Positions 1-64,000 of a stretch of 64,000 bases of DNA are shown piece after piece. This DNA is from Acidobacteriota bacterium (lineage in GTDB: Bacteria > Acidobacteriota > Terriglobia > Bryobacterales > Bryobacteraceae). The position numbers were made by a program, and so were the translations under genes. The notes beneath the pieces were generated by a model. That model did no database searches. It was not told the origin of the DNA and saw only the letters and a program-made list of their open reading frames with translations. The stretch is taken from assembly GCA_017307505.1 (NCBI GenBank), contig JAFKEE010000020.1, positions 186,001-250,000 on the forward strand. The letters are read 5' to 3'. Every line of letters begins with the position of its first letter. Within the stretch, counting starts at the first letter, position 1.

Positions 1-430
1 TCCAATGTGGACGAATGATCGTCACGCCAGTGATAAACATCACCGCCACGGCTGCCGCGATTGCACCTCGAAGTGCGATTTGGACCGTCGAATTGCCGCT
101 CCAAGATTGGTAGAACACCGTGATCACCAAGGCCAGCAGAGAACACGGCGCCGATCCCCCGATGAGCGTTGTAACGGCACCGGACCAACCGCGTAGCATC
201 CAGCCTACAGCCGTGCCAAACGAAAGCAGGTTTGTTCCAGGCGTGAGCCGGGAGAGTGCATAGGCCAAATCGAAACGATGTTGGGCAATCCAGCCCAGCC
301 GGTCCACGACCTCTCCGTGCAGCGTGGCAATGGTGGCGCTTCCGCCACCAAACGTCAAATTGCCATACCGTGCGAAGACATAGAGGAGATCTCGCAGTGA
401 CGGCGCGGGTGTAGGTTTATCTTGATTCAC
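1..430 (-). CDS. chrA: Chromate transporter, CHR family (partial, C-terminus beyond window)
   Basis: Reading the minus strand from a GTG at 430 gives about 143 residues open to the left edge of the window. The N-terminal region contains the CHR-family pattern LTFGGGSATIATL followed by RLTPGTN and long hydrophobic stretches, as in ChrA inner-membrane transporters that extrude chromate (or transport sulfate). Only the first CHR domain is visible, so whether this is the long two-domain or the short form cannot be told. The start is supported by reading-frame continuity rather than a strong ribosome-binding site. Its first codon touches the stop of the upstream receptor remnant (427-741, same strand), so its original promoter may have been replaced by rearrangement. 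The family assignment is from motif recognition. Confidence 0.75.
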   Translation of the reverse strand, partial: MNQDKPTPAPSLRDLLYVFARYGNLTFGGGSATIATLHGEVVDRLGWIAQHRFDLAYALSRLTPGTNLLSFGTAVGWMLRGWSGAVTTLIGGSAPCSLLALVITVFYQSWSGNSTVQIALRGAIAAAVAVMFITGVTIIRPHW

Positions 431-741
431 GTTCTCAATTCACAGGATTGCAGACTCGGACCGGCATGAGCAGGGCGGCCTCGGAACTTCAGCTTAATGC
501 AAAGCTGGAACACGCGCGGTTCGCCAGCCGATGTGATCGATCCGAAATCGGCGTTGCCCAGAACGACTGCCGGGTTGCCGAGCGGAGGAGTTTGGGTCAC
601 ATTGAAGGCCTCCGCCCGGACGTCCATACTTGTTCGGTCGGAGAGTTGAAGGGTGCTGCTCGCTGTCAAATCCACGTTACGTCGCGACGCCTGCGATTCC
701 CCATCCACCCCAAAGTAAGCATAGCGATATTCTTGATTACA
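427..741 (-). pseudogene. C-terminal remnant of a TonB-dependent, Oar-like outer-membrane receptor
   Basis: About 100 codons on the minus strand encode only the end of a large outer-membrane receptor. The segment RAEAFNVTQTPPLGNP, then FGSITSAGEPRVFQ and a terminal IKLKF strand, is the typical last beta-strands of the carboxypeptidase-regulatory-like/TonB receptors that are abundant in Acidobacteria (about 1000 residues when intact). The open frame can be followed back to about 741 and then runs into the promoter region of the divergent regulator gene, so more than 900 residues are missing. There is no plausible start signal. I infer a truncated, non-functional relic left by insertion of the chr/mod segment. 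Confidence 0.6.
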
Positions 742-759
742 AGAGCTAGTAGTCTTGTA
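731..759. promoter_or_regulatory. Inverted-repeat operator candidate upstream of the molybdate regulator gene
   Basis: TACAAGA (738-744) and TCTTGTA (753-759) form perfect 7-base inverted arms around an 8-base spacer. A further TCTTG half-site lies at 731-735 and faces CAAGA at 740-744. The array ends about 50 bases before the ATG at 812. It is well placed to bind the helix-turn-helix protein encoded there or another repressor. The repeat is seen directly; the ligand is inference. Confidence 0.45.
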
Positions 760-811
760 TACGTAGCACTTCTGCCGTGCGCCGACGACGGCGCGGAGGT
801 GCGACGAGGAA

Positions 812-1432
812 ATGCCTGGAAAGATCCAGAATCAGCTTGCGGCGGTGCGTCATCGTTGCGGAATCAGTACAGCGGAACTCGCGCGTAGGGTGGGGGTGAG
901 CCGCGCGACGATCTATGCGATCGAGGCCGGCAACTACGTAGCCAACACCGAGGTGACGCTGAATCTGGCCCAGGAACTCGAAGTCTCGGTGGAGGATTTG
1001 TTCTCTCTGACTCGTGATGCTCGACGCGCTGACACATTGATGCCCACGGAATTGCTGGGTGCTGAAGTTGCCGAGCAGCAGCCCGTGCGTTTGGGTCGGG
1101 TGGGCGACAAGTGGGTTAGCGCTCCCGTCGCGGCCGTCCCCTATTTTCTGCCGGACTGCGACGGCTTGGTCTCGGCATCTGGGCGCGCCAAAGGGAAAGC
1201 CAACGTGCTGACGTTTCAAAGCGACGAGACCTTCCGCTCCGCCGCGGAAGCCTTTGGCGTGGATTTCGTACCACTCCTCCCAGAGCGATACGATTTCGTG
1301 CTGCGAAAGGAAACGTTGAACCTCCCGGCGGCAAAGGCCTTCATGGATGTTCCGCAGAAGACCGCGCTGCGCAGAATGCTGGAAGGTGTCGCTGGCTACG
1401 ACACGGGCCTGACAGGCTCCGTGCAGATGTGA
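812..1432 (+). CDS. XRE-type HTH regulator with shortened molybdate-binding-like domain
   Basis: 206 residues. Residues about 8-65 form an XRE helix-turn-helix (ELARRVGVSRATIYAIEAG). The C-terminal part contains DFVPLLPERYDFVLRKE and ends in GYDTGLTGSVQ, which is the end of the periplasmic-binding-like sensor domain of HTH molybdate regulators. Such proteins are usually about 370 residues; here the central part that would carry the conserved CDPALGL-like ligand pocket is absent, as if about 150 residues were removed in frame. The gene overlaps the modABC fusion start (ATGTGA at 1429-1432), so the two are probably translated together and the protein likely regulates molybdate uptake. With the sensor core missing, the response may be constitutive or use another ligand. 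The family call is solid; the deletion is inferred from memory of the family layout. Confidence 0.7.
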   Translation: MPGKIQNQLAAVRHRCGISTAELARRVGVSRATIYAIEAGNYVANTEVTLNLAQELEVSVEDLFSLTRDARRADTLMPTELLGAEVAEQQPVRLGRVGDKWVSAPVAAVPYFLPDCDGLVSASGRAKGKANVLTFQSDETFRSAAEAFGVDFVPLLPERYDFVLRKETLNLPAAKAFMDVPQKTALRRMLEGVAGYDTGLTGSVQM

Positions 1433-4095
1433 GCACACTCGGCATCTTAGGCATACGAATGGGCCGGCACATTACGAAGACGATAGCGTTAGCTTTCCTG
1501 CTCAGTAGCATGTTGCTGGCACAAGGCGGCGAGGGCGGAGCGAAACATCAGATAACCGTCTCGGTCGCAGCCAGTTTACGCAATGCTGTCGAGGAAGTTC
1601 AGCAGTTGTATCGAAGCCAGAACCCTGACGTGTCACTGATCTTCAACTTTGGCGCATCGGGAGCGCTCCAACAGCAGATCGAACAAGGCGCTCCGGTGGA
1701 TGTCTTTTTGCCTGCCTCGCTCAAGCAAATGGATGCGTTGCAAAAGTCCGGTTTGTTGCTGGATGCAACCCGGAAAGATCTTCTGGTGAATCAGGTTGTC
1801 CTCATTGCGCCTCCCGGTTCTCAGTCACCCAAGGGGTTCACCGGACTTGCCGGCCCGGACATAAAGCTCATCGCCATCGGAGATCCGGCGAGTGTTCCGG
1901 CGGGCGACTACGGGCGTCAGGCGCTGGAGTCCCTTCGGCTTTGGCCCGCTGTGGAGCCGAAGCTGATTCTGTCGAAAGATGTTCGTCAGGTCCTCACATA
2001 TATTGAATCGGGCAATGCAGATGCCGGGATCGTGTACGCAAGCGATGCTCAAACCTCCGGCAAGGTCAGAGTAGTCGAGATCGCTCCGCCTGGATCTCAC
2101 AAGGTTGTCGTCTATCCGGTGGCGGTAACGCGCAGAGCCCGGAATATCGAACAGGCCAAGAAGTTTGTTGATTTTCTGTCGGGTGAGCGCGCGCAAGACA
2201 TTTTCGGCAAGTACGGTTTCGTTCCGGGCACGCCTTCAGCAGTCAGCAAGGTCAGGACGGAGAGCGCACCGATCGACCTGTCGCCGCTTTGGATCTCGTT
2301 GAAAACTTCCGCAGTGGCCACGGCTTTCGCTTTCTGCCTCGGCTTGCTGGCGGCCCAGACCATGAGCCGCTTCCGCGGAAGGAGTAAAGCGTTGATCGAT
2401 GGCGTTCTGACTCTGCCCCTCGTGCTGCCGCCAACCGTGATTGGGTTCTTTCTGCTGCTGGCTTTCGGACGCAACAGTTGGCTTGGACAACTGCTGCAGA
2501 CGTTTGGCATGACCATCGCCTTTTCATGGCCCGCCACCGTGATCGCTGCTACGGTAGTGGCCTTTCCTTTGATGTATCGAACCTCACTCGGCGCGCTTGA
2601 GCAGGTGACTCCGACGCTTCTCCAAGCGGGCCGCACCTTGGGCGCCTCCGAATGGCGTGTCTTCCGGCGCATCACGCTTCCCCTGGCTTGGCCCGGCATC
2701 ATGGCCGGGACGGTACTGGCCTTTGCAAGAGCGCTCGGAGAATTTGGCGCCACTCTCATGCTCGCCGGGAACATTCCTGGGAGAACCCAGACCATGCCGG
2801 TGGCGATTTTCTTTGCGGCGGAAGGCGGCGAGATGAACCGGGCTTTGGGCTGGGTGATTCTGATTGTCGCGGTCTCGCTTGCCGTGATCGCAACGCTCAA
2901 CTACTGGTCCCACTACAAGTCCGCGACGGCGCCGTCTGGCCCGCCGATCGAGACCCTACCTTCGAATGTCCACACCGCATCCAAGCGCTACGAAGTCATG
3001 CGGCAATCTTCGGCCCAAGGTCAACCCGAGCTGATCTTCGATGTTCAAAGGCGCGCAAACAAATTCACCTTGACGGCTAGATTCCAAAACAACGGCGGCG
3101 CATTGGGACTACTGGGGGCCTCAGGTTCCGGAAAGAGCATGACGCTGCGCTGCATCGCCGGCATCGATACGCCAGACGAGGGGCAGATCGTTCTGAACGG
3201 GCGCGTCCTCTTTGATCACTCCGCAAGAATCAACCTGCCATCGTCCTCGCGAAGGATTGGCGTTCTTTTTCAGGACTACGCACTGTTTCCGCACCTGAAC
3301 GTCCGCGACAACGTTGCCTTTGGCCTGGAAGATCTCACTCAGTCCGAGCGGGCAGCCCGGATCGCAGATGTCGTTGCGCTTGTCCATATTGAAGTCTTGC
3401 TGGACCGCTATCCTTCCGAATTGTCCGGCGGTCAGAAGCAGCGAGTGGCGCTAGCCCGGGCGTTGGCTATCCAGCCCGATGCGCTGCTCTTGGACGAGCC
3501 ATTCTCCGCGCTCGACCCGCACCTGCGCCGGCAGTTGGAGGAGCAGCTTCGCGAAGCCTTGACCGCCTACCGTGGCGTGGTCTTGTTTGTCACGCACGAC
3601 CTGGAAGAGGCTTTCCGTTTCTGTCAGGACCTCCTCGTTCTAGACGCCGGACAGGTGATCGCCAGTGGGCCGAAGCACCAACTATTTGAGCAACCCCGCA
3701 CCGTGCGCACTGCACGGTTGACTGGCTGCAAGAATATTTCTCCGGCGCGGAGGCGTGACAGTGGAAAGGTCGAAGTCCCCGCGTGGAATATCGAACTGAC
3801 TGTGGACGACGTCTCTACAGCAGAAATCGCTTTCGTTGGTATACGCGCCCACCATCTCAAGCTCGCCAATCAGGCGTCAGGTGCTGTAAACGTTTTCCCT
3901 GCCTGGCTCATGGAAACGAGTGAATCGCCGCATGAGATGACTCTTTATCTCCACTTGCAGCGTCCACCCAGTGACGGAGACGTAGCCCACTTGCAGATGG
4001 AGGTTTCGAAAGAGGATTGGGAGGATCTCAAGGCAAGGTCTCAGCCATGGAGCGTTTGTCTCCCGTCCAAGCGGTTACTACTTCTAAACGCCTAA
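1429..4095 (+). CDS. modABC: Fused molybdate ABC transporter ModA-ModB-ModC
   Basis: A single 888-residue polypeptide carries all three parts of a molybdate importer. Residues about 11-31 are a signal or anchor segment; 35-265 are ModA-like (VSVAASLRNAVEE, FGASGALQQQIEQGAPVDVF); 285-500 are the ModB permease with about five membrane spans; 535-888 are ModC. ModC has Walker A GASGSGKS near 562, signature LSGGQKQR near 664, Walker B LLLDEPFSALD near 686 and a switch histidine in VTHD near 722, followed by a shortened C-terminal regulatory part. The parts are normally separate proteins of about 250, 225 and 350 residues. The topology fits: ModA outside joined to an N-out permease, ATPase on its cytoplasmic end. 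The first ATG overlaps the regulator stop; an in-frame ATG at 1459 would start directly at the signal peptide and is a good alternative. All catalytic motifs look intact. Confidence 0.9.
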   Translation: MSTLGILGIRMGRHITKTIALAFLLSSMLLAQGGEGGAKHQITVSVAASLRNAVEEVQQLYRSQNPDVSLIFNFGASGALQQQIEQGAPVDVFLPASLKQMDALQKSGLLLDATRKDLLVNQVVLIAPPGSQSPKGFTGLAGPDIKLIAIGDPASVPAGDYGRQALESLRLWPAVEPKLILSKDVRQVLTYIESGNADAGIVYASDAQTSGKVRVVEIAPPGSHKVVVYPVAVTRRARNIEQAKKFVDFLSGERAQDIFGKYGFVPGTPSAVSKVRTESAPIDLSPLWISLKTSAVATAFAFCLGLLAAQTMSRFRGRSKALIDGVLTLPLVLPPTVIGFFLLLAFGRNSWLGQLLQTFGMTIAFSWPATVIAATVVAFPLMYRTSLGALEQVTPTLLQAGRTLGASEWRVFRRITLPLAWPGIMAGTVLAFARALGEFGATLMLAGNIPGRTQTMPVAIFFAAEGGEMNRALGWVILIVAVSLAVIATLNYWSHYKSATAPSGPPIETLPSNVHTASKRYEVMRQSSAQGQPELIFDVQRRANKFTLTARFQNNGGALGLLGASGSGKSMTLRCIAGIDTPDEGQIVLNGRVLFDHSARINLPSSSRRIGVLFQDYALFPHLNVRDNVAFGLEDLTQSERAARIADVVALVHIEVLLDRYPSELSGGQKQRVALARALAIQPDALLLDEPFSALDPHLRRQLEEQLREALTAYRGVVLFVTHDLEEAFRFCQDLLVLDAGQVIASGPKHQLFEQPRTVRTARLTGCKNISPARRRDSGKVEVPAWNIELTVDDVSTAEIAFVGIRAHHLKLANQASGAVNVFPAWLMETSESPHEMTLYLHLQRPPSDGDVAHLQMEVSKEDWEDLKARSQPWSVCLPSKRLLLLNA

Positions 4096-4155
4096 AGCCG
4101 TGACCAAGGCGGTTTCCTCCGGCGCAGATGAGGAGCACAATGAAGGCAGAGGTAA

Positions 4156-5457
<1,302 letters not shown>

Positions 5458-5510
5458 CGCGCTATTGCGATGCCCCGCTTGGCACGAAGGGCGGGCAGGC
5501 GTATAGTTGG

Positions 5511-5609
5511 AGGTGAAAGCGGTGGAGTCCGCTACAACCGCAGCCTTCGGGCTGCCAATGACTCCTACAGAGACGTGTCTGTAGGAGTGTCTCTCCCGGC
5601 CTCCTACAG
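5511..5609 (+). promoter_or_regulatory. Fluoride (crcB-motif) riboswitch with three-segment switch
   Basis: The aptamer shows the crcB-motif order: hairpin GCGG-TGGAGT-CCGC (5519-5532), ACAACCGC, a UUCG-capped hairpin GCAGCC/GGCTGC (5540-5555), then AATGACTCC. GGAGT in the first loop is complementary to ACTCC at 5561-5565, the pseudoknot of this class. ACTCCTACAG (5561-5570) also pairs with CTGTAGGAGT (5579-5588), and a second CTCCTACAG copy at 5601-5609 competes for the same strand, giving mutually exclusive folds. It lies 34 bases before the crcB start. The class is well established as a fluoride sensor; the exact expression platform is my inference. Confidence 0.88.
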
Positions 5610-5642
5610 ACGCTCTGCAGTTGCGTCGAGGAGGCGTTTGTT

Positions 5643-6017
5643 TTGGATCGATATCTATTGGTGATGCTGGGCGCAGCCCTTGGGGGCGCAAGCCGGTATG
5701 CCCTCACCACAGTCATCACTGAGAAGTTCGGTGGAAACTTTCCGCTAGGAACTTTCCTCGTCAATATTTCCGGGTCATTCATGATTGGCGCGGTGATGAC
5801 GATCATCTCGGATCGTCTCGAGGTTCATCCCAACTGGCGTTTGTTGCTGGTTGTTGGGCTGCTGGGCGGTTACACAACCTTTTCCAGTTTGGAGTTTGAA
5901 ACGCTGCAGGCAATGCGGCGTGGGCTGTCGTCGATCGCGCTCGTCTATTCAGTGGGAAGCCTGATTCTTGGATACGTTGCAGTCTGGCTCGGGATGACGA
6001 TCGTGAGCCGGACGTAG
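5643..6017 (+). CDS. crcB: Fluoride channel CrcB/Fluc
   Basis: 124 residues with four membrane spans, the size of a Fluc channel subunit. Family marks seen are GGASRYALT near the start, FLVNISGSF with the conserved asparagine lining the pore, and GGYTTFSSLEFET, the helix break with phenylalanines that coordinates fluoride. Dual-topology dimers of this family export fluoride from the cytoplasm. Translation starts at a TTG at 5643, supported by GAGGAGG about 8 bases upstream; the downstream ATG would remove the first helix residues. It is under direct control of the riboswitch at 5511-5609 and is followed after 13 bases by DUF190 genes that probably form one operon. Confidence 0.93.
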   Translation: MDRYLLVMLGAALGGASRYALTTVITEKFGGNFPLGTFLVNISGSFMIGAVMTIISDRLEVHPNWRLLLVVGLLGGYTTFSSLEFETLQAMRRGLSSIALVYSVGSLILGYVAVWLGMTIVSRT

Positions 6018-6030
6018 GAGGGCAAAGAAC

Positions 6031-6762
6031 ATGTTGCAGAAAGGTCCTGCGAAAAAGGTCACGGTTTGGGTCAACGAAGATACCAAACACCACCTGGAGC
6101 CGCTGTGGATGGCGGTCTTCGAGTACCTCCGTCACAAGCGGATTGCCGGTGCGTCGGTGACGCACACCAAGCTCTCGTTTGGTGACCGGCATCGCACCCA
6201 TAACGCGGATGCGGCCGAGACCGCCGAGTACTCCTACAGGGTCGAATTCGTCGAGTCGCCGGAGCGCGTGGAAGAGGTCTTGCCCACCCTATATGAGATG
6301 GTTGTGGATGGATTGATCGAAGTGCACGACACCGTCGTAGTCAAGGCGGTCAATAAAGACAGGCCCGCTCCAGACCCGGCGCCGGCAGCGGTCCGTTCAC
6401 AACAACGGGCGAAGCTAATGAGAATCTTCCTCGGGGAGCGTGATCAATGGCACGGCGAGCCACTCTATGACGCGATCGTGATGCGGCTTCGCATGATGGA
6501 TATCGCCGGCGCGACGGTCTATCGGGGCATTATGGGTTACGGGACGAAAGGGGAAACCCATCGCCCTCATCTGTTGCACATATCGGAAGATCTTCCCATC
6601 GTGATTTCGGTTGTGGACACACCCCGGAAGATCGCTGAGGCGGAACCCGTCGTGGAGGCGATGCTTCAGGATGGGCTTATCGTCGTTTCGGACGTGGACA
6701 CGATCCGGCTTGTTCACCCCAAGATTTCGATTGGAGAGGCGCTTCCCAATGTTGAACGGTAA
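6031..6762 (+). CDS. Tandem DUF190 protein (two domains)
   Basis: 243 residues holding two DUF190 domains in a row. The first (about 8-110) has KKVTVWVNEDTKHH and AGASVTH; the second (about 125-235) has LMRIFLGERDQWHGEPLYDAIV, IAGATVYRGIMGYG and DLPIVISVVDTPRKIAE. DUF190 proteins are small cytoplasmic proteins with a PII-like fold that are often encoded next to CrcB; their activity is not established. The first domain has lost much of the usual GATVxRGxxGxG loop, which suggests a regulatory or structural half and an active half. The gene sits 13 bases after crcB and overlaps the next DUF190 gene, so it is probably induced by fluoride through the same riboswitch. Confidence 0.85.
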   Translation: MLQKGPAKKVTVWVNEDTKHHLEPLWMAVFEYLRHKRIAGASVTHTKLSFGDRHRTHNADAAETAEYSYRVEFVESPERVEEVLPTLYEMVVDGLIEVHDTVVVKAVNKDRPAPDPAPAAVRSQQRAKLMRIFLGERDQWHGEPLYDAIVMRLRMMDIAGATVYRGIMGYGTKGETHRPHLLHISEDLPIVISVVDTPRKIAEAEPVVEAMLQDGLIVVSDVDTIRLVHPKISIGEALPNVER

Positions 6763-7090
6763 GGACGCGAAGTTGCTGCGAATTCATGTGTCGGAAGGGG
6801 ACACCAACGAGGGGAGGCCTATCTACGAATCGATCGTCGATTTGTGCCGCGCAATGGGCCTTGCCGGAGCAACTGTTTTCCGGGGCGTGGAAGGCTACGG
6901 CGAGACCGCCGAGATGCATCGACACCGGCTCCTGCATCACGACCAGCCGATTTTGATCGTGATCGTTGACGAGGCGGAGAAAATCGTTGCCTTTATCCCA
7001 GAGGTGGAGAAGTTGCTTCAGTCCGGCTTGATCGCGATGTCGGGCGTGCGAGCGCTCCGAGTGACAAAGGGTCGTGAGGGCAATGCTTGA
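6749..7090 (+). CDS. DUF190 protein (single domain)
   Basis: 113 residues, one complete DUF190 domain: LLRIHVSEGDTNEGRPIYESIV, then AGATVFRGVEGYG, a basic HRHRLLHH segment and PILIVIVDEAEKI, the best match to the family in the window. The ATG at 6749 has GGAGAGG about 9 bases upstream and lies inside the end of the previous gene (14-base overlap), which shows translational coupling. Its stop overlaps the dynamin-like gene. I infer the two DUF190 proteins and the GTPase are made together with CrcB. Function unknown; a PII-like ligand or ion sensor is the most reasonable guess. Confidence 0.87.
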   Translation: MLNGKDAKLLRIHVSEGDTNEGRPIYESIVDLCRAMGLAGATVFRGVEGYGETAEMHRHRLLHHDQPILIVIVDEAEKIVAFIPEVEKLLQSGLIAMSGVRALRVTKGREGNA

Positions 7091-8753
7091 ACCGGCAGCG
7101 GAGCAGGAAGCGCCGCGCTCGGGCAGGCAGGCACGTCTTGTCATCGGCGAGGTTCGATCGATTTGTGAGCGCCACGGAATCACGGCGCTGGATGCGTTCA
7201 TTTCCGCGTGTGAGAACTTCGCCCATGCCGGCGTGCTGAACATCGCCATCATTGGGCGGTTCAAAGCAGGCAAGAGTTCGTTCCTGAACCATCTCCTCGG
7301 GACCAATCTACTGCCGGTGGGAGTCATCCCGGTGACCTCGGTTGTGACCGAGGTTGAATGGGGCGAGGTCGAGCGCGTCCGCGTTGAGTTTCAAAACGGC
7401 GTGAAGATCTGCGTTGACGCCGACAGCCTTCCAACCTTTGTGGCGGAAGCCGAGAATCCGGAGAACGCAAAGAGGGTAAAGACGGTCCGAATCGAGACTC
7501 CCGCGATGGCGCCTTATCGCGGTATCCGTTTCGTGGACACGCCAGGCTTGGAGAGCGTCTTCTCGCACAATACGCAGACTTCGCTCGATTGGCTTCCGAA
7601 TGTGGGGATGGCTCTCATCGCAGTGGGCGTCGATCCGCCGCTCACACGGAGCGACATCGATTTGATTCGGCAGGTTGCGCGTTTCACGCCCCACATCGGC
7701 GTTCTGCTGACGAAGGTGGATATCCTTGATGACAGCGGACGCGAAGAAGTGCTGTCCTTCGTCGCGGGGCAATTACGGGAGGTTGGCGTCAAGCCATTGA
7801 CCGTCTACCCGTACTCCAACCGCCCAGGATTCGAAACGCTGCGTCAAGAACTGGCGTCCGGCCTCCTGGAGAGCGTCTCAAAGGGCAAGGATGCAGAACA
7901 GGCCGTCATCATCCAGCACAAGGCAAATGCCTTGGCGGCGGAGTGTGAAAGCTATCTGCGCATTGCGCTAAGGACGGCCGAGGCGAGCCAGGAGCAGCGG
8001 AACGAACTGGAGCGGTTGGTGCTGGGAAATGCCGAATCGCTGGAGGACGTTCGGACCTCTTTTCGAATCACGGCCCGGCACGCCACGCAAAACACAAGGA
8101 GCGCCTTCGAGGCGTTGCTGCGATCCGAAGAGTTGCCGATTCGGCAGAAACTTCTTCACGAGCTCAAGGTCGAGTACCCACGCTGGACGACGAGCCTGGC
8201 GTCCGCGGCCGACCAATTCGACAACTGGCTGCGGGTGAAATTGACCGCAGAGATCAGCGCTGTTTCGACGGCCAGAAGGACCGAGTTCCTTGTACCGTTG
8301 ATGCGCACGGGCCGGCAACTGGAACGGGAGCTTCAGGACTTTCGCAACCGGGTCTCCATGCGCACGCTCGAATCGCTCGGCATGAAACTCGACACCACGG
8401 AGCAACCACTCACCGCTCGGGAACCGTCGAATCCCGACATCTTCATCGGCAAGATCTTCGACCACAACTGGGAACTCTTTTCCTGGCTGATTCCGATGGG
8501 GTTAGTGAAAGGCGCAATCCATCGGCACTTTGCAAAGCGTCTGGAATATCTGGTCTTCGCAAACCTCTCCCGCCTAGCGACCCAATGGGAGGAGAGTGTA
8601 AATGGCGCTCTTGGTTTGCTCGAAAAAGATGCCCAGCGGAGGTTCGAAGATTTAGTAGGAAGCCTCCGCCGGATCATCTCTTCACAACAATCGGAGATCC
8701 CCGGCCTTCACGCCGATCTTGAGCGTTTGAGCGCACTGCGTTCGGTCAGATAG
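7074..8753 (+). CDS. Dynamin-like GTPase
   Basis: 559 residues. The GTPase domain shows P-loop GRFKAGKSS near residue 60, a switch-I threonine in PVTSVVTEV, G3 DTPGLES near 154 and G4 TKVD near 213. The remaining 300 residues are mostly helical with a hydrophobic patch (LFSWLIPMGLVKGAIH) near 470 that could dip into a membrane. Bacterial dynamin-like proteins remodel or repair membranes. The gene overlaps the upstream DUF190 gene by 17 bases and its last 8 bases overlap the convergent MFS gene. Start choice between GTG 7074 and ATG 7083 is open. Placement in a fluoride operon is unusual; I infer a role in protecting the membrane or positioning the channel, without direct proof. Confidence 0.82.
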   Translation: MRAMLEPAAEQEAPRSGRQARLVIGEVRSICERHGITALDAFISACENFAHAGVLNIAIIGRFKAGKSSFLNHLLGTNLLPVGVIPVTSVVTEVEWGEVERVRVEFQNGVKICVDADSLPTFVAEAENPENAKRVKTVRIETPAMAPYRGIRFVDTPGLESVFSHNTQTSLDWLPNVGMALIAVGVDPPLTRSDIDLIRQVARFTPHIGVLLTKVDILDDSGREEVLSFVAGQLREVGVKPLTVYPYSNRPGFETLRQELASGLLESVSKGKDAEQAVIIQHKANALAAECESYLRIALRTAEASQEQRNELERLVLGNAESLEDVRTSFRITARHATQNTRSAFEALLRSEELPIRQKLLHELKVEYPRWTTSLASAADQFDNWLRVKLTAEISAVSTARRTEFLVPLMRTGRQLERELQDFRNRVSMRTLESLGMKLDTTEQPLTAREPSNPDIFIGKIFDHNWELFSWLIPMGLVKGAIHRHFAKRLEYLVFANLSRLATQWEESVNGALGLLEKDAQRRFEDLVGSLRRIISSQQSEIPGLHADLERLSALRSVR

Positions 8754-10005
8754 CCGCTGTCCGCGAGTTCCGGATCAGAAGTAGCGTGCCGGCAAGCATC
8801 ACCACTCCTGCGCAGGAAAATGCGAGTGCGGGAGTAGCAATTGTCCAAAGGGTTCCCACCAAAGCGCTCGCGGCTAGGTCGCCCACTCCGTTTACGGTCC
8901 CCATCAGGCCGTAGGCAGTACCACGGGAGGACGCGCGAACGAGATCGGCAGGGATTGCTCCCTCTAACGCATCTTGCACCGCGATATAGGCCCCCGCGCA
9001 GGCGAAGATGGCTGCGAGCGATAACGTACTTGCATTTCCCAAAGAAAATGCTGCGGCGGTCATGGCCGCGGTCGCGGCGCCCAGAAGGTACCCGATTGCG
9101 AGTAACCCGGTCTTGTCCATGCGGTCGGCCAACAGCCCGATGGGGTACGAGGCCGCCGTGTACACGACATTGCGGAGGACATAAAGCAGCGCGGCGATTT
9201 GTGTAGCGCGCACAGTCCCGTGGGTTGGTATCAAGAGCTGAGTCGCGGCAAGAATCAGGAGAGTATGGGAGAAGTCTCCAAGCCCGAAGAGTCCGACGCC
9301 CTGCAGAAATCGGACGTAAGGGCGAGGCAGATCGCGTATGGCGCCCCAAAGTTGAAGACTGTCGTTTGCGGGACGCCGCTTTTCCTGAACCAACACAACG
9401 AATGACACCACCGCAGCCAGACCAGGAATCAGAGAGAGCACAAAAATCGTCCGGAACGGCGCGGAATCGCCGGGGTGTGGAAGCGTTGAGAGCAGCCAGA
9501 CACCGAGCAGCGGGCCAACAACGGCACCAAGTGTATCTCCCGCTCGATGCAATCCGAATGCTTTGCCACGCGCGTCCGGAGCGACGGACTCAGCCAGCAT
9601 AGCGTCTCGCAGCGGTCCGCGTATTCCTCGCCCGAACCAACTGACCACGCGGCCCAACAGGATGATTGGCCAAGAGACCGCTAGAGCAAAGATCGCCAGT
9701 GCTGTGCCCGTCAGGAAGTAGCCTGCCGAGACGATCCCCTTGCGATGGCCGATTCGGTCCGAATACCATCCAGCGCCGAGCTTCACAAAGCTCGATGACG
9801 CATCGGAGACGCCTTCGATCCACCCGAGAGCAGCGGCGGCAATACCTAGACTCCCCAGGAACCCCGGCAGTACGGCCGTGACCATTTCGTGCCCGGCATC
9901 CCCTAGGAAGCTGGTAATGGTCATTCCAAGCACATTTCGATTGAACCAACCGCCGGGAGACGAGGGAGCGGTGGGTGCCGGTGGTTGGTCTTCAGGCATC
10001 GCCAT
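8746..10005 (-). CDS. MFS transporter
   Basis: 419 residues with about 12 membrane spans. The loop after span 2 has GAGWYSDRIGHRKG, the major facilitator signature, and a second copy LLADRMDKTG follows span 8. FGRGIRGPLRDAML and FGLHRAGDTLGAVVGPLLG resemble drug or small-molecule exporters, but the substrate cannot be named. The start overlaps the end of the sensor kinase gene by 14 bases, so regulator, kinase and transporter form one minus-strand operon that is probably induced by the same signal as the divergent RND pump. Its end overlaps the convergent dynamin-like gene by 8 bases. Confidence 0.85.
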   Translation of the reverse strand: MAMPEDQPPAPTAPSSPGGWFNRNVLGMTITSFLGDAGHEMVTAVLPGFLGSLGIAAAALGWIEGVSDASSSFVKLGAGWYSDRIGHRKGIVSAGYFLTGTALAIFALAVSWPIILLGRVVSWFGRGIRGPLRDAMLAESVAPDARGKAFGLHRAGDTLGAVVGPLLGVWLLSTLPHPGDSAPFRTIFVLSLIPGLAAVVSFVVLVQEKRRPANDSLQLWGAIRDLPRPYVRFLQGVGLFGLGDFSHTLLILAATQLLIPTHGTVRATQIAALLYVLRNVVYTAASYPIGLLADRMDKTGLLAIGYLLGAATAAMTAAAFSLGNASTLSLAAIFACAGAYIAVQDALEGAIPADLVRASSRGTAYGLMGTVNGVGDLAASALVGTLWTIATPALAFSCAGVVMLAGTLLLIRNSRTAAI

Positions 10006-11404
10006 TCCCGGTGCTATCGCCTAGTGGAGCCAGACTGGGCGCCACCGCTGCCGATTCGCTGATGAAAGAGGTTTCGTCACTAAGGCTGGCCGATACCGGC
10101 AGCGTCACCCGAAACAACGCCCCCTGAGGCAGAGGAATGGCTTCAATGCGGCCACGATGATTCTCAACGATCGATTGCGCGATACAAAGTCCAAGCCCTG
10201 CGCCACTTCCAGGAGTGCGAACGGAATCCGCCCTATAGAAGCGGTCGAAAATACGCGGGAGATCTTCGGGCGTGATTCCACACCCATTGTCGGAGACGTC
10301 GACCTCGCAAGTGCCATTGCCTTGGACAAGCCGGACGGATACCCTTCCGCCCGACGGCGTGTGCTTCAATGCGTTGTCGATCAGGATGAGAATGACGCGG
10401 CGGAGCGCTTCCTCGTCAGCCTGCACAATGACCGATAGGCCGGGCACCACCCAGTCGAGAGTTACTCCGCTCTTCTCTGCAAGTGGATCGACCGACCGGC
10501 GCAGCCCGCGCAAGAGCTGGTCCATAAATACGGTTTCCAGGCGGAATTTCCACTGACCGGCGTCGCCGCGCGCCAACAAAAGAAGTTGGTCGAGTAGCCC
10601 CGTCATTTGGACGGTCTCGGCCTCGATCGCGCCGATGGTCTGCCTGTAGCTTTCGGATGTCCTCGGATGCCGTAATGCCAGCTCCGCTGAAGTCCGAATC
10701 ACCGTGACCGGGGTTCTCAGTTCATGTGCGGCATCGGCAGTGAATCGGCGAACAGCTTGGACCGAAGCCTCGATACGGGCGAGAAGCGAGTTCCATGCCT
10801 CGGCCAGTTCCTCTAACTCGTCCCCGGTCTCTGGAACCGAGACGCGGGCGGAAAGGTCTCGTGCGTTGATCTCGCGCGCTTCCCGGGTCATGGCTCCGAC
10901 TGGCTGCAGCGCACGCTTTGCCAGCCACCATCCGCCAACCACAGCAATGGCGAGCACGGCCGGGAAGACCGCCATCATCACCCAAGCGAGTGTTTGAAGA
11001 ACCCTATGAAAATCGGCGAGCGAGATGGTCAGGGTGACCTCGACCGGCTGTCCACGCACGGTCATGGTTTGCGTTCTTGTTAACGTGTCGGAACTCGTGG
11101 ACTTTCTTTCGAAAACCACGCGACCGTCAGCCGATCGGACGCGGATTCCCTGCCCATCCGGCAGGCCTGTGGCGTATTCCCGGGCTTCCTCGGCGATATC
11201 GGCAAGCTCGTTCCCTCTCGCCTCGTGTTCCAAGAAGGCGGCTACGGCATCTAGACGCTGGTCGAGGCCACGATAACGGTTTTCGAGCAACACTTCGCGC
11301 AAGACTGTCCAACTGGCGAGGCCAAAAACAGCCATACCGGCGGTCAGCACCACCAAGTACCAGAGCGCCAGCCGGAATCGCACAGATTTGGAATGAATCG
11401 TCAT
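9992..11404 (-). CDS. Sensor histidine kinase (CusS/heavy-metal type layout)
   Basis: 470 residues: a membrane span near 10-33, a periplasmic stretch to about 145, a second span, HAMP, then a kinase core. The phosphoacceptor is in DAAHELRTP near residue 228; N box ILIDNALKHTPSGG, G1 DVSDNGCGI, F box FDRFYRAD and G2 GSGAGLGL are all present, so it should be active. Layout and position resemble metal- or copper-sensing kinases that control RND pumps. Its ATG overlaps the response regulator stop by 4 bases. The inducing ion is not readable from the sequence. Confidence 0.9.
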   Translation of the reverse strand: MTIHSKSVRFRLALWYLVVLTAGMAVFGLASWTVLREVLLENRYRGLDQRLDAVAAFLEHEARGNELADIAEEAREYATGLPDGQGIRVRSADGRVVFERKSTSSDTLTRTQTMTVRGQPVEVTLTISLADFHRVLQTLAWVMMAVFPAVLAIAVVGGWWLAKRALQPVGAMTREAREINARDLSARVSVPETGDELEELAEAWNSLLARIEASVQAVRRFTADAAHELRTPVTVIRTSAELALRHPRTSESYRQTIGAIEAETVQMTGLLDQLLLLARGDAGQWKFRLETVFMDQLLRGLRRSVDPLAEKSGVTLDWVVPGLSVIVQADEEALRRVILILIDNALKHTPSGGRVSVRLVQGNGTCEVDVSDNGCGITPEDLPRIFDRFYRADSVRTPGSGAGLGLCIAQSIVENHRGRIEAIPLPQGALFRVTLPVSASLSDETSFISESAAVAPSLAPLGDSTGNGDA

Positions 11405-12078
11405 AGGTTCCCCTCCAGTCGCACACAGTAGCCGACGCCCCGGACAGTCCGAATAAGCTTCGGCTCGCCGGCATCGACTTTGCTTCTTAGTTGGGAAACG
11501 AATGCCTCCAGGTTGTTCTCGGAGACCTCACTGTCGAAGCCCCAGATTTGTTCCAGAATCGTCTGGCGTGGAACGACGCGAGGCGAGCATCGGACCAACA
11601 ATTCCAGCAGCCGGAATTCTCGCGGCGTGAGAGGCAGCGCTTGGCCGGCCCGGGAGACGATGTGGCGGTCCCCGTCGATCACCAGATCTCCGACAGACAT
11701 CACGATCGAATTCAATGCGGGCCCCCGGCGCACGACAGCGCGGAGCCTCGCCATCAGAACGTCGAACGAGAACGGCTTGGTCACGTAGTCGTCAGCACCC
11801 AGATTGAGCCCGTCAATGGTGTCGGACTCAGAATCTTTGGCGGTCAACATCACGATGGGAGTACGGTTCCCGGACCGCCGCAATTCTTTAGCCACGCGGA
11901 AACCGTCGAGACCGGGCAACATCACATCGAGCACAATGACCTGAAACTCTCCGCTTTTGGCGGCAGCGAGTCCGTCCGGCCCTGTGGAGGCCAATGCAAT
12001 CTGGCATCCTTCCTCTCGCATGCCCTGTTCGAGCAGACTGGCCAGACGGGAATCGTCTTCGACAATCAGAACCCGCAT
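11401..12078 (-). CDS. OmpR/CusR-family response regulator
   Basis: Receiver domain begins MRVLIVEDDSRL, with the phosphorylated aspartate in VIVLDVMLPGLDGF and lysine in TKPFSFD. The C-terminal winged helix has LTPREFRLLELLV and NLEAFVSQLRSKVD, then IRTVRGVGYCVR. I start at ATG 12078, which has AGGGATGAG in front and begins at the conserved first strand; an ATG at 12099 would add seven residues. It is divergent from the RND pump genes and very likely binds the repeat cluster at 12101-12146 to control both directions. Confidence 0.9.
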   Translation of the reverse strand: MRVLIVEDDSRLASLLEQGMREEGCQIALASTGPDGLAAAKSGEFQVIVLDVMLPGLDGFRVAKELRRSGNRTPIVMLTAKDSESDTIDGLNLGADDYVTKPFSFDVLMARLRAVVRRGPALNSIVMSVGDLVIDGDRHIVSRAGQALPLTPREFRLLELLVRCSPRVVPRQTILEQIWGFDSEVSENNLEAFVSQLRSKVDAGEPKLIRTVRGVGYCVRLEGNL

Positions 12079-12100
12079 CTCATCCCTACTCTCGCGCATC

Positions 12101-12146
12101 TTGCTGAAGGTTTGCTGAAGTCATTTCTATTCAGCATTTCTTCAGG
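12101..12146. promoter_or_regulatory. Response-regulator binding repeats in the divergent promoter
   Basis: TTGCTGAAG occurs at 12101-12109 and again at 12112-12120, an 11-base period typical of OmpR-type dimers. Inverted copies TTCAGCA (12130-12136) and CTTCAG (12140-12145) follow, also about 10 bases apart. The cluster lies between the regulator gene and the pump gene starts. The repeats are seen directly; binding by the neighbouring regulator is inferred. Confidence 0.6.
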
Positions 12147-12168
12147 TTGACATGATCTATTGAGGAGG

Positions 12169-13464
12169 ATGCTGAAATCCGTTCACCTCGCGCTGTTGGG
12201 GGCGGCGCTTGCCGCCGCCGGCTATGCTCAGCCCATAGACGCGCCGCTCACATTGCCGGATTGTATCCGCAAGGCGTTGGCAGTGCCGTCGATGGTGAGC
12301 GTGACGCGCTTGGACAGGCAGATTGCGGAGCGGGATCTGTCGATCGCACGGGCCGGTCTGCTGCCGCAGTCATCGGCCACGGTGGGGACGATCTATACCA
12401 GCCCCTCTCAACTGAATCGCGAAACCTTCGCGTTCATCCCTGCCAACGCGATTCGAGAGTACACGGGACTCGCACACATCTTCCAGGAGATCGACACTTC
12501 CGGTCGACTCCGGGCCGAGATCGCCCGGGCGCGCGCCAATCAACAGGCTGCGCAGGCCAGCGCTGGCATCGCCGAAAGGGATCTGAAGCGGGCCGTCAGT
12601 CAAGCCTACTTCCGATTGCTGTTGGCCCGCCGTCTTGTTGCTGCAATCGGACAGTCGTTGGAAGAGACCCAGACATTTGAGCGGCGCGTGAAGCTGCTGG
12701 CGGAAGGCGGAGAGGCGGCTCGCGCGGATGTGGTCAAGGCTTCCAATCAGGTCGCCATTCTTCGCCAAACCTTGACTTCCGCGGAATTGGCTTCCACCTT
12801 AGCCAACCAAGACCTTGCGGCCTATTGGACGCCCGACGTGGATACGGTGTTAAACATTGAAGACACGTTTGATCAAGCCGTCACCGCAGACGCAAGGAGC
12901 GGTGAGCCGGCTGCGGGTAGTGTCGCGTCTCCTTACCTGCGCCGTTTCGAATTCTCGTTGCTCGATGCCCAGAAGAAGGGCTTCGAGGCCGACGCCAAGC
13001 GAACACGGGCGCTCCTGCTGCCCCAACTAACGCTCGGCTTTAATTGGGGCCTCGATTCGTTCCGCGTGGACTGGCAGCATCGCGGTTACTCAGCGACGGC
13101 TGGATTCACGGTCCCCGTCTTCGACTGGTTCCGGACTCTCAATGCGGCCCGTCAGTTCACGGCGAGAGCACGGCAGGTATCGGAAACGCGGGCAATCTCC
13201 CAACGGCGATACTCACAGGAATTCAGCGCGGCCACTTCGCGCGCGACAAGGCTTCTCGAACAGGCCGGTCAGGCCCGCGAGCAAGTCGCACTCGCCGAGG
13301 AAGACTACAAGCTCAGCCGCGTCCGTTATGAGGGCGGCGAAGGCGCGGCGGTGGATGTCGTCGTAGCGCAGAACCAACTCGTGCAGGCCCGTTCGAACTA
13401 CTACACGACGATCGCAAATTATCTCAGCGCCAAGCTGGACCTGGAGGTCGCGGCCGGAAGATGA
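12169..13464 (+). CDS. TolC-family outer-membrane efflux protein
   Basis: About 431 residues with a signal peptide (MLKSVHLALLGAALAAAGYAQ). Two related halves of long helices around residues 100-190 and 310-400, with the repeated pattern of an outer-membrane-factor barrel and tunnel (AYFRLLLARRL, LVQARSNYYTTIANYL). It should form the exit duct of the pump with the next two genes. AGGAGG lies directly before ATG 12169, an unusually short gap; a TTG at 12160 is a poorer alternative. The stop overlaps the adaptor gene by 4 bases. Confidence 0.87.
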   Translation: MLKSVHLALLGAALAAAGYAQPIDAPLTLPDCIRKALAVPSMVSVTRLDRQIAERDLSIARAGLLPQSSATVGTIYTSPSQLNRETFAFIPANAIREYTGLAHIFQEIDTSGRLRAEIARARANQQAAQASAGIAERDLKRAVSQAYFRLLLARRLVAAIGQSLEETQTFERRVKLLAEGGEAARADVVKASNQVAILRQTLTSAELASTLANQDLAAYWTPDVDTVLNIEDTFDQAVTADARSGEPAAGSVASPYLRRFEFSLLDAQKKGFEADAKRTRALLLPQLTLGFNWGLDSFRVDWQHRGYSATAGFTVPVFDWFRTLNAARQFTARARQVSETRAISQRRYSQEFSAATSRATRLLEQAGQAREQVALAEEDYKLSRVRYEGGEGAAVDVVVAQNQLVQARSNYYTTIANYLSAKLDLEVAAGR

Positions 13465-14714
13465 AACGTTCTCATCGACTTAAGAAAATTGTGCCCGTGC
13501 TGGGGATCGCATTTCTGTTGAACTGCGGAAAGCATGCGGAAGAAGAACAGAAAGCAGATCCCGTGGTTGCCGTGAAGGTGGCAACGGCCGAGGAGCAGGA
13601 CATCAGGCTGACGGTTCATGCGCCTGCTACCGTGTTCCCGCGTGAACAGGCCAATGTGGCATCGCGCATCACAGCGCCCATCATCGCCCTCGGAGCGAAA
13701 AAGGGCGATCGGGTGGCCGCAGGGCAGGTGCTCGCCCGGCTCGACAACCGGGATCTATTGGCGCAGAGGCGAGAGTTGGCTGCCGCGGTTGGCGATGCGG
13801 AAGCTTCGATGGAGAAGACCCGGCTCGGCACAGTGCCCGCGGATCTCGAACGCGCTCGCGGTCAAGTTGCTACGACTCAAGCAGCGCTCAATCAGGCGGA
13901 GAAATTCCTCGAGCGGCGCAAACAGTTATTCGAGCAAGGCGCCATTCCGAATCGCGACTTGCTCATCAGCCAAACCGAATTGGCAACGGCGAGAGCCAAC
14001 TTCGATGTCGCGCAGCGCAATCTGTCTTTGCTAGAAAAGCAGTCGACGGGCCGTGACATCGAAATCGCCCAAAGCCGGTTAGAGCAGGCCAAAGGGCGTC
14101 TAGCCGGAGTGGATGCGCAGATCGCCTTCTCTGAACTCAAGAGCCCGTTCGGAGGCTTCATCACCGAGCAGTTTGTCTTTCCCGGCGATATGGCGCAGCC
14201 TTCCACCCCGATGTTCACCGTGGCCGACCTCGATGTTGCCGTCGCGCGTGCTCAGGTTCCGGAAGCCGACGCAGGCGGCGTGCGCCGTGGGGCTCTTTGC
14301 GAGTTGCGACCGAGCGACCAGAACAAAATCTTTTCGGGTAGGGTATCGGTTGTAAACCAAGCAGTGGACCCGGCCCGCAGGACAGTGGAGGTCTGGTGCG
14401 AGATCCCGAACCCCAAGGGGGAACTGAGAGCGCAGGTGTTCGGGTCCGTTGAGATCTCGACTGGACGCCTTGCCAAGGCAGTCACTGTTCCCGTCGCGGC
14501 CGTTCAATTTGACGAGGGCGCGCGAAGCGGGTTCGTTATGACCGTGGGTGAGGAGAAGAAGGCAAAGAAGAAGCAAGTGGAGACGGGCACACCGGTGAAC
14601 GGACGGGCTGCGGTGCTGAAGGGCTTGGATGCGGGCGAAATGGTGATCGTCGAAGGAGCCTACGGACTTGCCGAGGGAACTAAGGTCACCTCTGCGGGAG
14701 ACGGCAAGAAATGA
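13461..14714 (+). CDS. RND efflux periplasmic adaptor (lipoprotein)
   Basis: 417 residues. The N-terminus VLGIAFLLNCGKH carries a lipobox, so it is anchored to the inner membrane through cysteine. HlyD-like barrel-sandwich halves flank a long coiled-coil hairpin (about 105-200), followed by beta-barrel and membrane-proximal domains up to EMVIVEGAYGLAEGTKV. A lysine-rich insertion (GEEKKAKKKQ) lies near 370. It joins the RND permease to the TolC-like duct. Both ends overlap neighbouring genes by 4 bases, a tight operon. Confidence 0.88.
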   Translation: MKRSHRLKKIVPVLGIAFLLNCGKHAEEEQKADPVVAVKVATAEEQDIRLTVHAPATVFPREQANVASRITAPIIALGAKKGDRVAAGQVLARLDNRDLLAQRRELAAAVGDAEASMEKTRLGTVPADLERARGQVATTQAALNQAEKFLERRKQLFEQGAIPNRDLLISQTELATARANFDVAQRNLSLLEKQSTGRDIEIAQSRLEQAKGRLAGVDAQIAFSELKSPFGGFITEQFVFPGDMAQPSTPMFTVADLDVAVARAQVPEADAGGVRRGALCELRPSDQNKIFSGRVSVVNQAVDPARRTVEVWCEIPNPKGELRAQVFGSVEISTGRLAKAVTVPVAAVQFDEGARSGFVMTVGEEKKAKKKQVETGTPVNGRAAVLKGLDAGEMVIVEGAYGLAEGTKVTSAGDGKK

Positions 14715-17700
14715 CCAAGGCACTAGCCGCATTCGTCGAAGGTCACGGACGGGCGATTCTGCTGGTGGTCTTGAGCTTCGCGCTCGCCGGACTGGCCTTC
14801 ATCTTTCAGTTGCCCGTGGCCATCTTCCCGCAGACCGACTTTCCCAGAGTGGTCGTGCTGGTTGATAACGGCATCACCCCGGTCGATGTCCAGATGTTGA
14901 CCGTAACGCGGCCGATCGAAGAAGCGGTTCGTATCGTTCCGGGCGTGAATATGATCCGTTCAACCACGGCGCGCGGATCGACCGAAATTAGCATCTTCTT
15001 CCGATGGGATGTCGATATCCGTGACGCGCAACATCTAGTGCAAGGCCGGATCGCACAGATCACGCCAGCGCTTCCCTCCAACTGCCGCTTCTACATCAAC
15101 CGTCTCACTTTCTCGGTGTTCCCCATGCTAGGCTTCAGCATCACGTCGCCGACAAGATCACAGGCCGACTTGTGGGAACTCGCCTATTACACGCTTTCTC
15201 CACGCCTTTATAGGATTCCCGGTGTCGCTGAGACGCGAATCGTCGGCGGGCGCCAACCCGAGTATCACATCATCGTGGACCCAGCCAAGTTGAATGGCTT
15301 CGGTATGCCGCTCACGAAGGTGGTCGATGCGGTCAAGAGCTCCAACATCATCGCCAGTTCCGGGATGTTGCAGGAGAACTATCATCTTTATCTGTCCACG
15401 GTCACCGGCATGTTGAAGGACAAGCAGCAAATCGAGGACCTGGTGGTCGATGTCGTACGGGGCACGCCGGTGCTGGTCAAGAACATTGCTCAAGTCATGC
15501 CCGGCGAACGGCCCGTGTACAACGTGGTGAGCGCCGATGGGCGGCGTGCGGTACTGATTAACGTTTTGCAGCAGCCGGATGGAAATGCGATCGAAATCGC
15601 CGATGCCGTCAATGCCGAACTTCGCCAATTGCGCAAGGAACTGCCGCCTGACGTCGAACTGGGGACTTTCTATGATCAGTCGCTTCTGGTCCGTGACTCA
15701 ATAGGCGGGGTTGTCGAGAGTATTTTGATTGGGCTTGCTCTTTCCGTGGCCGTTTTAGTGGGCTTTCTCAAGAGCTGGCGTACAACCTTGGTTGCCTCAC
15801 TGGTCATTCCGGTGGCCGTACTCATCGCGATCGTCTGCATGAAGCTCTTCCACATGAGCTTCAACCTGATGACACTGGGTGGATTGGCGGCCTGTATCGG
15901 CATTGTTATTGACGACGCCATTGTGATGGTGGAAAACATCATGGTGCATTTGTCGATGGGGCAGTCTCCAACGGAAGCCTCGCGCAGCGCCATCGTGGAG
16001 TTGACTCCCGCCCTGATCGGCTCTACGTTGACGCCGATCATGGTGTTCGCGCCATTGGTCTTTCTGGGCGGCATCACGGCGGTGTTCTTCCGCGCTCTCG
16101 CCATGACGATGGTAACGGCGTTGCTTGCTTCGCTACTCCTGGCAATTTTCTTCACTCCCGTGCTGGCGGGTTGGGTTTTGCGCCGGAACGAAGGTCCCGC
16201 GATCACAAACATGGAAGAGGCTGAGCAGGCTGGCGAAGGGCGAATTCTCCGGTGGCTCTCGGCGCGCTACACCGCTGCGCTTGCCTGGTCGCTCGATCGT
16301 CCTTCGGCCGTGCTGATCGCAGCCACAGTTGTCCTCGCAGCCACTGTGGGCATCTACTTCCATCTCGGTAGTGGATTCCTGCCCGAGATGGATGAAGGCG
16401 CATTCGTGCTGGACTACCGTACGCCGCCGGGTACGTCACTCGAAGAAACGGATAGAGTCTTGCGTCACGTGGAACAGTATCTGCGCGAGACACCCGAGAT
16501 CGAGAGCTACTCGCGGCGCACAGGTGCGCGACTGGCGCTCGCAATTGCCGAGCCCAACACGGGCGACTTCCTCATTCGTCTCAAAAAGAATAGGGAGCGT
16601 TCGCTTGATGATGTCACCTCAGAGTTGCGCCGGAAGATCACAGGCTCCGAGCCCGGCATCGAGGTCGAATTCCCGCACATTCTAGAGGATCTGGTGGGCG
16701 ACCTCGCTTGGTCGCCACAACCGATCGAGATCAAACTGCACAACGACAATGACGCCGCATACAAGGAAGCTGCGGAATTGGTTGAGAAATGGCTACCGAA
16801 GGTAAAGGGTGTGGTGGACATCGAGAATCGCACCATTCCCATTGGGCCGGCGATCAACTTCCGAGTGGACATGGAAAAGGCCATGCGAGCAGGCTTTCGC
16901 GTGCAGGATGTCGCGGACCTGCAGGCGGCAATCGTAGACGGAACATTGGCCTCGCAAATGATCCGCGGGGATCGACTGATCGGCATCCGTGTCCGTTATC
17001 CCGCGGCGGTGCGCTCATCGAGCGAGTCGTTGAAGGGCCTTCTTCTCACATCCCCAACCGGACAAACGGTGCCTTTGTCCAGCATCGCGAGCCCGGAGGT
17101 GGACGCGGCTACCTATGAGATTCGGCGCGAAAATCTGCGCAACATCTCCGCCGTGACGGCACACCTGGAGGGCCGCGACCTTGGCTCTGCGATCGCCGAG
17201 ATACAACAACGGCTGCCCAAAGAGGTGAACCTGCCAAAGGGTACGGACGTGGAGTACGGCGGCTTGTTTCAGATTCAACAGGAATCTTTTCTGGGACTCA
17301 CCTACGTGCTGCTCGGCTCGATCTTGCTAATCTTCATCATCCTCGTCTTCGAGTTCCGCTCCTTCTCGCATCCGGTGGCAATTCTCGTGGCAACGATCCT
17401 CTGCAGCTTTGGGTCTCTGCTCGCCTTGTACCTTACGAACACAACGCTGAACATCTCGTCGTTTATGGGAGCCATCATGGTGGTCGGCATTGTCCACAAG
17501 AACGGCATCCTAATGCTCGACGCCGAGCAAGAGTTTACCGCCCGTGGTCTAGCGCTGAGGGACGCCATCTTCCAAGCCGGACGCCGCCGCCTGCGCCCTA
17601 TCCTTATGACGGCTTTGGCGACGTTGTTCGGCATGGCGCCGCTCGCGATCGGAGTCGGCTCAGGCGCTGAGATGCTTCGCCCACTCGCCATCGCCGTGAT

Positions 17701-17782
17701 GGGAGGTGTGTCTGTTTCCTTGTTGCTTTCGCTACTGATTACGCCGGTGCTGTTTTATGTATTGAAGCGAATCGGGCTTTAG
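14711..17782 (+). CDS. RND efflux transporter, inner-membrane permease
   Basis: 1023 residues with 12 membrane spans and two large periplasmic loops. In span 4, GGLAACIGIVIDDAIVMVEN near residue 391 has the double-aspartate proton relay of hydrophobe-type RND pumps rather than the DFG pattern of the heavy-metal CzcA group, in contrast to the pump at 32087. FAPLVFLGG and the final span 10-12 block (MGAIMVVGIVHKNGILMLD) are normal. Substrate is unknown; it may be an organic compound or a monovalent metal. It is the third gene of the operon and is probably switched by the divergent two-component system. Confidence 0.88.
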   Translation: MTKALAAFVEGHGRAILLVVLSFALAGLAFIFQLPVAIFPQTDFPRVVVLVDNGITPVDVQMLTVTRPIEEAVRIVPGVNMIRSTTARGSTEISIFFRWDVDIRDAQHLVQGRIAQITPALPSNCRFYINRLTFSVFPMLGFSITSPTRSQADLWELAYYTLSPRLYRIPGVAETRIVGGRQPEYHIIVDPAKLNGFGMPLTKVVDAVKSSNIIASSGMLQENYHLYLSTVTGMLKDKQQIEDLVVDVVRGTPVLVKNIAQVMPGERPVYNVVSADGRRAVLINVLQQPDGNAIEIADAVNAELRQLRKELPPDVELGTFYDQSLLVRDSIGGVVESILIGLALSVAVLVGFLKSWRTTLVASLVIPVAVLIAIVCMKLFHMSFNLMTLGGLAACIGIVIDDAIVMVENIMVHLSMGQSPTEASRSAIVELTPALIGSTLTPIMVFAPLVFLGGITAVFFRALAMTMVTALLASLLLAIFFTPVLAGWVLRRNEGPAITNMEEAEQAGEGRILRWLSARYTAALAWSLDRPSAVLIAATVVLAATVGIYFHLGSGFLPEMDEGAFVLDYRTPPGTSLEETDRVLRHVEQYLRETPEIESYSRRTGARLALAIAEPNTGDFLIRLKKNRERSLDDVTSELRRKITGSEPGIEVEFPHILEDLVGDLAWSPQPIEIKLHNDNDAAYKEAAELVEKWLPKVKGVVDIENRTIPIGPAINFRVDMEKAMRAGFRVQDVADLQAAIVDGTLASQMIRGDRLIGIRVRYPAAVRSSSESLKGLLLTSPTGQTVPLSSIASPEVDAATYEIRRENLRNISAVTAHLEGRDLGSAIAEIQQRLPKEVNLPKGTDVEYGGLFQIQQESFLGLTYVLLGSILLIFIILVFEFRSFSHPVAILVATILCSFGSLLALYLTNTTLNISSFMGAIMVVGIVHKNGILMLDAEQEFTARGLALRDAIFQAGRRRLRPILMTALATLFGMAPLAIGVGSGAEMLRPLAIAVMGGVSVSLLLSLLITPVLFYVLKRIGL

Positions 17783-17795
17783 AAAGGATTCATCC

Positions 17796-18806
17796 ATGAA
17801 CAAAGCTGCAGTGCTGTGTGTTGCCGTAGCATCTTGCCTCTGCGGGCAGGAAAGCTACAGGCTTCTTCAAAAACTTCAGATTCCCGGAGACTACGGCTGG
17901 GATTACTTGACGGCGGATAGCGAACAGCGGCGCTTGTATGTTTCGCACGACCGCGAAGTGGTGGTGGTCGATCTCGACAAGGGCACGATCATCGGGAAGA
18001 TTCCGGGCCAGGATGTCCACGGCATCGCGGTCGCCCACGAGTTCGGCAAGGGGTTCATCAGTGCGTCCGATCCGGGTTCGGTGACGATCTTCGACCTGAA
18101 GACTCTGGCTGTAACCGGCAAGACGACGGTTGGCGACGATCCGAATGCGATTTTCTATGACCGGAAGACGAAGCGCGTCTTCACAATTGACCGCGGCAGC
18201 AAGCGGATCACCGCGCTGGACGCCAAGTCGGGGAGAGTGGTCGGTAGTGTGGAAGGACTTGGCGGGCGCACCGAACACGCAGTGTCCGATGAGGCGGGTC
18301 ATATCTTTCTCAACATGCAGAGTCTTCATACGCTTTTACGGGTTGATATTGCCACGATGAAGGTGACAGATACTTGGCCGCTCGCTCCATGTCAGCAGCC
18401 GAGCAGCATGGACATCGATCGTAAGACCCACCGGCTGTTCATCGGGTGCCGGAACGGTTTGATGGCTGTGGTTGACGCAACCTCAGGTCGCATCATCACG
18501 ACACAGCCCATCGGACCGGGCGTCGACGCCAGCGAATTCGATATCAAGCGAGGCTTGATCTACTTTTCGTCGGGCGGCGACGGAACGATGGCGGTGTTCC
18601 ATCAGGATTCTCCCGACTGGTACTCGCTGGTGGAACGCGTGAAAACTCAGACCAGCGCGCGAACCATGGCTGTGGACCAAAAGACCGGAAAGTGCTACCT
18701 CGCGGCAGCCCAGTTTGGACCGAGACCCCAACCGGAACCGGGCAAGCAACCTCCGCGTGCGCCAATGATTCCCGCAAGCTTTACGGTGCTCGTTTATGGG
18801 CGGTGA
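17796..18806 (+). CDS. Secreted YncE-like beta-propeller protein
   Basis: 336 residues with a short signal peptide (AAVLCVAVASCLCGQ). Repeated units such as RRLYVSHDREVVVVDLDKG, VTIFDLKTLAVTGK and HRLFIGCRNGLMAVVDATSG are YVTN/YncE-type propeller blades, about seven in total. Such proteins lie in the periplasm or outside and have no single known activity. The gene starts 13 bases after the RND permease with AAAGGA in front, so it is part of the pump operon, and is followed by a second propeller in a different frame with an 11-base overlap. Confidence 0.75.
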   Translation: MNKAAVLCVAVASCLCGQESYRLLQKLQIPGDYGWDYLTADSEQRRLYVSHDREVVVVDLDKGTIIGKIPGQDVHGIAVAHEFGKGFISASDPGSVTIFDLKTLAVTGKTTVGDDPNAIFYDRKTKRVFTIDRGSKRITALDAKSGRVVGSVEGLGGRTEHAVSDEAGHIFLNMQSLHTLLRVDIATMKVTDTWPLAPCQQPSSMDIDRKTHRLFIGCRNGLMAVVDATSGRIITTQPIGPGVDASEFDIKRGLIYFSSGGDGTMAVFHQDSPDWYSLVERVKTQTSARTMAVDQKTGKCYLAAAQFGPRPQPEPGKQPPRAPMIPASFTVLVYGR

Positions 18807-19899
18807 GCTCGGGGGGCGAACGATGTCGCGGATGATCATCGGTAGGAGGCTTTCAATGGGGTTGTGTCAACCTGCTGGTCCCTTTCTCCTTGCGGTGGCG
18901 GCATGCCTGATCTCGCTTCCTGTTCGGACCCAGACCCAAGGGGGGCGCCCACTACCGGGACCCGCCGGAGGTTTCAGCGAGAAGAGCATCCTGTTTCGAT
19001 CCTCGATCACGCTGCCGAACGTTCGCGGTGGCTTCGATCTCATGGCCGTAGACGTCGAACGAAAGCGGCTGTTCGTATCGGCAGAGGACAACCACTCCGT
19101 AGAAGTTGTTGATCTGGGAACAGGCCGGCCTCTTCGCTCGATTCCCAACCTGAACGAGCCGAAGTGGGTTGTCTACCGGCCGGACGAGAACGTCCTCTAC
19201 GTGGCGACGGGAAAAGACGGAAGGGTTACGGGGCTCGACGCGACCACATTTGAGAAGAAGTACATTTTTCAGTTCAAGGAGAAATGCAACAACCTCAGAT
19301 ATGACGCCGCCACAAGAGAACTCGTCGTCGGAGTAGGCGATACATTCGGATCTCTTGGCTTCATTGATTTAAGAGAGCATCGCATCGTCCGGGAGATCCC
19401 TCTGGCCGATTACCCGAAACAATTCGAGATTGATGGAAGCAGGATTTACGTCAACGTCCCCAGGAAGAACGTCATCCAAGTAGTCGATCGGGACGTGCAG
19501 AAGGTTGTCGCGACTTGGCCTGTAAAGGAGGCCAGGGAGAATGTCCCCATGGCGCTTGACCGCCAGAACCATCGCCTCTTTGTTGCCGGTGAGGAAGGTA
19601 AATTTCTCGTGTACTCCACGGCAACGGGTGCTTCGGTTGCCATTCTCGATGTTCACAAAGGTGCTGATGGTATCTACTTCGACGCCGCGCGGCGGAAGCT
19701 CTACGTGTCAACAGCGGCCGGATTCATTGATGTGATCAAGCAGCTCGATCTAGACCGCTACGAGGTTTTAGAAGGGATTCCAACCGTAGACGGAGCCGCG
19801 ACCTCCCTGCTCATTCCTCAACTAAATCTCTATGTCGTAGCCACTCCCCAAGCAGGGACGCGTGCGGCAGCCCTGAGAGTTTACCGGGTCGTGCCATGA
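18796..19899 (+). CDS. Second secreted YncE-like beta-propeller protein
   Basis: 367 residues. A hydrophobic segment (PFLLAVAACLISLPV) about 30 residues in is the signal peptide, so an internal ATG at 18823 or later may be the true start. Blades include KRLFVSAEDNHSVEVVDLG, NVLYVATGKDGRVTGLD, RIYVNVPRKNVIQVVDRD and RKLYVSTAAGFIDVI. It is related in fold but not close in sequence to the preceding propeller, suggesting an old duplication. It ends 50 bases before the EamA gene. Function unknown; association with the RND operon suggests an exported accessory or binding protein. Confidence 0.75.
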   Translation: MGGELGGRTMSRMIIGRRLSMGLCQPAGPFLLAVAACLISLPVRTQTQGGRPLPGPAGGFSEKSILFRSSITLPNVRGGFDLMAVDVERKRLFVSAEDNHSVEVVDLGTGRPLRSIPNLNEPKWVVYRPDENVLYVATGKDGRVTGLDATTFEKKYIFQFKEKCNNLRYDAATRELVVGVGDTFGSLGFIDLREHRIVREIPLADYPKQFEIDGSRIYVNVPRKNVIQVVDRDVQKVVATWPVKEARENVPMALDRQNHRLFVAGEEGKFLVYSTATGASVAILDVHKGADGIYFDAARRKLYVSTAAGFIDVIKQLDLDRYEVLEGIPTVDGAATSLLIPQLNLYVVATPQAGTRAAALRVYRVVP

Positions 19900-19949
19900 C
19901 CGGGTGAATGCGAGATTGAACTTGGCAAGCGGGGGATCAGGAGGCATTG

Positions 19950-20366
19950 ATGACTTGGATTGGCTGGTCTCTTCTATCGGCATTGTTCGCGGGCATGACC
20001 GCGATCCTGGCAAAACAAGGCGTTTCAAGCGTCAACTCCAATCTTGCTACTGCCGTGCGCACCACCGTGATTGTCCTCATCGCCTGGACGATTAGCCTGG
20101 CAACGGTACCGCTTTCTGAGCTGTTCAGAATCGGCCGAAGACCAATGGTATTTCTCATCCTGTCGGGAGTGGCGACCGGCCTTTCCTGGCTGTGCTACTT
20201 CCGAGCGCTACAGCTCGGTGAGGCGTCGAAGGTAGCTCCGGTCGACAAGTTGAGCGTGGTGTTCGTTGTCGTCTTCGCAGCGCTGTTTCTAGGGGAGCGG
20301 ATAACGGTGACAGGCGTGATGGGCGCGATCCTGATTGCTGTAGGTGCGATTCTCCTCGCTCTGTAG
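19950..20366 (+). CDS. EamA-domain small membrane transporter (half-size)
   Basis: 138 residues with about five membrane spans forming one EamA domain (WSLLSALFAGMTAILAKQGV, SGVATGLSWLCYFRALQLGE, DKLSVVFVVVFAALFLGE). Full-size relatives have two such domains; single-domain members probably work as dimers. ATG 19950 has AGGAGG 5 bases upstream; a TTG at 19947 is also open but less likely. It is the last gene before the second fluoride riboswitch. Substrate unknown. Confidence 0.8.
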   Translation: MTWIGWSLLSALFAGMTAILAKQGVSSVNSNLATAVRTTVIVLIAWTISLATVPLSELFRIGRRPMVFLILSGVATGLSWLCYFRALQLGEASKVAPVDKLSVVFVVVFAALFLGERITVTGVMGAILIAVGAILLAL

Positions 20367-20423
20367 AGAGGCTTTCACGCAGATTGCGCTCTGTGCGTCT
20401 TGCATGCTAATCTTAGGATTCAA

Positions 20424-20501
20424 GGGCGATGGAGTTCGCCATTAACCGCCTTCCATCCTTGCAGTCGGCAGGCTGATGACTCCTACGAATCTTCGTAGGA
20501 G
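20424..20501 (+). promoter_or_regulatory. Fluoride (crcB-motif) riboswitch, translational type
   Basis: GGCGA-TGGAGT-TCGCC (20425-20440) is the first hairpin, followed by ATTAACCGCC, a second stem region and GATGACTCC. Loop bases GGAGT pair with ACTCC at 20479-20483 in the pseudoknot. CTCCTACGA (20480-20488) can instead form a 9-base hairpin with TCGTAGGAG (20493-20501), and this last strand holds AGGAG, the only ribosome-binding site for the CLC gene at 20514. I infer that fluoride binding frees the site and turns translation on. The aptamer pattern is a strong match to the known class. Confidence 0.9.
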
Positions 20502-20513
20502 AAGTCCGTCTGA

Positions 20514-22298
20514 ATGCTTTCGAAACTCGAATCCTTCCCTCAGCCGCAGCGTCCTACTGCTCTTCACGAGAACCTGACCGAGCACTTTCGAATATCCCGT
20601 CACGTTTTTTTGGTGGCTGCTCCCGTAGGCGCATGTGTAGGCGCCGCGATCGCCGGTTACGACTATGTAGTGAACGTTCTGCTGTGGGAGCACTTCCTCC
20701 ACTCATTTCCACCTCTCGTCCTCTGCCTGCTGCCGATAGCGGGAATGTTCCTGACAGGGCTAATTTTAAGTGTGTTCCGGGTCGCATCTTCGTCTATGGC
20801 AGACGAGGTGGTCTTGGCTTATCACAAGCCCGGCGCAGGAATTGACTATCAGACAGCGGTCCCCAAGCTTGCCGCGTCCGTTGCGACCATGGGTTTCGGG
20901 GCGAGCGCGGGGATGGAAGGGGCCAGCAAGTGGCTCGGTGCGACCATCGCGTCGTTCATTCAACGGACTCTGAATCGAGTTCCCCGGCTTGGCTGGCTTC
21001 ATGGACGGGTAGAAACCACGCTCATTGCGGGCGCCGCTGCGGGCATCAGCGCTATATTCCGTGCGCCGTTGACCGGAGCGATTATGGGGATCGAGTCTCC
21101 CTATAAGCACGACATGGCCCACGAGTCGCTGATTCATGGTCTGATTGCGGCCGCCACCAGCTACGCCACCTTCGCATTTTTTCGTCCCGCCACACCTTAC
21201 TTTCCGATTCACTTTTCGTATCAACTCAATGCGCGCGACCTTTTAATCTGTATTCCCCTCGGCCTTGCCGGCGGCCTCGCTTCGCACGTGTTTCTCGGTC
21301 TGCTCGCTCGCCTGAAGAAGGTCTGGGCGCGCTGGGAGTCGCCCCGGATTGTGAAAACCACCACGGGTGGCCTCATCGTCAGTGCAATTGCATTGGCCGT
21401 CTACCAAGCGATCGGCGCTCCGGCAACCCTGCACGCCGGACTTCCCGTCGCCAATCAGCTTCTGAACGGTCAGTTTGCGCTCGGGACAATTTTGGTCATC
21501 CTCATCGCGAAGTTGCTGGCAACTACATTCACGTTTGGAACCGGCGGCGTAGGCGGCCTGTTCGTTCCCTCGGCAACGATTGGCGCCGCTCTTGGCGCGA
21601 TTTTCGATGCCATCTTTCATCCGGCCCAGCCCGGAGTCTTTACGCTGATCGGAATTGCTGCTTTCACGGGCGCCAGCTACAACAGCTTGTTGTTCGCAGC
21701 GGTGTTTGTGGCTGAGGCGAGTGGTAGTCCGGCACTGGTAGTCCCATCTCTGATCGCGTCCTGCACGGCCTTCTTGCTCTCGGCGGGAATCTCCAATTCC
21801 GAATCGCAGCACCACCGCCGTGCCAGTGACGAGGCGATCCTCAGTCAGTTTGTTTGCCGGGATTGGATGACAACCCGAATCGTTGTCGCCAAGCCGGAAC
21901 AAAGCGTAGCGAGCTTCATGGACCGGGCGGTGTACGAGCACTCGTTTCAGGAACTGCCCGTCATCGATGAACATGGTGTTTTTCGAGGGATGGCTTCCCT
22001 AAAGTCGGTAAGAGCAATTCCCAAGGAAAAATGGGACGACACACGGGTATCCGTCATTATGGATTCCGCGGCTCACACCGTCTGCTCAAACCATTCCATG
22101 GCCCGCGTGGAACGCGAACTGGCGCTCGGCCACCATGACTATCTGCCCGTCGTCGATGAAGCGACCGATCAGTTGATCGGAATCCTTTCCGCAAGCGACG
22201 TGCTCCGTGCGCGCGAACAGGCCCGAGAGAGCAATTTGGCGCCCCGCGCAAAAGTTCACGTCGTAAGACCGATCAGGAAAGAGGAGCGACCCCAATGA
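20514..22298 (+). CDS. clcF: CLC-family transporter of the fluoride type with CBS pair
   Basis: 594 residues: a CLC membrane domain (about 30-440) with some 10-12 helices, then two CBS domains (about 450-570; MTTRIVVAKPEQSVASFMDRAVYE, SVIMDSAAHTVCSNHSM). The usual GREGP selectivity motif reads GMEGA near residue 133, and the first motif GSGIP is replaced by KPGAGID. Loss of that arginine is typical of fluoride-exporting CLC proteins, as I recall the family. Direct control by a fluoride riboswitch supports fluoride/proton exchange. CBS domains are uncommon in this group and may sense nucleotides. The gene overlaps the DUF190-like gene after it by 4 bases. Confidence 0.87.
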   Translation: MLSKLESFPQPQRPTALHENLTEHFRISRHVFLVAAPVGACVGAAIAGYDYVVNVLLWEHFLHSFPPLVLCLLPIAGMFLTGLILSVFRVASSSMADEVVLAYHKPGAGIDYQTAVPKLAASVATMGFGASAGMEGASKWLGATIASFIQRTLNRVPRLGWLHGRVETTLIAGAAAGISAIFRAPLTGAIMGIESPYKHDMAHESLIHGLIAAATSYATFAFFRPATPYFPIHFSYQLNARDLLICIPLGLAGGLASHVFLGLLARLKKVWARWESPRIVKTTTGGLIVSAIALAVYQAIGAPATLHAGLPVANQLLNGQFALGTILVILIAKLLATTFTFGTGGVGGLFVPSATIGAALGAIFDAIFHPAQPGVFTLIGIAAFTGASYNSLLFAAVFVAEASGSPALVVPSLIASCTAFLLSAGISNSESQHHRRASDEAILSQFVCRDWMTTRIVVAKPEQSVASFMDRAVYEHSFQELPVIDEHGVFRGMASLKSVRAIPKEKWDDTRVSVIMDSAAHTVCSNHSMARVERELALGHHDYLPVVDEATDQLIGILSASDVLRAREQARESNLAPRAKVHVVRPIRKEERPQ

Positions 22299-22783
22299 CA
22301 GACGGCACGTTCAGTACGATTTCCGCGTTGAAGATCTACATGAAGAGTGGCGACAACAAGAAGGCGGCCACATGGTGGAAGCGGGCGTTCGAGAAGCCGC
22401 TTTCGAGCTACCTGGTGCGAGAGGCGTTGCGGGCGGGAATTACGCATGCTTCGGTAAACCTAGGCCACATCGGCTATACCGCCAACGCCAAGAATGTCTC
22501 AATCGACATGGGCGAAATCCCGCTGACGACTCTGCCTGTATGCGTCGAACTCGTCGCGCCCAAACGCATCCTCGAACAATTCATGAGGCAACAGGCCAAG
22601 CACCTCAAGGGCACGACTTTGGTGATGGTGGACGGAGTGCATATCTCCAGTCTGCATTTGTCGGCGGTGGACGAATCGGTAGAGCACAAGCCCCACACAG
22701 TGGAGTACATTACCGGCGGAGACGCCACTGTCCAGGTAGACCATGTGCAGGCAGACGACGAGCCTAGTGAAGCCGCCGGCTGA
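22295..22783 (+). CDS. Divergent DUF190-like protein
   Basis: 162 residues. The core ALKIYMKSGDNKK, AGITHASVNLGHIGY, PVCVELVAPKRILEQF and VMVDGVHIS follows the order of DUF190 elements (first strand, GATV loop, second strand), but the signature glycine-rich loop is changed and there is an acidic C-terminal tail. The ATG overlaps the CLC stop, so the protein is made with the transporter under the fluoride riboswitch, mirroring the crcB-DUF190 pairing at 5643-7090. The family link is my reading of weak similarity. Confidence 0.6.
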   Translation: MTDGTFSTISALKIYMKSGDNKKAATWWKRAFEKPLSSYLVREALRAGITHASVNLGHIGYTANAKNVSIDMGEIPLTTLPVCVELVAPKRILEQFMRQQAKHLKGTTLVMVDGVHISSLHLSAVDESVEHKPHTVEYITGGDATVQVDHVQADDEPSEAAG

Positions 22784-22821
22784 TTGAGCAAATTGTGTGA
22801 TCCTCCCGCGCCGCTCATTGA

Positions 22822-24144
22822 TCATCGGCGAAGAAGCAAGGAACCTGCGGCTGCCGCGAACAAAGAGCCCGCGAAGATACCTAGTTTCGCCTGTACCAGG
22901 AGGCCATCATCGTTCAGCGCGAGAGCGGAGATAAACAAAGACATCGTAAAGCCAATGCCTCCGAGCCAGCCGGCAGCGTGAATCTGGCGCCAACTTACAT
23001 TGCTGGGCAGCGCAGCTAGACCAACCTTGACTGCTAGCCACGATGCCAAAGTGATTCCCAACGGTTTGCCGAAGAGTAGGCCGAGCATGACGCCAGTTGT
23101 GACGGGTTGTAACAGTTTTTCGAAAGCATCACCGCCGAACGTTACGCCGGCATTAGCCAGTGCAAAAACGGGCATGATGAGGAAGGTAACCCAAGGGTGA
23201 AGGCTATGTTCCATCAGGTGCAGCGGCGGTTGCACCTTCTCGCAGGCGTCTTCGAGTGCTTCAATCGCCATTTGCTGATTGCCGTCATTGATCAGGTTCT
23301 TGTCAGCAGTTAGTGTCTGTTGGAGGTGATCCAAGATGGCCCGACCATGCAATAGAAACTGATCCGAATTGAGCTCCGTTCGCGAGGGAATGGTAAACGC
23401 CAGCAAGACGCCGGCAATGGTTGCGTGAACGCCTGATTGGAGGATGAAGTACCAAAGGAGGATTCCAAGCAGGGCATAGGGCAGCGGATGCCGCACCCCA
23501 AGGCGATTGGCTAGGAGCAGAAGTACCAGGCAACCAGACGCGCAGGCCAGAAAAGCGACCGAGATGCTGGCGGTGTAGAACGCCGCGATCACTAGTACTG
23601 CGGCTAAGTCGTCCACGATCGCCAAGGCGGTTAAGAAGACCTTCAACGTGATAGGAACGCGGTCCCCAAGCAAAGCCATGATCCCGATCACGAAGGCGAT
23701 GTCGGTGGCCATGGGAATCCCCCATCCTGCAGCACCGGGTCGGCCCGCATTCATTGCCGAGAAGATCAGCGCTGGTGCAAGTACGCCGCCCAATGCTCCA
23801 GCGATCGGAAGAGCTGCCTGCCGAGGAGATGCCAGCTCCCCAACAAGCAACTCACGCTTAATCTCCAATCCGACAACGAAGAAGAAGATCGCCATCAGTC
23901 CATCGTTGACCCAAAAATGTAGGTCTCTGCTGAACCGACCGTCACCCAGGCTGACGGACAGCTTCGTGTGCCAAAAGTGCTGGTAGGCTTCCGCCCAAGG
24001 CGAGTTCGCCAGCCACAGGGCCAGCAGAGTGCACGCCAAAAGCACAATACCGCCGGCAGTCTCGCGAGCGGCGAAGGCTTGAAAGGGCCGGATCAGTTGG
24101 ATGATCGGCGCCGTCGATTCGGCCTTAAGGGGATTCTCTGTCAT
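22822..24144 (-). CDS. nhaA: Na+/H+ antiporter NhaA
   Basis: 440 residues, longer than the 388 of the E. coli protein because of an extra stretch near 270-320 that is common in other phyla. FFFVVGLEIKREL, MATDIAFVIG and the paired ion-binding aspartates in LTALAIVDDLAAV near residue 175 are intact, as is the PVFALANAGV region. It exchanges cytoplasmic sodium for protons. Antiporters of this type are known among genes associated with fluoride riboswitches; here no riboswitch is visible in front of it, but it ends 38 bases from the DUF190-like gene in convergent orientation. Confidence 0.93.
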   Translation of the reverse strand: MTENPLKAESTAPIIQLIRPFQAFAARETAGGIVLLACTLLALWLANSPWAEAYQHFWHTKLSVSLGDGRFSRDLHFWVNDGLMAIFFFVVGLEIKRELLVGELASPRQAALPIAGALGGVLAPALIFSAMNAGRPGAAGWGIPMATDIAFVIGIMALLGDRVPITLKVFLTALAIVDDLAAVLVIAAFYTASISVAFLACASGCLVLLLLANRLGVRHPLPYALLGILLWYFILQSGVHATIAGVLLAFTIPSRTELNSDQFLLHGRAILDHLQQTLTADKNLINDGNQQMAIEALEDACEKVQPPLHLMEHSLHPWVTFLIMPVFALANAGVTFGGDAFEKLLQPVTTGVMLGLLFGKPLGITLASWLAVKVGLAALPSNVSWRQIHAAGWLGGIGFTMSLFISALALNDDGLLVQAKLGIFAGSLFAAAAGSLLLRR

Positions 24145-24589
24145 TGCTACTTCTATTCTGAGGGTTCAGCGAGATGGGCGAGGGCTGCGAAACGTACTCG
24201 CGGCCACTTCACTTGAGCAATAAGGGATCGGAATCCCGAGGAGCGCCCTCTGCGGAACTGATATCGGTAGGAACCCCGTTTAGACGAATCACGACGACGC
24301 GTTGAGCCTCCTCAATCTTATCCACCCTAACTAACTAAGGGCCGGATGGCCATAGGTAGCTTCGAACGTGCGGAGAACCCGACAACTCCAAGTTCATCGA
24401 TGCCTCAAAACCACAGACCTCGCCACAGGCTGACGGCTGCGGTAGCAAGGAAGGGCGCAGAAAACGATAACGTACCATCGCTGTAGTGTTGATTCTCGCT
24501 CTTGCCCAACACTGAGGGCAGCGTTTAGGCAAGCGCGATCACGCCAAAAGGCACCTTCGCCATCCGACCCAATTGATGGATCCCAGCAG

Positions 24590-25282
24590 AAGACAAGGGC
24601 GCAGCCTCTTCACTTCGCGGTCCGCGAGCCGAGGCCGGCCCGTTTCGGGCTCCGGGCCGAGCGAGCGAAACACGGTCCCAAGGTAGTCTGCTCCCACAGT
24701 GGAGACGAGTTCCCAAAGAGCGCCGCCGCGCCCACGCTCTCGCGCCTTCGCGAGGTCAACGTTGACGCACATCGGGAAGTTGCCGATGACGAATCTCTGC
24801 GCGAACGACACCATCGCGTTGGGGACTTCACCATTCCAAACTCCATCCAGTTTGCTGCGAAGTTCGAGGAGTTCGTGAGCCATGAGCATCTTGACCCCAT
24901 TGGGGAGTGGAGAGCCCAGCCCGCTAAACCGCGAAGCCGTGAAGAGAACGATCTTCGAAGCACGTGAAGTCCATCCTCCACATCGGTCCCGCTGATGCGA
25001 GTGTGACGCGGGCTGTAGGTTTTTGCCGTGAAATTTGTTCCCCGCGTCGATCAAGCTTAGTTGCGCGTAGGCGAGCGTTTCACCATACGCGTGCTTTCCG
25101 GAGGCAAGCCGCTGGCCGGTTCCCACGTGGAAGCGTATTCGCTCCACAACGCCGAGTTCAGCGAGCGGCAAATCGGACGAACGAATGCGGCGGGCGAGAT
25201 CGATATTCCACTGAACACGGCGGGCTTCGGGAAGCTCCACACCATCCGCACGGAGCCGTCGCTAGCGATCTCGGATCTAAGT
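24590..25282 (+). pseudogene. Decayed DUF4198-family gene
   Basis: Pieces of one protein can be followed on the plus strand in changing frames. VNVDAHREVADDESLRERHH and FEEFVSHEHLDPIGEW end at a TGA near 24965; KSILHIGPADASVTRAVGF continues in another frame; AVKFVPRVDQA is followed by TAG at 25058-25060; and LRVGERFTIRVLSGGKPLAG then NAAGEIDIPLNTAGFG continues to about 25282, where the response-regulator gene cuts it. This order (FxxYL.EEGL, lost linker, GExFTVRVLxxGKPLAG) is that of periplasmic DUF4198 proteins, some linked to nickel or cobalt. With at least one frameshift and one stop it is dead. Sequence before about 24750 is less certain. The stretch 24145-24590 holds nothing I recognise. 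Confidence 0.6.
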
Positions 25283-25283
25283 G

Positions 25284-26633
25284 TTAAGCCAGACCAAACT
25301 CGCTCATCTTGTCGTAGAGAAGCCTTCGCTGCACACCCAGGATGCGAGCAGCTTCCGTTTTGTTGCCGCCCGCGTCTTCAAGCGCCCCGCGTACCAGACG
25401 TTCCTCCACTTGGCGAATGACGCTCCAGTAGCCATCTCGATGGGGTACTTGCTTCACCCAGGAATCAGGCACGGTAGCCGCAGCCCGCTCGGCGATCTGG
25501 ATGCATTCTGGCGTGATGACGCCACCCGGAGCCAGAACAATCGCGCGTGTAATGGCGTTCTCCAGTTCTCGGACGTTGCCCGGCCACCTGTGCTGCATGA
25601 TTCGGTCAAGTGCGTCCTGGCGAATCGTCACGGGACGAACCGACCTCGACAGGAATCGCTGCACCAGCAGCGGGATGTCCTCGGCGCGATCGCGAAGAGG
25701 CGGCAAGGAAATCGAAACAACGTTCAGCCGGTAGTATAGATCCTCGCGAAAGTGACCGTTCGCGACACCCTCATTGAGATCGTGGGCCGTAGCGGCGATT
25801 AAGCGGACGTCAATCGGTATCGCGGCGTTGCCGCCCAGCCGCTCGACGGTCCGTTCCTGAATCGTACGAAGGAGTTTTGCTTGAAGATTCGGGGCCAGCT
25901 CGGCAATCTCGTCCAGAAAAAGCGTACCTCCGTTTGCCTGCTCGAACCTCCCGATCCTCCGAGATGCAGCATTCGTAAACGCGCCCTTTTCATATCCAAA
26001 GAGTTCGGACTCTAGCAGGGACTCCGGAATCGCGGCGCAGTTCACCTTGACGAGCGGACCCTTTGCGCGGCCACTGAACTCATGAATGGCATTCGACACC
26101 AGTTCTTTGCCGGTGCCGGACTCACCACCGATTAGAACCGTGGCGTTGCTGCCTGCCACACGCCCAATCAACTTGTAGACTTCCTGCATAGACGGGCTGT
26201 GACCGACCATTCCCGGAATCCCAGGCTGTGGCGGCGTCTGGCGAAACTCGCGGACTTCCTTCTCCAGGGATCTGTATTCCAGCGCCCGTCGTATGAGGAG
26301 GAGCAGATGCTCATCGTTGATCGGTTTCGAGACGTAATCAAATGCTCCGTATTGTGTGGCTCGGATTGCATTGCTGCTGGTGGTCTCGGCCGTCATGATG
26401 ATGACTGCGGCGTCGGAGTAGCCAGCGCGTAGACGCTGTAGAACCGTGATGCCATCGACATCAGGCAATCGGATATCGAGCAGGATCAGATCCGGCTCTT
26501 CTTGCAATGCAAGCTGCAAGCCAGCCTCACCGCGCTCAGACTTGAGAACCTCGTAGCCTTCGTCTTCAAGCAGAAGCGACAATGCCTGTAGTGCGGTGCG
26601 CTCATCTTCAACCACTAAGACTCTGGTTCTCAC
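25284..26633 (-). CDS. Sigma-54-dependent response regulator (NtrC/ZraR type) with variant GAFTNA loop
   Basis: 449 residues: receiver (1-120; LILLDIRLPDVDG, KPIND), AAA+ domain (about 145-370; GESGTGKE, LFLDEIAEL Walker B, WPGNVREL) and a C-terminal Fis-type helix-turn-helix (GNKTEAARILGVQRRLLYDKM). The sigma-54 contact loop reads GAFTNA near residue 216 where almost all family members have GAFTGA. The stop is followed directly by the DUF4198 remnant. The kinase gene overlaps it by 4 bases. It probably activates the divergent mgtE-czc operon through the palindrome at 28175. Confidence 0.9.
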   Translation of the reverse strand: MRTRVLVVEDERTALQALSLLLEDEGYEVLKSERGEAGLQLALQEEPDLILLDIRLPDVDGITVLQRLRAGYSDAAVIIMTAETTSSNAIRATQYGAFDYVSKPINDEHLLLLIRRALEYRSLEKEVREFRQTPPQPGIPGMVGHSPSMQEVYKLIGRVAGSNATVLIGGESGTGKELVSNAIHEFSGRAKGPLVKVNCAAIPESLLESELFGYEKGAFTNAASRRIGRFEQANGGTLFLDEIAELAPNLQAKLLRTIQERTVERLGGNAAIPIDVRLIAATAHDLNEGVANGHFREDLYYRLNVVSISLPPLRDRAEDIPLLVQRFLSRSVRPVTIRQDALDRIMQHRWPGNVRELENAITRAIVLAPGGVITPECIQIAERAAATVPDSWVKQVPHRDGYWSVIRQVEERLVRGALEDAGGNKTEAARILGVQRRLLYDKMSEFGLA

Positions 26634-28081
26634 GCGATCTGCTCCGTCGGCAAAAGCACTTCAAATCGTGCACCCTTGGTCCCATTTCCTGAGCGGATGC
26701 TGGCACCCATCTTTTCGAGCAGTGTCTTGGTAACGGCAAGTCCCAACCCGGTGCCACCTGGCTTCGTCGTATAGAAGGCTTCGAATAGTCGATCCTGCTG
26801 TTCCGCCGTAAGGCCGGGCCCGCTGTCTTCGATATCCACTTCCAGCCGGTCGCCTCGCAGGCGGACTGTAACCTCGACAAGGCCCTTGCTGCCCGAAGCG
26901 TCGATTGCGTTCAGGAGCAGGTTCATCAGGGCCTGTTGCAAGTAATCGCCATCGACCCATGCGGTGGATTCGGGAATCGAGTGCAGAGCGATGCCGATAC
27001 CGCGCTCTTCGGCGTGATGTTTCACGAGCGCGATTGTCCGCTGCAAGATGGGCTCCACTGGTTGCATCCGCATCTTCTCTGTTTCTTCGGCGCGGAATAC
27101 CAACAGGCTCTTGAGCAGGGAGTCGAGCCGATCGATCTCTGCCGTGATCAATGAAATAGGCTCTTCTGCGGTGGCTTCGTGTTGCAGACGGCGAGCGAGG
27201 ACACGCACGGTGAGACGGATCGAGTTCAGTGGATTCCGGATTTCATGGGCAATTCCGGCGACAACGCGTCCCATCATGCGAAGTCGATCTTCCCTTCGCA
27301 GTTCTCCTTCCATCGTCTGGCGGCTCTCGGCCATTTGATTGACGGCCTGAACGATCGTCTTGAGTTCGTGGGCCTGGTCTGGCAGGCGATAGTTGGGATC
27401 GGTGCGGAGGTTTTCCAGTCCGGACTGGATTACGCCGAAGCCGCGTTGGAGGCTGAAGCTGAGCCGGAGAACCACGAGGATTGCCCCGAGAGCAACGATC
27501 ATCGCGCCAACGAGCAGCATTCTCTGGTTAATCTCGTTGGATTCGCTGAAGTTGAACAGACGCCTTAAACACCACACGGAAAGTTCACTGCCACTACCGG
27601 CAAGTGTTGTGACAACCACAAGATCACGGCCGTCGTGAACGATCCGTGTCACGATTCGCCCCGATGTGCGACTCTCTTCAAGGCCTGCGCTCACCTCCTT
27701 CGCTTCGAGGGGTGCTTGCCTTAGAGTGCTTCCTGGCTCCGTATACGTGGGAAAGGTATGGCCAAAGACCTCGCCCCCGCGCATGAAGCCGCCCTCGACG
27801 TCGGGGTAAGAACGAAGCACATCGTAGGAAGCGCGGCTCAATTCGGTCTCGACGACCTCATCGTCAGCAGCAGAACGGCGGACGGACTGCCACGCGATTC
27901 CAGACTGGGCCAATTCCTTGACGGCATTCGTTAGCGCCTTTGAGGTGTCACTGATCACCACCGTACGAAGATTTCTCGCCAAGTCAACGACCAGCAACGC
28001 CGCAACGAAGACCGCAACCAGAGCCGTGATAAGCAGCCAGGTTTGCAATCGCTGAGCGGCGACGATCCTCGGAAATCGCAT
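26630..28081 (-). CDS. Sensor histidine kinase, NtrB type
   Basis: 483 residues from ATG 28081, chosen because GGAGG lies 8 bases upstream; an ATG-less GTG-type extension to 28096 is weaker. A first membrane span (about 18-38), a periplasmic sensor of about 130 residues, a second span near 185, then a kinase core: phosphoacceptor in AGIAHEIRNPLNSIRL, N box LMNLLLNAIDASG, G1 DIEDSGPGL, G2 GGTGLGLAV. It pairs with the sigma-54 regulator. Its location next to mgtE and czc genes suggests sensing of divalent metals in the periplasm. Confidence 0.9.
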   Translation of the reverse strand: MRFPRIVAAQRLQTWLLITALVAVFVAALLVVDLARNLRTVVISDTSKALTNAVKELAQSGIAWQSVRRSAADDEVVETELSRASYDVLRSYPDVEGGFMRGGEVFGHTFPTYTEPGSTLRQAPLEAKEVSAGLEESRTSGRIVTRIVHDGRDLVVVTTLAGSGSELSVWCLRRLFNFSESNEINQRMLLVGAMIVALGAILVVLRLSFSLQRGFGVIQSGLENLRTDPNYRLPDQAHELKTIVQAVNQMAESRQTMEGELRREDRLRMMGRVVAGIAHEIRNPLNSIRLTVRVLARRLQHEATAEEPISLITAEIDRLDSLLKSLLVFRAEETEKMRMQPVEPILQRTIALVKHHAEERGIGIALHSIPESTAWVDGDYLQQALMNLLLNAIDASGSKGLVEVTVRLRGDRLEVDIEDSGPGLTAEQQDRLFEAFYTTKPGGTGLGLAVTKTLLEKMGASIRSGNGTKGARFEVLLPTEQIA

Positions 28082-28174
28082 GGAAGTGGCCTCCACAACC
28101 AGTCAAAGTTTGCAGTTCTCGCACCAACGTCCGGCTAACCCCGGCACGCGGTTCATTGCAGAAATCACCCCTAC

Positions 28175-28278
28175 TGTACGAAAACCGTACAACCAGTGTA
28201 CGCATTTCACTCGCCACAGCAATGTCCGCACAAAATTCACGGCGATTCTGCACGCCTTGCCATGGTGCTGTACATGCA
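28175..28278 (+). promoter_or_regulatory. Candidate sigma-54 promoter and activator site for the mgtE-czc operon
   Basis: TGTACG-aaaac-CGTACA (28175-28191) is a perfect 6-base inverted repeat with a third TGTACG at 28197-28202. Some 60 bases downstream TGG at 28263-28265 and TGCA at 28275-28278 put the invariant GG and GC exactly 10 bases apart, as in -24/-12 promoters, with start expected near 28289 and ATG at 28318. The -24 side is a weak match beyond GG. The arrangement fits control by the divergent NtrC-type regulator; this is inference. Confidence 0.45.
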
Positions 28279-28317
28279 CTTGTGCTGTGGTCGAAGTGTG
28301 TCCAGCGAAGCGCGGAA

Positions 28318-29628
28318 ATGATGAACACTGCAACAAGCCTAGAAGAAATCCTGGAGCGATGGCCCAAACTCGGGGCGCGAGAGCGTCTGGAGATGTTCCG
28401 GGCGATTCCGCGCGAACAGGCTGATGACTTCTTCCTGGAACTGAGCAGCCGAGACCAATTAGACCTGCTTGCGGCCCTACCGGAAGGTGAGCATCGCATC
28501 TGGCTTCGCCTGCTTGCGCCCGATGATGCGGCCGACCTCATCCAGTTAGCCCCTCCCGGCCAACGGCAGAACTGGTTGAAGCAACTGGACGAGACGGCCC
28601 AGCGGGAAGTCTCCGCACTTCTCGCGTACAAAGAAGACGAGGCCGGCGGACTGATGAGTCCTCGGTTCGCTCGACTCCGGCCTGAGATGACGGTGGATGA
28701 GGCCATCAGCTACCTGCGACGTCAAGCGGGCCAACTCGAAACGATTTACTATGCCTACGCGCTGGACGACGGACAACATCTGCTTGGCGTTGTCAGTTTC
28801 CGGGATCTCTTTTCCGCGGACAAGTCCAAGACCGTGCGCGACGTCATGCGCACGCAGATCGTAACCACCACAGAAGACGCCGACCAAGAGGCGGTTGCGA
28901 AGCTCTTTTCCTTGCACCATCTGCTGGCGATTCCCGTCGTGGACAGCGAGAAATGCATGAAGGGCATCGTGACCGTGGATGACATCGTGGACGTTGTCCA
29001 GGAAGAAGCCAGCGAGGATATTCAGAAACTCGGCGGTATGGAGGCCTTGGACGCCCCATATCTTCAAATCGGTTTCTGGCGCATGGTACAAAAACGCGCC
29101 GGCTGGCTCGCGGTGCTGTTCGTGGGCGAGATGCTCACGGCTACCGCGATGGGCTACTACGAACAGGAAATCGCTCGTGCCGTGGTGCTGGCGTTATTTG
29201 TACCGCTGATCATCAGCAGCGGAGGCAACTCGGGTTCTCAGGCAACGACTCTCGTGATCCGGGCGATGGCAGTGGGTGAGGTGAAGTTGCGCGATTGGTG
29301 GCGAATCATCCGGCGCGAGTTTGCGACGGGACTGGTGCTCGGATCTGTCCTTGCCACTATCGGCTTGACCAGAATCCTCGTCTGGCAAGCGATCTGGAAA
29401 CCTTACGGTGAAGATTATGTGATCATCGGGCTCACAGTGGCGTGTAGTCTGATTGGCGTCGTGTTGTTTGGAACCATTGCCGGTTCGATGCTGCCTTTCA
29501 TCCTTCGTCGATTCGGTCTCGATCCGGCTAGCGCCTCCGCACCTTTCGTCGCCACACTCGTTGATGTTAGCGGGCTGGTCATCTACTTCACCATTGCCAG
29601 CATCTTCTTGCGAGGAACACTTTTGTGA
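28318..29628 (+). CDS. mgtE: Magnesium transporter MgtE
   Basis: 436 residues: cytoplasmic N domain of helical repeats (about 1-125), CBS pair (about 130-255; MSPRFARLRPEMTVDEAI, VVDSEKCMKGIVTVDDIVDV) and five membrane spans from about 275. The pore signature PLIISSGGNSGSQ is intact. The channel lets Mg2+ (and some Co2+/Ni2+) in and is gated by the CBS domains. ATG codons at 28318 and 28321 are both usable; the preceding frame to 28156 does not look like MgtE. The stop overlaps the GTG start of the czcC-like gene, so uptake channel and efflux pump are co-expressed, an odd combination. Confidence 0.92.
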   Translation: MMNTATSLEEILERWPKLGARERLEMFRAIPREQADDFFLELSSRDQLDLLAALPEGEHRIWLRLLAPDDAADLIQLAPPGQRQNWLKQLDETAQREVSALLAYKEDEAGGLMSPRFARLRPEMTVDEAISYLRRQAGQLETIYYAYALDDGQHLLGVVSFRDLFSADKSKTVRDVMRTQIVTTTEDADQEAVAKLFSLHHLLAIPVVDSEKCMKGIVTVDDIVDVVQEEASEDIQKLGGMEALDAPYLQIGFWRMVQKRAGWLAVLFVGEMLTATAMGYYEQEIARAVVLALFVPLIISSGGNSGSQATTLVIRAMAVGEVKLRDWWRIIRREFATGLVLGSVLATIGLTRILVWQAIWKPYGEDYVIIGLTVACSLIGVVLFGTIAGSMLPFILRRFGLDPASASAPFVATLVDVSGLVIYFTIASIFLRGTLL

Positions 29629-30911
29629 ACCGAACCAAAAAACTACTCCTTGTTTTCGTGATGGTAGTTCTTGCGGGGACAGCTGTCGGCCAACCTGCGC
29701 CGCAACCCTCGGCACTCTCGCTGACAATCGACGAAGCAGTTCGCGAGGCGATTGACCGAAACCTGGATCTCGTCGCAGAGAAGTTCAACCTGTCTGTGGC
29801 GGACGCCCGCATCATTACCGCGAAGCTTAGACCCAATCCGGTGCTCAGCGTCGGTGGAGATCACCTCGACTTGCTCGGTACCGGCTACAATGCGCTGAAC
29901 CAGGCAGGACCGTCCGAATACAGCGTCCGCACGGATTTCCTGCTGGAGCGCGGTCAGAAACGAGCCAATCGGATCGCCGTGGCGGAGGGCAGCCGCGCGG
30001 TCGTCGAGTTACAGTTCCTCAACTCGGTTCGAACCCTGGCCTTGGATGTTCAGAACGCGTACGTAGAAGCCCTGCAGGCGAAAGAGAATCTGGCTCTCGC
30101 GCAGGACAATCTCAAAGCGTTCGGCGATATCGTCGAGGTCAATCGAAAACGAGTCAGCACGGGGGACTTGGCCGAAGTGGAACTCTTCCGGACGGAACTG
30201 GCTCAGCTTCAGTTTGAGAGCGCCGTCCGGCAAGCAAACCTAAAGTTGAGGACCGCGCGAGTGCGGCTGCAACTCCTTCTTGGCCGGACGAGTACAGGTC
30301 AGCTAATCGAGGTCACCGGTCAGTTGCGCAAGGATGCGCAGCCAATGAATCAAGCGGAACTTGTTCGGGCAGCTCTCGAATCCCGCCCCGACTTGCGGAG
30401 TGTGCAGCGGGATCAGGCCCGTTCCCTCGCGGATCTCAAGCTGCAACTTGCCCAAAGCAAGATCGACTATACCGTCGGTACGGAGTATCGACGCCAGCAG
30501 GGTTTGGCTGGACGTGGAAACTCGGTTGGAGTCTTCTTCAGCACCAACATTCCCGTCTTCAATAAGAACCAGGGCGAGATTGAGAGGGCAAATCAGGAAC
30601 AGCGGCAGATCGAAGCTCGAATCCGGGCGTTGACCGCGACGATCCAAACTGACGTCGAAACCGCCTACCTGCAATACACAAACGCTCTAACCGCCCTTGA
30701 ACGCTTGGAAGGGACCATGCTCGCCAAAGCGCGCGACGTTCGTCAAATCACCGACTTTTCATACCGCCGAGGGGAAGCGACACTAGTGGAACTCCTGGAT
30801 GCTCAAAGAGCCTACAACGAAACGATTCAAAGCTACAACGAGGCCCGCGCCGAATTTGCGCGGAGTCTGTATTTGATCGACTCCGCTTCCGGCAAGGCGG
30901 TGATCCGATGA
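29625..30911 (+). CDS. czcC: CzcC/TolC-family outer-membrane factor
   Basis: 428 residues from a GTG that overlaps the mgtE stop. Signal peptide LLLVFVMVVLAGTAVGQ. The first helix SLTIDEAVREAIDRNLDL, ANRIAVAEG and DFSYRRGEATLVELLDAQRAYNE are typical of the CzcC branch. It forms the outer-membrane exit of the heavy-metal pump encoded by the next two genes; 4-base overlap with the adaptor gene. Symbol used by family and operon order only. Confidence 0.85.
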   Translation: MNRTKKLLLVFVMVVLAGTAVGQPAPQPSALSLTIDEAVREAIDRNLDLVAEKFNLSVADARIITAKLRPNPVLSVGGDHLDLLGTGYNALNQAGPSEYSVRTDFLLERGQKRANRIAVAEGSRAVVELQFLNSVRTLALDVQNAYVEALQAKENLALAQDNLKAFGDIVEVNRKRVSTGDLAEVELFRTELAQLQFESAVRQANLKLRTARVRLQLLLGRTSTGQLIEVTGQLRKDAQPMNQAELVRAALESRPDLRSVQRDQARSLADLKLQLAQSKIDYTVGTEYRRQQGLAGRGNSVGVFFSTNIPVFNKNQGEIERANQEQRQIEARIRALTATIQTDVETAYLQYTNALTALERLEGTMLAKARDVRQITDFSYRRGEATLVELLDAQRAYNETIQSYNEARAEFARSLYLIDSASGKAVIR

Positions 30912-32068
30912 GGCGTAATGTAAGTCTTTTTGGGGTAGCGCTGCTCCTCCTAGTTGGTTGCGGCGAGAAACCCGAGCCGGTCAAGCAAGAGGCCAAGCCA
31001 TCAGAAAAGGCATCCCCGACGGGTGAGGTCCGGCTTCCGGGTGACTCTCCACAATTGCAACGTATCAAAGTCGCCGTAGTGCAGGCGGCGCGCGTCCCGC
31101 TCGATGAAGTCGTCGCTCCAGGGAAGATTGAATCGAACCCCAATCGGATTTCTCGCGTTGTCATGCCGGTGGCCGGGCGGGTCGTTCGTGTTATGGTCGC
31201 GGTTGGCGATGCCGTTGTGGAAGGCCAGCCACTCCTGACCATCCAGAGTCCGGACGCGAGCACCGCGACTTCGACCTATCAACAGGCGCTTGCTCGTTCA
31301 GGAGAAACGAAAGCGACCCTCGCCAAAGCCGAAGCGGATCTCGCCCGCGTGAAGGATCTGTATGCCGGTCGAGCGATCGCCCAAAAGGAAGTCGTGAGCG
31401 CCGAGGCATCGTTGGCTCAAGCCAAATCGGCCGCGGAGCAGGCCAAAGCCGCGCAGGATGAAAGCGTCCGGCGATTGGAGATTCTGGGCGTGAAGCCGGG
31501 TGATACGAATCCCATGATCCAGGTCCGAGCGCCTTTGGCGGGCAAGATCCTGGAGCTGTCGGTCGCTTCGGGCGAATACCGGAACGACACGAGTGCGCCA
31601 TTGATGACCATCGCGGACCTCAGCAGTGTGTTCATGGCCGCCGACGTGCCGGAGAGCCAGATCCGCTTGGTGACGCCGGGCGAGACGGTCAAGATCACAC
31701 TATCGGCCTATCCCGACGAGGTCTTCACCGGCACGGTGGCGCGAATCGCGGACGTCGTCGATCCACAAACCAGGACAATCAAAGTTCGCGCGGCGCTGAA
31801 CAATGCGCAAGGCCGGTTGCGACCGGAGATGTTCGGCGAAATCCGACACGAAGAGACTTTCCGGCGCGTACCCGTGATTCCGTCGAGCGCCATTGTGCAG
31901 TCGGACAAGAACAGCATCGTGTATCGAGAAAAATCAAAGGGCGTTTATGAGCCGGTTACGATCACCTTTGGAAAGCAGGATGGCGAACGCGTCCCCGTAT
32001 TGACTGGGCTCGCCGAGGGCGACCGTATCGTGATCGACGGCGGAATGCTGCTTAAGGGCGTGCAGTAG
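30908..32068 (+). CDS. czcB: CzcB-like RND adaptor lipoprotein
   Basis: 386 residues. ALLLLVGCGEKPEP carries a lipobox. The barrel-sandwich half-motif VMPVAGRVVRVMVAVGDAV, a coiled-coil of about 70 residues with alanine-rich heptads, the second half VRAPLAGKILELSVASGE and the barrel (GTVARIADVVDPQTRTIKVR) are in normal order. No histidine- or methionine-rich metal-binding N-terminus is seen, unlike CzcB or CusB of Proteobacteria. It bridges CzcA and CzcC. Confidence 0.87.
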   Translation: MRRNVSLFGVALLLLVGCGEKPEPVKQEAKPSEKASPTGEVRLPGDSPQLQRIKVAVVQAARVPLDEVVAPGKIESNPNRISRVVMPVAGRVVRVMVAVGDAVVEGQPLLTIQSPDASTATSTYQQALARSGETKATLAKAEADLARVKDLYAGRAIAQKEVVSAEASLAQAKSAAEQAKAAQDESVRRLEILGVKPGDTNPMIQVRAPLAGKILELSVASGEYRNDTSAPLMTIADLSSVFMAADVPESQIRLVTPGETVKITLSAYPDEVFTGTVARIADVVDPQTRTIKVRAALNNAQGRLRPEMFGEIRHEETFRRVPVIPSSAIVQSDKNSIVYREKSKGVYEPVTITFGKQDGERVPVLTGLAEGDRIVIDGGMLLKGVQ

Positions 32069-32086
32069 TGGTGAGGCATTCGTAAG

Positions 32087-35000
32087 ATGATCGCGCAACT
32101 ACTCCGCTTCGCACTCTACAACCGGTTCATCACCGTCGCCATCGGGCTCGTGTTGATCGGCCTTGGGATCTACTCATTTCGCCTCCTCAAACTGGAAGCC
32201 TATCCCGACATCTCGGACACACAGGTGGTCGTGATTACCGTTTTCCCCGGTCACGCTGCCGAGGAAATGGAGCAACAGGTCACGGTGCCGATTGAGCGGG
32301 CGCTCAATAGCGTGCCTCAAGTGATCGCGCGACGCTCGCGCACCATTTTCGGGTTGTCTGTCGTGGAACTGACGTTCGAGTACGGCACGAACGACTACTT
32401 CGCGCGCCAAGTGGTCAGCGAGAAACTCAAGGACGCAAATCTACCCGATGGCGCGAGCCCTTCGCTAGGACCGCTATCTACGCCGATTGGCGAGTTGTAT
32501 CGCTACAGCCTTGAAGCGCCCAGGGAATTCGATGAGATCCAGTTACGCGAATTGCAGGACTGGGTGATCGCGCCACGCATTCTGCAGGTGCCGGGCGTAG
32601 CCGATGTTGTCCCCTTTGGAGGGCTCACCAAGCAATACCAGATTGAGATCGATCCACTGGCGCTCGAAAAATACAACCTTACGATCAACCGCGTTGCTGC
32701 CGCCGTGAATGCCAACAACAAGAACGCTGGAGGAGCGCTTCTGGACAACAAGCATCAGTCGCTGGTTGTGCGCGGCGTGGGCCTCATCAAGACCGTCGAG
32801 GACGTCGAGAACATCGTTCTTGCAGCGAACAATGGTGTGCCGATTCTGGTTCGCGACGTCGGCCAAGTGAAGATCGGCGCGGCGCTTCAGACCGGACTCT
32901 TTGGCCTGAACGGGAAGCTGGGCGGCGTAGAAGGCATCATTCTGATGCGACGCGGCGAGAATCCATCGGATGTCTTGGATGGCGTAAGCAAGGCGATCGA
33001 CAACTTGAATAATATTCGGCTGCCGAAGGGCGTCAAGATCGCTCCAATCTATGATCGTCGCGACTTGGTAGCCAATACTCTGAACACGGTCTCCCGGACG
33101 CTACTCGAAGGTTTGGTCATCGTCCTTGTCGTACTGTTTCTGTTTCTGGGAAGCTTTCGAGCCGCACTCCTTACCGCCATCACCATTCCACTTTCCCTCC
33201 TGTTTGCTTTCATCTGCATGGAACTTGCCGGAATTCCCGCAAACCTGCTCAGTTTGGGAGCCCTGGATTTCGGCATCATCGTGGATGGCACACTCGTCAT
33301 GGTGGAGCATATCGTTCACCACCTGTCGGCCCGTCGCGAAGCGGAGGACGGAGTTCTGGAGAAGGTCCGCGATGCGGCCTTTGAAGTGGAACGGCCGATC
33401 TTCTTTTCCTTGCTGATCCTGATCTCGGCCTATCTTCCGCTGTTCACGCTGGAACGCGTCGAGCGCCGGTTGTTCACGCCGATGGCGTTTACAGTTTGCG
33501 CCGCCCTTCTGGGCTCGATGTTGATCACGCTGACAGTGATCCCGGTCCTTGCGACTTACATGTTCAAGAAGGGGACTAAGCACTGGGAGAATCCCGTTCT
33601 GGCGTGGGTCTATCGACGCTATGAAGGAGTTCTCACCCGAGTTCTGCCGCGCTCCCCGTTTGTGGTGATGGCATCGTTTGCCATTGTGGCGGGCGCTTTC
33701 GCCCTCGCGGCGACCCTCGGTTCAGAGTTCCTTCCACAACTGGATGAGGGCGTAATCTGGGTGCGCGCGAATCTGCCTCCCGGCACGGCGTTGGCCAAAT
33801 CGGCGGAAATCGCCAACGACATGAGCGGCCTGATTCGTCAATCGGAAGAGGTTCGAAATGTGGCATCGCAAACAGGCCGCAACGATTCGGGTACCGACCC
33901 ATTCGGGCCGAATCGAAACGAACTGCTACTCACCTTGAAGCCCTATGACCAATGGACTGCCGGCAAAGGCAAGCCGCAACTCGTAGAAGAGCTGAACAAC
34001 CGGCTGAAGAAAAACATCCCAGGGGCAACGTTTAACTTCACGCAACCGATCATTGATACGGTCACCGAGTCTGTCACGGGCTCGTCCGCGGATCTCGCGG
34101 TCATCTTAACGGGCAGCGACCTCACGACTCTTCGGGACTTGGCCGCGCAGACACTGGAATCGATCCGCACCGTGTCCGGCTCGGCGGATTCCGCTATCGA
34201 GCAGGAAGGCGACCAGGCCCAGGTCCAGATTCTCGTAAAGCGCCCTCAAGTGGCGCGCTACGGCATCAATGTCGAAGACGTCCAGCAACTGATTGAGCTG
34301 GCCGTGGGCGGCAAAGCCATCACCAGCGTCTTCGAAGGCGAGCGTCGATTCGACATCACGGCTCGCTATAAACCGGCTGCGCGTACCGATCTGGCTGATC
34401 TCGGCAACATTCTAGTGCATACCGCCGATGGCGGCAGAATTCCTTTGTCGCAACTAGCGGAGATTCGCGTCGTCAATGGCGCAAGCATTATCGCCCGCCG
34501 TGAGAACGAACGTCAGATCACCGTCCGGACGAACATTCGCGGTCGGGATCAGGGCGGCTTCGTGAAGGATGCTCAGGCCAAATTCGCAAAGGCAGTGCGG
34601 CTACCATCAGGCTACACGGTGGATTGGGGCGGCCAGTTTGAAAATCTGGAACGCGCTCGAAAGCGTCTGACTGTCGTGCTGCCGATGACCATCGCACTCA
34701 TCTTCGCCTTGTTGTTTTTCGCCTTTGGATCGCAGCAGTACGCGTTCCTGGTGCTGATGAATGTGCCGTTCTCACTGGTGGGCGGCATCTTATTCTTGTG
34801 GCTGCGAGGAATCAACCTAAGCGTTTCCGCCGCTGTCGGTTTCATATCGCTCTTTGGCGTCGCCGTGATGAGCGGTGTCCTCGTGGTGGCGGAAATCAAT
34901 CGCCGACGGACTCACGACGGAGCGGAGTTGAAGTCGGCCGTTCTCAAGGGCTCGGTGGCGCAAGTGCGTCCAGTATTGATGATGATCGTGGTGGCGCTGT

Positions 35001-35164
35001 TGGGAATGGTTCCGGCGGCACGTGCATCGGGAATCGGCTCAGATGTTCAACGGCCATTGGCAACGGTCGTGGTCGGCGGGTTACTCTCAACCCTGTTCCT
35101 TACTCTGATTGCACTGCCCAGCATGTACTACCTAGTGGAGCGCCGGAGAGAACGGAGGTCATAA
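32087..35164 (+). CDS. czcA: Heavy-metal RND efflux permease, CzcA family
   Basis: 1025 residues, the usual CzcA length, with 12 membrane spans. The heavy-metal signature in span 4, LGALDFGIIVDGTLVMVEH near residue 390, has the DFG and following Asp and Glu of divalent-cation exporters. EAYPDISDTQVVV at the start and PLSQLAEI are also typical. It exports Zn2+, Co2+ or Cd2+ by proton antiport; which ion cannot be fixed from sequence. The stop TAA shares its last A with the ATG of the DUF190 gene. Confidence 0.92.
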   Translation: MIAQLLRFALYNRFITVAIGLVLIGLGIYSFRLLKLEAYPDISDTQVVVITVFPGHAAEEMEQQVTVPIERALNSVPQVIARRSRTIFGLSVVELTFEYGTNDYFARQVVSEKLKDANLPDGASPSLGPLSTPIGELYRYSLEAPREFDEIQLRELQDWVIAPRILQVPGVADVVPFGGLTKQYQIEIDPLALEKYNLTINRVAAAVNANNKNAGGALLDNKHQSLVVRGVGLIKTVEDVENIVLAANNGVPILVRDVGQVKIGAALQTGLFGLNGKLGGVEGIILMRRGENPSDVLDGVSKAIDNLNNIRLPKGVKIAPIYDRRDLVANTLNTVSRTLLEGLVIVLVVLFLFLGSFRAALLTAITIPLSLLFAFICMELAGIPANLLSLGALDFGIIVDGTLVMVEHIVHHLSARREAEDGVLEKVRDAAFEVERPIFFSLLILISAYLPLFTLERVERRLFTPMAFTVCAALLGSMLITLTVIPVLATYMFKKGTKHWENPVLAWVYRRYEGVLTRVLPRSPFVVMASFAIVAGAFALAATLGSEFLPQLDEGVIWVRANLPPGTALAKSAEIANDMSGLIRQSEEVRNVASQTGRNDSGTDPFGPNRNELLLTLKPYDQWTAGKGKPQLVEELNNRLKKNIPGATFNFTQPIIDTVTESVTGSSADLAVILTGSDLTTLRDLAAQTLESIRTVSGSADSAIEQEGDQAQVQILVKRPQVARYGINVEDVQQLIELAVGGKAITSVFEGERRFDITARYKPAARTDLADLGNILVHTADGGRIPLSQLAEIRVVNGASIIARRENERQITVRTNIRGRDQGGFVKDAQAKFAKAVRLPSGYTVDWGGQFENLERARKRLTVVLPMTIALIFALLFFAFGSQQYAFLVLMNVPFSLVGGILFLWLRGINLSVSAAVGFISLFGVAVMSGVLVVAEINRRRTHDGAELKSAVLKGSVAQVRPVLMMIVVALLGMVPAARASGIGSDVQRPLATVVVGGLLSTLFLTLIALPSMYYLVERRRERRS

Positions 35165-35493
35165 TGTCAACAGCCCAGAAGGCGCTAGTTATCTTCGTAG
35201 ATGAAACCGATATGTGGCAGGACTCGCATCTTTACGCCGCCATTGTCATGACCCTTGAGCGACAGGGAATTGTCGGCGCAACGGTTAATCTTGGACTGAT
35301 GGGATATGGGCGGCATCGGCGAATCCATCGCAAGGGACTGTTCGGCATGTCCGACGACAAGCCAGTAACCATCATGGCGGTTGATACCGATGAAAAGATC
35401 CGTGCCGTGCTGCCGATTGTCGCGCCGATGGTGAAGGAGGGCCTGATCCTCTTACAAGATGTCGAAGTGGTTTCTACCGGCACACTTGGTTAG
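35164..35493 (+). CDS. DUF190 protein coupled to CzcA
   Basis: 109 residues, one DUF190 domain: ALVIFVDETDMWQDSHLYAAIV, VGATVNLGLMGYG, a basic HRRIHRKGLF and PVTIMAVDTDEKI. The ATG overlaps the czcA stop (TAATG), so it is translated with the pump. This is the fifth DUF190-type domain in the window and shows that the family here accompanies metal efflux as well as fluoride transport. Its role is unknown; a PII-like small regulator of the transporter is a reasonable hypothesis. The 90 bases after it to the convergent arsC hold no clear terminator. Confidence 0.87.
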   Translation: MSTAQKALVIFVDETDMWQDSHLYAAIVMTLERQGIVGATVNLGLMGYGRHRRIHRKGLFGMSDDKPVTIMAVDTDEKIRAVLPIVAPMVKEGLILLQDVEVVSTGTLG

Positions 35494-35584
35494 GCAGTGC
35501 TGAGGGGTTCGCCCGATGGTGTACAGTTGGGGATTCGCGAAATCGCCAAGCCCTAGGCGCGCACCGAATTTACTTACACACGCG

Positions 35585-36025
35585 TTAGGTCGCCGGATAG
35601 TAGGACCCCTCGCCGAGAAAGAACATGATGCGCGCGTGGATCTTGTCGCGCACATTGCGGAAGTCTTGAAGCCTTTGCTCTGGACTTCGCTCGTCCGCGG
35701 CGGCGGGATCCTCGAAAGGCCAATGCAACCTGACGTACTCGCCGGGAAATGATGGACACTGCTCCTTTGCTTTGTCGCAAACCGTGATGACGAAGTCGAA
35801 GGGCTGACCCAAGAACTGGTCGAGTGGCTTTGCCTTTTGGCCTGAAATATCTACCGAGAACTCCCGCATTACGGCAATCGCTTCGGGACGCAATTGGCCC
35901 GGAGCCGTTCCCGCCGAAAACACATCGAATGCATCCCCTGCTTCATGACGCAACAACCCTTCCGCGATCTGACTCCGGGCGGAGTTCCCGGTGCAGACAA
36001 TGAGAACTCTCTTCTTCGGCAACAT
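35585..36025 (-). CDS. arsC: Arsenate reductase, thioredoxin-coupled type
   Basis: 146 residues of the low-molecular-weight phosphatase fold. The catalytic loop VCTGNSARSQIAEGLLRHEAG has the CX5R motif near residue 11; later GTAPGQLRPEAI, SVDISGQKAKPLDQFLG and FVITVCDKAKEQCPSF supply the two redox cysteines of the ArsC triple-cysteine relay. It reduces arsenate to arsenite for export. It lies 9 bases after a second arsC on the same strand and differs enough from it to be an old duplication. Confidence 0.9.
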   Translation of the reverse strand: MLPKKRVLIVCTGNSARSQIAEGLLRHEAGDAFDVFSAGTAPGQLRPEAIAVMREFSVDISGQKAKPLDQFLGQPFDFVITVCDKAKEQCPSFPGEYVRLHWPFEDPAAADERSPEQRLQDFRNVRDKIHARIMFFLGEGSYYPAT

Positions 36026-36034
36026 GGGATCTTT

Positions 36035-36466
36035 CTAAAGGGGAGTATTGCCGGACTTCAAGGCGTCGGCGAAGGTGCGGACGCGCTCATGGATTTGATT
36101 CCGGATGCGGCGGAACTCCGCAATCCGTTGCGCTTCAGGCCCCTGCACGGAGGCTGGATCTTCGAAGCTCCAGTGAAGCCGGTTCACTGCGCCCGGAAAC
36201 ACCGGGCAGGCATCGCGGGCGTTGTCGCAGACGGTCACGACGTAGTCGAAGTTCTGGCCCACAAACTCATTCACGGACTTGGATCGATGGCCGGAGATAT
36301 CGATCCCGATCTCGGCCATCGCAGCGATTGCTTCTGGCCTCACGAGACTCGGCTTGGTTCCCGCGCTTTCCACTTGCCACTGGCCGGCTCCCTCGTGGCG
36401 GAACAATCCTTCGCCCATTTGGCTGCGAGCGGAATTGCCCGTGCACAACACTAAGATGCGTTTCAT
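36035..36466 (-). CDS. arsC: Arsenate reductase, thioredoxin-coupled type (second copy)
   Basis: 143 residues, same family: ILVLCTGNSARSQMGEGLFR with CX5R, SAGTKPSLVRPEAI, GIDISGHRSKSVNEFVGQ and YVVTVCDNARDACPVFPG. It is 3 bases behind arsR and 9 bases before the other arsC, forming arsR-arsC-arsC on the minus strand. Two copies in one operon suggest dosage or different substrate or thioredoxin preferences. Confidence 0.9.
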   Translation of the reverse strand: MKRILVLCTGNSARSQMGEGLFRHEGAGQWQVESAGTKPSLVRPEAIAAMAEIGIDISGHRSKSVNEFVGQNFDYVVTVCDNARDACPVFPGAVNRLHWSFEDPASVQGPEAQRIAEFRRIRNQIHERVRTFADALKSGNTPL

Positions 36467-36469
36467 GGT

Positions 36470-36829
36470 TTATCCTTTGCAGATTTGAATGATCGACTCT
36501 GGCTTGACGGCCTTGGTGCGGGTGCAACACTCCGAGTACAGGAAGTTCAACAGTTCTTGGAGCGCATCTTCACTCGCCATGTAGCGAAGATACGTACCCT
36601 CCCGCTGAACTCGAACCAGGCCTTCGTTCTTGAGCTTGTCCAAGTGATGGGAGACTGTTGAGGCCGGAATGCTCAGTTCTGTAATCAACTCGCCGACCAC
36701 CAATCCAGTCGGGTGTGCCGAGAGCAGCAGGCGGACAATGCGGAGCCGCGGTTCGGTCCCCAGCGCGGCGAACATGTCCGCGTAGCGAGCCGTTTGGTCT
36801 GGGGTGACAGGCTTAGGCCTGGCTGGCAT
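36470..36829 (-). CDS. arsR: ArsR-family arsenite-responsive repressor
   Basis: 119 residues with a winged helix (ELSIPASTVSHHLDKLKNEGLV, VQREGTYLRYMA). A vicinal cysteine pair in SECCTRTK near the C-terminus is a likely As(III) site, placed as in the ArsR type that carries cysteines at the end rather than in the DNA-binding helix. It is divergent from arsD-arsA and probably represses both sides through the site at 36866-36881. Confidence 0.9.
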   Translation of the reverse strand: MPARPKPVTPDQTARYADMFAALGTEPRLRIVRLLLSAHPTGLVVGELITELSIPASTVSHHLDKLKNEGLVRVQREGTYLRYMASEDALQELLNFLYSECCTRTKAVKPESIIQICKG

Positions 36830-36865
36830 TCTTCTCTCGATCTTGCTCTTGCGTGACTTTCATAA

Positions 36866-36881
36866 TTCCAATATAATCGAA
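36866..36881. promoter_or_regulatory. ArsR operator candidate, arsR/arsD intergenic
   Basis: TTCCAATATAATCGAA is an imperfect inverted repeat (TTC.../...GAA) centred between the divergent arsR (start 36829) and arsD (start 36902), in a short AT-rich stretch. ArsR sites commonly are TTC/GAA inverted repeats; binding here is inferred. Confidence 0.45.
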
Positions 36882-36901
36882 GTAGGCCAAGGAGGCAAGT
36901 G

Positions 36902-37279
36902 ATGACGAGGCTCCAAGTTTTCGATCCCGCGATGTGTTGTTCCACTGGTGTGTGTGGGCCGCAGGTAGACCCTGTGCTACCGCGCTTTTCAGAGGATTTC
37001 CACTGGCTCGCGGGCCAAGGCATTGCCGTTGAGCGATACAACCTGGCGCAGCAACCGATGGACTTTACCAACAATCCGGTGGTCAAGGCCGCGCTGGCCG
37101 CTGAAGGAATCGCCTGTCTGCCACTCATTCTTGTGAATGGCGCGATCGCGAGCAAAGGCCGTTATCCGGAGCGCGCTGAACTGAGCCAGTTCGTTGGCCT
37201 GGAGCCGAAACCCGCTGCACAAGGACTGCCCGTGCTGGCGGCGAAATCCTCTTGTGAACCCGGATCCGGGTGTTGCTGA
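36902..37279 (+). CDS. arsD: ArsD arsenite metallochaperone
   Basis: 125 residues. LQVFDPAMCCSTGVCGP carries the conserved Cys-Cys...Cys arsenite-binding set near residues 12, 13 and 18, and the tail SSCEPGSGCC has a second vicinal pair. ArsD hands As(III) to ArsA and is a weak repressor. GGAGG lies about 8 bases before the double ATG at 36899/36902. The arsA ATG follows its stop by 1 base. Confidence 0.92.
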   Translation: MTRLQVFDPAMCCSTGVCGPQVDPVLPRFSEDFHWLAGQGIAVERYNLAQQPMDFTNNPVVKAALAAEGIACLPLILVNGAIASKGRYPERAELSQFVGLEPKPAAQGLPVLAAKSSCEPGSGCC

Positions 37280-37280
37280 A

Positions 37281-39071
37281 ATGGAACCCGCCAGTAGCAT
37301 CCCTGAGAACGCCACACGCATTCTGTTCTTCACGGGAAAGGGAGGCGTCGGCAAAACGTCGTTGGCATGTGCAACCGCTGTCGCCCTCGCCGATGCACAC
37401 AAGCGAGTCTTGCTCGTCAGCACAGACCCTGCCTCAAACCTTGATGAGGTGCTCGACGTAGAACTCAACGGCGAACCCAAAGCCGTGCCTACGGTCGACG
37501 GACTCTTCGCCTTGAACATCGATCCTGAAGCCTCCGCTAAGGCTTATCGCGAGCGCGTCGTCGGACCCTACCGCGATGTTCTCCCCGACGCGGCCGTCAA
37601 CAGTATGGAAGAGCAACTCTCCGGCGCTTGCACTGTGGAGATTGCTGCCTTCGACGAATTCACCAAGCTGCTGGGTGACCCGTCCGCCACCACGGCTTTC
37701 GATCATATCGTCTTCGACACCGCGCCAACCGGACATACGCTGCGCTTGCTAAAGCTGCCGGCCGCGTGGACCGGCTTCATGGATCAAAACACGACAGGCA
37801 CATCCTGTTTAGGCCCTCTCTCAGGGCTCAACTCGCAAAAGAGCCTTTACGAGGAGAGCATCCGCGCCCTATCCGATCCCGAGTGGACGACTCTCTATCT
37901 GGTGAGCCGGCCGGAGGTCACCGCACTGCGGGAAGCCGAGCGCTCGCGCCAGGAACTCGCTGCGCTGGGAGTGGCCAATCAGCGGCTGCTGTTGAATGCG
38001 ATGTTTCGGGCCGCTGGTGTCGATGACCCCGCAGCGCTCGCCCTCGAACGGCGCGGCGCTGAGGCGCTCGCCGCCATGCCCACTGGGCTTGCCGAATTGC
38101 CTTCTACCGAGTTTCCGCTACGGGCTCGCGCGCCGATGGGTGTGGCCGGTCTTCGCGCTGTGTACGGTGGCGCAGATGACCAGGTTCTGGAGTCGAGCAT
38201 CGCGGAATCGACGCAAGCGGCTCCACCATCACTCGCAACGCTCGTAAATCAGATCGAGAGAGCGGGACGTGGAGTGGTGATGACGATGGGCAAAGGAGGC
38301 GTAGGCAAAACCACCATCGCTGCCGCAATCGCCGTCGAACTCGCCGCGCGCGGACATGCAGTCCACCTCAGTACCACCGATCCCGCTGCCCATGTCGCGG
38401 AGGTGGTCGCTGGTTCGTTCCCAAATCTCACCGTCACCCGCATCGATCCCAAGGCGGAGACGGAGCGCTACACCGCTGAGGTCCTGAATACGGCCGGTGC
38501 GGGACTCACTCCGGAAGGCCGGGCTTTACTCGAAGAGGATCTGCGGTCACCCTGTACCGAAGAGATCGCCGTATTCCGCGCCTTCGCGCAGGCGGTGGCC
38601 GAAGGAGCGGCTGGCTTCGTGGTGCTCGATACTGCGCCGACGGGCCATACGCTCTTGCTATTGGATTCAGCCGAGGCCTATCATCGCGAAGTGCTGCGCA
38701 CCGCCAGCGACATGCCGGACGCCGTTCGCAACCTGCTGCCGAGGCTCCGCGATCCGAACTACACCAAAGTACTCCTGGTCACTTTACCCGAAGCGACTCC
38801 CGTTCACGAAGCCGCCAAGCTGCAAGCCGATCTGATTCGCGCCGGCATCACGCCGTTCGCTTGGGTGGTGAATCAGAGCTTCCATGGTGATCGATTTACC
38901 GATCCGGTGTTGCGCGAACGCGGCCGCCGCGAACTCCCTTTTCTGTGTGAGGTGCAGCAGCAATTGGCGTCACAATCCGCCGTGATTCCCTGGTCGCCCG
39001 ATCCGCCCGTAGGCGCAGAAAGCCTGCGGGCGCTCGTGAGCGGCCTCGAACTGGCGTTACCTGCTATTTGA
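37281..39071 (+). CDS. arsA: Arsenite-stimulated ATPase ArsA
   Basis: 596 residues with two homologous halves. Each has a deviant Walker A GKGGVGKT (near residues 21 and 337) and a signal-transduction DTAPTGHTLRLL or DTAPTGHTLLLL motif. Cysteines near CTVEIAAF and CTEEIAVF in the two halves correspond to metalloid-site cysteines. ArsA powers arsenite export with a membrane partner; here the only membrane partner visible is Acr3, not ArsB, so it must work with Acr3. The ATG at 37281 is preferred because the upstream frame reads through arsD. Confidence 0.93.
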   Translation: MEPASSIPENATRILFFTGKGGVGKTSLACATAVALADAHKRVLLVSTDPASNLDEVLDVELNGEPKAVPTVDGLFALNIDPEASAKAYRERVVGPYRDVLPDAAVNSMEEQLSGACTVEIAAFDEFTKLLGDPSATTAFDHIVFDTAPTGHTLRLLKLPAAWTGFMDQNTTGTSCLGPLSGLNSQKSLYEESIRALSDPEWTTLYLVSRPEVTALREAERSRQELAALGVANQRLLLNAMFRAAGVDDPAALALERRGAEALAAMPTGLAELPSTEFPLRARAPMGVAGLRAVYGGADDQVLESSIAESTQAAPPSLATLVNQIERAGRGVVMTMGKGGVGKTTIAAAIAVELAARGHAVHLSTTDPAAHVAEVVAGSFPNLTVTRIDPKAETERYTAEVLNTAGAGLTPEGRALLEEDLRSPCTEEIAVFRAFAQAVAEGAAGFVVLDTAPTGHTLLLLDSAEAYHREVLRTASDMPDAVRNLLPRLRDPNYTKVLLVTLPEATPVHEAAKLQADLIRAGITPFAWVVNQSFHGDRFTDPVLRERGRRELPFLCEVQQQLASQSAVIPWSPDPPVGAESLRALVSGLELALPAI

Positions 39072-39166
39072 CGCGTCTGAGTCTGTCCAGAACCGAAGGC
39101 CTTGTATTCACCAACCGTTGAGGGAATCCGCGCTTAGCGACCGTCACGAACCCAGTGACGCTTACA

Positions 39167-39613
39167 CTAGGCGGAGCCAGAGGCTTCAGGGGAAGCGGTA
39201 CGCGCGATTGTGCCTGTCAGCGTGCATGCGACCGCGACGGTATTCGAGATGGTTCCGAATTTCCGCACGTTCTCATGCAGAAGCTCCAGCCGATGATCGG
39301 ATTCATCCGTATCCACAACGATCTCGTAGTCGATCCTGATCATGCGTGGCGGCTTGTCCTGCCGCACCCCATGCAGTCTGATTACAACGGCCCGGAACTC
39401 GAACTTCAACATCGGACTCACCCGTTCGATTCCCTTGAGCATGCACGCGGCGATCGACGCGAGGAACAACTCCGCAGGGTTAAATGCATCCGGGCGTCCG
39501 CTCAAGGCGGTGTCCATTACGATTTCTGCCTCTTTGCACTTGGCCCGGCTCTCGCTAGCCGTCATGCGCCGAGCAGAGACACTGTATTCCAGTAGCGGCG
39601 TCATTCCGTTCAC
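39167..39613 (-). CDS. OsmC-family protein
   Basis: 148 residues. FNPAELFLASIAACMLKGIERV is the OsmC/Ohr active-site helix with one of the redox cysteines (AAC), and AVACTLTGTI near the end carries another. These proteins reduce organic hydroperoxides or act as thiol-dependent stress proteins. It starts with GTG overlapping the DUF2180 stop, so it is the last gene of acr3-DUF2180-osmC. Its inclusion in an arsenic operon fits oxidative stress caused by arsenite. Between it and arsA (39072-39166) GTCAC/GTGAC can form a weak hairpin, not a convincing terminator. Confidence 0.78.
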   Translation of the reverse strand: MNGMTPLLEYSVSARRMTASESRAKCKEAEIVMDTALSGRPDAFNPAELFLASIAACMLKGIERVSPMLKFEFRAVVIRLHGVRQDKPPRMIRIDYEIVVDTDESDHRLELLHENVRKFGTISNTVAVACTLTGTIARTASPEASGSA

Positions 39614-39867
39614 CTGTGGGCCATTGCTACTGGAACTGCAGCCTGTTCTTCAATCGTGTGACTCTGTCGCAAAGCTTCAAGGCACGTCCGGCACAGGAGG
39701 GCACGAGCCTTCTTCGGCAGTTCCACCACCTTTGCTATCGGTTGATGGGTAAGGATCGGATCGGCTGTGAGAACGGCATGTTCGGCGCAGAGGCCGACCG
39801 AACAGTGGTGGCAGACGCCAACGGCATCGGAGCGTTCCCCTGCAAGCGAACATTCAAAGCATTTCAT
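39610..39867 (-). CDS. DUF2180 small zinc-ribbon-like protein
   Basis: 85 residues from ATG 39867. MKCFECSLAGERSDAVGVCHHC, then CAEHA and CRTC, give several CxxC/CxxH motifs that would bind zinc or, in this setting, arsenite. DUF2180 proteins are small and uncharacterised. The gene lies 14 bases after acr3 and overlaps the osmC start by 4 bases. A longer frame to 39936 would overlap acr3 and has no signal. Confidence 0.7.
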   Translation of the reverse strand: MKCFECSLAGERSDAVGVCHHCSVGLCAEHAVLTADPILTHQPIAKVVELPKKARALLCRTCLEALRQSHTIEEQAAVPVAMAHR

Positions 39868-39881
39868 GGCAGATTTCCTTT

Positions 39882-40988
39882 CTATGCGCTCGCTGGGCCT
39901 GGGAACCAGTGCCGAGTGCGATTGCAGGCGGCACAAACAGAGAGCATCACCGGCACTTCAATCAGCACGCCGACGACCGTTGCCAGGGCGGCGCCGGATT
40001 CTGGACCGAAAAGCGCAATAGCCGTAGCCACCGCCAGCTCGAAGAAGTTGCTCGCCCCAATCAGCGCGCCAGGCGCCGCGATGGCGTATTCGACTCGCAG
40101 CAAGCGCATCAGACCATAGGTCAAAGACGAATTGAAGTACACCTGGATGAGAATCGGTACCGAGATCAGCAGCACGTGCGAAAACTTCGTGGTGATGTTT
40201 TCCGCCTGAAGTCCGAAGATTAGCACCAGCGTTGCGAGAAGAGCGATCATGCTCACTGGACCAAAGCGCGGAAGGAATTGTTTCTCAAACCACTCCACGC
40301 CATGTTTGCCGACGAGCCACCCGCGCAACGCGACGCCCAATACCAGTGGGATCACGATAAAGACAACGACGGAATAGACCAGAACGTGGAAAGGCACTTC
40401 GAGGGACGATGCTCCGCTGACTAGATAGCGTACGATCGGAGCGAAGAGGACGAGCATGATCAGATCATTGACCGATACTTGAACGAGTGTGTATGCAGGG
40501 TCGCCATCGGTCAGGTAGCTCCATACGAACACCATCGCCGTACAGGGTGCGGCGGCAAGAATGATGCAACCCGCGATGTACTGAGAGGCCTCGTCTGCGG
40601 TTAGCAAGCCTGCAAACACGTGCCGGAAAAAGAGCCAGGCGACGAACGCCATTGAGAACGGTTTCACGACCCAGTTGACAAACAAGGTCACCAGCAGCCC
40701 GCGTGGGCGTTGGCCGACTCTGCGCACGGCTCCAAAGTCCACCTTCATCATCATCGGAATGATCATGAGCCAAATCAGGACTGCAATGGGAACGTTGATC
40801 TGGCTGCCTTGGGCGAACTCCCAACTCCGGAGCGTCGCGATGCTGCCAGGCACCCCCTTCCCCACCACGATCCCTAGGACCATACACAGCCCGACCCACA
40901 GCGTCAGGAATCGCTCGAAGACGTTTAACTGTTTTGCTGCTGGCTTCAAGTCATTCGTCTGTTTGCTTGCGCTCTTGACTGCTTCCAT
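39882..40988 (-). CDS. acr3: Arsenite efflux permease Acr3
   Basis: 368 residues with ten membrane spans. AAPCTAMVFVWSYLTDGD contains the conserved cysteine of Acr3 needed for arsenite transport, and GASNFFELAVATAI holds the conserved glutamate of the late span. It exports As(III), probably energised by the ArsA-ArsD pair. It is divergent from the second arsR with an operator between; DUF2180 and osmC follow it. Confidence 0.93.
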   Translation of the reverse strand: MEAVKSASKQTNDLKPAAKQLNVFERFLTLWVGLCMVLGIVVGKGVPGSIATLRSWEFAQGSQINVPIAVLIWLMIIPMMMKVDFGAVRRVGQRPRGLLVTLFVNWVVKPFSMAFVAWLFFRHVFAGLLTADEASQYIAGCIILAAAPCTAMVFVWSYLTDGDPAYTLVQVSVNDLIMLVLFAPIVRYLVSGASSLEVPFHVLVYSVVVFIVIPLVLGVALRGWLVGKHGVEWFEKQFLPRFGPVSMIALLATLVLIFGLQAENITTKFSHVLLISVPILIQVYFNSSLTYGLMRLLRVEYAIAAPGALIGASNFFELAVATAIALFGPESGAALATVVGVLIEVPVMLSVCAACNRTRHWFPGPASA

Positions 40989-40989
40989 G

Positions 40990-41007
40990 TTTCAATTATA
41001 GTTGAAA
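40990..41007. promoter_or_regulatory. ArsR operator, acr3/arsR intergenic
   Basis: TTTCAA-ttatag-TTGAAA is a perfect inverted repeat beginning 2 bases outside the acr3 start codon and 26 bases before the divergent arsR start. It is well placed to shut both promoters. Better conserved than the other ars site at 36866. Confidence 0.65.
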
Positions 41008-41032
41008 TACTGAAGATAGCAAGGAGCAACCG

Positions 41033-41428
41033 TTGGCATCTCGCGTTGAAGAAACTGTGGACTTCGTGAAGTTCGCCGATACCTTGGCGGCCCTTGGCGC
41101 GGAGCCGCGCCTGCGAATCGTCTACCATCTTCTCCGCGCTCACCCGAACGGTATGGTGGCCGGCGAACTTCAAACCGAGTTGGGCATGCAGCCGTCTGCC
41201 GTATCTCATCATCTTGAGAAGCTCAAGCATGAAGACCTAGTTCATGTACAGCGCCAGGGCACGTTCCTCCGCTACACGGCGAATCCGGAGGTTCTCCAGG
41301 AACTCCTCAGTTTCTTGTTCTCGCAATGCTGCGCAAATTCGGGCGCAGTCAAAGCGGAGAGCGTTTTTCAGCCCTGCCAGGCGAAGGCGACGCCATCAGG
41401 ACGCCAATCACGAAAGGACCGTAAATAG
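41033..41428 (+). CDS. arsR: ArsR-family repressor (second)
   Basis: 131 residues from a TTG codon at 41033 with AAGGAG 7 bases upstream. Winged helix ELGMQPSAVSHHLEKLKHEDLV and VQRQGTFLRYTA. FSQCCANSGAV near residue 102 gives a vicinal cysteine pair as in the first arsR; the two are clearly related. A basic tail follows. It is the first gene of arsR-arsC(exported)-41964. Confidence 0.88.
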   Translation: MASRVEETVDFVKFADTLAALGAEPRLRIVYHLLRAHPNGMVAGELQTELGMQPSAVSHHLEKLKHEDLVHVQRQGTFLRYTANPEVLQELLSFLFSQCCANSGAVKAESVFQPCQAKATPSGRQSRKDRK

Positions 41429-41431
41429 CCC

Positions 41432-41944
41432 ATGTCGAAACTCATACGACGCTCCATCTGGTTGCCTTTACTGCTTGCCGGCATGTCCACGATGAGCGGC
41501 CAAGAACCCACCAAGAAAGTTCGCGTGTTGATTCTCTGCACCGGGAACTCGGCGCGAAGTCAGATGTCGGCCGGGTTTCTGCAATCGTGGTCATCGAGCC
41601 TCGATGTGTACTCCGCGGGGACCAATCCGTCACCTCGTGTGAATCCCTTCGCCATCAAAGCAATGCAGGAGGTGGGCGTGGACATCTCGGGAGGGCATCC
41701 CAAATCCGTTTCGCAGTTTCTAGGCCAGTCTTTCGACTATGTGATCACCGTCTGCGATGACGCCGACAAGAACTGTCCGAACTTTCGGGGCAAAGTCGGC
41801 AAGCGGGTCCACATCGGCTTCCCGGACCCCGCGAAAGCCACCGGCACAGACGAGCAAAAGCTGACGGTGTTCCGCACCACCCGGGACGACATCCGGAAGA
41901 GATTCCGCGAGTATTTTGACGCGGAAATCAGCAAGAGGCTCTGA
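41432..41944 (+). CDS. ArsC-like protein with an N-terminal signal peptide
   Basis: 170 residues. The first 24 (basic start, WLPLLLAGMSTMSG) look like a signal peptide or anchor, followed by the same phosphatase fold as the other two: VLILCTGNSARSQMSAGF, SAGTNPSPRV, GVDISGGHPKSVSQF and YVITVCDDADKNCPNF. Arsenate reduction is normally cytoplasmic, so a secreted version is unexpected; in the periplasm the relay would need an exported reductant. The starts at ATG 41432 is 3 bases after arsR. It could also be an inner-membrane-tethered cytoplasmic protein if the segment is not cleaved. Confidence 0.8.
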   Translation: MSKLIRRSIWLPLLLAGMSTMSGQEPTKKVRVLILCTGNSARSQMSAGFLQSWSSSLDVYSAGTNPSPRVNPFAIKAMQEVGVDISGGHPKSVSQFLGQSFDYVITVCDDADKNCPNFRGKVGKRVHIGFPDPAKATGTDEQKLTVFRTTRDDIRKRFREYFDAEISKRL

Positions 41945-41963
41945 CGACGGACGAGGTTCGGAC

Positions 41964-42317
41964 ATGTTGCAGGCAATCCTTCTCGCCTTTCAAATGTTTC
42001 CCGGCATTGACCCGGTGCGTGCTGCAGAATTGCAGCAGCGCGCAATTGTCGACCGGGCGCGCGAGCATGAACGTGCCGCCCGCCAACAGGTTGATTCGCA
42101 ACAGCGTCAGTTTGAAATTCGCTTTAACCGATTGGTTGATGCGGTAAAGAGCTTCTCTGAGCGGTATAACGCCGGAAAGGGCCATGCTTGGCCTGCGCGT
42201 GAAGCCGCGAAGTTGCGTGATGCCATGCGCGACCTCCAGCATTTGGAAGACTCTCTTCGGCCGGATCGCCGTGCTTCTTCTGAGCCGCCTCGGTGCTCGG
42301 TTACAGTCCGCGAATGA
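41964..42317 (+). CDS. Hypothetical protein, helical
   Basis: 117 residues from ATG 41964. A short hydrophobic start (LQAILLAFQMF) leads to a charged helical stretch (RAREHERAARQQVDSQQRQFEIRFNRLVDAVKSF), probably a coiled coil. No family is recognised. The gene is 19 bases behind the exported ArsC-like gene and its last 17 bases overlap the convergent cytochrome gene. Probably cotranscribed with the second arsR. Confidence 0.5.
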   Translation: MLQAILLAFQMFPGIDPVRAAELQQRAIVDRAREHERAARQQVDSQQRQFEIRFNRLVDAVKSFSERYNAGKGHAWPAREAAKLRDAMRDLQHLEDSLRPDRRASSEPPRCSVTVRE

Positions 42318-43035
42318 ACTGAAGCAGAATCGTTCGATCCTTATCGCTCCATGTGGAAGTTGGAACCGAACCGAACATCTCGCCGCCCTCAATGATCTTT
42401 TGGTCTGACAGCCGCGTTGAAACTCCGGCAAGCGTCTTGATGCCGACATAGGTTGTTTCCGCGCCGTCGTCACCATGACAATGCCCGCAATGCACTGAAA
42501 AGGATTGCCGCCCCTGGTCCCACCAAATCAACTGGTCCGCGAGATGGGCTGCGGCTCCTTGAGAGCCTCTCAGGTTATCTGCAAATCGCACTACGCCATC
42601 GCCGTCGACGACAATCGCCAGAGCCGACGCCTCATTGGCATCAGCGAGTTTCAGCTTGGTTTGAAGTTCGGCGGATGCCACCAAAGCAGTCAGGCCGACG
42701 CATTCGTTAGGGATGGTGTTAGTACGCACGACTAAATCCACAGGCAACCCAAAAGAGCGGACTCGCTTCATCTCAAACGCCAGCGCCCGACAGGCGGATT
42801 CCGACAATGTGGCACTCAAAAATAGAAACGCCCGCGGCGCACCGTTTGCGACATCCCTGACGCTTTTCGACCCCTCGCGAACCACTAGCCTGGCCTCGCT
42901 AAGGTCTGTTCGGACCAATGAATCGATCGCATTGGCCCTCGCAGCCTGGAACGAGAGTGCCGCTACGGCCAGCAAGATCGATTGCCCGGCGGGATGATTC
43001 CGTTTACGTTCAATCATCCGACGTACATGAGCCAT
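42301..43035 (-). CDS. c-type cytochrome with N-terminal redoxin-like region
   Basis: 244 residues. A signal peptide (about 17-35) precedes a redoxin-like region (RAFLFLSATLSESACRAL, PNECVGL, ASALAIVVDGDGVVRF). The last third holds a single haem site CGHCH near residue 182, then the cytochrome helices; the axial methionine is probably in GEMFGSVP. It should be periplasmic and exchange electrons. Position next to an exported ArsC-like protein is suggestive of a shared periplasmic redox role, but this is inference. Confidence 0.75.
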   Translation of the reverse strand: MAHVRRMIERKRNHPAGQSILLAVAALSFQAARANAIDSLVRTDLSEARLVVREGSKSVRDVANGAPRAFLFLSATLSESACRALAFEMKRVRSFGLPVDLVVRTNTIPNECVGLTALVASAELQTKLKLADANEASALAIVVDGDGVVRFADNLRGSQGAAAHLADQLIWWDQGRQSFSVHCGHCHGDDGAETTYVGIKTLAGVSTRLSDQKIIEGGEMFGSVPTSTWSDKDRTILLQFIRGL

Positions 43036-43641
43036 TGACAGTTCAGATCTCCTTGAAGTCTTCCTCTAGTAAAGCAGAGGTTGAAGTGCCGCAACATCGA
43101 ACCGACGCAGTAGAGAGATTGCACTGCGGCGTGCCCGCCGTGCCTAGGATGACAACGGGAAACTCTGCGTGCGTCTTGTGGCCGCCGCGAGCCCTGAGAA
43201 GTGATCAAGGTGGATTCCGACGAACTCGCCGCCGTCGAACCTGAGCAATCACTCTGCGGTTTCCACTTCTCGGCGGCAGTTCGGCAAAGCCCGCAACTGC
43301 TCCGGATTGACCGGTCCGCATCGTTAAGTCGGGTCTGCAAGATCCCCAAAGCATTGCATGCAGTCTGATGCCGTTAGTCTATTGACCACGGCCTCGAAAA
43401 TATGCACGCTGTCGAGCTGGAAGTACTCTTTTGCAGCGATGGTGCTTTCGCGCTCGGGAAACTCTACCGCCCGAGTTGTTTTTTTGGTGGGACAAAAGTG
43501 TGACAAGTGCGCAAAACTGCCCGAAACTGAGCGCATCGCAGGAGGAGTGAACAAGGGGACATCCCACGCTACATCAACAACTTAGCGGTCTCGGAGCATC
43601 GCCCCCAAACTCGCGCAAACTAGGTTTTTCTGATTCAGGTT
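43036..43641. other. Intergenic border region, island/ICE junction
   Basis: No convincing gene. A minus-strand frame at 43324-43554 (76 codons) reads like protein (RESTIAAKEYFQLDSVHIFE) but is unrecognised and may be a fragment of a gene broken by insertion. A T-rich run at about 43478-43486 and two CTAGGT copies (43619-43624 and 43642-43647) lie near the integrase end, where an attachment site is expected. No tRNA gene is seen, so the att core is not identified. Confidence 0.35.
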
Positions 43642-44763
43642 CTAGGTCTCGCGTTTTCTCTTTTTCTTGTTGTACTCTTGGAGCCTCTTGAAGGCCTTTT
43701 GAATGTGCTCTGGCGTCGGATGTACGTAGCGCGAAGTGATCCGAATATCGCTGTGGCCGGCGATCCTCTGAATGGCAAACGCATCCGCATCAGACTCTGC
43801 CAGACGCGTGAGCGCAGTGTGACGAAGATCATAGAGCCGGAAGCGGCCGTTCAACTCAATTTTCTTGACGAGCCGGTCGTGTTGAGAGTCGATGGCAGTG
43901 TAGGCAACGGGTTTGTCCGACTCGCTCCCCTCGAACACGAACCCAGAACCGGCGGCATTGCTTTCGTGACTGCGCCGAGCCATGAGTTCGGCGACGCGGT
44001 CGGTCATCATGATCGTTCGCTTGGCGTTGCGTGTCTTGCCCTCGACAACCTGAAAGTAGCCGACCGGGTCAGTCTTCGTCGGGAGTACCGCGTCCTCCCA
44101 TCGGAGCCGGAGGATCTCGCCGGGGCGCATTCCCGTATCCAGACAGATCAGCGCGAAGTCGTGGAGAGGCTGCGGGGCGTTCCCGAGGTACGCCGCCTCC
44201 TCCTCATGCGACAAGATGCGCTCTGTCTGTTTACCTGAACCCGAAAGGCGAATCTTCGGCACATGTTCAATGACGCCCCACTCCTCGGCCATGTTGAGAA
44301 CCCGGCGGATGGTGCCAATCTCGTGGTTCAGGGCCGTCGTCGTTACTGAGCGGTCAATGACGGTGTGCGTGACGCCGTCCTTGCCGCGCTTGACGCCGGT
44401 ACGCCGAGCAGATCGCCGTTTCTCCGCGTACTTTGCGACCACCTCCTTGTCGATTGCGGTGAGCTTCGCGCTGGCCAGAGGAGGATATCGCAACAGGATT
44501 CGCACCATATCGTTGTAGTACTTAATCGTGCTGGGCTTCTTTTCCGCTGCGGCCCACGCGAGGAAGCGTTCGCAGAACTCCGCGAAGGTCGGAGCGGGCT
44601 GGAGTTCCTTAATGCCGACTTCGCCCTTGGCCAGAGCAGCTTTCCGCGACGCTTCGATTTGCTCGGCGACCCGCTTGTTGCCCTGTTTCGTGCTCGCCCG
44701 GATCAACTCACCATTCCAGACGAACTTGAACCACCAGACTTCGCCACGCTTGTAGACTGCCAT
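43642..44763 (-). CDS. int: Tyrosine recombinase (ICE integrase)
   Basis: 373 residues. N-terminal AP2-like arm-binding strand region (MAVYKRGEVWWFKFVWNG), a SAM-like core-binding domain (about 60-160) and a catalytic domain with Arg in TGMRPGEIL (about 208), Lys in EGKTRNAKR, HxxR in LRHTALTRL (about 311), His in GHSD and the nucleophile in SRYVHP (about 342). All active residues are present. Its 3' end faces the island, as expected for an integrase at the left border of the ICE. The excisionase-like gene lies 26 bases upstream in the same direction. Confidence 0.9.
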   Translation of the reverse strand: MAVYKRGEVWWFKFVWNGELIRASTKQGNKRVAEQIEASRKAALAKGEVGIKELQPAPTFAEFCERFLAWAAAEKKPSTIKYYNDMVRILLRYPPLASAKLTAIDKEVVAKYAEKRRSARRTGVKRGKDGVTHTVIDRSVTTTALNHEIGTIRRVLNMAEEWGVIEHVPKIRLSGSGKQTERILSHEEEAAYLGNAPQPLHDFALICLDTGMRPGEILRLRWEDAVLPTKTDPVGYFQVVEGKTRNAKRTIMMTDRVAELMARRSHESNAAGSGFVFEGSESDKPVAYTAIDSQHDRLVKKIELNGRFRLYDLRHTALTRLAESDADAFAIQRIAGHSDIRITSRYVHPTPEHIQKAFKRLQEYNKKKRKRET

Positions 44764-44789
44764 CGGAACCTCCGTATGGTCTTATCGGC

Positions 44790-45038
44790 TCAACCCGTGT
44801 TGCGGGACGACGCTGGGCCATTGCCCCTTTCGTTTCCAGGCGGTTTACGCTCGGGGCACAGGCCACCCTTGGGTAAGGACATCAGCCACGCCGCGAGTGT
44901 GTCAGGATCGTAACGCACCAGCGAGCCCACCTTGATGTATTCCGGGCCGCGCCTCTCCAATCGCCAGCGGCGAAGGCAGGCGAGACTGACACGCAGCCGT
45001 TTCGAAACGTCGATTTCGGTTAACAGATTGGCATTCAT
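44790..45038 (-). CDS. Excisionase-like MerR/AlpA-type small DNA-binding protein
   Basis: 82 residues. TEIDVSKRLRVSLACLRRWRLERRGP followed by KVGSLVRYDPDTLAAWL is the helix-turn-helix of phage and ICE excisionases. A proline/arginine-rich tail has no clear fold. It lies just upstream of int in the same operon and should direct excision. AGGAG is 7 bases before its ATG. Confidence 0.8.
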   Translation of the reverse strand: MNANLLTEIDVSKRLRVSLACLRRWRLERRGPEYIKVGSLVRYDPDTLAAWLMSLPKGGLCPERKPPGNERGNGPASSRNTG

Positions 45039-45067
45039 CGCAGATCTCCTACTCCCGAATGATAGCC

Positions 45068-45079
45068 ACGCCTAGGCGT
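45068..45079. promoter_or_regulatory. Palindrome upstream of the excisionase gene
   Basis: ACGCCTAGGCGT is a perfect 12-base palindrome with a central CTAG, about 30 bases before the excisionase start. It shares the CTAG centre, but not the flanks, with the transfer operators at 46435, 57230 and 62218, so a related but different repressor may act here. Confidence 0.4.
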
Positions 45080-45174
45080 CACGCTTACGCGGTATTATCA
45101 GTGTGCATCCGTTCGTCGAGGATGTCAAGCCTGATGAATCCGGGCGGGTATGGCTTCCTCCCCATTCCGCCGAT

Positions 45175-45399
45175 CCTGGCCGGGCACCGCTGCGCTGGAC
45201 GGCCGATGGCCTGGCCGCGCCACGGCGGGACGGCGAGCCTCTGCTTCCGCTTGCGCGGCCCTTCGGGTCTCGGCTCCCCCGAAATTCGCTGGCGCGAACC
45301 GCATTCGCTTTTCGGTTCCCCCGAGAAAGCGGCTCTTGCCCTGGGGAGCGGCCTCGCTTGCTTCTGAGTGCCCCGGCCAAGGCCGGCAGGCAGAAGGAG
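45175..45399 (+). repeat. GC-rich structured element, copy A
   Basis: The ends CCTGGCCGGGCACC (45175-45188) and GTGCCCCGGCCAAGG (45368-45382) are complementary apart from two one-base bulges, closing a loop of about 180 bases. Inner blocks CGCTGCGCTGGACGGC, GCCTGGCCGCGCC and GGGGAGCGGCCTCGCTTGCT match the copy at 58323 while the middle differs. It ends with AGAAGGAGA, the ribosome-binding site of the following gene. Open frames inside are artefacts of the composition. See findings for the covarying base pair. Confidence 0.65.
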
Positions 45400-45409
45400 A
45401 AGAAGCCTT

Positions 45410-45760
45410 ATGAAACGCCCGGCCATCAGCTTCACAATCACGGTCAACGCCGTCGTACACGTCTACGGCTGCCGCGAACGGCAGTCCCAGGAGGCTCGTG
45501 GATACTTTGGATTCCACGATGCGGAGCGCTGCCCCCATTGCCGGACCATCGATACCGGATTCGAATTCTGGGGTGAGAACGGTCACTGCCAGGGCTCCGC
45601 GCCGAACCGCGAGCGCATGGTGCATTGGATCGCAATCAAGGCCAAGCAGCAATGGCGCACCCAAGGCGGCCAAGTGATGGGCTACCGCTTCGTTAAGGGC
45701 GGCACGCTGCGTTACTGCGGTGGTTACCTCGGTGAATCGGAGGAAGAAAGCGGCGCTTAG
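45410..45760 (+). CDS. Hypothetical CxxC protein of the ICE
   Basis: 116 residues from ATG 45410, AAGGAG 10 bases upstream. FTITVNAVVHVYGC, ERCPHCRTIDTGFEFWGE and GGTLRYCGGYLG give three cysteine sites, with one CxxC that may bind zinc. No family is recognised. It is preceded by structured element A in the same way that ssb is preceded by element B, so it may be expressed early during transfer. Confidence 0.6.
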   Translation: MKRPAISFTITVNAVVHVYGCRERQSQEARGYFGFHDAERCPHCRTIDTGFEFWGENGHCQGSAPNRERMVHWIAIKAKQQWRTQGGQVMGYRFVKGGTLRYCGGYLGESEEESGA

Positions 45761-45767
45761 GCGCCGC

Positions 45768-45977
45768 TCAATCGCGTTCTCTTTGTCTTGTGACCCACCA
45801 CTTCAGCACGGTCAGTGCGCCGAAGGCGACGGCGAGAATCAGCAGCGCTTCCTGATCAGCCAACGTCACACTGCCGAACAGGTGTTGCCGGTTGGATGTC
45901 GCAAGGCTTGAGATCAAGCCAAAGATCGCGATTCCGGCGGCAGCCAACCCAATCTTGATGTCCCGGCGTTTGTTCAC
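45768..45977 (-). CDS. Small membrane protein
   Basis: 69 residues from GTG 45977 (AAGGTG just upstream), with two hydrophobic spans (IGLAAAGIAIFGLISSLA and ALLILAVAFGALTVLKWWV) and a basic tail. A longer frame to ATG 46073 would overlap the regulator gene. Similar small membrane proteins occur in many conjugative elements; none can be named. It follows the RHH gene on the minus strand. Confidence 0.5.
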   Translation of the reverse strand: MNKRRDIKIGLAAAGIAIFGLISSLATSNRQHLFGSVTLADQEALLILAVAFGALTVLKWWVTRQRERD

Positions 45978-46030
45978 TTGCACCTTCTTGCCAAGGTGCC
46001 CGCTGACAGGCCAGCTCTGGCGGCGCTTGG

Positions 46031-46435
46031 CTATAGGGGACGAATGTCCACCAAGCCCTTTTTCGAGAGCCATTGGGCCATGGCGGAGTTGACGATCACA
46101 TTTAACGACACGTCGCGCTTTTCGGCGGCGGCGCGGATCTTCTTGTACAGTTCATCGGACATGAACATGTTGACTTCGGGGGCCTTCGCTTCCATCGTGA
46201 TGTCGACGAGCGGCATTTTCAGGAAGTCGGCCGATTCGAGGGCGTCGATCATGTACGCGCTGAGTTCGCCCCGGCGCTTCATCAACGTGCGCAACGCGTC
46301 GTCCAGGGTGTTCAACAAGCGGTACGCCAGACGGATGCGGTTCTCCACATCAGCACCTCCCGGCTTCTGCCGGACGACCATCTTTTGTCCGGCTGGAACT
46401 ACAGCCACAAAGCGTTCTTTGGGGTTCTTTGCCAT
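46031..46435 (-). CDS. Ribbon-helix-helix DNA-binding protein, candidate transfer regulator
   Basis: 134 residues from ATG 46435. The C-terminal 40 residues (VNMFMSDELYKKIRAAAEKRD, then VSLNVIVNSAMAQWL) are a ribbon-helix-helix motif: one strand and two helices. The N-terminal half is basic and helical, perhaps for oligomerisation. The ATG lies directly after a perfect palindrome that overlaps the promoter -10, so the mRNA would be nearly leaderless and autoregulated. An upstream ATG at 46456 would put the palindrome inside the coding part and lacks a ribosome-binding site. Confidence 0.65.
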   Translation of the reverse strand: MAKNPKERFVAVVPAGQKMVVRQKPGGADVENRIRLAYRLLNTLDDALRTLMKRRGELSAYMIDALESADFLKMPLVDITMEAKAPEVNMFMSDELYKKIRAAAEKRDVSLNVIVNSAMAQWLSKKGLVDIRPL

Positions 46436-46450
46436 ACCATCTAGATGGTA
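46435..46450. promoter_or_regulatory. CTAG-centred operator, RHH gene promoter
   Basis: TACCATCTAGATGGTA is a perfect 16-base palindrome. On the minus strand a -35 TTCACA, 17-base spacer and -10 TACCAT place its left arm on the -10 itself. Related sites lie at 57230 and 62218. A further inverted repeat ACATCA-gccgga-TGATGT follows at 46453-46470. Confidence 0.65.
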
Positions 46451-46500
46451 CGACATCAGCCGGATGATGTGAAGCGAAAAATTCTAGTGCGGCTGCACAA

Positions 46501-47877
46501 TCAGTACGGGCGATACGGCGCATCGAACAGCAAGTCCCGGTTTACCCGTACGTTAAAGCGGTACCCGATGTCCACTTTGATCGTGGGTTGGATAAAGAGG
46601 TTCCGGCGAGTTGCCTCCGCGCCGATTTGTGCCATGTTCTGGGCCGCAGCCTGTCCTGCCAGTTCCTGCGCGCTCGGAACCGTGAACATGTTGCTGCGGC
46701 GGTTGACGGTGAGCTGCCCAGCGGCGGCGAAGAGGCTGGTCAGCGCACCCATGCCGAACAGGCGACCGTAGTGATTGTCGACCTTGTCGCGCAAGCCCGC
46801 CATGCCCTTAGCGTCCTGGCCCGACATGCCTTCGAGCACGACGGAAGAGCCATCCGGGAAGATGACGCGGTCCCACACCACTTGAATGCCGTTCTGCCCG
46901 TAGCTGATCCGGGACGAGTAGTTGCCCACCAGCCGCGACCCTTGCGGGATCAACAGGTATTTGCCTGTCGCCGTATCGAACACATTCTCCCGCACCAGGG
47001 CTTTGATCTCGCCAGGCAAGTCGGAGTTGAGAGCTTGTTCGAGAACGGCCGGGATGTCCCAGCCCACTTTGATCTCATAGCGCCCCAGTGCCTTCACCCG
47101 CGTACGGTTGAGATAGGTCTCCTGGTTCCGGGCCTTGGCTCGGTCGAGGAACTCTTCCTTCTCGTCCTGCGCGTTCTGTAGCTTGTACTCCTCCGCGCCG
47201 GAGACCGACTGACCACCGATGGAGATTCGTGGCATACCGGCTTGGGCGCTTCCCGCGCGGGCAGCCGCGTTGCCAGGACCTTGTAGGGCTTGCAGGAGTT
47301 GCGTCATCTGGGCCATGTCGGATTGGGCTGATGGCAATCCACCCGCTGTCCCGCCGCTGCGGTTCGCGGCCTCTCGCGCGGCAGTGGGCGCATCCATGGC
47401 CTCCAATTCCCGTTGCAGTGCCAGTTCGCGGCGACGCTCCTCGGGTGACGGCTGCGGCGGCGCGGAAGAGGTCGGATACTGAACCGGCGGTGGCGCAGGA
47501 GGATTCGCAGAGACGGTTGTCACGACGGCCGGTTTCGCTGGTCGATACGTGAGTGGCGGTGCCGTCAGATCTTCTGGCTTCTCCGGCACTGTTAACTGCT
47601 CGCGAACTTCGCCCGCAGGGCGCGCCGGGACCTTCGACGCGATGGTTTTCCCAACATCGGTCGCGGCGGTTACGTTCCGTCCGTCGTTCGCCTGGAACCC
47701 AAGTTTGAACTGGCGATCTCCGCGCGTCGCAATTCCGTAGAACAGCAACAGGCCAACAATGCCGAGTATCGCCACAGCGAGGATGCCCGCCCGTTTCGAC
47801 AGGCGCACCGAGTTGGGCGGCTTCGGATCGAGATCCAAGTGTGTGGGGCCGTGAAGGTCATTCTCCTTGATTGCCAT
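46501..47877 (-). CDS. trbI: TrbI/VirB10 family type IV secretion core protein
   Basis: 458 residues. A cytoplasmic tail, one membrane span near residue 35 (ILAVAILGIVGLLLFYGI), a proline-rich spacer (about 105-160) and a C-terminal VirB10 domain (PVxGxL-like LLIPQGSRLVGNYSSRISYGQ, RRSNMFTVPSAQELA). VirB10 spans both membranes and transmits ATP-driven changes to the pore. It is the last gene of the trb operon. Confidence 0.92.
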   Translation of the reverse strand: MAIKENDLHGPTHLDLDPKPPNSVRLSKRAGILAVAILGIVGLLLFYGIATRGDRQFKLGFQANDGRNVTAATDVGKTIASKVPARPAGEVREQLTVPEKPEDLTAPPLTYRPAKPAVVTTVSANPPAPPPVQYPTSSAPPQPSPEERRRELALQRELEAMDAPTAAREAANRSGGTAGGLPSAQSDMAQMTQLLQALQGPGNAAARAGSAQAGMPRISIGGQSVSGAEEYKLQNAQDEKEEFLDRAKARNQETYLNRTRVKALGRYEIKVGWDIPAVLEQALNSDLPGEIKALVRENVFDTATGKYLLIPQGSRLVGNYSSRISYGQNGIQVVWDRVIFPDGSSVVLEGMSGQDAKGMAGLRDKVDNHYGRLFGMGALTSLFAAAGQLTVNRRSNMFTVPSAQELAGQAAAQNMAQIGAEATRRNLFIQPTIKVDIGYRFNVRVNRDLLFDAPYRPY

Positions 47878-47886
47878 CGCTCCCTC

Positions 47887-48987
47887 CTACTTCTGCTCTA
47901 CTTCAGGCGGTGCCGTCTGTTCGGTCACGGCCTTGCCGAGCAGTTTGCCAGCGTCCTTGCCGCGATAAGTTCCGCGCACGATGTCAGCGCGGCGTTGCTT
48001 TTTGCCGACTCCGAGAATCAGCGCGCCGCGCTCGAAGAGACGGTCCACGATGTACAGGTCGCCCTTGACTCGGTAGTTCACCATCTCCGGGCCATTCGTG
48101 CCGACCACGACCAATACCGGCGCTTCGCGGACCGTGGCTCCGGCGGGCATTTGAACAAAGGTCTTTCGCCCGTCGTCCACCACTCGCACCGGGCGCAAGT
48201 ACTCATCGCCTCCCGTGATCCGGTAGTCGAAGTAGAGGTTCTCCAAACTCTCGACGGGCGAGAAGGTGGAGGTTTCCGCTTGTTGTTTGCGCTGCTTTTC
48301 CTCTTCCGCACGGAAGCGCTGCTGCCAACGCGCGGCTTCATTGTCGGGATACGCGAAGGCGACGCGGGCGAGATAGTCTTCCGGCTTGCTCACCAATCGA
48401 ACGTAGTAGGCGCGGCGGTCGGTCGGCACCAGGAGGTTCGTGTCGAGGCCTGCCTGTTTGGGCTTGATGACAATCATCTGCGACTCGGGTCTCCCGGCGG
48501 CGGCTGGCGAGATGGTCCAACGAACTGAGTCCCCGATGTGCGGCTCGCCGACGATCTTCTCGCCGGGTTCGAGTTCGAGAACGCAGACCCGAAGCGGCGC
48601 ACAGACGATCGTGGGAAGTCCGGCACCGAAGGTGTATAGAACGCGTCCGTCCTTGCCTGGCGCGGGCTCGTGCTTTTCGGTCATCCAACTCTTTCCCAAA
48701 GCGAGCGCGCCCTCGGCGGATTGCGAAATCGGAACGTCCTTGGGCGGCTCGGTCGCGACGACGGCTTCCACCTTCGCCGGGGCGGCAACGGGTGCTGGTG
48801 CTGCCCTCACTGGAGCGTCTTCTTGCAGCTTATTGAGAATCTGTTCGAACGGATACTGCTTCGGATCGGGCATGCCGGGCGGTGGTTGCCTCCGCACCGT
48901 CACCGGTGGTGGACTCGCTGGCACCTGCGTTGGCTCTTGCGCCAAGGCCGCGATCCCGGCGGCTAACAAAAAGGGAAAGAGTCTCAT
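47887..48987 (-). CDS. trbG: TrbG/VirB9 family outer-membrane core protein
   Basis: 366 residues with a signal peptide (LFPFLLAAGIAALAQ). VLYTFGAGLPTIVCAPLRVCVL is the conserved N-terminal strand of VirB9, and FDYRITGGDEYLRPVRVVDDGRKT the C-terminal domain. It forms the outer ring with VirB10. Spacing to the neighbours is 9 and 12 bases. Confidence 0.92.
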   Translation of the reverse strand: MRLFPFLLAAGIAALAQEPTQVPASPPPVTVRRQPPPGMPDPKQYPFEQILNKLQEDAPVRAAPAPVAAPAKVEAVVATEPPKDVPISQSAEGALALGKSWMTEKHEPAPGKDGRVLYTFGAGLPTIVCAPLRVCVLELEPGEKIVGEPHIGDSVRWTISPAAAGRPESQMIVIKPKQAGLDTNLLVPTDRRAYYVRLVSKPEDYLARVAFAYPDNEAARWQQRFRAEEEKQRKQQAETSTFSPVESLENLYFDYRITGGDEYLRPVRVVDDGRKTFVQMPAGATVREAPVLVVVGTNGPEMVNYRVKGDLYIVDRLFERGALILGVGKKQRRADIVRGTYRGKDAGKLLGKAVTEQTAPPEVEQK

Positions 48988-48999
48988 GACGGTCCTCCT

Positions 49000-49734
49000 T
49001 TACAACACACGGCTCCAACTGGCTTGAGTGACGTAGATTCCGAGCGGGTTGACGCGGGCCAGCGCTTCATCAGTGGGCGGATTCACCACAAGCGTGAACG
49101 CGCCTTTCCACCGCTGCGGCTCGCCGATCACGGTTCCGGCCATGCTGCGGGTGGTCTCGACCCACTCGACTTCGTATGTCCTCTCGGACGACGGGAAGAT
49201 CGCCTTCACCTCGACATCGACGGTCTGCTTCGCAGCCCGCTCGTGCGGCGGGTCCTTGCGGAAGTACTCGCTGATCGAGACTTGCGCCGGCGAGCCGGAG
49301 GCAATCATTGCGTACGTCCGGTCGATGGCTTTGCGCTGCGCGATGCCATCCATGGACACCAAGCGCCAATCGGCGATCCAGGAGTTGAGCGCGGCGCGCT
49401 TGAGGCGGTCATCGGCGATAGTGGCCTGTTCGGCTGGACCGCTGGCCACCGTGCGCCCGAGGCCGTCCACCGCCACAACGTAGGGCACGATGCGGGCTTG
49501 CTTCGAAATGACGATCATGCCGCCGACGGCCAAGAATGCAACTGCCGCCGTGACGAAGAACGCGGCTCGCCAGTTACGGGCGCGGCTGATGAGGTCGCCG
49601 TAGCGCTCATCCCATTCCTTGCGAGCGGCGAGGTACGGGTTGTGAACGGCGGCTGCCTTTTCCTTCGTTTGTTCATCCGACTTAGTGGACGCCTTGCGTT
49701 CTCGCAGTGGATTCCAGAGTGATGTCGTTGCCAT
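49000..49734 (-). CDS. trbF: TrbF/VirB8 family protein
   Basis: 244 residues: short cytoplasmic start (NPYLAARKEWDERYGDLISRA), one span near 60-80 and a periplasmic NTF2-like VirB8 domain (RKAIDRTYAMIASGSPAQ, YEVEWVETTRSMAG). It is the assembly scaffold of the apparatus. Confidence 0.9.
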   Translation of the reverse strand: MATTSLWNPLRERKASTKSDEQTKEKAAAVHNPYLAARKEWDERYGDLISRARNWRAAFFVTAAVAFLAVGGMIVISKQARIVPYVVAVDGLGRTVASGPAEQATIADDRLKRAALNSWIADWRLVSMDGIAQRKAIDRTYAMIASGSPAQVSISEYFRKDPPHERAAKQTVDVEVKAIFPSSERTYEVEWVETTRSMAGTVIGEPQRWKGAFTLVVNPPTDEALARVNPLGIYVTQASWSRVL

Positions 49735-49754
49735 GCGTTCTCATGCCTCCTTCT

Positions 49755-51905
49755 CTATTCGCCGCCATGCAGATTGAGTTGCGCCGGTCCGCCACCGCCC
49801 GCGCCGTCCGGCGGCAGGGCTTGGCGCAGCCCTTGGGTGAAACGCCCGGAGCGGTCGAGCGCCTGTTCAGCGATCTCGGCGGCGTTGGCGATCTTTTCCA
49901 TCGAAGAGCCTGCATCGCCTTGCGGCGTTTGCGCGGGTGCCACCGACATCGGGCTCGTGTTCTTCATGGGCGAGGTGATCGTTTGCGGACTTGTAATGGT
50001 CTGCGGATTCCCGAGCGAAGCGTTCTCGGATGGCAATGGCGGCGGTGATGGCTGATCCGGCGGCCTTGTGCCGAAGTGCCCGTAGACCACGTTCGACGGA
50101 GCGCTTGACGGCTGGTCCGGTGTAGTGGTCATTGGCGATGAGTTCTTCATCGGTTCGCTGACGGTTTGAGGCTTCTGAATAGTCTGCGGCGACCCAAGCG
50201 TCGCATCGTTTGACGGACTCATCGCGGCGTCCGCCGCTGATCCTGCGGCGGTAGGTGCATGGGTTGCACCTACTCCGGACGACACGTTGCTGATCGAGTC
50301 CATGGCCCCGTGAGAGAAGGCTGTCGCATCGTTGGCGGAAGCGCTTGAAGATTCTGGAGTCGAAGAGGCGCGAATGTCAGAACCTACGGCCAGCGGCGGC
50401 GCGGGCTGTCGTTTTGCCTCGACTGGCGCGGTGATTCCAGGAGCGGAGCGAGGGGGCGAAACCTGTGCCGGATCGCTTTGTGCGTTCGGGCTTGCTGGGC
50501 TCGCAGTGGATGTTTGCGCGGCGCTCGGACCAACCGCGTTCGCCCCACTTGGTGGAGTTGGTTGTGTGGAGGCCGGGGCCCGGTTCGCCTGCCCCTGGCT
50601 CGATTGCGCGGATGTCTGCGAGTTGTTGGTGGTGCTCCCAGGCGAGGGAGCACCCGTTCCTCCGAGAGATGGCGGTTTCGGTTGCCCGCTTCCGCCACCC
50701 GCGCCAACGCCGCCATTCGGCGAGCCGCCGTTACCAGAACCTTTTCCGCCGGCGCCGTTGCCGTTATTGCCCGCACCGCCACCAGTTCCGGCCGCACCAC
50801 CGGCTTGGCCGCCTGACGCGGCGGACGCAACTGAAGAGTTCGCCATCATGCCGGAGCTACCGGCACTGCCCGCGCCCATGCTAGCGGCCTGGTTAACAGT
50901 CATCGCACCGCCAGCCGCCGCGCTGCGGGCCGCGAGCAGTTTCACCGCGCCCGCGCCAAGGGTTGCGACGGCGATACCGGCCTGCGCACCGGCAAGGCCG
51001 ACAGCGGCGATGTCGCCGCCGGAGAAGTTCGGCGAACCGCCGAGCAATGACGCAGTGAACTTCGGGGCCTGCCAGCACAGGATGCCGAAGATGATTGCGC
51101 CGCCCATGATGTCGAGCGCTTCCATGATCGGCGAAGCCGCAGCAGCAGCCGACAGAGCTCGGGCCGACCACGCGGCACTCAAGGTCATGCCCGCGCCGAT
51201 GAGCATATAGAGCACCATCAACTTCACTCCCACTGCGACGGCCAAAGCAATGTAGCGTTCCACGTACGGCGCGGTCCATCGCGAACCGCCAAAGCCCAAG
51301 AAGATGAATCCCGCTCCAACGACAACGTAACTTTCAACGAGCGCCATGATGAAGTGAACGGAGACGATGACGAACGCAAGGAATGTGAGCACCGCCGCCA
51401 ACACCAAAGCCAATGCGCTTGCAGGGTTGACAAAGAATCCCGCTGTACTGGCGGAGTCTCCCAGGGCCGCAGCCACATCCAGTCCACGCATGAATACGGC
51501 ACCTGGAGAAAGTCCAACGCCTCCGATACCCGCGGCGTTCTGGCCAACAATCGCGAAGCTGTCGATGATTGCTGGAATCCAGGCCGGGCCGTTCACCAGA
51601 AGCGCCATGAATGCGCCGACAAACATCATTCGACGGATGAGTGCTGCTGTCCAGCCTTGCAGGTCTGCCTTGTCCAGCACCAGGATAACCGCCGTCCATG
51701 CGAATTCAATTAGAGCGAGCAGGCCGAATAAACGATTGGCCGCTCCGCTTGCGGCAGCGAACCAGTTCGGCCTGAGGCCACGGAAGGTGTCGAGGAGATC
51801 GCCCGGTGTTTGACCGTACTGCGCCAACGCCGTCGCCGGCAAGATGAGCAGCGCGCCGAATGCCCAAATGGCAACAGGAATCCTGTTGCGTACGCGGTAC
51901 GCCAT
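49755..51905 (-). CDS. trbL: TrbL/VirB6 family polytopic membrane protein
   Basis: 716 residues. A signal or first span, then about six more spans to residue 330 (RRMMFVGAFMALLVNGPAW, VVGAGFIFLGFGG), followed by about 370 residues of low-complexity glycine, serine, proline and alanine. The tail holds two repeats of the pattern SPQT...MKN(S/T)SPM near residues 595 and 670. The long tail could reach into the recipient or pack around the inner channel. TrbL proteins are usually about 450-530 residues. Confidence 0.88.
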   Translation of the reverse strand: MAYRVRNRIPVAIWAFGALLILPATALAQYGQTPGDLLDTFRGLRPNWFAAASGAANRLFGLLALIEFAWTAVILVLDKADLQGWTAALIRRMMFVGAFMALLVNGPAWIPAIIDSFAIVGQNAAGIGGVGLSPGAVFMRGLDVAAALGDSASTAGFFVNPASALALVLAAVLTFLAFVIVSVHFIMALVESYVVVGAGFIFLGFGGSRWTAPYVERYIALAVAVGVKLMVLYMLIGAGMTLSAAWSARALSAAAAASPIMEALDIMGGAIIFGILCWQAPKFTASLLGGSPNFSGGDIAAVGLAGAQAGIAVATLGAGAVKLLAARSAAAGGAMTVNQAASMGAGSAGSSGMMANSSVASAASGGQAGGAAGTGGGAGNNGNGAGGKGSGNGGSPNGGVGAGGGSGQPKPPSLGGTGAPSPGSTTNNSQTSAQSSQGQANRAPASTQPTPPSGANAVGPSAAQTSTASPASPNAQSDPAQVSPPRSAPGITAPVEAKRQPAPPLAVGSDIRASSTPESSSASANDATAFSHGAMDSISNVSSGVGATHAPTAAGSAADAAMSPSNDATLGSPQTIQKPQTVSEPMKNSSPMTTTPDQPSSAPSNVVYGHFGTRPPDQPSPPPLPSENASLGNPQTITSPQTITSPMKNTSPMSVAPAQTPQGDAGSSMEKIANAAEIAEQALDRSGRFTQGLRQALPPDGAGGGGPAQLNLHGGE

Positions 51906-51929
51906 GACGAAGCCCTCACTGTTGGTTCG

Positions 51930-52259
51930 TTAGTACTTCCGGGGATCAGTTCCCAAGGGACGGTAGCTGGTCTGTCGGACAACAAGAGCGGCGGTGCAAA
52001 CCCGCCCCTCGGCCCTGTCGCTCCAAGCCGCATCAGCGGCCTTCTTCAGCGGCTCACATTGCGCCCAGAGTTCGTCAGCGTATGCCGTCCCCCTCTTCTT
52101 CACCCATTGCGTTATGGATTCGAGCGAAGCCTTTTCGACCTCTCCCGCTCCATCGCGCTTGACCTTCTCGACAATGACGCTGGCAGGTTCTTTGTTGCAT
52201 CCGGCTGCCAGCAGAGCCAGCGCAACAGTTGTAACGGAAAGGGTGCGCCTCATACCCAT
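51930..52259 (-). CDS. Small lipoprotein in the trb operon (TrbK/EexN-like position)
   Basis: 109 residues. TVALALLAAGCNKEP has a lipobox with Cys near residue 20. The rest has two further cysteines (WAQCEPL and GRVCTAAL) that may form a disulfide. Position between trbJ and trbL corresponds to trbK, the entry-exclusion lipoprotein of P-type plasmids; sequence similarity cannot be shown. A VirB7-like role is the alternative. Confidence 0.6.
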   Translation of the reverse strand: MGMRRTLSVTTVALALLAAGCNKEPASVIVEKVKRDGAGEVEKASLESITQWVKKRGTAYADELWAQCEPLKKAADAAWSDRAEGRVCTAALVVRQTSYRPLGTDPRKY

Positions 52260-52263
52260 GAGG

Positions 52264-52995
52264 CTAGTACTTCCTTGGGTCCGGCGCAGCCACCACGCGG
52301 TTGAAAAACTTCTCGGTCGCTGCGGTGGCCGTCGCGTCCTTCTGGATCTGCGCGGCCTGGAATGCCTGCTTGCCTTGCAAGTCGGCGAGCATGATCTGAC
52401 GTAGCTTCATCATCTGCTGGATCATGTGCTCATTGATCTGGTTGGCCACCTGAATCGCCTTCAGCCGCCCGTCGCTCGAAGTGGACATCGTGCGCAACTG
52501 ACGGAGGATTGCCTCCTCGCTATTCATCTGGCTGGCTTGAATGTTCGCGGCCTTCAGCGCACCGAGTGACGTGTCGAGCGAGGTCTGCGCCCAGTCGCGA
52601 TACTTCAGGTACCAGGCATTGCCGGCATAACCGTAGCCGGTGAAGCGGTTGCGGAACTCGGCATCGAGGTTCGCCATCGAGTAGGCGAGAGCGCGGCCGT
52701 TTTGAACGACGCCATGTAGGTTGGCGATCTCGGCCATGATCGGGCCGAAGATCTGCATCGGCAACTCGGTGGCCTGCTTCGCCATGTCGGCCACCATCAG
52801 GATCTTCTGGCGGAGTTCCTCGCCTTGCCGAATGTAGGTGGTAACGAGTTGGACGTTGTTCGCGAGTTGGGTCCACTCGGTCGCGAAGCCGCCCAGGACT
52901 CCGGCTTGCACCGGTGGCGGCGTGAAGCTGGTGAGGAGGAGCGTGTAAGCGACGGTACCGCTCAACACGCGTTTGGAGTAGCTGCCGAGTCTCAT
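52264..52995 (-). CDS. trbJ: TrbJ/VirB5 family protein
   Basis: 243 residues, signal peptide near the start (GTVAYTLLLTSFTPPPVQA), then a long helical protein (QLANNVQLVTTYIRQGEELRQ, ANQINEHMIQQMMKLRQIM). It is a minor pilus or adhesion component. Start overlaps the trbE stop by 4 bases. Confidence 0.88.
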   Translation of the reverse strand: MRLGSYSKRVLSGTVAYTLLLTSFTPPPVQAGVLGGFATEWTQLANNVQLVTTYIRQGEELRQKILMVADMAKQATELPMQIFGPIMAEIANLHGVVQNGRALAYSMANLDAEFRNRFTGYGYAGNAWYLKYRDWAQTSLDTSLGALKAANIQASQMNSEEAILRQLRTMSTSSDGRLKAIQVANQINEHMIQQMMKLRQIMLADLQGKQAFQAAQIQKDATATAATEKFFNRVVAAPDPRKY

Positions 52996-55457
52996 GCGGA
53001 TTGTCTCCTTTTCAAACTGAGGTCATGTTGCAGGAAAGCCGCCCAGTCGTCGAGTCCGCGCATGCGGAGCCACTGGACCGGCCAGGTCGGACCGTATTGA
53101 TCGATCGCGTCTTCGGCCAATTGCCGCTCTTCGCGGCTGGAGATGCCGACGAACGACAGCGCGACACCGCCCAGGCCGAGCGCAATCAATCGCCGGCCTA
53201 TCGATGAAACGACGTAGTATTGCCGCTTCGGGATCGAGTTCTGAACGATCTCGATCTCGCGTTCGTTCAGGCCGATCGATTCGTAGAATTCCTTCGAGGA
53301 CGGATTGCCGGCTTCCGCGTTCGGCAACAGCACCTTGGTCGGGCACGATTCGAGGACGACATCCTTGATCGGCGAGTTGAAGATGTCGGAAAGATTTTGC
53401 GTCGCGAGCACGACTGCGCCGTTGAACTTGCGCAGCGTCTTCAGCCATTCGCGAATCCGCTCCCGGAAGAGAGGGTGACGCAGATAGACCCAGGCTTCAT
53501 CGAGCGGAACGAGCGTTGGTGATCCATCGAGCCTCTTCTCGATGTGCCGGAAAAGATAGAGCAGTACGGCGACGACAGCCTTCTCGCCCATGTTGAGCAG
53601 ATGCTCGGTTTCAAAAGTCAGGAATCGCCCCGAGCCGAGCATATCCTCGCGGGCATCGAGCAGATGGCCCATCGGTCCGCCGAGCGTGTAGTATTGCAGC
53701 GCTTCGCGAACGCCTTCGTCCTGGACGTTCGCGACCAACTCCGTCATGGTTCGCGTTGGCGAGGATTGCAGGAGCAGCACTGCCTCGCTGATCGCGTTGC
53801 GGTGACGCGGCGTCACCGTGAAGCCTTGCAGCAGGCAGAGCGCTTCGAGCCAATCGACGGCCCAGGCGACATCCGAGGGAGTGTCGATCTCGCGCAAGGG
53901 ACAGAATGCCCACTGCGTCTTTTCCCCGCCGATGTCGTAGAAATCGCCACCGGCCGCTTTGGTCAGGCACAGGAGCGAATAACCCTTGTCGAAAGCAAAC
54001 ACTTGGGCGTGCGGATAGCGAAACCACTGCGCGGTGACGAGCCCAAGAAATGTACTCTTGCCAGCGCCGGGCGGCCCGATCATGAGCGTGTGTCCCAGGT
54101 CGCCGACGTGGATGTTGAAGCGGAACGGCGTCGCGCCGGAAGTCGCGGCATAAAGCAGGGGCGGTGCCGGTTGGCCACCGGACTTCATCATCGGCGACGG
54201 ATTCTCCTTCATCCCAGCCCAGACCGCCGTAATCGGCATCATGTCGGCCAGGTTCAGCGTGTGGAGCATCACGCGGCGGACGTTCCGATAGCCGTCGCCC
54301 GGCAGGCTGCCGCGCCAGGCTTCGACGGCATTGATCGTCTCCAGGCGACAACCGAAGCCGAGGTTCTGCATCGTCTTGACGACCAGCGCGGCGCTTTCCT
54401 CGCAACGGGCTTCGCTTTGATCGAACACCAGAACGCAGGTGTTGTAGTAACAAAAGTGCACATCACCCGAGGCGGCCACGCCCATCGCTTCCTCGGCATC
54501 GGTGGCCATCTCTTGCGCGAAGAGATTGATCGGGCCAGTTTCGGTTTTCATCAGCTGGTCTTTCCAGCCGCGGATCTTGCCTCGCCACTTGCGGCGTTCT
54601 TTGTCAAGCAGCGCGCGCGCTTCTTCTGGATCGAGCAACAAAGCCCGTGTCTGCCAGCGGTACTCAATCGGCAAGGTGTCGAGCGCACCGAGGATGCCGG
54701 GGAAGCTCAATCGCGGGAACCCGTCCAGGGCAACCACGCGCACATGTTTCGAACCAATGCGCGGCGAGATGCCGGCCACGAGGTCCTGTGTGGCCAAAAT
54801 GTCGTTCAGATACGCTGGAACACCTGGCAATGCGATGGGATGGTCGAGCGTCGTCAGGCAGCGGTGAACGAAGCGGAGCAACTCATCGTGAATCACTGGC
54901 CATCCGTGGGCGTCGATGGATTCGATCCGGCCCAGGCGGCGCACCTGAAAGAGCGAACTGAAGATGTCCTCGAAGCTCGCCACGCGGCCTTTGAAGTAGT
55001 CGAGCGACCGTTCCGCGCTCGACTTGAACTCGCGCTGCCCTTCGAACATCCAGCCGCGGATCTTCTCTTCGGTTTGTTCCGGCGGCAGATACGTCAGAGT
55101 GAGGAAGTAGTCAGTTTCGAAATGCGCATGGTCCGAGCGGAACTGCTGTTCGCGTTCGATGTCGATGAGCCGCGTGATCGGATCTGGAAATGCGCCCTTG
55201 TCGGGATAACCCGGCGAGGCGGATCGGATGGCATCTACTTGGACCAGCCAACCACTTCCGAGCCGGAGGATCGAGTTCAGTCGCGCGCTTAACGCGGCCA
55301 TCTCGGCGTGTGTGGCAGACGCCATATCCGGCCCGCGAAACGACCATCCGGCGAGCAGCGCCCCGTCCTGCAACAGAAGGACGCCGTCGTCGATGATCGA
55401 ATCGTAGAGGAGTAGATCCGCGAGTCCGGCGGCCTTGCGGCGATGTTCGATCACCAT
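52992..55457 (-). CDS. trbE: TrbE/VirB4 ATPase
   Basis: 821 residues. Walker A GPPGAGKSTF near residue 465, Walker B LVPLDEAWVYL near 650 and the C-terminal VLATQNLSDIFNS arginine-finger region are intact. N-terminal CagE-like domain contains SAERSLDYFKGRV. The ATPase energises pilus assembly and substrate transfer. A 582-codon frame on the opposite strand is only its shadow. Confidence 0.95.
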   Translation of the reverse strand: MVIEHRRKAAGLADLLLYDSIIDDGVLLLQDGALLAGWSFRGPDMASATHAEMAALSARLNSILRLGSGWLVQVDAIRSASPGYPDKGAFPDPITRLIDIEREQQFRSDHAHFETDYFLTLTYLPPEQTEEKIRGWMFEGQREFKSSAERSLDYFKGRVASFEDIFSSLFQVRRLGRIESIDAHGWPVIHDELLRFVHRCLTTLDHPIALPGVPAYLNDILATQDLVAGISPRIGSKHVRVVALDGFPRLSFPGILGALDTLPIEYRWQTRALLLDPEEARALLDKERRKWRGKIRGWKDQLMKTETGPINLFAQEMATDAEEAMGVAASGDVHFCYYNTCVLVFDQSEARCEESAALVVKTMQNLGFGCRLETINAVEAWRGSLPGDGYRNVRRVMLHTLNLADMMPITAVWAGMKENPSPMMKSGGQPAPPLLYAATSGATPFRFNIHVGDLGHTLMIGPPGAGKSTFLGLVTAQWFRYPHAQVFAFDKGYSLLCLTKAAGGDFYDIGGEKTQWAFCPLREIDTPSDVAWAVDWLEALCLLQGFTVTPRHRNAISEAVLLLQSSPTRTMTELVANVQDEGVREALQYYTLGGPMGHLLDAREDMLGSGRFLTFETEHLLNMGEKAVVAVLLYLFRHIEKRLDGSPTLVPLDEAWVYLRHPLFRERIREWLKTLRKFNGAVVLATQNLSDIFNSPIKDVVLESCPTKVLLPNAEAGNPSSKEFYESIGLNEREIEIVQNSIPKRQYYVVSSIGRRLIALGLGGVALSFVGISSREERQLAEDAIDQYGPTWPVQWLRMRGLDDWAAFLQHDLSLKRRQSA

Positions 55458-55461
55458 ACGC

Positions 55462-55773
55462 TTACCTCCACTTCCGCGGCGTCCCGACAGACGCGGCGTC
55501 GATTCCCGACTTCGCGGGATAGAACGGCCGATACTTCACATGGCGCACATAAACGAGCCGCATCAGCGGGTCAGCCTTGCCCATGCGCGACAGGACGGCG
55601 ACCGCGAGAATCCATAAAGTGATCCCGATGGCGAGTCCCCACCAGGTGACGAGAGCAAAGATGAGCATGGCCGCCAACATGCCGCAGAGCAGCACGAGTT
55701 CGCGGTCACAGCCCAGCAGGAGGTTGGGCCGGTTGCAGGATTGATGGATGACGATTTCGCGCGGCTTTTCCAT
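55462..55773 (-). CDS. trbD: TrbD/VirB3 inner-membrane protein
   Basis: 103 residues. EIVIHQSCNRPNLLLGCDRELV then two spans (LCGMLAAMLIFALVTWWGLA and IGITLWILAVAVLSRM) are typical. Four bases separate it from trbE. Confidence 0.88.
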   Translation of the reverse strand: MEKPREIVIHQSCNRPNLLLGCDRELVLLCGMLAAMLIFALVTWWGLAIGITLWILAVAVLSRMGKADPLMRLVYVRHVKYRPFYPAKSGIDAASVGTPRKWR

Positions 55774-55794
55774 GTTGCCCTCCGGCCCTCTTCC

Positions 55795-56172
55795 TCAAAC
55801 CACCAGCGCGCCGCCGACACCGAAGAGCGATGTCATGAACCCCGCGCCCAGTACCAAAAACGCAATGGCGAGCACAGCCACGCAAGACCGCCGCGCAAAC
55901 TCGCTCAGTTCGCCGCCGAACACGAGCGTGCCACCAGCCACCATCAGCGCGATCAGCGAGATGGAAAGCGCCACGGGGCCGGTAAGCGAAGTGGCCACGC
56001 GGCTGAGCGGCGTCTCCCACGGCAGTCCGCCGCCACCACCGCCGCCCGCGAGCGCCACTTGGGCGGCAAGCAATACGAAAAGCAGGACCGTCATGGCGTG
56101 TCGCTTGCGACGGTCGAGGGTACAGACTTGAGTTGTCATCGAGCGCATCTCCTTTGCGATTGAGTTAGACAT
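55795..56172 (-). CDS. trbC: TrbC/VirB2 pilin
   Basis: 125 residues. A long signal peptide (about 25-45) ending in ALAGGGGGGGLPWE, then two hydrophobic helices (SLTGPVALSISLIALMVAG and SCVAVLAIAFLVLGAGF). The mature pilin would be about 75 residues. The seven-glycine run is unusual next to the cleavage site. The start overlaps the trbB stop by 8 bases. Confidence 0.88.
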   Translation of the reverse strand: MSNSIAKEMRSMTTQVCTLDRRKRHAMTVLLFVLLAAQVALAGGGGGGGLPWETPLSRVATSLTGPVALSISLIALMVAGGTLVFGGELSEFARRSCVAVLAIAFLVLGAGFMTSLFGVGGALVV

Positions 56173-57214
56173 ACGTCACCAGGTACTTGCCGGTGGCGGC
56201 GTCGAACCCGGTGACCACCATCAGTTCGCGGACCTTGCGGCCCGCGGGAAGTTCGCCGTCTTCGTCGATGAAGACGACAAGATCGACGGCCTCAGCGATG
56301 AGCGATTGCTGCGGCGCGGCGGTCGCCTCGGCGACTAGGCTTTCGAGGCGCACGAGTCCGCTCAGGGCGTCATTCGCGTGGACTGTCGCCACGCCGCCGG
56401 GATGGCCGGTGTTCCAGGCCTTGAGCATCACGTGCGCCTCGGCTCCGCGCACTTCGCCGACGATGATCCGTTTCGGCTTCAGGCGCATGCAGGCGCGGAG
56501 GCATTCGAGCATCGAGACCGATGCGAAGGCGCGCAGATCGACATAGTTGTCCACCGGGCAGCGCAATTCCATCGTGTCTTCGATGGTGATGACGCGGTCG
56601 TTCGGATGAGTCGCGGCAATTGCCTCGAGGCACGCGTTCACAAGCGTCGTCTTGCCGCTGCCAGTGGAACCGACGATGAGAATGTTCTTGCGCTCGGCGA
56701 TGGCTTTGCGCAGAATGTCGAGGTGCGAGACGCCTTCGAGTGTTGCGGCGAAGTTTTCGCGACGGCGGGCGCGGTTGCGCGGATCATCAATCCCGGTGAG
56801 GATGCCGGACTGCGCGTATTCGTTCAGTGAGAAGATGCGGCGGGGACGGAGCCGAATGGCAAACGCTGGTTTCGGCACTACCGGAGGCAGCAGCCCTTCA
56901 AAGCGGCTTCCATCAATTGGCAACTCGGTTTCGAGAATCGGCCGGTCATAGTTGACCACCGTGCCGCGTTGAGTGGCGATGGTTCCCATCGCGGCTTGCG
57001 CCTGCGTGGCGGAAAGCTCGCCGATCTGTTTCCAACCATCGCCTTGCCGATTCACCCAAACCTTGCCATCCGGGTTGAGGCAGACATCCTCGGATCGATG
57101 ATCCGCGAGAGCTGCCAGGACCTGTTCGCCCAGTTCACGCCGGAGCTTTTCATCCAGCCGCGATTGCTGTTGGTCTCGACCGGCGATCTGAATCGGCGCT
57201 TGATTGGCTGCCAT
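56165..57214 (-). CDS. trbB: TrbB/VirB11 ATPase
   Basis: 349 residues. Walker A GSTGSGKTTL near 182, Asp box TIEDTMEL, Walker B-like KRIIVGEVRGAEAH and His box GHPGGVATVHAN are all intact. N-terminal domain begins after about 25 residues. It is the first gene of the operon, GAGG ahead of ATG 57214. Confidence 0.94.
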   Translation of the reverse strand: MAANQAPIQIAGRDQQQSRLDEKLRRELGEQVLAALADHRSEDVCLNPDGKVWVNRQGDGWKQIGELSATQAQAAMGTIATQRGTVVNYDRPILETELPIDGSRFEGLLPPVVPKPAFAIRLRPRRIFSLNEYAQSGILTGIDDPRNRARRRENFAATLEGVSHLDILRKAIAERKNILIVGSTGSGKTTLVNACLEAIAATHPNDRVITIEDTMELRCPVDNYVDLRAFASVSMLECLRACMRLKPKRIIVGEVRGAEAHVMLKAWNTGHPGGVATVHANDALSGLVRLESLVAEATAAPQQSLIAEAVDLVVFIDEDGELPAGRKVRELMVVTGFDAATGKYLVTYV

Positions 57215-57229
57215 GAGTGCCTCGCAAGA

Positions 57230-57287
57230 AACTATCTAGACGGTCCCGCCTAAGCAGTTTATAATTCCAATCGACCGGATCTGTCAA
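57230..57287 (-). promoter_or_regulatory. trb operon promoter with CTAG operator
   Basis: On the minus strand TTGACA (57287-57282) is followed after 18 bases by TATAAA (57263-57258), a strong sigma-70-type promoter. A CTAG-centred imperfect palindrome (AACTATCTAGACGGTC, 57230-57245, 12 of 16 positions as in the 46435 site) lies over the start region between promoter and trbB. Binding there would block the operon. Confidence 0.65.
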
Positions 57288-57341
57288 GGCCTTTTCTTTG
57301 CGGTAGTTACGGCTCGCAGCCGGTAGCAAAGGAGCGTCAGA

Positions 57342-58199
57342 ATGCACCGAACGCAAGAAGCGATTCAGAAACACTTGGAGGCGATTCGGTCGCCTCTTTA
57401 CGAAATCGGCGTCTTCTTTCCCGCCGCCTCGGCGGGCGCGGATTCGAAGATGCTGTTGCGCACTTGGGATGAGGTGACGATCTTTAAGTCCGTTCCGTGG
57501 CTCCGTGCGAAGAACACGGAAGGGGCGGCAATCTACATCCGGCCCAAGGGCGAGCATCCGTACAGTCTGGTTGACGACCTAACCGCCGAAGCGGTGCATC
57601 GGATGCGCCAGGAAGGCTACATGCCGGCCATCGTGGTCGAGACGTCGCCGGGCAACTTCCAAGCCTGGCTCAACCACGGTGAGACGCTCGACCGCCGCAC
57701 TTCCACTCAAGCCGCCCGAGCATTAGCGGAGCGATTCGGCGGCGACCCCGGCGCAGCGGACTGGCGGCACTTCGGACGACTCGCGGGCTTCACGAATCGT
57801 AAGCCGGCCTATAGCGGAAGGGATGGGCTGTTTCCGTTCGTCCGCATCGTCGAATTCCAACCTGGCGTCTATCCGATGGCTCCTGGCTTCGTCGGCGACG
57901 TTCGCCGCACCGAGATCGAACAGCGCAGAGTACCGCGCAACAGTTCTGCCAGCGCTCACCGTGGATCGCTATCTATCGACGACTTCCGCGCCGACCCTCG
58001 ATACAGCGGTGACGGCAACCGAATCGATCTGGCCTATGCGCTCTACGCACTTGGACACGGCGGGACGGAGGACGCCGTCGGAGCCGCCATACGAACGCGG
58101 GATCTCTCAAAGAAGGGATCGGAGGCGCGCCAGTCGGCTTACGTGGCCCGCACTATCGAGAAAGCCCGCACGCAGTTGGGCAGCAGCCTCCGTCGCTAG
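57342..58199 (+). CDS. RepB-type DNA primase domain protein
   Basis: 285 residues. IFKSVPWLRAKNTEGAAIYIRPKG, the long AIVVETSPGNFQAWLNHGETLD and ADWRHFGRLAGFTNRKP are the RepB/primase-like (AEP-type) core, with H in RHFGRLAGF likely catalytic. A C-terminal helical domain (RIDLAYALYALGHGGTEDAV) follows. Such proteins prime replication of transferred strands or drive ICE replication. Divergent from the trb operon. Confidence 0.8.
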   Translation: MHRTQEAIQKHLEAIRSPLYEIGVFFPAASAGADSKMLLRTWDEVTIFKSVPWLRAKNTEGAAIYIRPKGEHPYSLVDDLTAEAVHRMRQEGYMPAIVVETSPGNFQAWLNHGETLDRRTSTQAARALAERFGGDPGAADWRHFGRLAGFTNRKPAYSGRDGLFPFVRIVEFQPGVYPMAPGFVGDVRRTEIEQRRVPRNSSASAHRGSLSIDDFRADPRYSGDGNRIDLAYALYALGHGGTEDAVGAAIRTRDLSKKGSEARQSAYVARTIEKARTQLGSSLRR

Positions 58200-58322
58200 T
58201 CGGTGACTCCGGGGCGTGGCGTGCCGCGACCGTCAGCGAAGATTGCGGTGTGGTTCAGGCTGTCGGACCAAGATGCCCGAACCCACGTCGTTCCATCCAT
58301 CGATTGCTCCCCTTGCCGCCGA

Positions 58323-58555
58323 CCTTGACCGGGCACCGCTGCGCTTGACGGCGTGACCGCCTGGCCGCGCCCTGCGTTCGTCTCCGCTCTGCTTTGCCGG
58401 TTCCCCCAGCCGGATTCCGCTCTGCGAGTTCGTTCGCTGCGCTCACCGGAATCCGCCCGGTCTCCCCCAACAAAGCACTCCGACTCGCCGCTTCGCTCTT
58501 GGGAGCGGCCCCGCTTGCTTTTGGGTGCCCCGGTCAAGAGACGGGGCAGAAGGAG
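58323..58555 (+). repeat. GC-rich structured element, copy B (in front of ssb)
   Basis: CTTGACCGGGCACC (58324-58337) pairs with GGTGCCCCGGTCAAG (58524-58538) with one bulged base, enclosing about 186 bases. Inner blocks CGCTGCGCTTGACGGC, CGCCTGGCCGCGCC and GGGAGCGGCCCCGCTTGCTT match copy A at 45175. It ends in AGAAGGAGA 5 bases before the ssb ATG region. The A58328-T58534 pair here is G45179-C45377 in copy A, a compensatory change. Confidence 0.65.
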
Positions 58556-58563
58556 ACAACGAA

Positions 58564-58923
58564 ATGTTCAACAACGTGACTTTGATCGGCTACCTCGGCT
58601 CCGACGCCGAATCCCGTACCACCCGCAACAACACCGCCATGACGGTTCTCTCGCTGGCGACCAAACGCACCTGGAAGAACCGCGAGACCGGCGAACGCGA
58701 GTCACAGACCACCTGGCATCGCTGCGTGACCTTCGGGCGCACGGCGGAGTACGCGGCCACTTTGACCAAGGGCGCGCACCTCCAGATCCTCGGCGAGATC
58801 CAGACGCGTGAGTACACCGGCAAGGACGGCGTGAAGAAGTCCGTCACCGAGATCCGCGTGCAGCGCATCGCCCGGCTCGACCGTGCGCCGAAGACCGAGT
58901 CCGCCGAGGGGGCCGCCGCGTAA
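58564..58923 (+). CDS. ssb: Single-stranded DNA-binding protein
   Basis: 119 residues with one OB fold: FNNVTLIGYLGSDAESRTTRN, then LSLATKRTWKNRETGERE, TTWHRCVTFGRTAEYA and GAHLQILGEIQTREYTGKDG. The acidic DDDIPF-like tail of chromosomal SSB is missing (it ends in AEGAAA), so it probably does not recruit host repair proteins. Expected to coat incoming transferred strand. Confidence 0.92.
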   Translation: MFNNVTLIGYLGSDAESRTTRNNTAMTVLSLATKRTWKNRETGERESQTTWHRCVTFGRTAEYAATLTKGAHLQILGEIQTREYTGKDGVKKSVTEIRVQRIARLDRAPKTESAEGAAA

Positions 58924-58955
58924 GCGGCCCTTTGGGGTCCGGAAGGAGATCCGCC

Positions 58956-59408
58956 ATGACGATGAAAGCATCCCGTCGCGAGTCACTGATCCTCGATCAT
59001 CTGCCGCAAGTCGAACTCCTGGCGCGCCGCCTTCACCGGCGGTGTCCGCAAGTCGAACTCGACGATCTGATCCAGGCCGGCACCATCGGTCTCATCCAAG
59101 CAGTGGACCGCTACGACGAATCACGCGGCTGTCTGCTGAAGACAATCGCTGAGCACCGGATTCGCGGTGCGTTGCTCGACTACCTCCGGCAGATCGATCC
59201 GCTGCCTCGGAATATCCGTCGGTTTCAGAAGCAGCGCGATGCTGTGATCGTTGAACTGAACCGCGCCGGCATGAGCCCGTCGCTGGAAGACGTCGCTACG
59301 CGGCTCGGAGTTCCGGTCAAGAAATACGTGCGACTCTCAATTGCCGTCCTCGCGTCAGACACCCTTTCGATCGAGGAACTCTCTTGTGTCCAGAGGCTCG
59401 CCGGGTAG
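58956..59408 (+). CDS. Short sigma-70-family factor (regions 2 and 3 only)
   Basis: 150 residues from ATG 58956, GGAAGGAG 7 bases upstream. LPQVELLARRLHRRCPQVELDDLIQAG with GLIQAVDRYDESRGCLLKTI is sigma region 2 of the FliA/WhiG type, and RIRGALLDYLRQID to SLEDVATRLGVPVKKY is region 3. Region 4 (-35 contact) is absent. A factor without region 4 could still recognise a -10 or act as an anti-sigma or adaptor partner. No missing part is found downstream in other frames. Confidence 0.75.
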   Translation: MTMKASRRESLILDHLPQVELLARRLHRRCPQVELDDLIQAGTIGLIQAVDRYDESRGCLLKTIAEHRIRGALLDYLRQIDPLPRNIRRFQKQRDAVIVELNRAGMSPSLEDVATRLGVPVKKYVRLSIAVLASDTLSIEELSCVQRLAG

Positions 59409-60017
59409 AGGGCTACACGAACCCGGTTGATTCTGCGGCGACGCCCCATTTCGGCACGCCAACGAACGGACCCGGTTCGTAAACGCTGAGCCATTGCTCC
59501 TGAGCTATCTCGCTCGGGCACAGTTTATCCTTGGCCGATTGGGACCGCCAGGCAACACAACCGGGATCGGCACGACGAACTACAGAAGAATACCGCTGGG
59601 CCTCCCGCACAGATGCCACTCATGATTTTTGCTCGAATACCTTCACAGACCGTCCCGTGCTGTGCCATCCGTCCCGTCGCGCTCGAATCGGTGACGATTA
59701 GGTCCAATAAATCACCGGCGATGTCTTGGTCGTAGTCGCAGTTCACTTCGCGAGCGGCTCAGCCCAACTCCGCTCGGACGCTCTGGCATTGTTGGAGCGT
59801 GGCACCTAGAAAACTGTGGACAAGCGGAACCGACGCCCACGGGGGCAGCCATTCCTGCTCAATACCCACATGAACGCACGATGGACAGAGGGGGCTACGG
59901 CGACTGCCTTCACGCAGTCGCGAACCAAACGTTGACAAGCGCCGGGCAGATCGCTGATAAGATCGGGGAAGTGGGACGGCAGCGCGTCGACAGCCCGCTT
60001 GCGATACACTTGCCGCT
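59409..60017. other. Intergenic region with no firm gene
   Basis: About 600 bases. A minus-strand frame from GTG 59746 to 59525 (73 codons; NCDYDQDIAGDLLDLIVTDSS) reads plausibly but has no ribosome-binding site or relatives I know. No tRNA or repeat is visible. Confidence 0.35.
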
Positions 60018-60227
60018 ATGGACATTAAGGCGAAGCTTCAGCGGTTAGGCCTTCGGGCCCAAGAGGTGAAGTTGCAGCACGCCTGGGCCGTAGACATGAT
60101 CTCTAATGGCGATTCCCGGAATGCCTTGTTGTCCTTCGAACGGGAATCCCTGGTCGAGATCCGTGAGATGGAGACGGAACTCGGGAGACTTAGGCAGTTG
60201 GCCAAGCTAGACCGATCGAAATCCTAG
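60018..60227 (+). CDS. Hypothetical small helical protein
   Basis: 69 residues, charged and helical (LQRLGLRAQEVKLQHAW, EIREMETELGRLRQLAKLD). No family recognised and no strong ribosome-binding site before ATG 60018. Composition fits a real small protein; the next 140 bases to 60368 hold nothing clear. Confidence 0.4.
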   Translation: MDIKAKLQRLGLRAQEVKLQHAWAVDMISNGDSRNALLSFERESLVEIREMETELGRLRQLAKLDRSKS

Positions 60228-60368
60228 CCGTACCTCGCGTTCGACTTACCTCTTCGATCCACCAAATAGTGTTTTGGGCGGCTAAGGCAGACAATCTGCA
60301 CAGGCTTTTGTATCCCGTTTTCCAACAACCCCGTACTCTGCAGTTCTTCGCTTGTGACAGGGATTCAT

Positions 60369-60575
60369 TCACTGCGGCCGGAAGCCTCGCAGAGTGGAGC
60401 GGAACGCCTTGGCGGCGAAGATCCAGAATCCGCCCGGATACAGTTGGTCGATCAGCACCGCCAGCAAGACAACCGGGATTGACAACACGAACAGGCAGCC
60501 GAACAGAGCAGGCCCACGCCCGCATATGCCCTTCATGACGTGGAAGGTAATCAGGAGATCGGTTATGCCTCGCAT
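60369..60575 (-). CDS. Small membrane protein of the transfer region
   Basis: 68 residues from ATG 60575 with one strong hydrophobic span (ALFGCLFVLSIPVVLLAVLI) and a basic C-terminal end. It is 22 bases after traM in the same direction and may be the end of the traK-L-M operon. Function unknown. Confidence 0.5.
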   Translation of the reverse strand: MRGITDLLITFHVMKGICGRGPALFGCLFVLSIPVVLLAVLIDQLYPGGFWIFAAKAFRSTLRGFRPQ

Positions 60576-60597
60576 GAATCCTCTTATCGGCGCAACG

Positions 60598-61017
60598 TTA
60601 CCGCAAAGCCCGGCCCACCACGAACCCGCCCCCGAACAGCAGCGCGCCCGCGATGAGCCCGGCTGCGATCCACATCCACATGGCGCGACGAGACTGCGAA
60701 CGATGAACGGCATCGACCAGTGCACGCGCCTTCAAGCTGGCACCCGTGATATCACTCTCGATGCCGCGCCGAACTGCCTGTGCCGCGGATTCGAGGGACG
60801 CCTTCATCGCCGCGTCCACTTGATCGGGCACTGCGGTCTTGAAGCGGCTCGTCGCGTTTTCCACTTCGCTGATCAACCGCTCCGCCAAATCCTGAAGGAC
60901 GAGCGCCTGAGCTTCCAGGGCGACGAACAACGGGTCCCCTTCTTCGAGCAAGACGCCGTGCTTCTGCGCCACCTCAGCGATGATCCGGCGGACGTCAACG
61001 GAACTGGCCACCGTCAC
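60598..61017 (-). CDS. traM: TraM-like conjugal transfer protein
   Basis: About 139 residues from GTG 61017; a TTG at 61095 is also in frame but would overlap traL. VDVRRIIAEVAQKHGVLLEEGDPLFV is the N-terminal TraM pattern of P-type elements, followed by helices and a C-terminal membrane span (MWMWIAAGLIAGALLFGG). Exact role in transfer is not established; it always follows traL. Confidence 0.7.
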   Translation of the reverse strand: MTVASSVDVRRIIAEVAQKHGVLLEEGDPLFVALEAQALVLQDLAERLISEVENATSRFKTAVPDQVDAAMKASLESAAQAVRRGIESDITGASLKARALVDAVHRSQSRRAMWMWIAAGLIAGALLFGGGFVVGRALR

Positions 61018-61075
61018 GTTGACCCGCTCAGCTGGGACAGTATTGGCCCGGGAAGCCGTTTGGTCGCGATCGCAA

Positions 61076-61855
61076 TCATGCCACCACCTCCCCAAACGGA
61101 TGGCCCGTCAGTTGGAGCGCGTCGAGTTGTTTGTAGATGTCGCGCCGAATCATCTCCAGCCTCTGACGGCTCATGATCGAAAACGAGCGGCCTCCCAGGG
61201 CCTCGTCGAATGTAAGCTTTGCCCGCAGCATCTCATCGATATCCCGGCCGAAGGTGTCGGCGCTTCGCCGCGGAATGGTCACAACGCCTCGAATGCGCGC
61301 CTGGTTTTGCTCAAACACCTTCATTTCGCGAAACCGCTTTCCGGCGGCCTCCACGGGTCCGAAGTACTCGTTCACCCATACGACGAGGTTCTGAGCGGGA
61401 CTCTTCTCGGCGAGGTCGCCGAAGCCGCTCAGGGTATCCAGCATGGCTTGGCCGCCGGTGACGACCGAATGGACAAAGACGTTCCGGCCATGGCGTTCCA
61501 GGGTCTCGATCACTCCGTTCTCCACGACGTAGTGCCACAACGGAATGAAGGTGCTTGCACCGTTGTCGATGACGAAGGACGAACTCTCCGTGAGCATTCG
61601 CTCCATCAATTCGTCGAAGGCGCGAGCGTCGATCCTGTTCTCGACCATCAGCTTCAGATGCGCCACTTCCAGGGCTTTGTACTGCGTGAAGGTCTGGTTC
61701 ACCGGATCGGTATCGATGCAGCGGGTCGCAACTCCAATCGTGCGAAGGTACTGGCCCAGAAACGACGCGACCAAGCTTTTGCCCACTCCGCCCTTCCCTT
61801 GGAGGATGAAGTGCACGCCATCTACTCGGGAGTTCTGATTTGTCTGCTCTGCCAT
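61076..61855 (-). CDS. traL: TraL-like P-loop ATPase
   Basis: 259 residues. VHFILQGKGGVGKSLVASFLGQ is a ParA/MinD-type deviant Walker A, and CIDTDPVNQTFTQYKAL the following motif. TraL of IncP elements lies between traK and traM as here. It may position the relaxosome or the transfer apparatus. Confidence 0.85.
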   Translation of the reverse strand: MAEQTNQNSRVDGVHFILQGKGGVGKSLVASFLGQYLRTIGVATRCIDTDPVNQTFTQYKALEVAHLKLMVENRIDARAFDELMERMLTESSSFVIDNGASTFIPLWHYVVENGVIETLERHGRNVFVHSVVTGGQAMLDTLSGFGDLAEKSPAQNLVVWVNEYFGPVEAAGKRFREMKVFEQNQARIRGVVTIPRRSADTFGRDIDEMLRAKLTFDEALGGRSFSIMSRQRLEMIRRDIYKQLDALQLTGHPFGEVVA

Positions 61856-61873
61856 GACTGTGTTCCTTCTCGG

Positions 61874-62209
61874 CTAGATCAAGTCCTCGGCTGGTCGCGT
61901 CCCTGGGTACTCGTGCGGTTTGGGACGATTCTCGTGGTCCTTCAGGTTCTTGAGGGGATCGAAAGCGCCTTGCGCGGGCGGTGTCACGACGACTTTTCCC
62001 GCCACGCCAGTGGGGCGCGCGGTAACGGACTGAGCTTTGCGGATCTTGCGAATGGTGCGGATGAAGTGCCGGTAGGAGACCTTAAAGTCGGTCCAGTCCG
62101 CCCAGATGTCGATAAGGGGATAACCGGCATCAATGAGCGGCTCTAGTTTCGGCCACGCATCACGAATGCGCCGGGTCAACTTCCGTCGGTCTTTTGAGAC
62201 TTCAGACAT
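61874..62209 (-). CDS. traK: TraK-like oriT-associated protein
   Basis: 111 residues. KDRRKLTRRIRDAWPKLEPLIDAG with YPLIDIWADWTDFKVSYRHF fits TraK-family proteins, which bind and bend oriT next to the gene. It is the first gene of the traK-L-M operon, 18 bases before traL. Confidence 0.75.
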   Translation of the reverse strand: MSEVSKDRRKLTRRIRDAWPKLEPLIDAGYPLIDIWADWTDFKVSYRHFIRTIRKIRKAQSVTARPTGVAGKVVVTPPAQGAFDPLKNLKDHENRPKPHEYPGTRPAEDLI

Positions 62210-62217
62210 GTCGGCGG

Positions 62218-62256
62218 TACCACCTAGACGGTATCACTGAAACGAGTTGGTTTCAA
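62218..62256 (-). promoter_or_regulatory. traK promoter with CTAG operator
   Basis: Minus-strand TTGAAA (62256-62251), 17-base spacer and TACCGT (62233-62228). The operator TACCACCTAGACGGTA (62218-62233) overlaps the -10, as in the RHH gene. A second perfect repeat TGAAAC-gagttg-GTTTCA (62238-62255) covers the -35. Confidence 0.6.
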
Positions 62257-62545
62257 GCCCCTGTGCCGAAAATGTTGCCGTAGTTGTCTGCAACGGCGTC
62301 CGAACGGCTCCCCTGTGGCTCCGCAGCGTTACCGGGGCGATTCCGTCACGATGCCGGAACAGTGCCAAAGTGCCGTTCTTGGCCGATTGTCAGTCGCCAT
62401 CGCTACGAATCAGCCATAGGTCGGCGACGGAAGAGGCGGTAGTGGAACATAAAGGCATGTGCACCACAGGGCCGTGATTTCGCCTCTTGATTCGTGATTC
62501 AATTTGCCTTATCGTGTGAAACAGAGGCAGTCACGGCGGTGCCAC
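62257..62545. other. oriT: Probable oriT region
   Basis: The space between divergent traK and the mobilization accessory/relaxase genes is where P-type elements carry oriT. AAGAGGCG (62431-62438) and CGCCTCTT (62481-62488) are perfect inverted arms 42 bases apart; GTTGC/GCAAC (62274/62290) and TTGATTCGTGATTCAA (62487-62502) are smaller repeats. No exact IncP-like nick consensus is recognised, so the nick site is unknown. Confidence 0.5.
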
Positions 62546-63001
62546 ATGGTGCACAGTAAAAACGGTACTGACAAAAGCGCTTCCGAGCGGCTCAATTTGC
62601 GGTTGGGGCCGGAAGCGCGGGCGCAACTCGCTGAGCTTGCCAAGAGCGCAGGCTTCCCGAGTGTGTCGGCCTACGCCCGGCACGTCCTCCTGCACCGCAC
62701 GGATTCCGATGCCACCGTGAAGAAGATCGGCGACGTGGAGCAGAAGACGGTCGCCACGATCAACCGCCTGAGCCGGGACATGAACCAGCTTCGGATTCAA
62801 CTCCTGGCCACGTACTGCCTCGTGGACGGCTTGGCCAAGGTGGTGCTCACGTGTATGCCGGAGCCGTCGCCACAGATGGCGGACCAGGCGACCGCCAACG
62901 CCAAACGCCGTTATGAACGGCTGAACCGGGCTGTAGCGCAAGCCATGCGCGGCGAGGGTGCCGCCATTCTTCAGGAGTTGGGCAAATATGTCGGCGAGTG
63001 A
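62546..63001 (+). CDS. Relaxosome accessory protein (MobC/TraJ-like)
   Basis: 151 residues from ATG 62546. ASERLNLRLGPEARAQLAELAKSAGFPSVSAYARHVLL is a ribbon-helix-helix-type module that binds oriT and recruits the relaxase; the rest is helical. The stop overlaps the relaxase start by 14 bases, so the two are coupled. A longer frame to 62504 is less likely. Confidence 0.78.
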   Translation: MVHSKNGTDKSASERLNLRLGPEARAQLAELAKSAGFPSVSAYARHVLLHRTDSDATVKKIGDVEQKTVATINRLSRDMNQLRIQLLATYCLVDGLAKVVLTCMPEPSPQMADQATANAKRRYERLNRAVAQAMRGEGAAILQELGKYVGE

Positions 63002-64000
63002 AGCGAGCGCCCTTCGTCGGTTCCTCAATCAGGACACGTCGCGCGACGGCGAGCCGGAGTTCAAGATCCGCCCGCGAGCACCGCGCCGGTCGAACGCGGA
63101 GTCGCGCGCTCTGACTGGCTTCAAGCGCGTCATGCAGATCTTCTGCTCGTCGGCGCGCCCGGCCCAAAGCTCGGAGGCCAAACCGGCACGATCATTCAAC
63201 GCCAATCAGCGCTGCGCCGTCCGGGTGTCATATTCTCCGAACAAGACGAGAGGCCAGTGGCGGGCGCATGGCCGCTACTTGGAGCGCGACTCCGCCACCG
63301 GCGACAACAAGCCGTTCGGCGCGGGCGAGACCGCGACCGGCCTCGAAGAGAAGCTCGCCGAGTGGCAGGCGGCTGGAGACCGACGGCTGTTCAAACTGAT
63401 CCTGTCGCCGGAGTTCGGTCATCGGCTGGACCTTCAACAATTCACGCGGGACCTCATCCAGGGAATCGAGCAGCGCACCGGCACGAAACTCGAGTGGGTG
63501 GCCGTCGTTCACAACAACACCGAGCATCCGCATGTCCATGTCGCCTTGCGCGGCGTCGCCGGGGGCCAGGACCTGCGACTCGACCGCGACCTGATCCGGA
63601 ACGGAATGCGCGAGCACGCGGAGCGCCTATGCACTCTCGCGCTCGGCTACCGGACAGAGCAAGATGTTCTGGAAGCGCAACGGAAGGAAGTGGGGTTCTC
63701 GCGAGCGACATCCCTGGATCGCCAAATCCAAAAGCGCGCCGTGCCCGTGTCGCCGACCGAGGCCCACATCGCCATCCCGCCGGGCAACCGCGAGTTCTTC
63801 CAACTGCTCGCCTGCCGGATGGCCGCGCTCACCAAGATGGGGCTCGCTCAGCCGAACGGCTCCGGCTGGCGGCTCCGCCTCGATTTCCTCCAGGTGCTCA
63901 AGGCCATGCAGCAGGTCGGCGACCGTCAGAAGATGCTCAATCAATGCGGCATCCTCCTCTCCGACCCTCGCCTACCGACTCAGATGACCCGCCTCAAGAA
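62988..64000 (+). CDS. MOBP-type relaxase (partial, runs off right edge)
   Basis: 337 codons are visible, open at the edge. HNNTEHPHVHVALRG near residue 175-189 holds the three-histidine metal site (H175 region, H180, H182, H184) of VirD2/TraI-type relaxases; VRVSYSPNKTRGQWRAHGRYLERDS earlier is the N-terminal part of this clan. The catalytic tyrosine is not certain; Y in the first 110 residues (GRYLERDS or SYSPNK) is a candidate. It nicks oriT and pilots the strand. Its basic N-terminal extension of about 85 residues is longer than in small MOBP enzymes. Confidence 0.85.
   Translation, partial: MSASEASALRRFLNQDTSRDGEPEFKIRPRAPRRSNAESRALTGFKRVMQIFCSSARPAQSSEAKPARSFNANQRCAVRVSYSPNKTRGQWRAHGRYLERDSATGDNKPFGAGETATGLEEKLAEWQAAGDRRLFKLILSPEFGHRLDLQQFTRDLIQGIEQRTGTKLEWVAVVHNNTEHPHVHVALRGVAGGQDLRLDRDLIRNGMREHAERLCTLALGYRTEQDVLEAQRKEVGFSRATSLDRQIQKRAVPVSPTEAHIAIPPGNREFFQLLACRMAALTKMGLAQPNGSGWRLRLDFLQVLKAMQQVGDRQKMLNQCGILLSDPRLPTQMTRLK

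Follow-up and report, generated by a model that had tools for sequence, protein, structure and literature searches.

Results

Two structured elements precede a CxxC gene and ssb in an acidobacterial conjugative element

The window, meaning the whole 64,000-nucleotide stretch of acidobacterial DNA that was analyzed, carries a conjugative element with a tyrosine integrase gene on its left side (43642..44763, minus strand; PF00589, 1e-25). A small HTH gene (44790..45038, minus strand; PF12728, 4.4e-6), excisionase-like by position, adjoins element A, which is described below. Type IV secretion genes occupy 46501..57214 on the minus strand, among which VirB10/TrbI, VirB4 and VirB11 types were identified. 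Just upstream of element B lies a gene for a RepB-type DNA primase (57342..58199, plus strand; PF16793, 1.7e-34), directly behind B is ssb (58564..58923, plus strand; PF00436, 1.4e-27), and ssb is followed by a gene for a FliA/WhiG-type sigma factor (58956..59408, plus strand; PF04542, 1.3e-12), which matched in region 2 (TIGR02479 positions 1-135 of 224) and gave no match to region 4. Farther right are a putative oriT core, GGTAGTGGAACATAAAGG (62438..62455, assigned to neither strand), a NikA-like relaxosome accessory gene (62546..63001, plus strand; PF21983, 3e-7) and an open reading frame for a relaxase of the MobA/VirD2 type (62958..64000, plus strand; PF03432, 4.7e-6) that extends beyond the window, to what would be position 64430 in its numbering. 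The relaxase also matched RlxS at 2e-50, yet below its curated cut-off.

The original prediction described two structured elements of about 210 bases in this stretch. Both were found at the predicted places, with 70% identity to each other (E 3.7e-16) and near-identical end blocks, and their length came to about 240 bases once the family was aligned. Element A spans 45163..45403 on the plus strand, the orientation of the gene that it precedes (nhmmer 7.8e-48), and element B spans 58313..58559 on the same strand (nhmmer 2.9e-63). A covariance model, R1, matched A at 45181-45394 with 185.3 bits and B at 58330-58553 with 162.6 bits, although both are among the model's own 18 sequences and some queries came from the loci searched. 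A 33-base consensus block occurred in the window only at A and B and had no match in 100 shuffles. As predicted, each copy ends in a ribosome-binding site, AGAAGGAG, with an ATG 10 nt on in A, that of the CxxC gene, and 8 nt on in B, that of ssb. The CxxC gene (45410..45760, plus strand) has homologues directly behind an element at two loci (L089, L094) and another homologue in L070, and gave no match to Pfam, NCBIfam or PHROG at the limits used. Elsewhere in the same genome, a copy with 85% identity to B precedes another ssb. On the rest of the element's own contig (C57) and on two betaproteobacterial plasmids, R1 scores reached only 14.8 bits, and we therefore count no third copy in the stretches of C57 that were looked at.

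The elements belong to a family found before leading-type genes

A and B are members of a family of ~240-base elements in conjugative elements of Acidobacteriota. R1 matched 47 of 257 genomes of the order and 27 of 396 genomes sampled across the phylum, counts in which the weakest matches, at about 30 bits, may be due to chance, since one overlaps a relaxase fragment. A blastn search of a plasmid collection with A and B gave no match, nor did the element pattern in viral contigs or R1 in stretches of one acidobacterial, two Pseudomonas and one Desulfosarcina plasmid and F. Pattern matches outside Acidobacteriota, confined to two contigs of one Myxococcota MAG among 26 stretches, were rejected as an unrelated palindrome.

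For gene context, 89 matches were reduced to 86 by removing 3 duplicates. Five of these end at a contig end. The other 81 distinct copies are followed by enough sequence to judge, and 74 of them directly precede one of six leading-type gene families (ssb 60, CxxC gene 4, radC 4, sigma factor 3, DNA methylase 2, ardC 1), a count for which some queries likewise came from the loci searched. Of the 12 copies that received no family call, 5 are those at contig ends, 4 precede other genes (three in L089 and one in L153) and 3 appear degenerate (L084, L070, L103). A ribosome-binding site lies between element and gene in the copies whose sequence was inspected. On one contig, five copies occur within ~7 kb, each preceding one of five genes.

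These placements bear on the possibility that the elements serve only as single-strand initiation sites, where the folded transferred strand starts second-strand synthesis by the element's RepB-type primase or a host primase and the position before genes is incidental. The primase gene directly upstream of B fits such a role, and of 96 sources, among which are overlapping stretches, 20 gave RepB-type primase matches. The wobble test described below cannot separate a primer from a promoter because both follow the same strand logic. However, nearly all copies are immediately followed by a leading-type gene, in those inspected after an intervening ribosome-binding site, and five copies before five genes exceed what priming needs. 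We consider a role in priming only to be unlikely.

Covariation supports the fold

The folding energy of single copies at best modestly beat that of shuffled sequences (z -2.3 to +0.3), which is too weak alone; the evidence for the fold is covariation. The outer stem of A pairs 45177..45187 with 45368..45379, and that of B pairs 58325..58337 with 58524..58537 (all plus strand); the arms were identified from the sequence and, for the 5′ arm of B, also from folds. The compensatory change first pointed out between the copies, G45179-C45377 in A and A58328-T58534 in B, is correct and falls inside these stems. In the covariation analysis of 18 copies, the outer stem (helix 1) had 96.0% of its cells paired, 14 of 36 pairs were changed on both sides, and sliding the partners lowered the paired cells from 88.7% to 48% or less. 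None of 500 shuffles reached the observed covariation for four of five measures; the fifth, which concerns further pair types, was reached by 44 of 500. The proposed check, to collect copies from related elements and build a covariance model, thus yielded a family, a model and a fold that covaries in the larger alignment.

Remnants of a coding gene, an outcome named at the outset as one that would count against the prediction, are unlikely because the lengths of 33 copies (199-294 nt) are spread over all three classes modulo 3 (9, 11 and 13 copies). Open frames run through the element in 28 of the 33, which is unsurprising in such G+C-rich sequence. Before the group alignments, near-identical copies had been collapsed, taking 43 full-length matches to 33, and L103_3572 and L088_2282 were excluded from two of the analyses that followed.

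Wobble pairs place the fold on the template strand

To determine which strand carries the fold, A-C and G-U pairs on the mRNA strand were compared in seven subfamilies with 59 sequences, with RNase P as an RNA control (25 of 30 fetched loci used). For this purpose L088_2282 was left out, L103, L090 and L089_1358 were regrouped, and L233, L244, L246, L247, L249 and L253 were unassigned. We found A-C pairs, which are G-U on the antisense strand, in 54 columns and 109 cells, versus 25 columns and 37 cells for G-U (binomial on columns, p 0.0015, with shared ancestry not corrected for). RNase P gave the opposite result, with A-C in 11 columns and 21 cells and G-U in 37 columns and 184 cells (elements versus RNase P, Fisher on columns, 6e-7). 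Changes one step from the majority pair numbered 47 for A-C and 20 for G-U in the elements, and 6 and 29 in RNase P. Both mutation directions contribute, from G-C by 30 to 15 (p 0.036; 0.051 against unpaired rates) and from A-U by 17 to 5, and unpaired columns had no bias of G>A versus C>U (64 of 138 and 122 of 278).

Folding energies were in agreement. Alifold favored antisense in six of seven subfamilies and sense for RNase P, and folding z-scores favored antisense in 23 of 33 copies (p 0.012). The asymmetry is uneven, as acB_short has more G-U by columns (4 to 2) and acA_long is level (3 to 3), with a slight folding advantage for the sense strand. Known Frpo, a small control of 8 sequences (L264 and L269 were fetched and unused), showed the same asymmetry toward the template strand, with A-C in 12 columns and G-U in 7 and alifold energies of -179.9 antisense and -154.5 sense. 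We conclude that selection on the fold acts on the template strand, the complement of the mRNA.

The original prediction had allowed for structured RNA leaders, that is, cis-regulatory RNAs controlling translation of ssb and the other genes. The copies do covary and lie in a 5′ untranslated position beside the ribosome-binding site, and in many of them the 3′ arm can, by eye, alternatively pair with the sequence just before that site. However, G-U pairs on the mRNA strand (37 cells over 2 ordered types) were about as frequent per type as other mismatches (123 over 8) and less frequent than A-C (109 over 2), and alifold preferred the opposite strand while RNase P behaved as an RNA should. At gathering score, Rfam matched the window only at two fluoride riboswitches located elsewhere than the elements, and a search of the region of A up to E 5 gave three matches, all far below threshold. 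Because wobble pairs keep the fold on the template strand, an RNA leader is disfavored, to the point of being very improbable, and a single-strand promoter is favored. A small structured RNA made from the opposite strand, as an antisense RNA of the leader, would agree with the strand on which the fold is selected. Such an RNA should hold many G-U pairs, yet antisense G-U accounts for 109 of 3362 cells (3.2%) compared with 184 of 1914 (9.6%) in RNase P, and we give this explanation hardly any credence.

The single-strand promoters proposed in the original prediction are thus favored over RNA leaders, in the direction seen for Frpo; recognizable promoter hexamers did not accompany them. In the 3′ half of the elements, the mean best sigma-70 -35/-10 score was 6.76 of 12, versus 7.11 in shuffled sequences, and none was recognized at A or B. 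Separately, TTGGGA recurs with a T-rich stretch 15-17 nt after it, which we note as a lead only.

We also considered double-stranded regulatory DNA, a regulator site or a site like the EGeRS of pLS20, in which the inverted repeats would be operator half-sites or a cruciform. EGeRS are also conserved at establishment genes and were judged not to be single-strand promoters (PMC8708921), and no sigma-70 promoter was seen in the element fold either. For double-stranded DNA, however, both strands would be expected to behave alike, which is at odds with 54 versus 25 columns, and a nested, long-range fold of ~240 bases, in which 14 pairs are changed on both sides, goes beyond an operator. A double-stranded site is therefore, in our judgment, quite unlikely, and a single-strand promoter remains the preferred reading.

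The transferred strand is probably the template strand

Among 32 matches to NikA, 28 upstream regions were used (L115, at the same place as L111, and L124, L133 and L138 were left out), and the 11-mers TAGTGGAACAT, AGTGGAACATA and GTGGAACATAA were present in all 28. Copies of the oriT core with 1-3 mismatches also stand ahead of this type of relaxase gene in an Acidisarcina and in two betaproteobacterial plasmids. Of 15 contigs that carry an element and a relaxase, 11 have the relaxase downstream of the element, on the same strand and within 18 kb, with the element-led genes reading toward the relaxase and the oriT-like core, which is the layout of the F leading region. The remaining 4 are not clean fits: the relaxase is upstream on the same strand in G093:C610 and G015:C39, G045:C133 has only weak distant matches, one per strand, and G139:C34 has a weak match, probably due to chance, that coincides in part with a relaxase fragment.

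F carries ssb, psiB and the tra genes on a single strand, with ssb and psiB ahead of traM, and oriT is located between ssb/psiB and traM. The IncP-type nic consensus, YATCCTGY, was absent from the putative oriT region and so gave no strand assignment, and no inverted repeat marks either side of the oriT core (right 3.86, left 4.54, shuffles 4.16-4.17). The relaxase gene typically lies in the lagging region (PMC11541004). Provided that the relaxase side is, as usual, the last to enter, we infer that the template (minus) strand is the transferred strand.

Discussion

We hold with moderate confidence that each element is a single-strand DNA control site in the leading region of a conjugative element, at which the transferred minus strand folds and recruits RNA polymerase. 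The minus strand would enter the recipient and fold at each element into a partly double-stranded structure that would recruit the polymerase, perhaps with the element-encoded sigma factor. Transcription would begin close to the foot of the fold, immediately before the ribosome-binding site, allowing SSB and anti-restriction proteins to be made while the incoming DNA is still single-stranded. Synthesis of the second strand would then undo the fold and turn the site off. The type IV secretion genes, being on the minus strand, would not be readable from a minus-strand T-strand. RNA from the element may double as a primer, a role given to Frpo in the title of the Frpo paper that PMC9849209 and PMC11541004 cite.

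A broader version is doubtful, though conceivable: a phylum-wide family of single-strand promoters, sequence-independent of Frpo, that drives an early regulon (SSB, RadC, ArdC, DNA methylase, CxxC protein, sigma factor) in acidobacterial conjugative elements and is read by a polymerase with the FliA-type sigma factor that the element encodes and that would itself be expressed from one of these sites. If so, the incoming strand would carry the promoter and its reader together. The contig with five copies also points to unknown leading-region genes, the CxxC protein included, as anti-defense candidates. Needing only alignments, the wobble-asymmetry test tells a fold on one DNA strand apart from an RNA fold on the opposite one, and more cases could be found with it.

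Several known systems resemble these elements in part. The single-strand origin (sso) of ICEBs1 and the primase site (ssi) of RSF1010 are likewise DNA folds on one strand, and a primase gene lies beside B, but the elements stand before genes with ribosome-binding sites and occur several times per conjugative element. Betaproteobacterial plasmids with DUF3363 relaxases (Diaphorobacter, Comamonas) have a related relaxase, an oriT core with 2-3 mismatches and a shared gene order of primase, oriT core, relaxase, metallopeptidase, coupling protein and ssb. No ssb or sigma gene is annotated between their primase and relaxase, and R1 gave no convincing match in two of these plasmids (one at 8.6 bits). 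The EGeRS of the pLS20 family are also conserved non-coding sequences that regulate establishment and anti-restriction operons, and are longer than the elements (PMC8708921). The transferred strand of pLS20 is there given as the non-template strand, whereas the elements fold on the template strand, which would be the transferred one under the usual relaxase rule. The pLS20 authors cite the lack of sigma-70 hexamers as one argument against single-strand promoters in their system (PMC8708921).

The closest likeness is to Frpo1 and Frpo2 of F and ssi of ColIb-P9, single-strand promoters that also form long imperfect hairpins before ssb and other leading genes, occur in more than one copy and end just before a ribosome-binding site (PMC9849209, PMC11541004). 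Membership in Frpo by homology was rejected, as a 20-kb stretch of F with both Frpo copies (L261) gave no R1 match at E values up to 1 and blastn matched A and B to nothing in the plasmid collection. Unlike Frpo, the elements are G+C-rich, occur in Acidobacteriota, lack recognizable sigma-70 -35/-10 sequences and are often near a FliA-type sigma gene. We regard the elements as an apparent analogue of Frpo with no homology detected. Candidates before genes in leading regions beyond F have been proposed from their fold and -35/-10 likeness (PMC11541004); they were selected for sigma-70 hexamers and resemblance to known Frpo, criteria by which the elements would be missed. In these accounts, F and IncI-type plasmids are the demonstrated cases of single-strand promoters and their relatives the proposed ones (PMC9849209, PMC11541004). 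If our reading is true, such promoters would seem to have arisen more than once, since this family is unrelated in sequence and belongs to another phylum, and they would offer a general way to produce SSB and anti-restriction proteins immediately.

Structure and covariation of the elements

Both copies were found at the positions given in the original prediction, element A at 45163-45403 and element B at 58313-58559, and share 70% identity overall. The compensatory change that it quoted is borne out by the sequence, with G45179-C45377 in A corresponding to A58328-T58534 in B. The same genome, of 9.4 Mb, holds a third copy before another ssb, with 85% identity to B. A covariance model with more copies had been proposed as a check, and we built one (R1) from 18 copies, including A and B. 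The common structure comprises an outer stem (GGGCAC/GTGCCCC), a small hairpin (GGCC/GGCC), a stem formed by GCCGCGCC and GGGAGCGGC, and an apical part in which two C-rich strands lie opposite each other. In the alignment used for the covariation test (A2), both partners have changed in 14 of the 36 pairs, and 88.7% of cells are paired, against 28-48% once the partners had been slid. The observed covariation was reached by 0 of 500 shuffles for four of five measures and by 44 of 500 for the fifth. The two apical helices are weaker (65.7% and 78.3% paired), and the two main subfamilies align poorly there. An alternative pairing is open to the outer stem's 3' arm (45368-45400 in A; 58524-58550 in B), with bases immediately ahead of the ribosome-binding site (GCCCCGGTCAAGAGACGGGGC in B is one example), and by eye many copies are alike in this.

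Distribution and downstream genes

By BLAST, with short partial matches counted, B matched 43 and A matched 38 of 257 genomes of the order. R1 matched 47 of the 257 genomes and 27 of 396 genomes sampled across the phylum, although the weakest matches, at about 30 bits, may be due to chance. The 89 R1 matches, from 77 sources, represent 86 distinct copies, 81 of which are not cut off at the end of a contig. The gene behind these 81 copies is ssb in 60, a CxxC gene in 4, radC in 4, a sigma factor in 3, a DNA methylase in 2 and ardC in 1, where the radC, ardC, methylase and sigma queries were taken from the same loci as were searched and are supported by Pfam. Four of the remaining seven precede other genes and three look degenerate. 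One locus (L089, on G139:C152) carries five copies within about 7 kb on one strand with five genes behind them, including ssb and the CxxC gene. The other three encode MTNQPL…, MNSAQNW… and MNRETV…, and a Pfam search of the first two gave no match. We consider the genes behind the L089 elements candidates for leading-region functions.

The host element and its putative oriT

The integrative and conjugative element starts with an integrase (43642-44763, -) and an HTH gene, after which come element A and the CxxC gene (+). Type IV secretion genes (-) separate these from a RepB-type primase (+), behind which stand element B with ssb, then a FliA/WhiG-like sigma factor (+), and a NikA-like gene with the relaxase (+). 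Beyond the relaxase lie the genes for ArdC and the coupling protein, and then another ssb. This second ssb, at contig positions equal to window 69389-69820, stands behind the coupling protein as in betaproteobacterial plasmids. Positions equal to 73033-80981 hold large genes resembling defence helicases (DruE-like and DpdE-like; PADLOC), possibly defence cargo. Elsewhere, two fluoride riboswitches (5509-5574 and 20416-20492) exceed the Rfam gathering score.

A putative oriT core, GGTAGTGGAACATAAAGG, lies at 62438-62455 and is conserved upstream of NikA homologues, with three overlapping 11-mers present in all 28 of the 28 such regions examined. Acidisarcina, Diaphorobacter and Comamonas plasmids have it too, with 1-3 mismatches and ahead of a relaxase of the same type, and it is common to the Acidobacteriota elements and betaproteobacterial DUF3363-relaxase plasmids. 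The core is probably oriT. In one Tn4371-family ICE, according to PMC11448139, the essential oriT includes a conserved 20-bp sequence, with CAAAAGG in it, that lies upstream of the relaxase gene.

Orientation relative to the relaxase

Both A and B are followed by + strand genes, for which the - strand is the template. Plasmid F carries ssb and psiB ahead of the tra genes on the same strand, and oriT lies between them. Among the 15 contigs with both an R1 and a relaxase match, 11 have the relaxase downstream of the element, on the same strand and within 18 kb (G000:C57, G000:C17, G139:C85, G153:C47, G138:C26, G098:C10, G097:C101, G009:C117, G046:C3, G218:C121 and G109:C11, genome:contig); G000:C17 and G046:C3 have an additional relaxase 70-85 kb off. 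The relaxase is upstream on the same strand in G093:C610 and G015:C39, G045:C133 has two weak matches, one per strand, about 40 kb or more distant, and G139:C34 has a weak match overlapping a relaxase fragment. Samuel et al. (PMC11541004) name the lagging region as the typical place of the relaxase gene. If this holds here, the - strand would be transferred and the elements would fold on the incoming strand, which could be read for the genes behind the elements and not for the type IV secretion genes (-).

The strand that carries the fold

A fold active as RNA should tolerate G-U on the mRNA strand, whereas for one active on the complementary strand the tolerated wobble should show up on the mRNA strand as A-C. 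We counted both in 59 sequences from 7 subfamilies, using one structure for the two strands, in whose computation G-U pairs were disallowed. As raw counts without correction for ancestry, the elements have A-C in 54 columns (109 cells) versus G-U in 25 (37 cells), whereas RNase P from the same order has A-C in 11 (21 cells) versus G-U in 37 (184 cells). Single steps from the majority pair gave 47 A-C and 20 G-U in the elements and 6 and 29 in RNase P. Mutation bias was considered as a cause of the A-C excess and rejected because unpaired columns show G>A at 46% and C>U at 44%, and the excess arises alike from A-U (17 to 5) and G-C start pairs (30 to 15; p 0.036, or 0.051 against unpaired rates). 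Eight sequences of Frpo, the single-stranded DNA promoter of plasmid F, gave the same direction in the same pipeline, with 12 A-C and 7 G-U columns and a better antisense energy. However, two subfamilies speak against the asymmetry: in acB_short G-U columns exceed A-C (4 to 2), and acA_long is level (3 to 3) with an energy slightly favouring the sense strand.

The most economical reading is that the elements are single-strand promoters working like Frpo. We sought sigma-70 hexamers in them and none stand out. A dedicated FliA-type sigma factor may be their reader, a conjecture that we raise because 29 of 96 sources (22 distinct stretches) match such a gene, which often follows shortly after ssb and in three copies stands directly behind the element. 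The FliA/WhiG-type factor in the window (58956-59408, +) has no region 4 match; two of those directly behind an element (L082:5506-6129 and L088:2515-3117) match both regions 2 and 4. The main rival to a promoter function is that the elements serve the adjacent primase as primer-only sites.

Comparison with known systems

Among the titles and opening lines of abstracts listed from literature on single-strand promoters, leading regions (also with ICEs or sigma factors) and acidobacterial conjugation, with subscription papers and preprints outside the coverage, none reports such elements from Acidobacteriota. We keep the elements apart from Frpo because, by sequence, they show neither homology to it nor its -35/-10 boxes. 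For pLS20 the same strand question was decided the opposite way, since there the non-template strand is the one transferred, according to PMC8708921. Plasmid leading regions are reported in PMC11541004 to carry SSB, methyltransferase and anti-defence genes, the same kinds of gene as those behind the elements.
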